Shown here: positions 1-64,000 of the stretch, one piece after another | Numbering within the stretch: the stretch's first letter is position 1 | Layout: each line of letters starts with the position of its first letter | From: Tubulanus polymorphus | Taxonomy: Eukaryota; Nemertea; Palaeonemertea; Tubulaniformes; Tubulanidae | Direction of reading: 5' to 3' | Assembly: GCF_964204645.1 (NCBI RefSeq) | Contig: NC_134028.1 | Location: 23,844,153 to 23,908,152 of the forward strand | Length of the DNA stretch: 64,000 nt | Notes under the pieces: generated by a model | Told to the model about the DNA's origin: nothing | Databases searched by the model: none | What the model saw: the letters and a program-made list of their open reading frames with translations, nothing else | Made by a program: the position numbers and the translations under genes

Positions 1-2307
1 AACCCACGCGCGTACATTTTTCGTTAAAATATCCGTATAGATAAAAAGATAAAATGGGACGAAATGGAAAGCAGTGAATTAATCAAGATAAACCAAACTA
101 AAGACGTAGGGATTTTCAGCATTAGTTCTGACTGTATTAATTCACATTTTGTAGATCGATATGACTTTTAAAAATTGCATTCCATTGTGAACGTATCTTT
201 TCTTCCTTGTTGTTTCGAATTTATTTCGAACTAAATCTATATGCAAATCATCGGATATAATGTATTTTAGAATAACGTTGTCTACTGGACACTTAAGCCT
301 CTGCGGATCTACCATTCATAATGATAAACGATAGTGTTGGCTCTTGTAACAGGTTAGAACCGAGATCCATTTCGCAGCTGAGAGTATTTCGTTACACATA
401 TCAAATATTAGTTACGCAAACCATGTGTCGGACAGAGGCGAAAAAGCTAAGTCGACCGCACAGCTGTATATCCTGTAAGCGAGCAGCAACTGTCACCCAT
501 AACGATCCCCATACCTCCTGAACAAGAACCATATCAAATGAAAATACGTGAAATAAAAACCAGCTCGAACGATGTCCCTATGTTGTGTCGGTTCATAGAG
601 AATGTTTCAGTGAGGACCTCCAACGCTACTGTGCCAACGAGGATTCCAACTTTGGCAAGCGAGGATCCGCCAGGTGCGCTAGTATTGATCGGTCTTCTGC
701 ATTTTGGTTCGAATGAACCTTTCTCTTGAATAAGTCAATCATTTATGGAAGACCAACCACTGATAGAATTGATCAGAGGAAAGAAAATGAATTGAATGTG
801 TATTTTGGCGGGTCATGGATTCGGGAGCCTAAAAATTCAGTTTGAAACTTTCAGTTTGACTTTGACTGAGTGCTTCGTCGGCTCATCTTGCGGGATAGCT
901 GCAGGTGGTGTAGCTATTTAACTCACGAAATATCAGTTTATTAGCTGAATTCAGTATGTTTCTAATATAAAAAAACGGGCGATTCCAGTAAAATTGAAAG
1001 TGCATGATGCGGGGATGAGATTTTTGAATAATCTGATGCATTTCGGATTGAAAGAAATCACTTTTTTTTCCATTCATTAACAGTTAACGGTGTCATCTTC
1101 TTGTCGATATCTGAAATAAAACATATAAATGAATCAGAACGAATCAGGTGTCACCATGGAAATTAACCGATTCTTTGATGACTTAATACAACAAAATAGT
1201 AGTAAAACCCAGATCAGTCACTTCATTGAAATACGTGCGATCATTAATTTCCTCCTGTTTTATCCCTAAAAAACGAAAACTTCAATTATTGTGGATGAGT
1301 CGTCTGTCCTAGGCACATCCGGTTTGCGGTCGTATTGTCGATTTTACTCTTGTAGCAGTTTCAGGACGTTTTGGTGACACTACGTGACGTGTGAAGTTCA
1401 ATGGAAACTTCGGTTCCAAATTTGATCTGGACTGTGTTTCGACAAGACGCCTTTAAATTGAAAATAAACCAACAGATTCAAGCGCTGCTTCAAGCTTCAC
1501 GAAAGGGTATTAAGCTTAGCTTAAACGGATTATTGAATCGATAAACTAAATCAACTCACGTTCTTCAATGCTTAATTGAACAAAACTGACTTCATTTTTT
1601 ACTTTTTTGCTTTATATCAAGATGTTACTTCCTCATGTTCCTCCCACCCTCAAACACTAGCTACATGTATTTCCCACAATTTCTATCCCCAACAAGTTAT
1701 ACAAGAACCTACTACTATAAATCTTACACGGTTAAGATATTGTAATTTGAAGAAACCAAAAAATTCTAGTTCAACTATTTCGCGAAACGGAAGCTTTTTA
1801 ACAACACAACGTGCAGTCCTTCGTCATCTATTCCGAAAACGTTTTTTCATCATGTAAATGATATAAGCAGGTAATCAGGTAAAACTCGTTTTCGATTTGT
1901 TGTCTGTGAGCTTTCGACGCGTCGCTGAACGATGGAAAATTGTCGGAGCACTCACGGAAAAAAGCTGATATGAAATATGCAATAGGCGGCAATGGTAATC
2001 AACGATGTCAGTTTAATGTAGCAATCCAATCAGGACTGTAGTTAGTTCGTGAGAAAGAGCCTCGTTGAACTGGTATAGTGTGTAATAGAAGGGGTACGTC
2101 GTTATGATCGCGAGAATTCCTAATTGAACCCGACATGTCAAACTAATGTTCATTCCCTGGGCCGTAGCCGGTGAATTACAAGAGGATTCTTCACTTTGTA
2201 AGGGTATTGGTCCATTAAAAAAGAAATCGAAATATCTTTACAATCCAGGCTTGACCCTGGAACTTCTCTGCTCACCAGCACCACTGAGTGGAGGTCTGGA
2301 AGTTTGT
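1..2307. other. intergenic, no gene recognised
   Basis: Only short open frames are present, none with a family motif or a convincing pair of splice sites. I see no RNA gene or clear transposon end here. Confidence 0.5.
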
Positions 2308-2514
2308 CTGGTCAGTGTGGTGAAAAGTCAGGTGTGGTGACCAGCCAGGTGTGGTGTTGGTGGGGTGACCAGCCAGGTGTGGTGTTGGTGTGGTGACCAG
2401 TCAGGTGTGGTGACCAGTCAGTGTGGCGACCAGTCAGTGTGGTGACTATAGTTAGGTATGGTGACCACTCAGTTGTGGCAACCAGTCAGTGTGGCGACCA
2501 GTCAGGTGTGGTGA
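2308..2514. repeat. GGTGTGGTGACCAGTCA minisatellite
   Basis: About ten degenerate tandem copies of a roughly 16-20 base G/T-rich unit (core GTGTGGTGACCAGTCA), with longer variants containing GGTGTGGTGTTGGTG. The strand bias of G over C is strong. Open frames through it are by-products of the repeat and not evidence of coding. Confidence 0.85.
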
Positions 2515-5500
2515 CTTTTTATCAATCATTCTCTATTCACGAACACAGTATCACTATCTTTTTTGTCTTTAGAAGAAAATGTGTTGGTAATTATTTGGTT
2601 GTTAGTTCTCTAAAGACAGATTCTTCATGCGCGAAGTTGACAAACTGAGAGTGTTTGTTGTCTCTATATAATAATCATAAGAGCGATTGCATGATTATAA
2701 ACTGACGAACTAATAATGGTTGCGCACGTTATCATCCCGGGACACGGTTACGATTTCCAATTTCTACATAATTATCCTCCTCGATGCATTAGTAACATCA
2801 GGAGTCGAACTTGTGATTTTGGTTGATGGCATCTATTAGGATTTCATGACGTCAATCGGCGGTATATACCCAAGTTAATATTGAAGTAATTAATTCCCAG
2901 TATCGGCTAGCATGATTCAAAGAAGATAATTCATATAATGTAGTGATTATTGTCACAGAGTCGTCCACGACTCATTATCACGATCGTGTTAATTAATCTT
3001 GCTAGAATTGAAACGATCCATGATCTCGATAACAGTATTTGTAAGTAATGAAACGTCTGTATTACGGAGCGTCTTGGACATATTTGTAGAAGTCTCCGAG
3101 TTAGTAACTGGGAATAAATTATTATTATTCTTCTCCGCTGTAACTTATCGTTGAGGTTAACTTTGAATGATAAGCTAGTTTTTTTTTCAGTTAGGGTGAT
3201 AACGAATAACTACTAGCGAGCCTAACGGATCAACGATTGCCATAATTGGAATCCTCGATTGCTATAGAAAGATTGGCGGTTCCAGTAGAACAGGAACTAG
3301 ATTTTGTCCGTCATTCTGACGAAAAAAAAGAATTGCCGTGTTCAAATGCTTTTCAGCAGCAGGAGAAGTAATAGCCCTCGCCCTCAAAACCATGTAAAAT
3401 GTGATGTTCAATCCGGCGAACGTGATACGAGAGTCGAAAATAAAGTTTCAAAATGATGCACGAGTTTGCGTAACGACCATGTTCGCGATGTTATCAATTA
3501 CGGTATGAAGGTAACTGATAAGAACAAAGACGGAAGTCAGTGGTCTTGTCGATGTTGTATCAGTCGTGAGCTTTGACGATGTGACACGTGTATCGAGTGA
3601 TGTTGCCGCGTTCAGGGTCTTTTCGCCGAGGTTGCACCTTGATCATTATTCTCGGTGTCAATTATTTCGAAGTGGTTTTTCATTTATCTCGAGCCAGTAT
3701 TCATACCTCATTATAGACGAAAATATACGCAGCAAACTTTTAAGAATATCATTAAAAGTTTAGGCGTGATTGTATAAGCTGACTCGCCAGGCCAAATTCC
3801 GTAGGCAGCGATTTCTTGATGCCTTAGTTTCTAATGAATGGTCTGAGGCTTAAAATCATTAGGATGAAAGACTATAACGACAAAGAATATTGTAGTAGCT
3901 TATGTAGGTCTAGCGTGGTAAACGTATAGAGTTAGATTGTGTAACGGAGAGGCGTTTTCCAGATCAGAAGAGATACCTAATTTAACGGTTACTGTTGCTG
4001 AATTGCAAGTCACTCGGGATTACTTCATTTTCTGTTCATCCGTCCGAGTTTATGTAGCCGCGTGTTAAACCAAGGTGATCTGTCATCACCATCTATGTTT
4101 TTACCTCTGGTAATTTGTTCTGGTTTACAATCTATTTGGTATCATTCTGTCTCCGAAAAAATGCTGTGGTTTTATCGTTATTGGCTTCTATCTAGATTTG
4201 GTAATATTTGGATCGTTGCTGCTTGTATTCCTTGCATTTGTTTACTTTTATTGTATCCAGTCCCAACTTTTTATGATTTCTGCGGTCTTTTTTCCATTCT
4301 ATATTCCATTTATTACAACAGATATTCCTATAATTCATCTCTAACACGTCGTAACGGTTCTTGTGCTTCTGGAGATGCTGGTCGACATTATATGCCAAGG
4401 TCAACTTCTTTTTGTCAAATACATTGGCGTCAGATGCAAAATATCGGAAGGGAGGACTGTTCTGTTGACCAATAAAATTGTTAAGATCGTACGGAACATA
4501 AGATTGCGAATACGAATGCTGCAAAAAATGCTTATTCTACTGTGAGATACACAATGTAACAGAAAATCCTGGGCTTTGTGGTCTCTAGACGGTTCTAAGG
4601 TCGATATTCTATCCCTTCTCATAAAGACATTAACAATCGTGGTTGTCAGGTCCAGCTACCATTAGGTCACTGAGTTACAGTAGATCATTTTCGGCGTAAT
4701 CTTCGATTAAAGACAATCACTACAGGTTCCATAACAGCGGTGAGTAATTAATGGCCAACTACGCAGGAATATTGCCAGTGTGAGCTCATTTTTCATGACT
4801 CGCTTGTCAGATTCATCGGCAAAGGGTAATCGTCTGGTGTTTACCCACGAATTATTGGTTGTTTGTCGATAAACAGTGTTTAACTTGCCGCTAGTTCAAT
4901 GTTAACAAGCCGGTTAAAGATACTTAGTATCCGTGCGACCAGCCACCGGTCAATCGACTGTTCCCACGGGAATCTATATACGGCCCGATTTGGAACATTA
5001 TTATTAACCCTAGATTACTGTGTCCAGATATTTGATAAACCACAATCGTCAGAAGTGTTTTTAATGAATAACAGGGACTTGGATCATTAGGATACAAAGT
5101 TTTGGGGTAGAACACTCATGGTGACATCGTGTGGGCCGAGTTATAGAAAATTCAACAACGTATGTGTGACTGATTTGATCTCTTCTAAATTTGAACTGAT
5201 TTTAGAACGGTCTAGGGGTTGAGGCGTGAACGAGGCTTAACGTGCTAATGATGACGTTTTATGGCGTGGAGTCCCGTTTTTAATATATTCCTGCAACTCT
5301 GTCAAATAAATATATATTTCCAGAAAAGAATTAAAGCGCTGGGTTTTCAAAGGTATAATACCCTCACAGGTATATCCTACCTGTATTACTATAATTAGCT
5401 TCAACACTCAAATTCTAATTGAGCCGATAATTACAGAGCAGTAAGTTACAAGTGTCAAATAATAATGATCATCGCTGAGTCATGGAGTTCATTTTATCGA

Positions 5501-5655
5501 CGCAGAGAGAATGTTTATCGAGCATTTACCGTTGACAAATAGCCGGTTTCCTCGCGGCAGACGATGTGAGCTGAACGAATATTCCATCGACTTCAAGTAT
5601 TAAATCGAAGATCTTACGCATCATCGCTATACCATCTTACTCAGGCCCGAAGAGT

Positions 5656-5670
5656 GGGGGGGGGGGGGGG
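5656..5670. repeat. homopolymer G15
   Basis: Fifteen consecutive G on the plus strand, flanked by agagt and agatac. It is a simple mononucleotide tract in intergenic DNA and its length is prone to assembly error. Confidence 0.95.
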
Positions 5671-6544
5671 AGATACTTCCGCTCGTGAGAAGAAGAACTA
5701 TACAGGATAATACTTGTTTATTAGATTTTATCATTTACTTTAGACCAACAACGGAAATCGCTCAGATGCAATATCTGAGCATCAAATTCTCAAAGTTTTC
5801 TGGCGGAGTGATTTCCGTTCAATTCTAACCAAAACACCCGCATAATCATGACGATAAGGACCTGGCCTATTCTGTGAATCAAAACCATTCGATAATTCGG
5901 CCAAATCTCTCTTCTTCGCATTTCGCCTTCTAGCAGGCCCAGATTAGGGTTCAGCTAGTTCCTACAAGTGTCACTAGGGAATGGTAAAAACACCGTATCT
6001 TCTTTATTCTCATAGTTATTTTCCCTAAACTTGGTACATAAGCAGTCATGTGGGTCAACGATATGATTTGTGCTGATCCCTAGGTGGCGCTCCTTCAAAA
6101 AAGCGGTACGCAATGAACTGATTTCAGTGAAATTCTTTGCAAACTTCCTAGTACGACACTTAATCCAGCAAGGCAGCAAGGCAGAAACCCGTTATTGCTG
6201 CTTGCAGCTATATTTTGCGTTTTGTGTATTCAGACTGCGGATTCCCTTGCTTCTCGTTCATACATGTCTTCCGTTATCCAAACCCACGTACGCCTGTATA
6301 TGTGTACACACAAATGGTGCCGAGTCCAGATAGTTACCGATCATTAACACAGTACCTGATCCGAATGACATTTGACGCCAAAGACATTCGGTGTCTGTAA
6401 AAACAATTAAAAGTTTAACTGAGATGAGAAGTTGAATTCGTCTATATCAAAGTGGAAATAGACAGACGAGTGAGTCTTGGGTGACAAAATCCTTTTCAAA
6501 CGCTGGTCTATGCCAGATTCTAGTTTCTGCGGAGACGACATTTT

Positions 6545-6561
6545 GTATATATATATATATA
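6545..6561. repeat. short (TA)n microsatellite
   Basis: Eight TA dinucleotides in AT-rich intergenic DNA. Confidence 0.9.
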
Positions 6562-8861
6562 AGTTCTTTTGCTTTCAAGGACTTGGTAAAAAGAGATTTG
6601 AAGCGGAAATCCTACGCCGTAACTTCCTCGGCACGAATTGTCCGTATTTATTGAATTAACTTTCACTTATGGGAATATCGGTATAAACCGCGCAACGCGA
6701 GGTCGAATGACAATGTTTCAGGACGCAAAGCGCGGCTCTGATTCAGTTTAGATGTTTTCTAAAATATCAGGTCATTGATTTCAATATTGTCGCTGGGTGA
6801 ATATTTGTTATTTCCCTCGAGTAAGAGAAAGAAATGCGCGTCTATATAACGTTCGGTTATTCGAGAACAATCCAATATTTACAGGATAGGTTCTATAGTT
6901 TTTAACTGTTCCTCAAATATTTAATTGCTATTGGGAAATTGCGACAGTTTTATTAAATGTTTCATGAAGTGTTTTCACTGTTTGAGAGGTTAGCCGTGTA
7001 TAATGATGTAATTGATATTTCCAGTTTATTCAGAATCGAAGCATGTCGCGCATCGATATTTCAGCGCCTTGTGCGTGTGTAAAATTCCATTTCTTTTTTC
7101 CGTTACAATACTCATGTTGAAAAAAATTTCATTGAGAGTAAATGGAATCAAATTATTCAGACGATAAGATCCAGTAAAAGTTTGGATATTTCCAAATCAA
7201 AGATGAAACGCAAATATATCCCAACTTATTAATTGATTATCCTCTTTTGCTGATTCATTTTAAGCCGCTATACGAGTGTCTCTTAGTTTCAGCGGGGGAG
7301 GGGGAGGAGGAGGGGGCGCGAAAAGAGTTTAGACGAGACTCATTTGGTGGCGCGTTTTTTTTTCTCGTAGTGAAGGTTACTACGATAACAACTATCTTTC
7401 CATCCATCATTAACCGCGTACAAACGCCTACACCCCGTCGAATTGTGTATAGATATCGCCCTGACGGAGCAGATCCATCTTCGCCTAATTCTCTTTCCCC
7501 ACGTGGCTCTGATTTATCCCCGATAGTTTGTATAATTTCTGTTACAAACGGCGACGACGCATTTAAATGGATGTCACGCTAAAAATCCCCGTTAATTCCG
7601 ACCGTAATCCAACTATTTGCCATCGACAAGGTAGCCTGTAATCCGGGGGATAATTGCGCTTGCCGTTCTATTTCCGCGCCATACGCGTTCGTGACGCTAA
7701 CAATCTAACCGATGTGACAAATTCGCTGAATTTTTGACGATCAAATATCTTGTCGTGTCGTCCGTGATTTCTATGAATTTTCAGTAACACGCAGTCCGCA
7801 AGTGTTAGCGCGGGTCTTTGGTTTAATTGACTAGACACACGCAGAGACCAATTTCGCATTGACGACCTCAATTTTTTTTCCTTTGAACTTACGTAATTCA
7901 TCTAATTGATGCCCTGGTTGGTTTTATCATCTTTTGGAGCCACAACCGTAGAAAAGGCTCGGAGGAATATCGACGCATTCTCTAAAACAGGCTAATGCGA
8001 TTGCCCAATCATTGAATTCATCGAAAATGCATGGCGTTCGCAGAAAATAAATCTAAATCTTCACGGAATCCTTCGACAGCTTCTGAACAGAAATCATTAT
8101 CAATTTATTTCAATTTTCGTTGCGCTCAGGTCCCTTAATTTGTCAACATTAAGGCGGATTATGTTGTGGCGAGGTCCCGGGCGCATTGTCTTCGGATGCG
8201 AGAATGCTGCGATATACAGAGAAGTTTGAATTAAATTTTCAGTCGCGGAATAATTTTCACATTTTTTGGCACAATAGACCAATCTTTTTTCAACAGTCAC
8301 TCGTCAGTCGATGAATAAACCATATCGTTGTAAACACCTAATACTGGTTTTTTAACGCTCCAGAAGCCGTGTACGGTCTATCTTTTCGCGTATCAAAATA
8401 GTTTCCAGCATGATCAAAGGCTCGCTGCATTCAATATCCGAGGTCCTTCATTTTTACGTCATTGAATTATAGTTTATAAGTAGATTACTCGAAAAGCCTT
8501 TCATTATCGACGATTTGATTATTTTCCAGTTCAGGATTTTAACGCAGCGTTTCCGTGTTTCCGCTTTGTAGATTTTTTAATCAATTCCAGAAAATCTATC
8601 ACTGCCGTGTGTAAGAAACTTGCTTAAGGACTTAGTGCCAAATGTCAAAAGCGTCATCTACAGTTGGAAAGAACCGTGTAGTTTTTAGTAACTTAAAAGG
8701 ACTAAAACAAAAATGACAATAGCAGCATCCACGCATGGGTTTTTGTCTTAGGTTTGGTGGGTAAAGTGTCGCGTCGCATCTATACTCCCACAGGGAACGT
8801 ATTCGCGATACATCCGTCAGCCTACGTGTCGTCCAAGTTCACTCGTAGAGAAAGGTCCTTA

Positions 8862-8991
8862 TTCACGAAACACCCGTAACTTACGCGTTACCTAAAGGCG
8901 GGCGTAGGTCGGCCTTGCGACGGATTGCGACTCACTGCGACGCGACTCACTGCTACGCGACGCCCGGCTTAAGTTACGGGTGTTTCGTGAA
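8862..8991. mobile_element. 130-bp hairpin MITE with 22-bp inverted ends
   Basis: The left end starts ttcacgaaacacccgtaact and the right end is its exact reverse complement; the perfect arms run 22 bases. The interior is GC-rich with gcgac-type short tandem units, unlike the AT-rich surroundings. There is no coding capacity. Size and symmetric ends fit a miniature inverted-repeat transposable element or foldback element. No target duplication was identified. Confidence 0.75.
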
Positions 8992-10990
8992 CGGTCTCAG
9001 ATCCCGTTCAAAATAATGGTTTTGCAACATGATCAGCATTAAAAGAGAGGGGTGGGTTTGAATCTTCAAATAACGAGGTTAATGGTGAAATCTCATAAAC
9101 GTCTGATGTTTATAAGTGAACGCATTGAAATTTGCATACGTAGTTTATATAACGATAGATATTTTTGGTGATAAAAATGCTATGGATTATATGTGAAAAT
9201 GATGTACGACGTTGTATATAAAGGGTTTATGTCAATAAAAAAATCACAAACGTTCGTTTTGCTATTTATGTAAATATGTCATGAATCCGTGTCCGACGAA
9301 GTATTTACGGCAGTTAGTCTTACCCGTAATTTGTGACACGGAATCCAACTCACGATGCAAGATCGTTATCACGCGCTTGTTAACGGCTAGTTCGTTAGCG
9401 CCAAAGTCTGACCACTCAGTCTCTCAGCTCGACTGGCAATACTTTGATATCCTAACGACAAAAGTCAAGCGATCTATTATCGCAATCCCCCGCAGATATC
9501 AGTTTTTTTTTCACAATGATTCCGAAGGAACCACGCCAACAGCGATGGAAAAAGCAAAATTCCTAATGAAAACTGTTTCATGTTACTACTAGTTTCTATC
9601 CGGTATTCGGTAATCCTCAAATTTCAAGATCTTCCCCGGGAAGAAAACCCACGTCTGAAAAATACAGTTCACTTTTGTAGTCGAAACGATGCCTGGAAGC
9701 AAAGGTTTCCCGACATGCCGCACGAACTAATCAGATAACCGATAATGTTATTTCAATGTCGTAGCCATTAATCGTCGACAAGTCGTGAATTCGCTTATGT
9801 CGACTTCTGACAGACGGTACAATTACAACTGCTTCGCAGAATAAGACACTGGCATTCCGGGCGGAAGTATGAAACATTCTAATTGTTTACGTATTCGTCG
9901 AATCTCAACAAGTGATAAAGAACTTTTAAAAAACAAGTAAAGTCTAGAAAATTGAGCTAATGCGTACTTTGTAACGCTGTAAAAACAATTACAATAAAGG
10001 TTTTTGATACTAGTATGCGTTACTCATGTAAAAGGGGTCGATGTTTACTACGTCATCGATATTGGCGTTTCAAAATAATAATTACCATTGTTTTGATTAT
10101 TATTTTTCGAGGATGTGCAAAGAGCTAGACTGGCAATTCAATTATCGATTTTGGAATCCAAAGTAACTTTATTGATCCTTTATATCATATAATTTATATA
10201 ATATCATTCATTGTCGGCAATATCAAGCAAAATACGTGTTACTTTTCAAGGTGTCAATAAACTTTCAAAGTTAGTTTTCTTGTTTTAAATCAAATTTGTT
10301 TAACAGTCCCTTATTACGCGGTAGATTGCGATAAGCCTTGGTAAGATAGATGTCTTCTCGGTCGGATGCAATAAAGTATTTTCTAATAGATAAGAAACTG
10401 TAAATATAAACGCAACTCGACCAATGTCCGAATATAAGATTATTTGCCGCATATTTTGTTCTGGAATTTTCATTAGATGTTACAGCGGTGAATACCTCGT
10501 ATTTTTAGCGTCGGTATTTTTAGTACGCATGTCTGTGCCGTTCCTTCAGAATTGGTTTACCGAGTACAGTAACATTTCTTTATCGATGAGTGGACAGTAA
10601 TGACCATTGAGATAATGGCTATCGTGAAAATCGAGGCCTTCTATAGCCGTCATTAATGATAGTGTAAGATTCGTATTGACCTCACCGCGGATGAAAGAGA
10701 TCGCAGCGAAATTGATCGCCAGAAAATTAAGAATCTCGCCTAACCTACTGGATAAAAACACATATAGACTCGAAAGTCTGTTTATGATCCAGAGTTTCCT
10801 ATTTCGGCCAGACAATAGCAACATTAATGGTCGCGAGGGGAAGTAGAAAATGTACCGGAACAGAAAAGTCCGTCACACCTCACTCGGCTGGAAGCCGCTA
10901 GTTATTTCCCATGTCTCGAATAAAAAGTGACCCACCTAATCATTGGTACACAACGATGTGTAAGGTACGCTAAAGAACAATAAAAGTTTT
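8992..10990. other. intergenic, nothing recognised
   Basis: A 103-codon frame at 9281-9592 (+) and a 92-codon frame at 10546-10824 (-) have no recognisable family features or splice context. I do not call them genes. Confidence 0.45.
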
Positions 10991-11071
10991 GGCAGCGGTG
11001 GAATTCGAACCCACGCCTATTTCTAGACTGGTGCCTAAAACCAGCGCCTTAGACCGCTCGGCCACGCTACC
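10991..11071 (-). tRNA. tRNA-Leu (anticodon UAG)
   Basis: Reading the minus strand, GGTAGCG at the 5' end pairs with CGCTGCC at the 3' end (one G-U pair) to form a 7-bp acceptor stem. The anticodon arm is CTGGT-TTTAGGC-ACCAG, giving anticodon UAG for CUN leucine codons. A long variable region (TCTAGAAATAGGC) marks a class II tRNA, and the T arm GTGGG-TTCGAAT-TCCAC is intact. It has 81 nt, no intron and no encoded CCA. A TTTT run a few bases past the 3' end on the minus strand would serve as the Pol III terminator. Confidence 0.97.
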
Positions 11072-14000
11072 AATCCATGACAGATTTTCTTTTGTTTGTT
11101 GTTTTTTTTTGTTCATTTGCGCTCATTTAATCTTCGTATATAACCAGTCACGCTTTCCGCGTAATGAATTTGAACTTGTACTTGACTATCACGATATGAA
11201 ATTGTCTTATGGTGGTGATTGATTGATTGTTCTTATTTTGCGTCTCCTCAAGCCCACCACACCTACCGGGTACGTAGTTGGATTGTCGGTCGAATTGTTT
11301 TGTCTTTTTTTTCCAGGCGTACGAAGCACATAATCTTACCCTTTCAACTGTACTACCTGTATTATAACAAAATCATATTCTTGTGAAGAAAAACATTATT
11401 GTAAGCTGCCCTTTTACGAAGATTGATCAGAGAAAGTGATTTTATTTGTTTTCCTTTTTCTTAGCTGACAGCTTGAAAACATGAATATAAATTTAGTCAT
11501 TTCGGGTTATACGGAAATTGGCGGCAAACCGGAAACTGGACAAAAAGCAATGTTTAGTTTTTTTCTAGCGTGTTGATTACTCGACATGCAACTGGGAAAC
11601 CTTAACCGTGAACAGTAGAATCAGAGTCCCACCAGGGTCCGTTTCACAGAATAACTAAGAGTGTCATCAGTCATAATAACTCAAAACTGATGAATCTTCA
11701 AGGAAGCTTTTAGTCGCCTGTAAAACGGGTATCATCAGCATATCGCAGTAATGGCTCCCTGGGAAAATGGCTCCCACGATTTGACAAAATAGGTTCAGAT
11801 GGCGAGATCTTCCACCATCAGTATTTCAGTATATTCCCAATACATCGCCTATACTACAAGACACTCAATCGCCAGATCTCATCGTCTGGATCCCGATGCG
11901 ACACTCCACTTTGGTCTACGATGAATTTTTCTCAGAAGAGACGCGTCTCCCGATTTTTCTATCCTCGGTTATTTTCCATTTAAAAAATGATAACGCAGCC
12001 AATTACAATAAAACGTGTCAAGAACGAACGCCTCAAGTTTCAGTGGTACCCCATTCGCCCATTAGCATAGTGCTTTCCATTATGACCGGCTAATCAACTG
12101 ACAAATGTTATCTTCTCAGAATTTATTTTTCAATAGCAGATAATGTCGTGTAATATTCCATTTTCTGGCTGTTGCTCTTAGATTCTTTGTACAAAATAGA
12201 ATAAGAATTTTCCGTGTCCCTGCATGCTTCCCATCAATTTCTTTATGGCTTTGTACGAAATAGAATATGAATTTTGCGGGTTCTTCCTATCAATTTTTGA
12301 TGATATCATCAGCTATAAATTCTCGACATACCTGATGCGCCTACTACTTAAAAGAAATGCGTATGGAAAAGATCGATTATTGGACAAAGGGAATTCATCT
12401 CGAAAACGAAATGTTTTCTATATTTCTTTGTAATGATTGTTGCATGTTTACTTGAATATGATCCTCTTTGATGGGGTGAAAATGTTTCACGTGGTATCAT
12501 CAAGAGCTTCTGAGGATTTGAACATAACGTACGGTGCACAGGGTGACTGTTTCACTTCCGACTATTACTCACTGAGTATATGTCGTGTTGCATTTTCCGT
12601 CTTTTCCCGCAAATAGAGCGATCATCGATCTTCGATCCAAGCCCCATAGTTCAAATATATTCCGGCATATATTCTCCGTGTGTATCAGGACATCAACCCC
12701 TGCTGCTGCTTCCAGTCCCACTAGTTCAAACATTCCCTCGTTTTATGGAGAGTCAGAATGATATACGCCGCTCATATATCATTACGTGAAGAGCCATCTC
12801 GACCAACTGAATATATTCCCATTAACTCATTTTTAATGCTCTTAAAGATGACTTGTACAACATACGTATTTCTCGTATTGTACGTGAAATTTCTTTCTCG
12901 ACCAGAGATGGTTCGCTCCCAGGCTTTCGGTTACGCAGAAGACGCGTTGAACAGTCAGAACATAAGTTTAAAAAAAAACTATAACAAGTGTCCATGTGTA
13001 ACATAATGATATAAAAGAAATAATACAATGCAAAGGGCATTTGTTATGAGAATGATGGTGATGTATATTATAGCTTTGGAGGTGAGCCAAATACGAAGCA
13101 TGGCTACTTGTTTAAAGAAAATTTACTGCGGCCATCGTTTCACTTTGAATGGAAATCTTTACGACAAGAACTATACTCATTTAGATCTTCTACATGGTGG
13201 CTGATTCGCGTCAAATGCAAAATTTCTGATCTACAAATAAGGGTGCTCGAAAGCGAAATCGCCAAAACAAAGGAAAATGAGACATGTAAACTTGCATTTG
13301 GTTTAATATATTGAACATGATTCTTCTAACGGTAGATTTAGACAGAAATATTTACGAAAAAACACCTCGTCCATTTAGCGAACGAAATGGCTTCGGATCC
13401 ACGCGAGAACGGATTTTCTAATGTTGTTTAATCACCTGCGATATCGGCGACTAATTCCGCGTTAAATTATTCACGTGAACGGAAGTCGACGGCGACGACG
13501 GCGATTGAAACGTGTCACGTGATCGGTTTTGCGCGTCTGATGTGCGACGAACCGGTTTTCCCTCGCGATTAACTACATCAATGTCACGCCTCGAAGGAAT
13601 ATCGGAAGTCGAAAATTGAGAAGCGTTTATCAAACGCTTCAGATGGAAAAAAATGATCAGAAATTTTACAGTTTCCGTTCTATTTGACTGATGTCGTTGG
13701 ATTGTATATACGGCACACGTAGCATTCAAAAACAAAATCCTACATTATTCAATCTAATCTATGAAATCCAACTCTAGGAGCTAGATAGACCGTAGATTGG
13801 CGATAGGAGGAGAGAGACACAAGAAAATAATATATCATTACAAATTGATCATACGAAGCTAAGTTAGGTATAATGGCCACAATCATACGTTGAGAACAGA
13901 AACTCATTATATACATATTTAAAGGTTTTAAACTCAAGAATTTATTGAAAAGTAAAATGATTTTTTTGAACTCTCAGTAGAGGTCATCATCAGATATTGA

Positions 14001-15658
14001 TTTCGTGTCATTTTGATTTTTGATTGAATTAGTTATTGATTTTAATACTTTTTAATCTGTATACAGTGGGTCATATCGTAAGTTATATATTAATGAATAG
14101 GCCGTCATGCAACCAGAATATTTCTGCAAACTATGAACTAACGAAAACCGAAATATCCACCAGGCACCTGCTGTAGTAATCGACAAGGTAATCAGTCGGT
14201 AATCGACCGGGTAATCCAGTTACTTTTCGTCAATTCCGTCGTTTCGTAATTTTCGGAAATCTATTAATCCTCGGGAAACACTACGAAGGAAAGATTCGAT
14301 CCGGATGGATTTAAGACAACCACGTCTGTATCTTCTCTCCCTCTCTGCGCCCCCTGCCACCCCCTCTCGTCTGATCCCTCTATACTACACCCCTCTCTGC
14401 GCCCCCTGCCACCCCCTCTCGTATGATCCCTCTACTACACCGACAGTCTTCGAACAAGGCTCGAATTACACGCGTAATTATTAATCTATGATCGAATGCT
14501 TTTAAGTCCCATTCTATAATATAAGGTTAGCTATCGATTTACGGTACAAATAACTCAGCAATGATGTATCTATCAATAATCCAACCTAACTATCATCAGA
14601 AGTAGCACTTAATTTCGTTGACTGGCGCATTTATATTTGGAAAATGTTTTCTATTCCGAGCGATGATTGGTGATTCACCTTTTCGGTTTCATGTCACATT
14701 CCGTTCGGTCGATTATTTGGTTCTATCAGAAAATGCGTTGGCAAAGTCTGTTCCACAAAGGATCCACCTTCGAGGTGGGTATACCGGCCAGCCTACTCTC
14801 AGGAAACTATTCCTCTCTGCCTGACTGTCGGAGACAGTGATCAATTTCCGTGACCTTGGTATCCGATGCACAGGTAAAAATTAAATGGGAAAGGCGCAGT
14901 CTACCGCAAACGCTACAGTGCACACGGTAAATACTAAATAAAAAATGTCGGCGTTTTCATGGAAAACTTTTCTATTCTTATCTTTAAAACTGTGATCTGA
15001 TATTATCATCGTTGGGGCATTCATGTACAAAATTACCTAATTGCTGATTTCTATCCGACACGTGGCCGGGATTAGAATATCTTCGCGTCGTTGATTAACT
15101 CAAGTTTCAAATTTCCGTCGAAATTAAGCAGCGCGTTTCTAATTAATCATATCCTCATACGTTTCAACAGGTTTTATCCGTTCGAAATTTGCGTAGATTA
15201 GATTATAGTTGACACACGTAATTTGACGATAAATTGGAAGATATCGTTAAAATCAATACTAGCGCACATTTTAGAATAGTTTACGCACGTAGCAATCTCA
15301 AAGAGCCCAGGCGCCCGACACAGGCAAACACAGAATGAAACACGTTTGATCTCGGAATCATTGTTTCCAAAAACCATGTTTCTCATTTCTCGTAAACGCA
15401 CACGACACACGGAAAATTTTCGGAATCGTGTTTCTGTCTCCAGTTTCCGTATTCCCCTGCGTCGTGTTCGTTGGGCTATAAAACACTCTCGTGCCTCTAA
15501 ATCATCTTCTAGAATTGCAAAGATATTTCTGGTAACAGAAAAATGTGAAGTTGGTGACTTAGAATCACAATTAGTTTATTTTCAATCGCTCCTCGGTGGA
15601 AATCATAACTCTTGTAATCTGGTATCATTAACTTCAATATTTGCCTATCTATTTTCAG
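11072..15658. other. intergenic; may hide the C16orf89 5' exon
   Basis: No complete gene is supported. The C16orf89 homologue at 15659 lacks its first exon(s), which should lie here. A start at 14945 opens a short hydrophobic peptide (begins MSAFSWKTFLFL), but its possible donor does not match the phase of the next exon, so it is not annotated. A segment near 14035-14075 (ttttaatacttttta...cagtgggtc) recurs near 46250-46285, so part of the region is dispersed repeat. Confidence 0.45.
14339..14442. repeat. two-copy C-rich tandem duplication
   Basis: A 52-bp C/T-rich unit beginning ccctctctgcgccccctgcc at 14339 is repeated from 14391 with a few changes. It is a recent local duplication with no coding content. 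Confidence 0.9.
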
Positions 15659-18608
15659 GACAGTTGGACGTAATTTTAAACAGATTATCTGCACGCTCTG
15701 ATTTACTAAAAGATCCTTTCGTGTCGTCTTTATCCGTCAATTTGCGTCTACTTCAAAACTTGGTCGATGTATTCAGTGAACAAGCTACACCGGCCGTCAG
15801 CAATTCCACGCCGAATTATTACAACAGTAAATTTGAACTTTTATCTTTTAACCCGTTTTATATGTAGGGTTTCATCGTGCCACACTGCCCGTCGTTGTGA
15901 CATTTTACGTCTGTTAGCCGTGGTGCTGTGACGGCCAATATGACACGTTATGACTGTGCCTCTGTAACTATGAGCTAAAGATGAAATTACAGTCCGTTTC
16001 TTTTTCACTGAAAATCTATTATTTCATTTTTACAGGATTATGGCCGATACTAGTTAAAGGTTTCTGGGCGAAAGCTGAGCCGGCTCGTAGCATTAATACA
16101 GCGTATATCATGCATAACATCCCGGAGCGTGAATCTATCAAAGAATACCAGTCAGATAATTGTGTGTCAGAGATTTTAAATACTGAGTTAGTATGAACGG
16201 TTACCCTGCACTACACCCTTTCTCGGTCGAATCTCGATAACGAAATTTTTTTTAATGCATTCATTGAAATATTAAGACCATTTTATTGCAACACAAGAAG
16301 TCTTCGATAATACTGACGAGGAGAACCCAACTACCTTTGTCACTTGGATTAAGAAGGACCCTGTATTCAGAAACTGATCTGTTTTATTATTATCAATTGT
16401 ATTTCAGTGGATGGTCAACGAACGAATGCGATATAAACGACGATTGTTGGTCACGTATGACGTCACCGGGCTATAGGATGTATTCATTGTCACATGAAGT
16501 ATTCTATTTAATAATAGGCTCTCAGGTAATGTTTACACAGGGAGAGATATTAAACCTATATAAGTATTTGTCGAAGACTCCGCTAGTTCACGAAACAGTG
16601 ACAATTATTGCCTTGGTCCAAGTCAAATATATGACGTCAGCCATGTGTGCCAACTGTGTATTCATACGCGGCGGTTCACACATTTCAGCATCGAAATAGT
16701 CACCGACGAAGTTGTCGACCTAGTGGCCAGGAACGTATCATGTTGCTGTATGGAAAACTAGACTGATCTATAAAAGATTAACACCATCATTGATGGACAT
16801 TATTCTTCTCGAAAAATCTCCCGTGACACCTACCATTGAATATATAGACATATCTAATCTGTATGTCAACATTTATATGTATTTTTATGGCAGAACCTTA
16901 TCTCAACACATGCTTCAACTAAATTTCACTGAACAAGCATAGTATTACATGCCAGAGAGTTTGTTGTAAAAATATCCCAAATCCATTTTATAGACGAGTT
17001 TATTCCAGTTAAGTCAATAAAAGGTTTAACCATTTGTAGATATACGAAAAATCATGGTTTTCCTTACGTATCCCGTCACCATGGCGACAGTTGGGAGTAC
17101 CCAAAATGTTGTTACTACAAGATAGCCAATGACTCCTGCTAACATGGCATGCATAAACTTGTAAAATATTCCATCATACTTGGCTGCATTAAAAACTTAT
17201 TTGAGCTGCTTACTGCAAAAATTAGGTTATATTGAATAAAAGTAGAATTATGGTGGGGTAGCGTTGTTGAAATTTTTCATTGTTGCTTTTTGCGAAAAGG
17301 CCATACCCCATAATGTATGTGTAGGTCAAAAAATTATCCGTTTATCTGCAATACTTTTTGAGTAATAAACCTTTTAAAAAACCCTCCTAAAGGCATGTAT
17401 TTTATCAGCATGTTACCTTAGCAACACAATATCTCGGCCCGGCTCATGTTACCAGGGTTAAAAATCTACCAAAATAAACTTCAGAATTTTATCTTTCTTC
17501 AGTGAAAATTTGGGCTTTGAGGTATGACCTACGATAAATATTTCACGATTCCAAGCGTATCATAGATTTTGTATAAAGAAATTGTATCGATAACTGATGT
17601 GATCTCCTGCAGGTATGGAACACAGCGTACGGTATATGACGATACTGATGGGGTGTTAACCAATTGACCCATGAGACCCATCATCACTCCCTCGAGTGAT
17701 CGCCATAATACTGATTAATTGTTTTTTTTTTCTTAAACTGGCTTCAGAATAGTTTTTGGAAGATATTTCTTCCTTTGAGACGGTAATGGTAATTCTTCAA
17801 AATTAAGATGCCACAAACTTCTAAAAAACGGCTGTTTTTGTTCTGAAGATCTAGTAAATGAATTTATTATCTACTTGTCTATATTGCAGTATGGATGCAA
17901 AGCTAAGATCGATGCTAATATTGAAAAATTCCACCAGGGTAGTTTATCTGAATTGTACAGTAGATTTTGTTCCAATATGTTTGAAGAAGCCACAGAAATT
18001 GCCGAAAACGATTTTACCGACTTGCAACAAGATCTATTTATGGAGCAAAGTAAGGGCTACGGAATCTAATTGCTGTGACACATCGAAGAGTTTTGTTTTT
18101 AGTTCTGTATTTCATTGCGTTGAATCGAATTTTAATAATACCGCTTAGATATTGGTCATCACCCCGCAATACCCGCCAATTCACTAATTTCAGTCGCTTT
18201 ATGTGGTATAGTCGGTTTCAAGGACTTTGCCAAGACCGAATGGTTAAAACGCATACTAAGTTGGCAACGGCCGAGTGGCTGTTACAGTTCGCGTGATTAC
18301 AACAAGATTCCCAAAAATTCCAAAGGTAAGAAATCAAAAAAGCTGTTAGAATCTGCGCCAAAACCTATAGCGTGATTTACTATTCTTATTTTTGCTTTCA
18401 TCGAATTCATAAATCGAAGACTTAAGTGGTTTTTCTGATTCCAGACGACGACCTGGAGACGAATTCGAGACGGAAACGCGCCGAGAAGGTTCTAAACGAC
18501 GGCTGTCTATCGCATAAAACCACTGTAGCTGCCGGGGCTCTGGCCGTTAATGTTCGTTTTATTTTGGAAGATATCCTGAAAAAGGAATTCCACACAGATT
18601 TATTCTAA
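15659..18608 (+). CDS. C16orf89: C16orf89 / UPF0764 (DUF4735) family protein, 5' exon missing
   Basis: Vertebrate C16orf89 is a poorly understood secreted protein of the UPF0764/DUF4735 family. Six exons join in phase: 15659-15826, 16036-16186, 16408-16525, 17890-18049, 18194-18325, 18445-18608 (stop). Family signatures as remembered appear in order: a W-P-x-L-V-x-x-F-W segment (exon 2), two Cys-containing stretches plus Y-S-L-S-H (exon 3), FCSNM...LFMEQ (exons 4-5), LCGIVGFKDF and WLKRILSWQ-PSGC (exon 5), and DGCLSHKTTVAAGAL near the C terminus (exon 6). The sequence begins inside the N-terminal helical part. No signal-peptide exon in matching phase was identified upstream, so the start is unknown. 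The four methyltransferase genes follow directly. Identity is firm; function is unknown. Confidence 0.85.
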
Positions 18609-18775
18609 TTAAAGAATTGTTTTCCCTGAACATTTGTTGTTTCATTACTTTGTTTAAGAAGTTAGTGTATGAAACTGCTGTTTTTGTAATCAGGGTTCGA
18701 ATAGTTCTTATCGCCGGCCGAAGACCTCCTTCTGACCTCAAGTTATACATGACATCTATTTATCTTTATTGAGGC

Positions 18776-18815
18776 CATGGACGTATAAACTAGTCTATAT
18801 GTCCATATATATACG
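18776..18815. repeat. degenerate copy of a palindromic element
   Basis: Begins ccatggacgtataaactag, the same 19 bases that form the left arm of the perfect 40-bp palindrome at 31938-31977. The right arm here (tctatatgtccata) is decayed. It sits just upstream of the first methyltransferase copy. Confidence 0.7.
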
Positions 18816-18849
18816 TCACATTCAGTCGTGTAGAGATTAAGGCAGCAAT

Positions 18850-19707
18850 ATGGATGACGCCCTGTGCAGCGCTTCTTATGAGTCCTTTCTGTTTCATCAC
18901 AGCGTGCTCATTACGGCTCCAAAACGATTGTCAGAAATATTGCTTCAATGTTACAGCAATATATCTGATCAAGGTCGAGGTTTACGGGTGCTTGATATCG
19001 GACCAGCTCATGGCCATCTAATAGAGGATGCATTAGCAGAGGCTGAAGTTAAAATTGAACGGTTTGACTGCGTGGAACAGAATATGGCTGCCGAATTGGA
19101 ATCACGAATCAAAGGTTTGGCTGAAAAATACAGCTTTGGTTACAAGATACATAACGCACGGTTTTCGACTGAAAGCGTCTCTTTCTTGCCGAATCATTTC
19201 TATGATTTGTTAATACTTTCGCATGTGCTATACTACTTCCAAGACCCGGCTCAGATTTTGAAGACGGCCTTGTATCAACTGACGAGCGATGATGGACGAG
19301 CATTCGTCTTGCTGGACCAACGTATGACGTGCGCTACAGTACGAGAAGAGTTGAATAAACTCAGCGGAACATCGAGCGATGATGATGACCAATTTCAGCG
19401 ACGATTTGATATAAACAGAATCCTGTCTGAAGCAGAAACTCAGACGATCAAACAATGGACCGACAATAATGGTTTGCTTCTACATTCGGCGCTCAAACCA
19501 GCTCAACCCTGCTACAGCAAAAATGACGAAAATATGCGGAAAATAGGTGAAGAGGTCCTGTCGTTTTTAACATTACGAAATGTAGGTGCGATGTCTGAGG
19601 ATGAACGAGCGGAGATACAAGATGTCGTCAGGAAATATACGGTGAACAGTTATGGGTTACCGATACTTCCAATAACTACGTTGATGGTTGTACTGGCTAG
19701 AAAGTGA
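18850..19707 (+). CDS. histamine N-methyltransferase-like protein, copy 1
   Basis: An intronless 285-residue class I SAM-dependent methyltransferase. SAM-binding motif I is VLDIGPAHGH (residues 48-56), followed by an acidic-loop motif DCVEQN (73-78) that resembles the VVEPS region of histamine N-methyltransferase. A later LYYFQDPAQILKTAL stretch resembles the conserved LYY-KD-P-TL of HNMT. Likely reaction: methyl transfer from SAM to a small amine; the substrate is unknown. Motif I has Ala where copies 3 and 4 have Gly, and two residues present in copies 2-4 after DCVEQN (SY) are deleted. A TATA-like run lies about 40 bp upstream. First of four tandem copies; nearly identical to copy 2. HNMT-like is the best call, but another small-molecule methyltransferase is possible. 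Confidence 0.75.
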   Translation: MDDALCSASYESFLFHHSVLITAPKRLSEILLQCYSNISDQGRGLRVLDIGPAHGHLIEDALAEAEVKIERFDCVEQNMAAELESRIKGLAEKYSFGYKIHNARFSTESVSFLPNHFYDLLILSHVLYYFQDPAQILKTALYQLTSDDGRAFVLLDQRMTCATVREELNKLSGTSSDDDDQFQRRFDINRILSEAETQTIKQWTDNNGLLLHSALKPAQPCYSKNDENMRKIGEEVLSFLTLRNVGAMSEDERAEIQDVVRKYTVNSYGLPILPITTLMVVLARK

Positions 19708-20184
19708 GAAAATTAACATTTTCTGTATTTATAATGTTATATGAAGCCAATGAGCATAGTTTAGTTTAACGTTTTATAAACATATCTTAAATGATGGACG
19801 TTAGGTATATAAAATGACAATGTGAAATAGTTCGTGTGAAGTATCATTTCATGTTATTTGTAGTTTGATTTTTCAATGATTCGTGTATTCATGTTCATTT
19901 CATACCTTTTTCGGTTACACACAATTCCAATACAAACCATTACAGTCGTAAACAGATTTATTCTAATTAAAAAAACTGTTTTACATTTGGCGTTTCATTA
20001 CTTCGTTAAACGAGGGTGGAGGTGGATATCAAATAGCGTTTGAATAGTTCAGTGGCGGAAGGCCTTTTGACTTCCTCCGTTCATTATTCATATCTCGTAA
20101 ATTTGATTTATCTCGACAAGACAAACTACTAAGTAAGATAACAAATATGGGGACTTTACTCACTGGTGTAAAGACTAAGGCAAT
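19708..20184. other. spacer between methyltransferase copies 1 and 2
   Basis: Bases near 19950-20000 (agatttattctaatt, then a T-rich run and cgtttcattact) match the end of the C16orf89 coding exon and its 3' flank near 18596-18650. The duplicated unit therefore carried the tail of that gene with it. No intact gene is present. Confidence 0.7.
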
Positions 20185-21048
20185 ATGGAAAACGCCCTGT
20201 GCAGCGCTTCTTATGAGTCCTTTCTGTTTCATCACAGCGTGCTCATTACAGCTCCAAAACGATTGTCAGAAATATTGCTTCAATGTTACAGCGATATATC
20301 TGATCAAGGTAGGGGTTTACGGGTGCTTGATATCGGACCAGCTCATGGCCATCTAATAGAGGACGCATTAGCAGAGGCTGAAGTTAAAATTGAACGGTTT
20401 GACTGCGTGGAACAGAATAGTTACATGGCTGCCGAATTGGAATCACGAATCAAAGGTTTGGCTGAAAAATACAGCTTTGATTACAAGATACATAACGCAC
20501 GGTTTTCGACTGAGAGCGTCTCTTTCTTGCCGAACCATTTCTATGATTTGTTAATACTTTCGCATGTGCTATACTACTTCCAAGACCCGGCTCAGATTTT
20601 GAAGACTGCCTTGTATCAACTGACGAGCGATGATGGACGAGCATTCGTCTTGCTGGACCAACGTATGACGTGCGCTACAGTACGAGAAGAGTTGAATAAA
20701 CTTAGCGGAACATCGAGCGATGATGATGACCAATTTCAGCGACGATTTGATATAAACAGAATATTGTCTGAAGCAGAAACTCAGACGATCAAACAATGGA
20801 CCGAGAATAATGGTTTGCTTCTACATTCGGCGCTCAAACCAGTTCAACCCTGCTACAGCAAAAATGACGAAAATATGCGGAAAATAGGTGAAGAGGTCCT
20901 GTCGTTTTTAACATTACGTAATGTAGGTGCGATATCTGAGGAAGAACGAGCGGAGATAGAAGATGTCGTCAGGAAATATACGGTGAACAGTTACGGCTTT
21001 CCAATACTTCCAATAACTACGTTGATAGTTGTACTGGCTAGAAAGTGA
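20185..21048 (+). CDS. histamine N-methyltransferase-like protein, copy 2
   Basis: Intronless, 287 residues. Nearly identical to copy 1 over its whole length but retains the SY pair after DCVEQN. Motif I is again VLDIGPAHGH, with Ala in place of the second glycine. The start codon aligns with that of copy 1, although the second residues differ (MENAL versus MDDAL). Its 5' and 3' flanks align with those of copy 1, so this is a tandem duplication of about 1.3 kb. Expected to be a cytosolic SAM-dependent methyltransferase. No frameshift or stop suggests decay. Confidence 0.75.
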   Translation: MENALCSASYESFLFHHSVLITAPKRLSEILLQCYSDISDQGRGLRVLDIGPAHGHLIEDALAEAEVKIERFDCVEQNSYMAAELESRIKGLAEKYSFDYKIHNARFSTESVSFLPNHFYDLLILSHVLYYFQDPAQILKTALYQLTSDDGRAFVLLDQRMTCATVREELNKLSGTSSDDDDQFQRRFDINRILSEAETQTIKQWTENNGLLLHSALKPVQPCYSKNDENMRKIGEEVLSFLTLRNVGAISEEERAEIEDVVRKYTVNSYGFPILPITTLIVVLARK

Positions 21049-21309
21049 GAAAATTATCATTTATTAGCTTTTTATCAACATATTCTAAATCATTAACGAT
21101 ACGTATATAAAATGCCAATATGAAATAGTTCGTGCAAAAAGTATTTATTTGTAGTTTGATTTCACTGATTCGTGTATTGGTTTTCCTCTCCTTTTTCGGT
21201 GTCGTGTTATCTAAATAGTATATGCAAATATAGTTCAAGAGATGAATATAAACCAAACAATCACCCAGGACTATTGGTAAGTGGGAGCTGTATGTTCAAG
21301 TACTATGGA

Positions 21310-21915
21310 ATTCCTCAAGGGTCTTACGACTTACGAGTTTACGAGTTACGTTTTACGAATTACGACTCACGTTTTACGAGTTACTTATACATTTCCTTGA
21401 ATACGTTACGACTTACGTTTTACGAATTACACGCATTTCACTATTGGCTTCAGATAGCTGAATGGGGCGCATTATTTAAACAGCATAGTGATTAAGAGTA
21501 TATTGTACAGTGACCAGGGTGCCGCATGGCTTCAAAATCTATTGACACGGAACACACGGAGCGGAGATTGAGCTTAATTTGACCATCGGGGATTCCGATT
21601 CCTAGAACAAGCCTTTTGTTTTCAACAATAAGAAATGTGTTTATTTTTTGAAAACACATCGTTACAGCCATCCATCTACAAAATTAAAATTCGGTTATAA
21701 TTACAACACGCATCACATACAACGCTCGTTTGAAAGCTCACGCGGTTTCATAATTCAATTGTCCTTGTCCTCTCGCGATAAATTAAACCCAAACGCACGG
21801 CAGCTAAATCGTTATTTGTGAAACATAACTTGTTATTCGTAACTCGTAAAACGTAAGTCGCAACGATTCGTAAAACGTAACTCGTAAGTCGTAACTCGTA
21901 AGTCGTACGGCCCTT
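21310..21915. mobile_element. MITE-like element with TTACGACTTACG-repeat ends
   Basis: The left end (about 21318-21440) is built of degenerate tandem units such as cttacgacttacgag and acgttttacgaatt. The right end (about 21838-21915) holds the same units in inverse orientation and finishes gtaagtcgtacggccctt, matching the left start aagggtcttacgacttac. The roughly 600-bp unit sits between copies 2 and 3 and has no coding capacity. Subterminal tandem repeats in inverted orientation are typical of some non-autonomous DNA transposons. Exact ends and target duplication are not certain. Confidence 0.65.
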
Positions 21916-21999
21916 CGCCTGATTTAAATGCTGAAGCTATTTTATGTTTGCAAGTGGATGATATTTATGGTTCTATTTTCTGTGCACATACGGACGACC

Positions 22000-22878
22000 A
22001 TGGATGACATACAGTACACATCATCTTACAAATCTCTTCTGTTTCACCACAGTGTGCTCATTACAGCTCCGAAACGATTATCCGAAATATTGCTTCAATG
22101 TTACAGCGATATATCTGATCAAGGTCGAGGTTTACGAGTACTCGAAATCGGACCCGGTCATGGTCATCTAATAGAGGACGCATTGGCAGAGGCTGAAGTT
22201 AAAATTGAACGGTTTGACTGCGTGGAACAGAATAGTTACATGGCTGCCGAATTGGAATCACGAATCAAAGGTTTGGCTGAAAAATACAGCTTTGATTACA
22301 AGATACATAACGCACGGTTTTCGACTGAAAGCGTCTCTTTCTTGCCGAATCATTTCTATGATTTGTTAATACTTTCGCATGTGCTATACTACTTCCAAGA
22401 TCCGGCTCAGATTTTGAAGACGGCCTTGTATCAACTGACGAGCGATGATGGACGAGCATTCGTCTGCTTGGACCAACGTATGCCATTCATCACGATACGC
22501 GATGAGTTAGATAGAGTTATTCCACGAACCAGTGAAACATCGATCAACATCAAACACCAGAAGGGAACCTTTGATATAGAAATGGTTTTGAACAAAGCAG
22601 AAACTCAAACTATTAACCAATGGAGCGACAATACCGGTATCCTTCTTCATTTGGCGCTCAAACCAGCTCGACCCTGTTTCAGCACACGCGACGAGAACAT
22701 GCGTAAAATAGGTGACGATGTTTTGTCGTTTATCGTGCAAAGAGATGTAGGTGCTATGTCAGATGAAGAGCGTGTAGTGGTACAAGATATCTTCAGGAAA
22801 TATTCGGTGGAAGTTGACGCTTTTCCTGTACTACCGATAACTACAATAATGTATGTTTTGACTAGAAATAGCAAGTAA
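22000..22878 (+). CDS. histamine N-methyltransferase-like protein, copy 3
   Basis: Intronless, 292 residues from the ATG at 22000, chosen because MDDIQYTSS aligns with the starts of the other copies; an upstream in-frame ATG at 21928 would add 24 residues with no counterpart. Motif I is canonical here: VLEIGPGHGH. The N-terminal half, to about residue 160, is almost identical at nucleotide level to copies 1 and 2, while the C-terminal half (after DGRAFVCLDQRM) is clearly diverged. That mosaic suggests gene conversion. The likely SAM-dependent role is as for copy 1; the different C-terminal half may change substrate choice. Confidence 0.75.
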   Translation: MDDIQYTSSYKSLLFHHSVLITAPKRLSEILLQCYSDISDQGRGLRVLEIGPGHGHLIEDALAEAEVKIERFDCVEQNSYMAAELESRIKGLAEKYSFDYKIHNARFSTESVSFLPNHFYDLLILSHVLYYFQDPAQILKTALYQLTSDDGRAFVCLDQRMPFITIRDELDRVIPRTSETSINIKHQKGTFDIEMVLNKAETQTINQWSDNTGILLHLALKPARPCFSTRDENMRKIGDDVLSFIVQRDVGAMSDEERVVVQDIFRKYSVEVDAFPVLPITTIMYVLTRNSK

Positions 22879-23387
22879 TGGTTTATGAAATACAGTATAA
22901 ACCTTGCGCAAGTCGGATCTTTTGGGACCAAGAAGAATCCTCCGACTTGGGATAAGTTGGATAACCAGCCTTTTCCCGAAAGCTATGAATTGAGGATTGA
23001 TTTCTGTAAACGGAAAAACTGAATTAACATCTTTAAGAAATGATTTAAACACAGAAACATTCCGGCTTTATTTTTTCTATTCTAATACACTAAACCACAA
23101 CGACATAACGACTGTTGACACGCATCGTCGATTCCACGCCAGGAACAGGGGTCGGAACGGGAAAGAAATCAAACTGTAATTGGAAGAAGGTAGCCCTCCG
23201 ACTTTCGGTGAGTGATCACTGATTTTTTATTTATAGGACCAAGAAAAGTATTACGAGAACATTCCGACTTACAAATCCGACTTTGGAATATATATCGGGA
23301 CCATCAATATAATCATCCGATATAACCGATTTATGCGACTGTCGCCGACTCGCGTTTACTGTACATATAAAAATAAATACTGTACAT
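22879..23387. other. spacer between copies 3 and 4
   Basis: Contains short imperfect inverted motifs (aagtcggatc...tccgactt near 22910-22955, and again near 23195-23290). No gene is recognised. Confidence 0.5.
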
Positions 23388-23428
23388 AGGAAAATAAGGT
23401 CACCACATGTTACAACAATTATAAGCTA

Positions 23429-23518
<90 letters not shown>

Positions 23519-23559
23519 TAGCTTATAATTGTTGTAACATGTGGTGACCTTATTTTCCT
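23388..23559. repeat. 172-bp palindrome with a (TA)44 core
   Basis: A 42-base unique arm starting aggaaaataaggtcaccaca at 23388 is followed by 88 bases of pure TA (23430-23517) and then the exact reverse complement of the arm, ending at 23559. The whole block can fold into one hairpin or cruciform. It lies 85 bp upstream of the start of copy 4. It may be a foldback/MITE element whose loop expanded as a microsatellite, or an assembly join of a long TA tract. Confidence 0.95.
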
Positions 23560-23644
23560 GTATTATCAAGTTGAATATGATAGATCATATCAAACCGAGT
23601 TTTGTCAAACACAGTTTCTTACAGGCAATATATAGTCACGAACA

Positions 23645-24523
23645 ATGGACGACGCACAGTACAGCGCTTCTTTCAAGTCGTTATTATTTCATCTAAGTAG
23701 AACCCGGTCGGATCCAAAGCGATTGTCAGAAACATTGCTCGAATGCTACAGGATTATATCTGATCAAGGTCGAGGTTTACGGGTGCTCGAAATCGGACCC
23801 GGTCATGGTCATCTAATAGAGGACGCATTAGCAGAGGCTGAAGTTAAAATTGAACGGTTTGACTGTGTGGAACAGAATAGTTACATGGCTGCCGAATTGG
23901 AATCACGAATCAAAGGTTTGGCCGAGAAATACGGCTTTGATTACAAAATATATAACAAGTGGTTTTCGATCGAAAATGTTTCTTTCTTTCTGCAAAAGTT
24001 CTATGATTTGTTAGTGCTGTCTAATGTTCTCTACAGTCGGTATTTCGACAATCCGGCGCAAGTTTTGAAAACGGCTTTGTATCAACTAACCAACGACGAT
24101 GGACGAGCGATTGTCTGTCTCGATCTCTCCGAAAACTTTCCGACTATCCGCAACGATCTTTATAGTATTCTACCACGGGACGACGAAACAACAGCCATTG
24201 CCGAGCAATTCAAGAAACCATTCGATATAAATCGCTTTCTGATAGAAGCAGAAACCCGAACGATCGCACAATGGACCGATGTTCATGGCCTAGCTCTTCA
24301 TTTAGCGCTGAAACCAGCTCGACCCTGCATCAGCGAAGAAGATAACAACATTCGTAGAATCGGTGACGAAATCTTGTCGTTTATAACGCGCAGAAATGTA
24401 GGCGCGATGTCCGATGAAAAAAGAGCCGTAATTCAAGACGTCGTAAAGAAATATGCAGTGGATAGTTACGGGTTTCCGATACTTCCGATAACATCGGGTT
24501 TCTTTGTTTTGGCTAGAAAATGA
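23645..24523 (+). CDS. histamine N-methyltransferase-like protein, copy 4
   Basis: Intronless, 292 residues, the most diverged copy. Motif I is VLEIGPGHGH, followed by DCVEQN. The segment around motif I (about 23757-23945) is almost base-identical to copy 3, while the sequence on both sides differs at many sites, pointing to a short conversion tract. The LYY motif is altered (NVLYSRYFDNPAQVL), with two extra residues. The C-terminal half keeps RNVGAMSDEKRA and LPIT, which are conserved in all copies. An intact frame suggests a working enzyme; substrate unknown. The TA palindrome occupies its immediate upstream region. Confidence 0.75.
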   Translation: MDDAQYSASFKSLLFHLSRTRSDPKRLSETLLECYRIISDQGRGLRVLEIGPGHGHLIEDALAEAEVKIERFDCVEQNSYMAAELESRIKGLAEKYGFDYKIYNKWFSIENVSFFLQKFYDLLVLSNVLYSRYFDNPAQVLKTALYQLTNDDGRAIVCLDLSENFPTIRNDLYSILPRDDETTAIAEQFKKPFDINRFLIEAETRTIAQWTDVHGLALHLALKPARPCISEEDNNIRRIGDEILSFITRRNVGAMSDEKRAVIQDVVKKYAVDSYGFPILPITSGFFVLARK

Positions 24524-25124
24524 GGTAGGCCTACGGGGTCCGTTAAAAAAAAGAAACCACGATAAAGATAATGGAATTTTGATTAATTCTTTCTTATCTT
24601 AAAGTTAATAAGTTTTGTCCGTGAATTATATGATATCGGTGAAATGCCAAAAAATCCTTTTTATTCATTTGATAGTATTTGAAATAAGAAACTAATAAAG
24701 ATCAATAAAACAATTCACAAAAAGGTTTTTTTCTTCAACTGGCAAAATCAGGAATTTTTAATTTGGCACCCGCTATCGAACGGTATCACTGGAACATTAA
24801 CGAGTCAAACCATATACGAAAGAACATGTGATGTAAAATGGGTACAAAAGCTCCGAGGCCGTCCCAACTTCGGCTCCGCCCAAAACCCGCACAACTCCGA
24901 GATCTTTCCATACTTCAGCTCCATCCAAACCCTCACACTCGACGCATCAGGCAAAAGATACGTTGAAATAGATAGAATTTATGAGCAAGACAAGCAAACA
25001 TAATTTGATCAGAAAAGCAAGTATTCCGGGCCCAATCGTGTGTATTTGTTGTATTTTTTAAAATGAAGTTTAATTTGAATTTGAATTGAACCACCACGTG
25101 CTGCCATCTGCAAAATACAAAATC
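24524..25124. other. spacer between methyltransferase copy 4 and MAD2L1
   Basis: Includes a two-copy C-rich tandem of about 47 bp near 24845-24940 (ctccgaggccgtcccaactt and ctccgagatctttccatact). The last 40 bases before the MAD2L1 start carry a GTGCTGCCATCT motif (25099-25110) shared with the SUZ12/CLEC16A promoter. No coding sequence is recognised. Confidence 0.6.
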
Positions 25125-27477
25125 ATGGCGGCTACTCAACAACAAAGTGCGATCACTTTAAAAGGATCTACGGAAATTGTCACCGAGTTCTTTTGTGAGT
25201 ACGACTTAAGTTGAATAATTCTAATGTTTAAAGTGTCACCATTCATGTGCAATAACTGTCATTTCATCATTAGTTATAGATTTCATTTTAAACTACTTGG
25301 CAGGATTGAAAAAGTTCAGTTTCCGGGTTTAGGAGTAGCTAGGGTTATTATCCGTGTATCGCCAGCCATATCAATACAGATGGATGTAGTTAATGCCTGA
25401 TCCAGACCCAGCCAGCCAGCGAGGGCTGCCTGTGCCTGGTGTTCAAAAAAACAATTTATTAGAGCTCTACAAACCACAAGCGTTCTTCAAGGAACTCGCG
25501 TTTTTAGGGAAATTGAATTTATGTGGTTAGATTTCATCAATTTGTGAATATTCTATTGGTTGTAAATAGATTATGGTGTAAACAGTATATTGTACCAGCG
25601 AGCGATATATCCACCTGAAAGCTTCAAAAGAGAAAGTAAATACGGCTTGACTTTACTAGTTTCAACGGACAACACTTTAAACGACTATTTACAACAAGTA
25701 TTACAACAAGTGAAAGGTGAATTTAAAATGTCCCAATTTCACAAATAACTTTAAATCCTTTTTTCCTAGGGCGCTTTGCTTAGATTCAAGACCAGTCTTT
25801 TCCCATTTTGCATCTATATCCAATATCTAACTATCTAAGACCAGTTTTTTTTAATTAAAGCTAATTTTTTTATAAATAGAGCTATGACCTAGCATCTTGA
25901 CCAATTTCATCATTCAAAAAACACTTTCCGCGATTCCGAGCTCTCATTCTCAATCTGATTTCATTCTCAATCTTATTTCAGAGTGGTTGTTGAACATGTC
26001 CATACAGAAGCTGGTTCTAGTCATTAAAGATGTCGACACAGATGAAACTCATGAACGATGGCAATTCGATATTGAATGTGATAAAAGTTCTCTCAATGAA
26101 AAGAGGTAACATTCTATTTAAATACTATCAATCATGATCCCAATGCGTACTGCGTGCCACCAGCTATCCCGCTAGATGGTGTGCTTAAATCAATTGGACA
26201 AGTCTTGTAATGTTTAAGACGATGAACTATATTTTATTTTTTCATAGCACTCTGTTCAATAATGAAATCTGAATTTGAACGCTTTTGGTAACCTTGATAT
26301 TTCCAAAAATCTAACAACCCAGTTTGCTTAATTCATCAAAAAAGTTAGCCTTAGATGTATATAGATCCCTCCAATAGTTAATATATTGTAAAAATAGTTA
26401 ATGTATATCTTAATAACTTTGTTATATTTCATTAAAAGATGTCGATATTTTCTGTTGTTTTGTAAAAAATGTATTTTATAGCATTTTCCTCTATGTACCC
26501 TGGAAATAAATTCCTAATTCCAACTCTAAATTTAGATTGATTTATGATTTAAATTTAATTCGTGATGGATTAATTGATAACAGATAAATCATTAATCTAG
26601 GAAATGTTGTTTTTCGTGTAATTTTCAGCGAGCCGGTGACTAAATCCACGAAGGCGATTAACGAAGAAATCAAATCCGTAATTCGACAGATCGTTGCCAG
26701 TGTCACGTTTCTACCACTATTAGAAAACCCGTGTAGGTTCCCAATTATCCCCGAGTACTGTGTCACGACATTCTTCTAGACTAGGGACTTTCTGAGCTAA
26801 GCATTAAAGCCCACTTTATAGAAATTTAAGAGATTTAAAGCGAAATTTGTTTATTAGGAATTTTGAATGAAAAGTTAAAAGACACAACATTTCGGATTCT
26901 ATCTCAAGACCATTGTTGTGTGTGAAGAATTAACTTTTAAAGGGGGTATACTGATGAACATGCCAATTGAGAAAATATTTGAGTAGGTAGTAATATTAAG
27001 TGGTTTGTGAGACATATTAAATGACTCCTTGATTCCATAACACTCCTAAATGGAAATGCTTTTCTAGGTACTTGTAACACCCTTAATTGGAGCGAAATGC
27101 CAGAAACTCCTTAAAATGAATTTGATATGAAACCAAAAAAAATGGTTTACCAGGATAAACAGTATTGATTTAGGAGTCCACTGTAATTGGGATTGTATGA
27201 AAGTGATGCAAGCGCTTCCTTGAAATAGGAAATTTTCTCCTTTAATCTTAAAAATCCTTGTACCCAGAAATAAGTGATCACAAATGAATGTACTTCTGAT
27301 ATAATTACAGGTGTATTCGATATATTAGTGTACACAGATAAAGATCTGGAGGTTCCGACCACGTGGGGCGAGTCGAAGGCACATTTCATCAATAACAGCG
27401 AGGAGGTTCGATTACGCTCGTTTTCCACTCAGATTCACAAAGTCGACGCGATGGTCGCGTACAAGAAAAGTGATTAA
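25125..27477 (+). CDS. MAD2L1: MAD2L1, spindle assembly checkpoint protein
   Basis: HORMA-domain protein that binds CDC20 and MAD1 at unattached kinetochores and holds back the APC/C until chromosomes are attached. Five exons join in phase: 25125-25194, 25570-25716, 25982-26105, 26629-26732, 27311-27477, giving 203 residues, close to the usual ~205. Recognisable blocks: ITLKGSTEIVTEFF and YGVNSILYQRAIYP (N terminus), ERWQFDIECDK (centre), SVIRQIVASVTFLPLLE, YTDKDLEVP, and the safety-belt region NNSEEVRLRSFSTQIHKV-x-x-MVAYKKSD at the C terminus. All splice sites are GT-AG. Complete, with no missing key residue. It converges tail-to-tail with the dehydrogenase at 28059. Confidence 0.98.
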
Positions 27478-28058
27478 ATTGTACTAGTAAACCTGCTAGA
27501 CGGACTGGACCTATTTTATCTAGATTTGGAGCAGCTTGCGCATTTATTGGTTAATATTGTCTATGAGATTAGAAGATCAGCTAATCGTGGAATGAGCTTT
27601 GGATGAGTTAACTATTTAGTGTGGAACTAGAACTCACTAAAAATGTGATAAAAACCAAAATCTTAATATCTAGTTGAAGCGGGTTTTAATGCGAAGTAAA
27701 AGTTTTCCGTGGTGCTGCCATGTTCTCCATTTAACCCCGTGAACTGTATCTCTCATTGTATATTATAATGCATGTCTTTTGATTTATTTGTACGATGATA
27801 TTTCAAATACATTTTGATATTACGATTGTTTATTCAATATATAAGATTTATGTTAGTTTCGTGGCTTTTTCCTATTTTCCACTCAATACTACATGACCAT
27901 GATGATGATGATGATGATATTTTTACCAAATACGTATGATCCCTGCTGTCCGCCTTCCTCAGCTGGGAATCGGATTCGAACCTGATGGTATCGTGGGACG
28001 GCCACGGCACGGTAGTCGGATCCTCACCTAGGAGAGAATGATGCCAAGACTCCGAGGA
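27478..28058. other. convergent 3' intergenic region with possible SINE remnant
   Basis: Lies between the stop codons of MAD2L1 and the dehydrogenase. On the minus strand, GGTTCGAATCC (plus 27972-27982) is a perfect Pol III B box. A GAT microsatellite (27899-27919) lies downstream of it in that orientation and would read as an (ATC)n tail. A clear A box is missing, so a tRNA-derived SINE is only a possibility. Confidence 0.45.
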
Positions 28059-31000
28059 TCAAACCATTTTGCTGGTTACTTTTTGTTTGGTGTCGAATTT
28101 AAACGCGTAAACCGAGTCCAGAAATGAATCTGGTAAAAACGGTGTTATCGCCGCAACGATTCGATGCGCTGAGTTAGGTACGTATCGAGTACTCGGATGG
28201 ACCTCTAAGAGCGCTTCCACGATACTGTCGACCACCTCGCCTGTTTCATGTACCGCTTCGTTGTCTAATAAGCTGGCTAGTTTGCGTCTGAACGAATGGT
28301 AGTAACGATTGCCGTATGAAAGCTGGACCGATTTGGGCGTCTGCGACCAATTACTTTCCATACTGGCCAATATAGCATCTGAGTTTGAAATTGGAGTCCT
28401 ACAATTATAAGATAGATAGATGTCCATCAATAGATTTGCACTGTGATAGTTGACTAGGGTTAATTAGATATACATATATATAGCATATCAAAATTCATAG
28501 ACAATACTGTTCCGTATGACGAGTGCTCAGGACACATGATCTGATAGGTCAAAGTCCTGTGAACTGGTTGTATGGTCAGTACTGGCTATTGTTTTAGATT
28601 TTTCGATGACGTGGTCGTCTGGTTCTGCTGGGTATAAAACCCAGAGGGACACGACTCTCGCTCTCTCTTTTGTCTAGCTCTCTTTTGCTCAGACTTTGGC
28701 AGCCATCGGTTCAGACGTTGGTTAGGTCCCATGAGATCGCCTAGTTTGTTAGATTTATTTTTGGAGAAGTTTCATCCGTATATAGAGGTGATCGATCAAC
28801 TGACACCCACAAAAGTAAAAACACGACAGTGTTACGTGACGATGTTTAAAGGAGATTTAACACCAAAGATATTAATTTAAAAAGATTGACAATATTTTAA
28901 TGTCCAATCTGGATGTATAAGCCTAGAGAATACATTATATTTTTCATCCTGTAACGTAATAATAGGATGTTCTGGGTTTTCTGACACTTGTTTTAGATTT
29001 TGGAGACTTCGCACATTCATGAAGTTGAGAGGGGGTGGTAGGCGCGATTTCTTGCTTCCACAAGTGCGGGCATCGAGACATCGCCGCGATAAGGACAGTC
29101 GATCCGTCAGAATCTACTAAAGGGATGGACGCAATTATGTTACCTGTACAAACCGGGCTCAATGGTATGCACGGAAATCTCGAATTTACGCATTTCTCTT
29201 TTCAAACACTCCGAAAAACCGACCACCGCAAACTTCGACGCGGTGTACGCCGAAAAAGACTGGATCCCACTTCGACCTGAAAGAAATGAAGGAAATCATT
29301 TGACGATAAAATAAGTAACTAATTAAGACTTGCTTCGCACATCGCAAGAAATTTACCTGCTAAACTGGCTAAGTTTATGATCCGACCCTTAGTTATCCTC
29401 AGAAACGGTATGAAAGCTTTCGTAACGCGCACCAACCCCAAAAAATTGACATCGTACATTCTCGTGTATTCCTCTAACGACGTCCATTCAACCTCCGAAC
29501 AAGTCGTAACACCAGCATTATTTACAACGGCCCACAGACCTATACATCAAAACAGCCAAAAAAAATTTTCCTTCAAAATATTTTCTTATTTTCAATGACA
29601 CAACTACACAGTGGAACCACTTCACAACGAACCTGTGGACCTGAAAATCTATCCGTTAAAACTGATAGTTCGAATCCGGTATGAAATTATTTGAATTGTC
29701 CTATTTGGGATGACATTTTACTTTTATAATAACCGATAAATCTATATCTGAAGTCGTTAGGTTGCACTGTATAGTTTTCCAGCAAAAAAAATGAAAATAT
29801 TTAGTTAGTTTTGATTTAAATGGCAAAACAGTAGATTTAAAGATCAATTATTTACCAGTCGGAGGTAATTTGCTTTCAATAAATTGGACGGCATGAGTGA
29901 CATCTTCGTCTTTGGTGACGTCTAACTTCAGAACATGGAGTCGCTTTGAGCCGACGTTCATCAACGAGTGAGCACCAGACTTGGTCGGGTATAAACAACC
30001 GGCAAAAACCGTAAAACCAAGTCGATCTAATTTCCTGGCCAGTTCATGTCCAAATCCACTGTCGCAACCTGAATTATGAAAATCGAGATTCCGATCTAAG
30101 AAGAAGCGACCGTTCTAGAATTGAATTCAAGTCAACACAACTGGATCATAGTGTGTCAAAGTCTTCGGAGAGATTTTGAAACGTGTAATGGATAAATGTT
30201 GTCTTCTCGTCAATGTTGTTAATGCACTTTCAACAATTATCCCATTATGATAACTGAAGTAGATTTTCAATAACACTTATAATACACGAATCCATTCTAA
30301 ACACGTCTGACTACTGCAAGATTTATAATGGCTTCTTTGCATGCTAAAGAGGACTTCAATCTCAGTAGCACTTGCGGGTAACAAACATTCCGTATGAAAT
30401 AAAACACCACGCACGAGTATGAGTGGAGATAGAGAGCGCCCATAATTCAAATATTAAACCATCAAAAGAGTTCAATCGTTTTTCAGATATCATTTTAAAA
30501 GGAACCTATAATATGGCTGCAGCCAGCAAAATTAAGCCAAGTCAGTAGCTTGACGGTTCAGGCTAGTTGGAAGATTGTTTGAATAAACTGGAGCCGAAAC
30601 TTCTGTGTACTTAGATTTAAAACGAAAAATTCAGTAAATTCGACCGCCGAACACACAACTATATATCTGTACTTCAATTTCCGATTTCAAAATCAAACCC
30701 CATGTTTCGTGCTCGGCAGGTGTGGTGGGTCTGTAAGGGACACCCAATCAAGTCAAAACATATCAGACAAAATCGACGAATTGAATAAACAACAGGGTCA
30801 ATCTCTATTTCAAGATAAAAAATGAACCTAATTATTTTTTTCTTATTCATACAACGTTGACAATGTTCCAACTATTAATAGTCATGTTTTCGGAGATCCT
30901 ACAGTCGTTTTGTTCCCATTCATTTGCTACAGAAAAGAATGATATGCTGCTGCATATAAAAGGAGAATGAAATAGGCTGATTAAAAATCCTTCTTTTCAG

Positions 31001-31633
31001 TCGGCATACTATCGAACTAGTAATAACCCAGGTGTTGCCTGAAGCCTGGATATGATTTTAAATTCATTTATATTGGCACAGTTACCTCCCGATCTTGACG
31101 TGTACATAAAATATATACATCTAAAATACCGTACTTAACATTATTCGCAATTTGTTCAAACAAAAAACAGAGATGATTTTATACGATAAAATTTATTGAA
31201 GCGAAACCACAAAGTTTCGGCTGATGACTAAATAGCCATCACCTGGTGGAATGACGTTTAGTAAATAGCCGAAATGATGTGGTTTCGTTTCAGTAAATTC
31301 TGTCATAGAAATTCTATTCTGGGACTTCTTCATTTATCTACAGTTTGCATGGATTATAGTGTCTTATTCCGGGCCACTGCTAGGAAACAGTGAATATATA
31401 GATAGGTTTTCGATTTACATACCAGTAATGATCACAGCTTTGGAATTCACGGTGTATTTGGCATAGGTATCCGGGTGTAGTAAATAGAGGATGTTCAGTA
31501 CTCCGACGAACAGGGCTGAGCCTGCAAGCAATGGGTGTCCTAGGCACCATAATAGCAAAAACACAACCGCTATACCCAGACACGATATGAAAGCCGCCTG
31601 CAACTGTCTCGTCACTGTCATGACAGCTAGCAC
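28059..31633 (-). CDS. SDR9C-like short-chain dehydrogenase (HSD17B2/RDH/BDH1 type)
   Basis: Membrane-anchored NAD(P)-dependent oxidoreductase of the retinol/steroid/hydroxybutyrate dehydrogenase group. Five exons on the minus strand: 31633-31423, 30068-29856, 29539-29357, 29276-29144, 28398-28059, giving 359 residues. Two hydrophobic segments (about residues 14-50) precede the Rossmann fold. The cofactor motif TGCDSGFG, typical of SDR9C, spans exons 1-2 (from about residue 69). NNAGV follows in exon 3, INLASLAG carries the conserved Ser region, and YTASK is the catalytic Tyr-x-x-x-Lys in exon 4. The C-terminal extension is exon 5. An in-frame ATG four codons later (31621) is an alternative start. 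The substrate (retinoid, steroid or hydroxybutyrate) cannot be chosen from sequence. Confidence 0.92.
28497..28880 (+). mobile_element. possible LTR/TE promoter inside dehydrogenase intron 4
   Basis: On the strand opposite the host gene there is a well-formed TATA box (gggtataaaaccc, near 28631). A CT-rich putative start region follows, then a 49-codon frame from ATG 28731 (begins MRSPSLLDLFLEKF) to 28880. A compact promoter followed by a short frame inside an intron suggests a solo LTR or a truncated retroelement 5' end. No terminal repeats or reverse transcriptase were found, so this is tentative. Confidence 0.3.
30690..30765. repeat. dispersed short repeat, AGGTGTGGTGGG family
   Basis: The segment gctcggcaggtgtggtgggt with its flank (cacccaatcaag, caaaccccat) resembles, in inverse orientation, 37385-37450 (caaacccaccacaccgcacc) and 11237-11290 (caagcccaccacacctaccg). 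Three partial copies suggest an old SINE-like family. One is in this dehydrogenase intron, one in the ADAMTS-like intron 2 and one intergenic. Confidence 0.5.
31187..31304. mobile_element. small MITE with imperfect inverted ends
   Basis: The left arm attgaagcgaaaccac...tttcggct pairs with the right arm agccgaaatgatgtggtttc in inverse orientation, with a few mismatches. It has no coding capacity and lies in intron 1 of the dehydrogenase gene. Confidence 0.55.
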
Positions 31634-32470
31634 TGTTTCAGCATCGCGCTAGCCTACAGCTAATTTCTGAAAGTGTTTTACGTTACGTGACAAGCTCGCG
31701 CTGGCGCAGCAGATGGCGGCGTCTACTTGATGAAAAACGATTCGATATCATGTGAATGCGAATGTTATTACGTATACAACCATTCACTGATATTTTTTAT
31801 TGTCCCGAGGTGAAAAGTGAATCAAGTATTATATGGGTTAGAGGATCTATTTTAAGTCTGTGGGTCAGTCATTGGCTTTAAATAGTGGAACAGTCAGGGC
31901 CTCCGTCGGTTATCTGAGTTAGTCGACTATAGTCGAACCATGGACGTATAAACTAGATCTAGTTTATACGTCCATGGTCGAACTAAATGAAACCGAATGT
32001 CCGTTAGTCGGAACTATATTCCGGACATAGTTCGAAAATCAAGCGCATTCGGTTATTCCGACCACTAGTCGACTAGATACGAAAACAGAATATGGCCCAG
32101 TTAGAAAAGACGACAATGACACAGTAAGATTTCAGCCGGCTATAAACTGTGTTAGATACTATTGAAATGAAAATTACATATAGATTTTATTCATGATATC
32201 ATAATCAGACAGCATACAAATTCAAAGTGTACGGGATCCACACATTATTGTGGCAAAAAATCGACAAAATTCCGGATTTGTCAGATTTTGTCCTGATTTG
32301 TGAATTTTGTCACCCATTTGGTCGGATGGTCTACCACCCGATAATTTTGCATAAATCATTCACTCTATTTGACATTGATTGCTTTTACATCGATATATTT
32401 ACAACATCGATAGTTTTCAAACTAACACACGCGTGCAATTTTTTAAAGCAGGTTGAGTTTCGACTGTAGT
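31634..32470. other. intergenic between dehydrogenase start and ADAMTS-like stop
   Basis: Serves as the upstream region of the dehydrogenase; a YY1-like AGATGGCGGC occurs near 31710. The centre holds a perfect palindrome (listed separately) within a wider block of tagtcgacta/tagtcgaac inverted motifs (31915-32080). No further gene is recognised. Confidence 0.55.
31938..31977. repeat. perfect 40-bp palindrome
   Basis: The half ccatggacgtataaactaga is followed without spacer by its exact reverse complement. The same half occurs at 18776. It is probably the end or remnant of a foldback element, or two abutted terminal repeats. Confidence 0.95.
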
Positions 32471-35400
32471 TTACGGGACTTTCGGTTGAACAAATTGCAC
32501 CGACACGCCTGGGTTCTTCATTGAATCCTTTTCTTTTTTTATCTGTGTAAAAAGATAAATGAAGACATCATAGTTTTCGCGAAATAACCTTCGTAGTTTC
32601 GACACTTACGACCAATACGAACATTGAATCTTTTACTAAAAATCGCCCCTATTGCTTACCATTATATAACTATCAATATTTGTTGGTCCCTTTGCTCTGA
32701 GAAGATGTGGAAGTTGATTCTGAAAATGTATACATACACGAAGCTTGTTCAAATTCATTACAACATCACGTCTCCGAAAAAAAAATTGCAATTTTAAGTT
32801 TATTTCAAAATCATGTAGAATTTTTTACCGTTTTGATATATTCCCACACAGTGCCGGCGAATTTGAACTTGTAGATTCCTTTATCGTTTGGTATGAGATA
32901 AATTGTCGGCACCGAATCGAAGTCACCAGTACCAACATCTAAAAGGTGACAACAACAAACGTAAGAAAAAATAAAAGATTTTGGTCACATTTCAGCGGCG
33001 ATTACGTCTCGAATTTTCCAGAGATAATTACATTCAACTGATTATACATGGCTCGTAGCGCGCAGGGGGTTTTAGCGAGTTACGACGAGTCGACCAAAAA
33101 GAAAGCGGTCCGCATTTGAAAACAGAATTTTCAAAAATTGAATTAAATCCTGGGCCGCGATACATGACTAGCATCATGAACTCCATATTATAGGAAATCT
33201 AGAATTGCGACCTTGCAGTCACAGCGCGATGTTTCTAACTTCGAGCGAGCAACGTTTCAAAAAGGTCCGCATTTTAACGAAAACCAACTACCAATATAAT
33301 CAGTCACGCTACGGGCGTTTTAGTGACCGGTAAAATGTCAGAATCGTTAAGGAATCGATTTGAAAGAATATACGCACGAATGATGTTTCCTTTCGCTGAA
33401 CTCAGTTGATCAACATCTAACCGAATCGTAATGAATTTGCTGCCGGTCGGAATCAATCGGATTTTCATGAAATTACCTACAAAAAAAGGATAGAAACCGT
33501 GTTATATCTTCGACAGGATACTGATTCTTCTCGGACTTGGAGTAAACGCACCGATCTTTTGCTGATTATAAACGAAGCTAACAGACTGACAGGTAGACCC
33601 GTCTCCACCGCATATACCGCACTTATCGAAACGTTTCTTCGACTCAAACGAATTATCGCAACCCAATTCCTTTAATAAATAACATTTCATAAGGATTTAG
33701 ATTGGTTTATTAGTTCAATAAAAAAGCATTTGCTTCGAGCGCAGAAACGAAAATCAACAATCTATGTAAATGCAGGATAAACATGAATATCAATTACCAC
33801 GGTATATTTTTTTTTGGCGTGACATTACTAAGTCAAAGTGGGTTTTTTTTCTGTCTACTAAATTATCCAGATTCATTGGGGTTTTTCTATACAATCTAAG
33901 AGGATTTATGTATATTTTGGAAACATAAACCTGTTGATTTGGATGCATAAAGTAAATTGTAAATGGTCACCGGGTCGATCGCGGGGAGGGAGTTATTACC
34001 GTACAAACACCGTCAACGCATACATCATTCTGTCGATCTGAACAGCTTTTTCCATTTCTCGCTTTGTGCGGCTTAAAGGATAGTTTAATCGCTGATGCTG
34101 TACATAACATTGTACATCGGGTAGAGCCTAAAACATGGTAAAATGAAGGTGAATTATCGCTGACATTTGAAATCTCGTTGATTATGGTTAATCTGTTATT
34201 TACCGGTGCCGTACATCGCGGGATCATAAGCCGCGTATATTTTAGCCTGACCTAAAATACCGCATTCGGAACTCAAAAGTTCGTGTCTCGTCTTTGGAAT
34301 CGTTGGACAAGCCTGTAAAATATGAGGATGTTAGATCCCGAATAACACGGCTAACGGGTCAGACGCAGGTTTACACGACTATAGTTTCACATCGGCACCA
34401 CGCGCGCGTACCTGCTCGTAACAGTATTTGACTCGAAATGACGCCCCGATGCATATTCTACCTCCAGGACCTGGTCTACAATTACAATCAGAACAACGTC
34501 AATAGAAACAATTACTTACAGTAAAAATTTAAGAAAGGATGACTAAATAAGAATTTCATGTAGTATATATTGATATGTTTTGTACGTACGGTGGATTCGT
34601 GCACGATCTATTCGATATTTTGACACCTGCTCCGCACATTCTCGAACACGGACCGAAATCTGACCATTTCGACCAGCCGCCATCCGCCGGGCAGCGAATT
34701 ACTTTTCTGATCGGCCAACTTAGCCTGATCAGGTTCGAAGATTTCTTGGGCTTCTTGGGCACCCGCGTATCGAGGCAGGTCGATTTCTCTGATCTGGCGG
34801 AGAATGAGAATATAGATGCGGTTATAATGACACAGAACTCACGATGTAGGTTCGAACCAGCCGCGAGGTATTCACCCCACGAGACGGTAAGCAGAATGTT
34901 GAGGTTTGATGGTATTGTGGGTAGCATTAACTCCTAACTCTTAAAACCTATGGTTCAAACTTATGGTTCTAGCAACACTTTTATAATGTAAATCTATTAT
35001 GAAAATGTATTAACATAATTCACAATTACATATATGGAATAGGCCTGCAATGGCCCTTAATTCCAGAGAGAAAAAAACCCATGAAATTCGCAGATATAGT
35101 ATGGCTGACACCGTATATACGACAAGCTTTAAAATTCTTTTCCCGCTGGAACAACGTTACTGATTCCTTTCTTTATGTACAACTACAAAATGTCACATTT
35201 TTTCTCCTCTATTCATTGACGGTGGTCGTTTTTTTACCTTAGAAATTCTTTCATCCCTTTGATGCTACATTTCGACCAAAACATCCCATCAAATTGACTG
35301 AACATCAACCCGGCTGGGCATATATTCTTATATGGTTCATTGTAGTCATCAGGCATATTGAACCTAAAAATTATTACGTTCAACCTATTTCAAAGCTCGT

Positions 35401-38382
35401 GAAAATTTTACGTATATTCAAACAGAACATGAGCAGGTTTTTTGTTTCCTCGATTTTTCAACTTGAAATACAGGAACTAGACAGACAATAACAATGAACT
35501 ATACTTACAAATGTCCGGTTTCATGAGCTAAGAGTCGAGACATGTAATTATCATATCCAAGATGGTCGTTACCGCCAGAGCACATGCGCACTGGGTCACA
35601 TGCTCCCGCTTGGAACGCCCGTCCCCAGATCACTTTACCTGTAGTACCATTCAAATAAAACCTTTAAACTAAAACTAAGAAATTTGAAATGTTTTTTTTC
35701 TTATGCTGAAAGTGGAAAATTACCTGTGGATCTAACTTTTCCAAAAAGGCCGTACACTCTAAAATAAAGAAAGAATCAGGAAAGAAATTTAATTAGTTAA
35801 AGGTAAAAGGTTATAACGAGGTCAGGTTTGAATTTAAAAAAACTAAATGGAAATATTCACCCGGAGAAGTAAATGCTGATTCCCCAATCTCGGCCGGTTC
35901 CGTCGCTTCTTGTACCACCTGGTAAAAATGTCGATTGGAATCTACAGTAGCCGTGGAAGTCTGAATATCCTAACTGATAAAATACATCCAAATTATCTCA
36001 TTGATAACATCAGATAATTTCATTGACATCAGAAGAGCATGATTTGAAGATCTGAGATTGAACAGAAAGTGATTGATGACTACGATTACCTCTGTTGTTG
36101 TCTCGTTCAAAATAACTATTTTGGCTACAGTGAAATAAATTCTGTAGCCCAATGAAGGCAACAAATACCATCGCTGTACCTGTAAAAAATAATTTGTATT
36201 CCCTACGTCTTTTCAAGAGATAAAAAAGAAATACCTTCTGAAAATTCCCCCAAAAATGCAATATGTGAATATAATTTGTATTGAGAGGGAACCCACAGAA
36301 AATAATCATTTACGATATCATTCGTATAAATCATGACAATCAAAATTCGATACCGGTGGAAAAAACTTTTTATGAGAAAAATTGAATTGACCAAAAATTA
36401 ATCGTAGAATTATTTACAATTTCCCCAAGGATATGTGAAAAAGATGTAAAAAATTAGCATAGATACCTTGTGGAGAATATCTAGGGCATGTTTCGTCAGA
36501 TCTTCTCTACTCGAGGAAATATTCTTATAGAATTTGTCGGCGTATTCTTTATCGATGAACACCGCAGTAACGGCGTTCAGTTTTCTACGGGCCGATAATC
36601 TAGTGGATACTATCGAACGTTTCATACGACCGCTAGGGGGCGGTTCTGACTGGTAACTGATACAGTGGGTCGTCTGTCGTGCCGTTACTTTCGCGTCGAT
36701 ACGATAAAGGCCACTATCTTCTTCCTCCGTTATAATGGAACCGATCTAAATTCAAGATAAAATTCATCTACGAATACTTTATAAGAGAAACAAGAGGCCT
36801 TGATTCGTATCATGTGAGCTCAGGCACATATGAACCTGTGGGGGTTGAAAGTGAATATATTTACCATATTTTGACACCTGTTCAGTAAAGCTTCCCCGAT
36901 ATGTTCCCCATTGCGACTAACGTTACCCTTTATGTAACAATAATTGAAATGATCAACATTGTCTTCCCTCAAGTAACCGCTGGTTGACCACACTGATAAT
37001 AAAAGAAAAAATAATCAGCATTATAAATCTAAACAGTTTACTGGATGCCCTTAGTCGAAGGAAAGCTTGAGTTTTTTATGTTACCTTGAGCAAGAAGGCC
37101 TTCGGCGATGAACGTCCCGGATGACGCTTCGATGACGTACGAGTGGCCTGAACTAAGTGTGAATGCGACACGAACATCATCGCTATCAGTGAACTGTGTT
37201 TGCATCAAAAAACATGATTCACCTATAGAAGATATGATAGAGTGGTAAATCCAATCGGTAATTTCAATGATTAGATAAAATATTAACCCATCATCTTTTT
37301 CAGGTTTAAAGTCAAGGGTTTTGATTTTAAGATAGGGATTGTTCCTTTATTGATTTTATTTATTTGATTGATAGATATTTTTGCTATTTGGAGTCCCCTT
37401 TCAAACCCACCACACCGCACCTGCTGGGAGTGGAATAGGTAGTTTGATTTTTTAGTAAAAAACCGAAGAATATACAGATACGTATAGTCGTGTGATCGGC
37501 GGTCGAATTTACAGAATTTTTTGTTTAAATCGAAGTAGGCAATTGGTAATATCTGTTCCAGTTCATTCAAACAGTCGTCGAACCACCAGTCTGAACCGTC
37601 AAGCGACTGATTGGGGTCAATTTTGTTGGCTGCCAAAATTAATACATCGAGATTCTCGAAATAACTATACTACAAGATAATTATTTTACCCGTATCATTG
37701 GGGTCAAAAGCGGTCGTTGTTGTCAAACAAAAAGCGATCTACAAAATGAAAGAGAATGGTACAGAAACAATAATGAATATATTGCAAATATGATCGACAA
37801 TATTGTTTTAAGCTTAAAATTCTACGAATGTGTATAAAATCTACAAAAACAAACGAGCGAAAAATATTCGTGTCATGTTGTTGTATTATCCGTGGGAATC
37901 TGTTACGGGTTTGATGAAGTGATCATAATTAGCGACGGTCGTCGTTGTAATTCGGTGGTAGATACTAATTGGCCTAAATGTTAATCAAACGACAACTAAA
38001 AACTAGATTAGACAACAAAAGTTTGTGCTTGCTCATTTAGATCCACCACGATATTGACATATTCATATGTATGGCTATAGGTAGCTTTCAATATAATGAA
38101 AAAAAGAACAAATCGGTTATCGGTTGATTAATGATTTTTACATAGTAACTTGCATTATTTTCATTTTCGGGGATATATACTTTCTATGAACAAGTTGACA
38201 CAGTCGATGTGTTTTTTAATGCTTTTTAATGAATCACAACTGACTTAAGAAACTTAAATAGTTGTGATAGTTGTAACCACGAAGAAGTATACCCGTTAAA
38301 TCTCAAACCGCTACTGCTATCACGACGAGTAAAATATTTTACTTACTAACGATACCGTTGCGATCAAATGATTTCTGTCCAT
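32471..38382 (-). CDS. short ADAMTS-like metalloprotease with altered zinc motif
   Basis: Secreted extracellular-matrix protease family. Nineteen exons join in phase to 695 residues: 38382-38347, 37738-37690, 37222-37085, 36992-36865, 36745-36467, 36179-36090, 35973-35861, 35758-35724, 35638-35509, 35363-35238, 34793-34590, 34475-34412, 34312-34204, 34127-34000, 33669-33552, 33476-33378, 32938-32829, 32719-32660, 32542-32471. Order: signal peptide (1-22), propeptide, furin-type RMKR (157-160), catalytic domain with AHETGHLFNMPDD (327-339) and Met-turn-like LMFS, one thrombospondin type 1 repeat (411-465; [17 protein letters not shown]), Cys-rich part with [11 protein letters not shown], and spacer. 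The usual third zinc His is Asp338. The usual ~80-residue disintegrin module is absent between CLDTR (381-385) and the thrombospondin repeat, and no C-terminal repeats follow the spacer. Family is firm; protease activity is doubtful. Confidence 0.9.
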
Positions 38383-39966
38383 TTTCGGTCTTCCATATAA
38401 ACTGATATACATTTGATACTTTCACCAGATTTAGGATTATAACGACTATGAACAGATCACGTTTATACTGTCGTTAGTTCTATAAATTGTATCCGCGTTC
38501 ATATTGTAAAATTATGGGTCATAAACCGACAGTGCTATACCACGCAACCGAAACCGGTATCCGGTCACAAATAGAATCTAGTCAACACATCGAATTGGCC
38601 AATTAGCAACCGAAAATGAATCTTCTATGCGGGTATGATTTAAAAATTTGCGTCAAATCAACCGCAACATCAAGCAGTTTATCATCGAAATTTTTGTCTG
38701 TTTGTAAAATGTCATTCGTCAGGTCATACGAATATTTCGTCCCATCTTTTTCCTCTCATTTCTAAGAAACACTGTCGAGACGAAGTGTCTACTGGATTTC
38801 TTGACGGGCTTCCCGTTTCACTAGAAAGATAAAATGACATTTCGTACGACCCTTCAAGTTCATACTGATCCCACAAACACGCGTGCGTCTCCCCCGCAAT
38901 CAGGCAGGATTATCTTGGTGAAACGGTCCGTGTTGTGACGCTAATATAGAAAACCCACAGTATTCCTGAAAATGATTATCAGGATTCAGCAGAAACGCTG
39001 AATGAAAATAAATCGTCAACTGAAGGTAACCTTTTCGGACTCGCTTTTCTTTTCGAGTCTGGGATTCTCTGTTGCAATCACGCCCGCGCTTTAGATTTTT
39101 TACGTAAATGATAGAAACTAAGATGGCTGGCTGCGGGGGCTGTATTTTTGTATATCCTTTCCTTCTGCTATGTTGTCTTCAGGGGGAAAAGATGCTTCCG
39201 GGGAAAGTAACCATCGATCGGGGTATCGGTGAACGAACCCCCTGAAATTTTCAAAATGCCCTTCAAAAGGTCGGTGTAAAGATTTTTCGAAATTTTGATA
39301 CAATTTTTTGATATAGTTTTTTTTGTAAAATGGAAAAGTATCCATTCTCAAATGATTTATTCAGGTACCAGGGCACTTCATATTTGAGATCTGTCCTTTT
39401 TCAGCAGGAAAGTGCCGCTTTTCGTGGTAAAGAGTCCCATTTTTCTTGAATAGAACTGCCCCTCAAAAAAGCTCGGCACGGGCCTGATGATTTCTCGATC
39501 GGTCGTTCCTTATTTGAATCAAAAGTTCCTGACGACGCGCAGTCCAAACCTGTGGCACTCAGGGCACGTATATTGCAGCAGTGAAAATCAAATACTTTTG
39601 TTAGAAAAATAGATCTTTATTACGTCATACAAGCAAACTAAGTTCGTGAGATTTAACACCATAGAGATCCATCATACAAAATTGTATCTTAAAGAAGTTC
39701 GCAAATTAAGTAACAATAAGGTCCTATAAACGAAGCTGAACAAGCAAATAGATACTAGAATTTATAAGTGATCTCGGAATTAAAATTCTGCGTTGATATT
39801 AATCTAATTTTTCACTAGAACAACATATCATTCATCTATTCCTAATTCTAATGACATATCAAGGAGTGTTACCTACATATATTTTTGACAAATTTGATTT
39901 TTGCAGAGCACTGAAATTTATACTTTAAAAAGTGCATATAACAATGCATCAGTGCATGATTGTGTT
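38383..39966. other. intergenic upstream of the ADAMTS-like gene
   Basis: Contains one recognisable small transposon (38945-39070). No gene was identified in the remainder. Confidence 0.55.
38945..39070. mobile_element. about 126-bp MITE, shared with 63072-63206
   Basis: Starts tatagaaaacccacag and ends cgagtctgggattctct, roughly inverted. The stretch ttttcttttcgagtctggga (and four more bases) is exactly the reverse complement of bases in the element at 63076-63099, so these are two copies of one family. Confidence 0.7.
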
Positions 39967-42535
39967 TTATGACTCGATCAAGTTTCCTTCGAGATTCAAC
40001 AATTTCGACCCGTAAGTCTGTACGTAATCTAATAACCGATTGATTTTATCCAAAACGCGATAAATATCTTTGTCGACGTGTCTTAGACTGTTGGGTGGTT
40101 GATAACGAATTGAGCTGATTTCGGCAAGAATATCCTGTCGATGTGCGCCTTCGTCGGTCAGACCGAACGCGTGGGCGATGCCTCTGAAATGGCACAGAAA
40201 GTTCTTGACGTAGTTGACCATGATGTCTTCGATGTTCAGACGACTGATTCGATCGATTCGGCTTCGCTCGAATAAACTAACGTGATGTAGAAATACGACA
40301 TGGCGCAAAGCTAGTTTCTCCAGTCTCTTAATGCTGTCGACTCGATCGTCCTGAAATATTCAAAATATCATTTCGAAAATAACCCATTTATCGAACCATG
40401 CACGGCGTACAAATATGTTTTATGATTATTTTTTTTTGATTTACCAAAGTCTTCACGGAAAAATCCTTGTCGGCAAAATCGCGAGCGACTGCGAGAGCTG
40501 GGATTCGATCAGTTGTGTTGTACTTTAGCCTCCTCGTAAACTAAAAGAAAAAACAACAGAAAAACACATTCATAGAAAATCCGAATATTCCCGAGATAAG
40601 TGGATGAGAGAATTGTTGGTAAATAGAAAATGATCGACTACCAGTCACCAGAGTTTCTCTGGAGGTTACATTTAGATGAATCACAAAACTGTCAGATCAT
40701 TAAATTTTGAAATATCATCAGTGCGGGATTTTTCGTTAGATTTCCAATCTATGAAGTTACGGCTCGGTGGTGTATAATGGTTAGCACACAGGGTCGTCCC
40801 AGGTTCAGATCCTGATAGCTGTCCTTGAAATGCCACGGGTCTGATTACTAAGCGCAGGGGTGGCTCGAATGGGAGAGTGTAGGGTGTCAACTTGCCCCAT
40901 GATATTTCATGGGAAAATGACAAATATCAAACTGACACCTAAAAAGTTTTAATTCATATTATTAGCTTGTGTCCTCTGTATTTCCAAAAATGAGTTAATG
41001 TTTTCTAAAACGTTTTTTTTTCGGGTGCCCTTTTAATCATATGATGTGCCCTGTTTTGAGATCAGACCCTGGACCAATTTAAACATGATAAAACAACATC
41101 TGGTTTTGAGTTAAATCATTTGGTTTTGATGCCCCTTAAGATTCTTACCGTAAAGTCTTTTAAATGGTTTATTTTATTTTGAAGCCGTGATGCGGCGAAC
41201 ATGAACGCCTCAATCTCAGCTCGTGTGATGGATGTGGGCCGGTAATCCTGCGGGCCGCACGGGTCAAAAATGTCAATCTCACTCGGTAAACTGAGAGCAT
41301 GTGCCGACACCGCGCCGGACGAGCGCCGTGACCGTATCGGGTCAACCGGGAACGGTGCAGATAAATCTAACATAGCTCCTACACAGAACAACACTAAAAA
41401 CGAATGTAGCAAACCTAAAATAACAAACGTATAAAACTCAAGAAAATTTTCAAATGGTCGCATAAAAACTGGGGGTACGAAGTAAAGAAAATCCACGTTT
41501 TTTATGAAAATGTTTTTGAGCGTTTCTTTTTATTGATTTTCACCGTGGAACTCACAATTACCGGTAAGCAGGTAGTGGTTTGATCGAATTTGTTATAAAG
41601 ACTTCGTTTGATAGATTCAAGTTTCGTCAATATTAAGCGCATTAAATTAAGTAGCTATTAAAGGTCGAGTTATTTTAGAAGAACCACCCAATTATTTCTG
41701 CTGGGGACACCCCTGTTATAAGATAAAACAGCATTAAGCACGGAGATTACTCTGTAAATATTGCGCTATATCAAGAAGATAAATTATTATTACTATTATC
41801 AGTATACTAAAGATTCTTGCCGGCAACTTCCAGGAAGCCAAAGCATTATTGAAACCAAATGGTTTTTCCTGAAACCATCTAAAGAAGTGGTCATTTTTCG
41901 ACTTGTAAAATAACGTTATTAACCTTAGAATTTTCAATGGTACCCACGGATTAGATAGAATTTTATACATAACTATCTAGTCATACATGCATGCATTGTA
42001 ATAGAAATGTTACCTTTAACAACGAGATACATTCAGCAATTTATCACTCAAAATTTCAAGTAATTGAAATTTTAAATTGATTTGATCTAATGACACTTTC
42101 AACTAAACGATTACGTATATGAATAGGTTTTTCGAACGAATTTTATCAAGAGCATACAACAGTATAAAATTTTCCTTTACAGGAATAAGTGAGCCCCGAA
42201 CACACATGGATACTCACATAGATACTGTAAAGGGGAGTTAAACTCGAGCCGAACGAAATCTAATCCTATTTTGCTTTTCGTAAAATACATTGTCTCAGAG
42301 ATATTGATCAACAAACTCCGAACAAGAACGATATAATATTAATCAAGATGAGTTTTGAACTAGATTTCAAAGAGAACTGAAACAATGTTGATTGATATTC
42401 TTCGTTTAAATAGAAACCACTTCTAATTACAGTAACGCTCATGAATATTCATGGAAGGTAACTTCTGCGAAGGTGGCATCGCGCTAAAATGTCAAACGCT
42501 ATGTGGTATTTCAAAAACTTACGAATTTTCACCAT
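39967..42535 (-). CDS. secreted helical protein, candidate four-helix cytokine
   Basis: No close relative recognised. Four exons on the minus strand: 42535-42523 (ATG plus 10 bases), 41414-41149, 40540-40445, 40350-39967, giving 252 residues with intron phases 1, 0, 0. Exon 1 joined to exon 2 yields a textbook signal peptide, MVKIRLLHSFLVLFCVGA. A furin-type RSRR (32-35) follows. Four long amphipathic helices are apparent: A about 66-98, B 126-157, C 164-189, D 215-246, with loops between; Cys57 and Cys178; one N-glycosylation sequon at Asn101. B, C and D share the last exon. A tiny first coding exon and four such helices recall IL-6/LIF/CNTF-class cytokines. An unspliced start at 41463 is less likely because it makes the intron's T-rich end into protein. 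The fold assignment is inference. Confidence 0.7.
40745..40925 (+). repeat. tRNA-derived SINE candidate
   Basis: An A-box-like ggtgtataatggttagcac (from about 40768) and a B-box-like ggttcagatcc (40801-40813 region) are spaced as in a tRNA gene. An unrelated tail follows, ending near tatcaaactgacacc. It cannot fold as a full tRNA. It lies in intron 2 of the cytokine-like gene. Confidence 0.5.
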
Positions 42536-42621
42536 CGTAAATGTCAATCTGATCTCTAAAATCAACCGCTAAATGTTAACGATTTCGAATAATGACTTTC
42601 GCCCGATTCCGACGACAATCT

Positions 42622-42629
42622 CTTATATA
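42622..42629 (-). promoter_or_regulatory. TATA box of the cytokine-like gene
   Basis: TATATAAG on the minus strand lies about 90 bases upstream of the ATG at 42535, predicting a transcript start near 42595 and a 5' leader of about 60 bases. The position supports the four-exon model. Confidence 0.6.
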
Positions 42630-42691
42630 TGCATTTATGTAAGAGTTTCTCGCCCACTGACCGATAGCGATACGGGCCTGCCCAGTTCACC

Positions 42692-42701
42692 GGGGATTTT
42701 G
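42692..42701. promoter_or_regulatory. Rel/NF-kB-like site upstream of the cytokine-like gene
   Basis: ggggattttg on the plus strand matches nine of ten positions of a loose insect Rel-site consensus (GGGRNYYYYY). It lies about 65 bp upstream of the TATA box. Such short matches are common by chance. Confidence 0.25.
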
Positions 42702-43525
42702 TAGTCAGTTCAGAATCCATTGTCTTTGCAGTGAAACTAGTTTCCGCTCTATTCATGCCTCGGTCTAAAACAAGACGATGATCACAAATCACAAAAATAA
42801 CTGGCGACGTTTTGTACGCTGGGACGGGTTTTTCTCAGAGTGGTTTCGGTCACGTTTAAAGCTGCTCAATTTGTGTTTTGTGTTGATTTTACGTGGGTTT
42901 TCGACTATTTTCGTCGCATTACTGTAACATTATACGTAAGTCATTATGTCATAAAACTCGGTTTCGCTTTTACGACAATATTGGGTCATGTTTTATGCTC
43001 AGATGAAAACAGATACACGATTATGTTCAATTATCCGTCGATCGATTCTAAATTTCAAAATCGAAAGCTTTGTACGGAAACACTCACGAGAAATTGAATC
43101 GTACATAACAAAATGTGCCTTATTAACTCACGAAATGAAATTACCGCAAAATCACGTTTTTCCTCGGAAATATTCTGTTATTCAATTTAAATAGAAAGCG
43201 TTGGATGTTTTGTGTACCTTCAATACACGCATGCATGCATGTATCTGCGCTTCCATATCCCACATTACTGGGGTTTTTCTGTCCAAACTTTGTGCTTTTT
43301 CTAAACTAAGGGGTTTAGGGATTGCACATCAGTATAATGCTGTGTATTCTATTCATATCCACCGTCGTCTGTTTTTCTTCCTGGCCCAAATTTCTGCTTA
43401 GTTAATTCTCAATAGTTCTTACTCGAAAAGTCAGATATTTTATGAATCTAGCGTTTTTAATCGCTGCTAATGATCATACACAGTGACAGCAAATGAAACA
43501 AGAGTGAGCTAAGGCTAAAAAAAAT

Positions 43526-43719
43526 TGATACCTTGTTTCTCAGCTCTGCTGAGCTTAAATGTTGACCCGGCCGGCTGCCCATCTACCCTATACATTACTT
43601 TTTTTAAAATCGTGATCAATTTTACCATAACAGACCCGGTCGCTATAGAAATGAACTGTTCATAGATTTTATCATATTTTACAAAAATGACCCGGCCGCT
43701 GCGGAGAAACAAGGTATCA
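43526..43719. mobile_element. 194-bp MITE, copy A
   Basis: Inverted ends tgataccttgtttctc and gagaaacaaggtatca are exact over 16 bases. Inside, the motif gacccggccg or gacccggtcg is repeated three times. It is homologous over its full length to 50132-50317. No coding capacity. Confidence 0.85.
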
Positions 43720-43837
43720 TTTTTGTGTAGCCTAATAGACTGCTATCTGGAAGGCTATGAAGACTATAAATCCAAGAAAGATTATTGAGAGAGCCGTTAA
43801 GAAAGTAGCGGTGATATTTGTATCAAATAGCATTCGT

Positions 43838-45004
43838 TTATTTACAAAATACAGAAAATATAATGATAGAAATGATAATGTCATGACAATAGGTTTTTCT
43901 ATACTGTACAACTGGCACTATGTTGTTGTTAGGAGGAGGCAAAATACTCTGCAAGACGAAGTACGAATTTAGCGTCAATCTGCTGCTTCTCGGACAGTCA
44001 GTATAAATCGATCTTACTTCAATAAACCCTTCAAAACAGCGTGTAAAGACGATACCTAAAGACTTAAAGACTAGAGCATTATTCGAATCAGTAAATTCCT
44101 GAAATGTTATTATTAACCAATCTATACGTGCTACGTGACTCAATGGCTTCTAAATTCGTACTCGGTCGGGTGAAAATCCAACTGATTTCACTTCTACGAA
44201 AAATCATCAACTATTCATCGGATTTCGGGTGAAATATAACCTTTTTTTCAAAACGTTGTCGTGTACTTGTGTATCTTATACTTACAATTGATATGTGACG
44301 AGAAGAACAGGGACCTAATAATAGTTATATTCGATACGATTTGTGATGAGTAAAAAATACTGACTGCATCAATTCTAAAACCAATGAGAGCTGCGAGGAA
44401 CCACAGATGGAACTGTTTCCTGTCAACCACAGGTGGTACTGGTTCCTGTGAACCACAAGTGGAACTGTTTCCTGTGATCCATAGACGGAATTGGTTTCTG
44501 TGAACCACAGGTGGAACTAGTTCCTGTGATCCACAGGTGGAACTGGTTCCTCCAAACCACAGGTGGAACGGTTTCCTGTGAACCACAAGTGGAGCTGTTT
44601 CCTGTGAACCATAGACGGAAATGGTTTCTGTGAACCACAGATGGAACTGGTTTCTGTGAACCACAGGTGGAACTAGTTCCTGTGATCAACAGGTGGAACT
44701 GGTTCCTCACCTCACATAAAATTGCTACCGACTTTTATCAAAAAGTGTACAACAAGGCCAGAGTGAAATTCGTATGAGCCCTGAGTTGTTTCTATCAAGC
44801 AATTCTCAGTGTACAACTTACTTCTAGTTGACTCGTAACACGCTGTAGAAAAGTCAGCTTCAAACCGTATAAAGATTTATCTATTAAATGTAGCGAATAC
44901 AAAACTAATGCCGGCTGTTTAAGTATGCTGTCCTCACCCCTCAGACAATCTATCACCATCCTTACATAAACCGATCGTTCAGCCATCGCCTCGACCTCGG
45001 GCAT
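43838..45004 (-). CDS. unrecognised three-exon small gene model
   Basis: Three minus-strand exons join in phase 0: 45004-44822 (61 codons from ATG, begins MPEVEAMAERSVYVRMV), 44098-44018 (27 codons) and 43948-43838 (36 codons plus stop), for 124 residues. Both donors are good (GTAAGT, GTAAGA) and the acceptors are CAG. The first two exons read as a helical soluble protein (RLRG-free, rich in L, V and S). The last exon ends in an isoleucine-rich hydrophobic run (DIIISIIIFSVFC) that could instead be translated intron. No signal peptide or family motif is seen. Intron 1 holds a 26-bp minisatellite. It lies about 1.3 kb upstream of the cytokine-like gene on the same strand. It could be part of a larger gene with missed exons. 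Confidence 0.4.
44395..44712. repeat. 26-bp minisatellite, about 12 copies
   Basis: Unit ccacaggtggaactggttcc plus tgtgaa, tandemly repeated with point changes. A higher-order period of about 130 bp is visible: the run near 44449-44550 resembles 44578-44708. Because 26 is not a multiple of 3, the long open frames on the minus strand through it are by-products. Confidence 0.92.
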
Positions 45005-45255
45005 TTTTATTTGAAAATGAACCACAATCTTTGCCCGAGCCCACAGACATACGATATCATCAGCACGAATGGAATAATATCAGATCGTCCAGACCAACAC
45101 GAGGTGTTTGTGTAAGGAGAATGCAGGGTACGGACACGTAGATAACCGCATGAAACACAATAGAGACAGTAATGAGTGGTTTCAAAGTTAAAAGTACTGT
45201 TTTCACATAGATATCACTCACATAAACTATAGGCTCTTGTCTCCAGATACAGGGA

Positions 45256-45425
45256 ACCACACGGGGGGTTACATGATACAACAGGGGACCACCGGCGCGG
45301 GGGTTACATGATACAACAAGGGACCACCGGGGCTGGGGATACATGATAAAAGGGGGTACCACCGGGGCGGGATACATGATGAAATGGGTAACCATGGGGG
45401 CGGGGATACATGATAAAACTGAGGT
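45256..45425. repeat. G-rich minisatellite, about five units
   Basis: Tandem units of about 33-35 bp with core gggaccaccggggctgggga followed by tacatgata. Units vary by small indels. Confidence 0.88.
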
Positions 45426-45635
45426 AAGTACTATCATTCATCGCTGCATAATGTGGAATACATAGCTGTCAATCTCGGTTTTACGTAAAATAAATTCGGC
45501 AAATAATCACAAGCAGGCACCGAAAACAGAGCGAAATATCATTCATATATCTGTCCGTTATTCCTTCGGTCGAAGAAACGTAGCGATTCATTTTGCATAA
45601 TATTCAACATACAACAACATTTTTTCACTAGTGCC

Positions 45636-45664
45636 TAATAATAATAATAATAATAATAATAATA
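45636..45664. repeat. (TAA)n microsatellite
   Basis: About nine TAA units, followed by the interrupted run tacaataata. Confidence 0.92.
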
Positions 45665-46849
45665 CAATAATATATAACATTTCCAACATTTACAGAATTT
45701 AACAGTTTTCAGTCAGTGATTTTGAAAAATTCGAAACGATTATTCTCAAACTGGAAAAAGTAAATTTATACAACAGACAATCGTCGAATGAATAAATTCA
45801 TGTTTCTCTCAAAATTGTTTACACCATTTTAAAAGAACGAAACAAAAATTCATGCGGTTTTATAAAGACCGTGGTTCAGGAGGAATCAACCGGAGTTGAT
45901 TTTCTACCGCATTTTTTTCCGGTTTCACACTATTTTTTGGTCGTTCTAGAATTTGAGGAGTATTCAAGGAGAAAATGTCAAAATATGAAGTCGTTTACGA
46001 ATGCCACTATCAAGCATTCTATAAGTCGGAGTCTATGGGTACTCTGCTAACTATGCCACGAACCATTGTCGCAGACAGAAGTACATTGAATTTCCGTTAA
46101 GACTTTCACCCAAAATTTCAGGAGTTTCAAAGAGTTTAGATCAATATCCCAAAATTAGAAGAGATTCAAGATCCTCGCAAATAATCAGAGGAGTCACCTA
46201 GGGTGAGATCGAAATGTTGTGGCTTTGAATATATTCTTTGATTCATCGGTTTTTAATACTTTTAATCTGTAAATAGTGGGTCTCTATTATATTGTCCTCT
46301 ACCGATCAGAGGAGTTTTCAAGGAATTGAGGAGTACATGTAGTATGGACCGTGACTATCAAGCCTGTACCTCATAAGTGTCTTGGAAACGAGTTGGACAG
46401 TTGTACCTTTAAAACCCAAGAAATGTCCAACAGCTATGTTGCTAGATTCTAGAGCAGTTACACTGGTCTTCGAATAACCTATAAAACCGGCTGTAGTTTT
46501 CATCCCCGCTGAATCATTTCGAATTTAAATATACACATTTCTTAAAAGTGAAAAAGCTCAACACATAATAACAACATTTACACGTAAATATGAGATGAAA
46601 AATGTACACAGAGAATAATGAATAAAATGAACACGCGTTCTCGACTGCCGAACAACTGAAACCAAACCGGGAATTCGTGCGAAATTACGAACCCTCATCG
46701 AGTCGTCACCAACTCAACGACGAAAACATTAAATAATAAATACACAATTAAATACAACTAATTGCCGCAGAGTGACGACCGCGATCAAAAATCCATTCAT
46801 TATGATATAAACCTCGTTTTCTAACGAGTAAAGGGATCATCAGGTGAAA

Positions 46850-47190
46850 CAGTCCCTATAGATCGATCGACTATTCCTGAATGTAAGGAGTTTCGGGGAA
46901 AATTTGTCCACATCACTTTCATATATTCCAATCAATGTAGGGTTTATTTTGGTAAACCGTTAATTCGGTGGTTTTATAAGTAAATTCTTGTCCTTTACAC
47001 TATACCTTTTGAGTTTCTTATTTGTTAAACCACCTAATTGGGTAAAGAAGAAATCCTGGTCCCACTGTACCAATTTAGGTGTAAACTACTGTACACCTTC
47101 AAACGTTTCTTATATTGCCTATTTCTCAAAATTGAAGGAGTTTCGGGTGTTTTGCTCGAATTAAAGAAGTTTCAAGCACCTGTTTTTCAC
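46850..47190 (+). mobile_element. degenerate AGGGTCCCTA-family element
   Basis: Starts near cagtccctatagatcgatcg and shares internal blocks with the copies at 51010, 52370 and 53331 (attcctgaatgtaaggagtt, ggtttattttggtaaaccgt, atttctcaaaattgaaggag). The 3' end is lost or diverged. Confidence 0.6.
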
Positions 47191-48024
47191 CTGAAGAGAC
47201 GATATGATCCCGAAAACGTCCGTGTCAATCAACTGATTTTTACTCATTAGAATCATATCGTATCTTATTTCATGGATATTCGGTCACCTGTACTCTCTAC
47301 CTACGTTTTACATGCAGTAGATCATTATAAACACCTCATAGTCGCTGAATTCGATGGAAAATACACGCGATAAACGCTTCACACAAGATCTATATCTCAA
47401 ACAAGCTTTACAAACGAACGAACAACACGTGCTGGAATACTGTGCGAGGTTTCAATGATATAATTATAAATAAGCAGCTTATCTCGTTTAAACTTGTTCG
47501 TTTATCACATTTGTTGTTGTTGTTGTTTCTCAATCAACGACTATCAAAACATTGAGCTTGATATATGTAGATGTATAACACTGGCCCCTTATTATTGTTA
47601 TTAGTTAAAACCTGATGTTAGTGTTTTTCCCTGACTGTTTCATCGACTGTTCTTATGACAATGTTCAGCCGATGCATTTGGTTATTATTATCATTATCAT
47701 TTATTATTGGTAGTTGCGTAAGAATTGCTGCCCGAAGAAATGTCGCGCTAAAAAATCTATATATATAACGCCGAGTGTCTTTATTTTTGTAAGTCTCGAT
47801 ATCGTAATCCCTGAAGCTCGATAAATAAGTCGACGCGGTGACCGCCACTTCATGTGCGAAAAAAAACTGAACTTTCATTCCGTGTTGACCTCATCTAAAG
47901 CGGTGACCTTGACAGTGACTTCAACATCAAACGTCTAGCCCCACCCGACGTCGTCCGTTTAGCTTCGCTCAATAGACGTACGTCTGCTTTACAGCTTCAC
48001 CCTTTCCGCTAATTTCACTTCACT

Positions 48025-55438
<7,414 letters not shown>

Positions 55439-55763
55439 TTCGTAAATTCCTAGAATTCGCGGGACAAAGCGAAAACCGGAACACCGCAAATTGCCCGAAA
55501 CCACCAACGACCGTCCCGTGCTGCCATCTCACGTCAAACCGGGTCACCATCTTGTGCTGCCGTCTCGCGTGTATCATGAAAATTAACCTGGGGGAAAAAG
55601 GGGTAGCTCCGAGAATACCATAATTCGCCTTTGACCACCGTCCTGTGCTGCCCTCTCACGTCGCTTAGAGACACTAACCCGGAAGCGAAATGATTTGACA
55701 AGTTACAACGAACGACAGAATAATTTAGAAGCAATTGATGAGATTTTTCACTGGAAATTGACG
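55439..55763. promoter_or_regulatory. bidirectional promoter region of SUZ12 and CLEC16A
   Basis: The SUZ12 ATG (minus, 55438) and CLEC16A ATG (plus, 55764) are head-to-head with only 325 bp between them. The region has no TATA box. It holds three related elements of the form GTGCTGCC-N-TCTC-N-CGT: accgtcccgtgctgccatct at 55509, accatcttgtgctgccgtct at 55545 and accgtcctgtgctgccctct at 55637. The second also contains CAAGATGGT on the minus strand, close to a YY1 core. The arrangement implies shared control; the transcript starts themselves are not visible. Confidence 0.7.
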
Positions 55764-58700
55764 ATGTTTTCACGATCAAAAACGTGGCTTCCTGGTGGGA
55801 TATGGAGGCCAAAAAATCCACATTCTCTCGAACATCTGAAGTGAGTATATGTCGATAGAATCGTTGAAAGAGAGTGGATTTTAAAAGATTGGGAGGGTGG
55901 TGGTGTGACGTGAGGAAGGGATATGGTGAATACCACCGCAGCATACGTTATTTAAACAGGGGCCTATGTGAAGAATTTCATATACCTTTAGTTTAGTTGC
56001 TAGGCCTATGTATTAAAAATGTACTACGCCTACGGGATGGGCTTGTCATAAAGTGAATGGATGAAATTGAAACTTCTTCAGATTATACAGGGAAATTGGG
56101 GTTGGGCATTGGTACTAGTTTTATCCATTCACTATCAATCGTGACGAGACTTGTGGTAAAAATATGGGGGTGAAAACTTTGCGTCCGGTCCTTACACGGC
56201 AAGGTCACTAATATAGTGGACACACTTATTGATTTCTGTATTTCAGATATTTATACAGTTTTTTCTGTATATCAGATATTTATAAAGTCAGTTTTTTCTG
56301 TATTTCAGATATTTATACACAGTATTGTGTAAGAATCAAACAGTTACCGATACAAATCGTAATCTACTCGTCGAAACTTTACGCGCCATTTCCGAAATTC
56401 TAATTTGGGGCGATCAAAATGATAGTTCAGTATTTGAGTAAGTATCAGTGAGAAGAAAGAGGAAGAGAGAGTTCATCTCGTACTCAAGTCAAATCAACTT
56501 TTCAAGTCTTAATATACCTCGACTATGCTTGGACTGTTAAGATTTCTCGACATTTCATATTGCATCTTGCTGATAGATAGAAAATAGAGCGTAAAACCTT
56601 TTAGCAGAAAAATTGTTTTTTCACAGAAAGCAAAAATATATTCTATAGCCTGTATATCGGAAGAGTTATTTTTTGCGCCGATGTCAAACAGGAATCATAG
56701 CTTTCATTCAAAAACTAAATAGGAAAAATAGGTTATTCAAGTAGGTGAGGTGAACAGCCTGTCAAAATGCAGGGATAAGTTGTCCACAGGGTACGAGTTG
56801 ACCTGCGACCGAAAGAGAGGTTGGTCGGGTCGTTTGACTAATTTTCTGAAAATTATTATTCAATAGTTTTTTCTTGGAGAAGAACATGCTGTCGTTTTTT
56901 ATCAAGTACCTGCGTCAGAAATCCGGTCGATTCATCTGCGTTCAATTGTTACAAACGTTGAATATCCTATTCGAAAATATCAGCAACGAAACGTCCGTCT
57001 GTAAGTAAACTGTCAATTTAAACATGTCGATCGGTTGACTCCGCCCTTTGTTCAGGGTGGAAATCAGGGGGAAATCAGCAAAATTTCTTTTCTTTAAAAA
57101 GTTGGGTAATGTTGAGGAATTCTGTAAAAAAAGCCAAAAGTCAGGCAACTTTGTTGAGATTGCGTGTAAAATCAAACAGTTTCCGTCTATGTCTTACGTA
57201 TTTGACTGTGTTAATTGATTGGATTCTTAGCTCACTATGTCAGGGAAATCAACGTACATGTCGGGGAAAAGTGAAATAAAAGTGGCCACCGTGTTGTTTT
57301 TCATGATTTGCCTAAATATAATGATTTTATTACGATACTTTTAGATTATTTGCTGTCGAACAATCACATAAACGCTATAATCGTGCATAAGTTTGATTTC
57401 TCGGATGAAGAGGTGAGCGTAAAGACTGAATTTGAGAGAATCAATCGTTTTCTGTTCCTGGATTCTGATTCAGTTGTTGTTTCTGTTTTCAGGTGATGGC
57501 TTACTACATTTCGTTTTTGAAAACTTTGTCGCTGAAGTTAAACAAACACACAATTCATTTCTTCTATAACGAGGTAATTATGATAAAATTGATACAGAAT
57601 TATTTTGTTGCTGGTACCCTGCATCCCATCAGTCCGGTCCCTGAAATCTCTCAGCCTGGACCATGCATCCCTTGTCATTTGATACTTAATCACAATTATT
57701 TATCCACACTTCACATACATTCGGAACACAAAATATTAGACATTTTATCAGCACACGTTCAAAAACTGATCGTCCACATTTCACTTGTGTTGAGAACTTC
57801 ACCTGAGACATTTTCAATTGAAAGTGAACTACAAACACCAGACATTTCAGCTCACTTTCTAAAAGTGATAGTCTGAAAGGGATGGTTCCAAAATGTATAT
57901 CGATACCTGCATTAACTCTTATTGTTGATTTGTGTTTTATATTTTCAGCACACGAATGACTTCGCTCTGTACACGGAAGCGATTAAGTTTTTCAACCATT
58001 CAGAAAGTATGGTTCGTATTGCCGTTCGCACAATCACTCTGAACGTCTATAAGGGTAAGTAGATTAACAGAAATCACATACGAGAGGGCTTTCTAATATA
58101 TAAACACTACATCATAGAAACTCCATATTTTAAACATAATATGATATAATAATCATCTGAATATATATGTATATATTTAAGTTCTCCCCTCGGCTTTCTC
58201 CTCAAATTTGGAATAAGGGAAGTTGCTCTTATTTATTTTGTCAATAAAAATCGACCAGTCCTTATATATGATTATAATACCTAGATTTGATGATACCAGT
58301 GGAAAATTCATTTTTAAGACAAATAGAATATTTTCACGGTCTAAGCATGTTTCCTATGAATATTTAATCACCACAGTTTTAGTTTATTTCCCTATTTAAG
58401 GTTTCAATCAAATCCGTATTTGTTTGGTATTTGCTTCTGTCAAGAATTTGTTGTTATCTTCGGTATTTATTATTTACCGTTATATGAATTGATTTGTTTC
58501 AATATTTCACTTTTACCTCGACTCTACAGAAAGTCTGTTGCATTACAATCGAAGCAAAGGTAACTAGAAAAAAACTTGATGGTATTTCGTGGACACCACG
58601 TATGATGAAGAAGGGTCCATGAAGACTGGCTCTTGACTTCTATACAAATCTTCTTTCATTACAACCCTAAAATTCCACTCCTTTTTCTGATGCAAATTTG

Positions 58701-61700
58701 GGGTTTTTCTATTTTCGAAATTCGTTATTCTTTAATTCTTAAATTTGCAAATTTCTACTAAAAAGAATGTTTCTTTTCGCATTCAATTCATTTCTTTGTT
58801 TGGATTTGTTTTTAGAGGCATTCGGTTCTTTTTTTAAAATTTTTTCTGAGCAGATTTTTGATTTTGTGAAGAAAAAGAATCGATGATATTTTCGTCGAGT
58901 TGTCAGTACTGTGACGTGCTACTATAAACCTGTCTGAAGTCGGTGGTAAAGAACTGGCCAATACCTAATATTCTTGATATATTGCACGCCCCCTTTCCCC
59001 GAAGTCCAATGTATGCAGATGTTTTGTCTCAAGTTATAAACTATATGATCCCACCAATGAATAAAACACAGTGATATGTACAATGTTGAATGTTGTATGG
59101 TTTTTCTGTAATTTATCCTGTTGTATAGCAGTTTATTTGAAAAATTGTACACGATCCCAAATTGTTTCGGTTTACCCTTGTAAGAAATTCATATCGACAG
59201 GATCCCTACGACTCCTTGATTCCTTACAAACTTCTTCTAAACAGAAAGTGCTTTTAAAAACTCCTTGCCAAATCGGTACAGTTGGAAGCAGGATTCTTTT
59301 TACCTAATTAGGCAGTTACCGAATTAGAAACTGAGTTTAGCTAAATTAATGATATATGGTATATGAAATTTTCTCCAGATGCTTGACTGATTTTATCAGA
59401 TGCTTAACTTCCTCAAAATTTGAAATTTTCTGTCTAAGAATTCTTAGAAAACTCCTTATATCCAGGAATGACTGATTTGTAGGGACTCTAATCTTTCATG
59501 TTTTCGAGACCATAACTTATCAGGGTGATAGGAGACCCAGCCCTGGCCGTGCCCGCTATTGTTTTCATCATCCAAATCCTCGAAACTATAGCGCGTTGCT
59601 AGGTTACCGATTGTTAATTGATTGCGTATGATCTGCTATAGTGTTGGAGAATGCTAGTTGCCTGGATACCAGTATTGACGTTGTTCTCGGGCAGCCGGAC
59701 TCACGTAAGACACAAAACAATATCAACATCCTCCTCTATTTTTCGCTTGCTATTTCTTCAACACACTCATCTTTATATACTACATGTTTGATCATCTGAA
59801 TTCAATTAATCATCGACGAAATTGCGCAATGATTTTTAAATAACGTAACCTTCCGATCCTACCGTGAATTAACCAGCAGTTAACAGAGCTGTAGAACTAA
59901 CGTCTTGACTTGAGCAAACATTGCAAAAACACCCTGAAATCAAACTAGATTTTTCAAAAAACGTAACGCTTCCATTTTCATCAAATTTATCGGCTTTGTA
60001 TCGACGATCTCTAAGATAACTGCTGGTTAAAGCTTAGCTAACCACAACCGGCCTAAGCAACCAGTGTTTTCGTATAGCCTATGTATGTACATTATATCGG
60101 AAGACTCGACTCATGAGGTCATCGGTAACGTTGGAAACATTCGAAGGTCTCGGCAAATTTGGCTTGAAAATCTTATTGATTGTCTTGAATTTGACCCTAT
60201 TTTGGTCAAGTGATATTTGCTTAAAGTGCTGGGGGGCCAGTTGCTCAAAAGTTGGTTAAAGATAACCGGTCGTTAAATACCATAGTAACAATGAAATTTC
60301 AATTGTCACCATATCAACTATCTACTGGATGATCTTCCGCTGGTTCTTTTCATGACATCATGTGCGAGTCCTCGACGCGTCGATGTGTTTCATAGATATA
60401 ATGAAAATATGAATTGTCAATTTTCAGTGTAAATTGTGGAATTAATTAATTAGAGTAGCGATTACTAATGAAACTATGTAATGAATATAGAAACTGTTTA
60501 ACTGTAGTAACACAGACTGATTACCGAGCGTTCTAACGAAAATAACTCGCTATCAGAAAACTTGGATTTACAATATCAAATAAAACCCTGCTATATACAA
60601 ATTTACAAGATAGAAATTATTGAGAATGAATCTTGTTTTCAATCTTATCATTTTGTATATAGTGTGTTTATTTTCACAAACGCTCATATGACATGTAATA
60701 TACATGTGATTTCATCATACACCGGAGTATTGCAATGTGGAGACAGGACGAACGCAGCATGCGGCACCAGATTTCGGTGGTACCAGTGCTCAATTCGGTG
60801 CTTGGTTATTTTCACTCAATCGTAAAAACTCGCGTCACTTACTAAAATTTCATAAATTGTGTATCAGCCTGTATCGATTAATAGAATTTAACTGTTTCGA
60901 TGGAAATCGATCGTGAACTGATGATTTTAAACGGGCGAAAGAAGAGAATATTTTGTAAGACAGCACTATCATTTTCTAGCTACCATGCAACTGTTATCTA
61001 TGAATGTACACCCATGAAATTTATATATTTTTGGAATGGCTTCGGTGGCAGTGTGTGTAATATCATATCGAGTAATTCTGTATGTTTCATTCCTCATGTG
61101 ACATCATGTTGAGATTATTATGGTAGTTTTTGTTTCCAGAGATGTGTATTTATGGAGGCGGCCATGTATTCCGGAAGTGTTTATTAGTGTTGACTAACTC
61201 GGTGTGCAGTTATTAATTTGTATGAAAAAATTAAGGAAAAAAGACTTTAAATGCAATATCAGAAATCCTGATAGACTAGAACCCAGTTACGCAGTTGAAT
61301 TTGAGTTTAATATCGATCAATTTCTGTGTGTTTGATTCTATCAGGCGTTAGATTGATGTGAAAAATAATGAAAAATACACGTCTGTAACTCATCCGATAA
61401 TAGATTTTGATCCCTTTTCATACCATATACCGTGGAGCTCAGATGCACATTGATGTGTTGGAGTTCAAAAAAAAAGATTTTCAATTCAGATTCATGTGAT
61501 CAGTAACTGCTTTATGTTATCGTACCTTGAAAATATTAAAAATCTGGAAAAATTATTTATGAAAATGATAAAGATTCTGATAGCCTATTTAGGTTGTGAA
61601 AAAATGTGAAAAAATTCCAATCAATCAGATTCCTGCTCTACTTTCATTGACAACTATTGGAACTGGATTCTGTAAATGTTTTATACGGAGTTGTTCTCGA

Positions 61701-63433
61701 TGTTGATTAATTAATTTTCGTTTGAACGTTTCATGTTTTTCAGTCGATGACAAATCGATGTTACGATATATACGCGATCGAACGGCCGCCCCGTATTTCT
61801 CAAATCTCGTCTGGTTTATCGGTAATCATATCATTGAACTGGACGCGTGCGTTCGAAACGACGCCGAGTAAGTATTAGTTTATGGTGGCTGCCGTTTCTG
61901 CACTCGCGGAACTGGATCCTTCCATAACTGTAGCACACTTGACTACGACTATGATTTGAGAGTAGTTTGGGATCATTCATTTATTACGTACGCATTCGGC
62001 GAGGGGGGAGGGGTAAGTGCAATTGCGTACTGTAATGCTTGATGTATATGAAAAAATGGCCGATTTTGCGTACAGGGAGGAGGGGGAGTTGAAGAAGTCA
62101 AATTTCATGCGTACGTAATAAATGAATGATCCCTTTCTAGCTCAACTTCTCTCAAAATGTCAAAAATACTTTCGAAATCCGAATTATTTCTAGTTCATTT
62201 TCAATTAAATCACTATTTTGATGTCAAACTACTCACATTTTTTGGTAAAAACTACTACAATTAGAGATATTCAGGTTTTCTGGTCTGTTGTATACAGCTA
62301 GCTCCAGAACTACGAACCTTCGTAAATAGTTGAGACTATTTCCATGAATATCATTGAGAGAAAACGGGTGGAACGATTCCACCCGAAACCTGAAAAGAAG
62401 AAAACAAATTACAGTTGCTCGAATTGATATTGTGGGTTTCTCTCAATGATGCTGCGAACCTTGGTCCAGATCTGTAGAATTTGGCCTCTTAGGTTAAACT
62501 GACTGTCTAGTGAATGATTGTTTGTTTGTTTATTGTAGTCATCAGAGTCGCGATCGTCTGGCCGATCTAGTCGCCGAACACCTCGATCATCTTCACTATT
62601 TAAACGATATTCTATGTTTGAATATCGATTGTTTGAATGACGTTTTAACCGATCATCTGTTGAATCGACTTCTCATTCCTTTATACGTTTATTCGTTAAC
62701 GAAGCGTAGGAAACACAGATCGGTCGTCATTGTTGTAAGTATGAAATTTCGACATTGATGATGAAACGTTTCGTCGTAACACAGGGTGGCGCTTCTGAAA
62801 CTGGAACACTCGGGGAATTAGAAAAATTCGATTTAAAAAAAATCAGGGAATTTGACCGATTTTGGAAAACCTGGGAAACTCGGGGAATTTGGATAATGCT
62901 ATTGACCACATTTATCAGTATGTGATTCACTGAAAAATGAATGAATTGTAACATTTTAAACCTAGAAATTTCTCTGATTCACTCAGGGAATTTTGTGTAA
63001 TCACATGGAAAAATCAGGGGAAGCTGTAAATTTGATTGTAAATGGGCGGAAAGTGGCCACACTGAATGATCATATAGAATCCCAGACTCGAAAAGAAAAA
63101 AGTCAGTGTTCCTGAAGGTGACTAATAGGATAAAGTCGAAAATAAATCATTACCGAAACTCAAGGAAACCTTTTCCTCTTTCTTTCCGAGTGTGGGATTT
63201 CTATATCATTCCCCGTGTGTAAGATTAATCTCTGAAACCATTTTGCTCGATTAATGAATTCGAATGTGACTGTATTTCAGGATTCCCGTCCGCACGTCAG
63301 TTCTGTTGTTTCGCTGTTTCTTCTGTCTCAAGTATTCCTCATACTGTCGCACGCGCCGCTCGTCAGGCAATTAGCCGATATTATATTCCACGGAGACATC
63401 AGCGTCACATCCGAGGAACCGCATTTACAACAG
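55764..63433 (+). CDS. CLEC16A: CLEC16A/Ema homologue, N-terminal part (runs off the window)
   Basis: Membrane-associated regulator of endosomal maturation, autophagy and Parkin-linked mitophagy (Drosophila ema); not a lectin despite its name. Nine exons join in phase for 356 residues: 55764-55840, 56309-56437, 56867-57000, 57345-57412, 57493-57573, 57949-58054, 61744-61867, 62539-62734, 63281-63433. Strong family blocks: [16 protein letters not shown] (N terminus), the FPL domain with [57 protein letters not shown] and [14 protein letters not shown], then [52 protein letters not shown] and [13 protein letters not shown]. The last exon ends at a good donor (gtaaac), so the remaining two thirds of the protein lie beyond the window. 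Intron 1 ends in a triplicated acceptor. Confidence 0.97.
56233..56319 (+). repeat. triplicated splice-acceptor segment of CLEC16A intron 1
   Basis: The segment tctgtatttcagatatttat occurs three times (AG ending at 56246, 56275 and 56308; the second reads tatatcag). Only the third acceptor keeps the conserved frame KYLYTVL into exon 2. Confidence 0.85.
59199..59489 (-). mobile_element. AGGGTCCCTA-family element (CLEC16A intron 6)
   Basis: Inverse orientation: starts aggatccctacgactccttg and ends aggaatgactgatttgtaggg plus actct. It is internally shortened relative to 52370-52774 but keeps both ends. Confidence 0.72.
61969..62133. mobile_element. 165-bp MITE with perfect 26-bp inverted ends
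   Basis: The left end gggatcattcatttattacg continues tacgca, and the right end is its exact reverse complement. The interior is G-rich (gaggggggagggg, ggaggaggggga). Non-coding; in CLEC16A intron 7. Confidence 0.9.
63072..63206. mobile_element. MITE, second copy of the 38945 family (CLEC16A intron 8)
   Basis: Ends tatagaatcccagactcg and cgagtgtgggatttctata are near-perfect inverted repeats. It shares an exact 24-base stretch, inverted, with the copy at 38945-39070. Confidence 0.78.
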
Positions 63434-64000
63434 GTAAACAACTCGTTCACGACTTAGTTCCGGCCACGAGTTTGAGTTAGTCTAAAATAAGAATAGGACA
63501 CAAAGTAAATATCAGATATACCTGGTAGTCGCCTAAATTTGTCTCAATTAATTCCAAACGATAACCGTTGATGAAATGGTCTGTCCATGTTGTAATGAGC
63601 AATGTAGGAGCAAATTCCTCGATGCAAAAGGAAAACCGAGTCTGAAATTTTTCCTTAGTGCTTTTAGTTTATTTGATGTTTCTACTATATGCTAGTAGTC
63701 ATCTTAAGGAATACTAATGTTATATAACGAAATAATTAGGTACATATAAGTGTACAATTCAGAACGAAATGACTACGACCAACATGATGCAAATTATAGG
63801 TAAATACAACATAAAAACATTGACAAACTAAACAAACTGAAATACTTTTGGCGTTATATTTTGACCGATTTAATTCCTTTGAAAATGAACTACTGTACAT
63901 GTAATTTATATATAGAACTCAATCAGTGTAGTCGCTAAAATGCCAACATATCGGTCCAGCAGTGAGGCGCTATTCTTGTGGTTTTCACTTGTGTTTGTTT
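63434..64000 (+). other. start of CLEC16A intron 9
   Basis: Begins with the donor of the last visible exon. AT-rich, with no exon recognised before the window ends. Confidence 0.7.

Follow-up and report, generated by a model that had tools for sequence, protein, structure and literature searches.

A candidate gene for a secreted, helical, cytokine-like protein in Tubulanus polymorphus

Background

Does a short gene on the minus strand of a 64-kb stretch of DNA (the window) encode a four-helix cytokine of an invertebrate outside the insects? The original prediction had read it in this way and had placed it with the LIF/CNTF/IL-6 class. According to the available text of a 2021 survey, no IL6 superfamily member was located in invertebrates (PMC8226699), and a 2026 survey that covered 18 metazoan phyla or subphyla (BLAST, E-value cut-off 1e-5) is summarized in its accessible part as finding IL6 in vertebrates only (PMC13203501). 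In molluscs, the same part describes the co-occurrence of IL6R-like receptors with JAK and STAT 'in the absence of a canonical IL6 ligand' (PMC13203501). In the accessible portions of the open-licence literature, we found no non-chordate IL-6/LIF-type ligand with a sequence, insect Upd apart.

Gene model and its sequence support

When read from the letters, the candidate gene consists of four coding exons with a total length of 759 nt (252 codons and a stop) and is in frame throughout. The exon and splice model of the original prediction, with its 252-residue product, was correct letter for letter (ATG, donors, acceptors and stop). The features of the gene are as follows.

42629-42622, minus strand: TATA-like element TATATAAG, which precedes the ATG by about 90 bases
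42535-42523, minus strand: coding exon 1, 13 nt, MVKI plus 1 nt; ATG at 42535, phase 1 at its end, donor GTAAGT
41414-41149, minus strand: coding exon 2, 266 nt; remainder of the signal peptide, short pro-region with RSRR, Cys57, helix A; phase 0 at its end
40540-40445, minus strand: coding exon 3, 96 nt; AB linker, NTT glycosylation site at aa 101; phase 0 at its end
40350-39967, minus strand: coding exon 4, 384 nt including the stop that ends at 39967; helices B, C (with Cys178), short CD helix and D
39621-39616, minus strand: AATAAA, candidate poly(A) signal

All three introns are of the GT-AG type and keep the frame, and no internal stop is present. Intron 1 has the donor GTAAGT after 42523 and the acceptor ...TTATTTTAG before 41414, intron 2 has GTAAGA after 41149 and ...TTCTTTTAG before 40540, and intron 3 has GTAAAT after 40445 and ...ATATTTCAG before 40350. 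The G+C content is 0.445-0.50 in exons 2-4 and 0.27-0.38 in the introns. The codon score of the coding frame (0.055) exceeds those of the other two forward frames; when 5000 random 759-nt stretches were drawn from the window, 0.8 % reached it. A positive score was also obtained for one antisense frame (0.024). The test is a weak one, as only four reading frames, all of methyltransferases in this window, served to train the score.

The candidate is flanked by SUZ12 on one side and by a thrombospondin-type frame on the other.

48028-50979, minus strand: SUZ12 polycomb gene; Zn_SUZ12 at 50698-50979 (E-value 3.2e-26), VEFS-Box at 48028-48327 (E-value 6.9e-12)
34559-34933: thrombospondin-type frame; TSP_1 in the pooled Pfam scan of 131 frames, placed by eye from the sequence

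It is unlikely that the candidate is part of SUZ12, because more than 5 kb separates the two and the candidate has a TATA element, a signal-like start and a stop of its own. For the Pfam scans, 539 stop-to-stop frames of at least 45 aa were collected from the window; of the 150 longest, 131 were pooled and 30 were then scanned singly. The 19 frames left out of the pool were mostly overlapping or repeat frames.

Several other elements were observed in the window. Intron 2 holds an interspersed repeat (40882-41070) that is 73-82 % identical to at least 40 other places in the genome and lies outside the coding sequence; a tRNA-like stretch near 40770-40840, seen by eye, suggests a SINE. Four tandem methyltransferase-like open frames (18841-24523, plus strand), each with 288-316 aa between its stops, are by eye almost the same over parts of their length and represent a recent local expansion, and Methyltransf_23 and Methyltransf_12 matched four of the 131 scanned frames (best E-value 5e-10). 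A DUF4735 domain exon (17779-18066, plus strand; E-value 8.3e-10) belongs to a family that matched four of the 131 frames (best 1.8e-13). The window also contains a short-chain dehydrogenase exon (29851-30114, minus strand; adh_short, E-value 1.9e-7), a CLEC16A gene (CLEC16A_C in 2/131 frames, best E-value 6.5e-25; FPL in 2/131, best 2.7e-7), minisatellites at 44398-44707 and 45249-45419 (a 26-bp unit repeated 11.9 times and a 35-bp unit repeated 3.1 to 5.1 times) and a tRNA-Leu gene (10989-11072, minus strand, by ARAGORN; Rfam tRNA at 10990-11071).

Signal peptide made by splicing

A signal peptide completed by splicing from a tiny first exon is an uncommon feature. Both strands of the 64-kb window were scanned for an ATG followed 6-30 nt later by a GTAAG or GTGAG donor and by a pyrimidine-rich acceptor within 1.5 kb. 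Among the 230 combinations obtained, 16 remained open for at least 70 aa and three of them were signal-like at the start. Two of these three are the candidate gene itself, with the acceptor at 41414 or an alternative at 41393, and the third is an unrelated chance case. The secretion-signal call was based on hydropathy windows of 19 residues, with means of 1.75 and 1.9 from residues 1 and 6, and the signal-like stretch arises at the exon 1/2 splice. Thus, the signal peptide that had been predicted to appear only after splicing is borne out as a hydrophobic start made by this junction; the acceptor at 41414 is not certain, because 41393 also gives a signal-like start.

The gene model could be wrong or partial, with exons drawn from different transcripts, or the locus could be a pseudogene or a functionless lineage orphan. 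The exon junctions are predicted from the sequence, and the second acceptor, the chance case in the same window and the positive antisense frame are in keeping with such an error, as is a product that has no relative in Pfam, PDB, its own genome or the prokaryote and virus collections (see below). Against it stand three in-frame introns with good GT-AG sites, the open reading frame, the exon/intron G+C contrast, the codon score, and the TATA and AATAAA elements at the two ends. We give this explanation a small probability and consider with high confidence that this is a genuine gene with a secreted product.

Protein product

The furin-type RSRR of the original prediction is present and lies at aa 32-35, and the mature part that follows it has 217 aa, a mass of 25.0 kDa and a pI of 8.5. 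Cysteines are found at positions 15, 57 and 178, of which only the last two are in the mature part, in agreement with the low cysteine content that had been noted. There is a single N-glycosylation site (NTT at aa 101), and a basic doublet (RR96-97) was seen by eye. When the product and exon 4 were compared with Pfam, there was no significant match (best TYW3, E-value 0.22, below the cut-off), and the earlier statement that no known domain is present holds. A phmmer search of PDB sequences up to an E-value of 10 gave no match to the product. At the same threshold, a protein search of its own genome returned three matches, all of them the product's own larger exons, and no second copy. The prokaryote and virus contig collections, in which an animal orthologue is not expected, yielded 71 and 14 pattern matches, respectively, and none was confirmed.

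A signal-like start with RSRR nearby would also suit a neuropeptide- or prohormone-like precursor, in which cleavage at RSRR frees at least one peptide and the helical portion serves as a carrier; the RR96-97 doublet is in keeping with this. However, RSRR occurs only once, neither a repeated peptide nor an amidation-type Gly-basic array was seen by eye in the product, and the 217-aa remainder is mostly predicted helical, whereas most neuropeptide precursors are not. We consider a precursor of this kind very improbable.

Predicted helices and fold

AlphaFold models were built from single exons (exon 2 alone and exon 4 alone). Helix A (aa 69-92, residues 64-87 of the exon 2 model) is confidently predicted, with pLDDT block means of 93, 97 and 88, the last at the exon end. 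The exon 4 model is of low confidence (mean pLDDT 60.8) and places helix B at 127-154, helix C at 159-186, a short CD helix at 192-204 and helix D at 215-251. In these single-exon models the linkers measure about 34 (AB), 4 (BC) and 28 (CD) residues, a long-short-long pattern. An up-up-down-down bundle requires long loops, and the CD loop of IL-6 contains a short helix, as described in the available part of PMC7378365. The modelled linkers would fit this requirement.

The four amphipathic helices of the original prediction were recovered as predicted helices, and helix D alone was more amphipathic than expected from 2000 shuffled sequences (p < 0.0005; B 0.11, C 0.14, A 0.32). The fold search, run with the exon 4 model only, returned generic helical bundles.

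Gene plan compared with class I cytokine genes

The EPO, GH, IL-6, G-CSF and LIF genes have a tiny phase-1 first exon followed by introns of phase 0, and in LIF helices B-D are in the last exon. The candidate gene has intron phases 1-0-0 and exon sizes of 13, 266, 96 and 384 nt. The single-exon models put helix A in exon 2 and helices B-D together in the last exon, with the 96-nt exon 3 as the AB link. A rough prior for four-exon genes in general, estimated from typical phase frequencies, puts a 1-0-0 pattern at about 0.06, so the phases are supporting and not decisive for the cytokine reading, with a reference pattern drawn mostly from general knowledge. The results support a secreted protein of helical structure whose exon layout (set against the same general-knowledge reference) and linker pattern resemble those of class I cytokines. 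For comparison, the accessible text of PMC7284502 places helix A of IL-6 in the second of five coding exons.

The product may instead be some other secreted helical protein, for instance a lipid carrier or a mucosal or reproductive protein, which has no role in JAK-STAT signalling and whose resemblance to cytokines is generic. The generic bundles that filled the fold search, the single clearly amphipathic helix and the lack of a significant sequence link to any cytokine (see below) are what it would predict. It accounts less well for the specific combination of long-short-long linkers and a short CD helix with 1-0-0 phases, a 13-nt first exon and a separate exon for the AB linker, or for an RSRR site that closes a pro-region. 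We regard such a protein as somewhat unlikely. Our most likely reading, to which we assign about an even chance, is that the product is a cytokine-like ligand, secreted and built of four helices, of the long-chain class I (LIF/IL-6-like) type.

Sequence comparison with cytokines

The profile search against IL6, LIF_OSM and CNTF that had been proposed as a check gave no match of the product above the curated cut-offs of these Pfam families. Because a Pfam profile match is absent, the product must not be filed under any of the three on present evidence. A PF01110 scan of the genome found no match, and the control was silent everywhere too.

In BLASTP against human LIF, the top piece (E-value 0.44) had 8/19 identical residues and aligned Cys178 with LIF Cys131. 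Human LIF was also the best of ten cytokines in a shuffle test (p 0.03), but one of the 11 controls (five unrelated proteins and six reversed cytokines), an unrelated protein, scored higher. A likeness to LIF noted by eye (R-x-V-V-Y/F-L in helix B, N-x-T-D in AB and K-D-V/I-F/Y in helix D) is not borne out beyond chance by the shuffle test. Of the LIF/CNTF/IL-6-class reading, the secreted, helical nature and the cytokine-like exon layout and linkers are supported, and membership of the families is not supported (Pfam, BLASTP and shuffles). Homology of the product to the IL-6/LIF class is possible and is held tentatively.

As positioned in the single-exon models, the sole mature cysteines lie before helix A (Cys57) and in helix C (Cys178). 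In LIF, the disulfide Cys18-Cys131 links helix C to the stretch that precedes helix A, and in this placement the two proteins would be alike; the automatic alignment puts Cys57 opposite LIF Cys60. LIF contains three disulfides, whereas the candidate has one cysteine pair. The product further resembles the LIF/IL-6 family in being secreted, in its mature size (217 aa; LIF 180 aa), in the length of its helices and of its AB and CD linkers in the single-exon models, and in the tiny phase-1 first coding exon with later phase-0 introns that general knowledge gives for these genes. It differs in its predicted pro-region cleaved at a basic site and in having no significant sequence similarity; its overall fold is a proposed one, built on the single-exon models.

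JAK, STAT and receptor in the genome

A profile search of the genome found STAT_bind matches at one locus only (C6:5284818-5285916, best E-value 1.4e-8), adjoined on C6 by a STAT_alpha match under the cut-off (2.9e-5). A single detected STAT locus agrees with an invertebrate host, as the available text of PMC3296744 indicates. The JAK locus, which was reached via PF18377, is within C2:7417500-7427400 and has FERM_F1 over the cut-off (E-value 4e-8) and FERM_F2 under it (1.1e-4). Kinase pieces at this locus, with E-values down to 4.3e-10, are ordered as a kinase domain and then the start of a second one, and the first has a pseudokinase-like HGN motif by eye. The PF17887 (JAK) scan of the genome gave no match, and its control was silent. 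The candidate's genome holds both JAK and STAT, as class I cytokine signalling would need. A search of the assembly for COX1 gave no match; its control was positive in 8 of 14 genomes.

The PF09240 receptor profile had no match in the genome, and its control was likewise silent. A human gp130 fragment gave 64 matches, and the translations of the 30 loci that were read consisted of titin-like or other fn3 stretches with no convincing receptor. The same was true of the 149 matches to a receptor consensus, which were scanned for WSxWS only. WSxWS occurred four times in the 76 loci examined; one of the four lies in an fn3-like frame that by eye resembles usherin, and the other three lie in frames that are not fn3-like by eye. 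With human-based queries, no class I receptor (two fn3 domains, WSXWS) was recognised in the genome. A large fn3 array, titin/twitchin-like by eye, was met at C1:8.39-8.48 Mb during these searches.

Relation to other invertebrate ligands

Insect Upd1-3 are secreted ligands of Domeless in the JAK-STAT pathway, in the accessible parts of PMC13203501 and PMC7378365. The candidate would likewise be a secreted invertebrate JAK-STAT ligand as proposed, and it matches no Pfam family. In shrimp, a C-type lectin acts as a Domeless ligand, as available portions of PMC5645147 and PMC13203501 describe; with it, an invertebrate JAK-STAT receptor has another kind of activator, and the candidate has no Pfam lectin domain. 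An IL6-like factor was reported in the starfish Asterias forbesi (cited in the available text of PMC8226699), which represents earlier IL-6-like activity outside chordates and insects and is known here by name only.

The amphioxus GH-like protein of 208 aa is also a non-vertebrate type I helical cytokine of very divergent sequence. Its assignment was made by phylogeny, modelling and function, as the accessible part of PMC9010856 states, whereas the candidate is known from sequence and single-exon models. Several more type I helical cytokine genes reportedly exist in amphioxus (review portion of PMC9010856), and an oyster IFN-like protein has a class II-like structure (available text of PMC9756803).

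Proposed function and significance

As a secreted ligand, the precursor would enter the secretory pathway and lose its signal peptide near residue 18, and a furin-type protease would cut after RSRR. The mature chain may fold A-up, B-up, C-down, D-down, and a Cys57-Cys178 bond may hold it in the way that Cys18-Cys131 does in LIF; the 25-kDa product could bridge class I receptor chains and activate the JAK and STAT of the genome. That it is a true LIF/IL-6-type class I cytokine of a non-insect invertebrate, and the native ligand of a gp130/Domeless-like receptor, is conceivable and somewhat doubtful. The original interpretation is a serious, unproven candidate; the sequence by itself is no proof of the relationship.

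If it is true, both the up-up-down-down fold and the gene plan with a tiny first exon would be older than the vertebrates, and IL-6-type ligands would have gone unnoticed, being beyond the reach of sequence searches; a ligand this divergent would slip through BLAST surveys at an E-value cut-off of 1e-5. If real, the gene offers a search recipe for more (a tiny phase-1 exon, RSRR and long-short-long helix linkers) and a concrete protein for testing what activates JAK-STAT in invertebrates outside the insects. If confirmation follows, this could be a ligand of the sort that many invertebrate JAK-STAT systems seem to lack.
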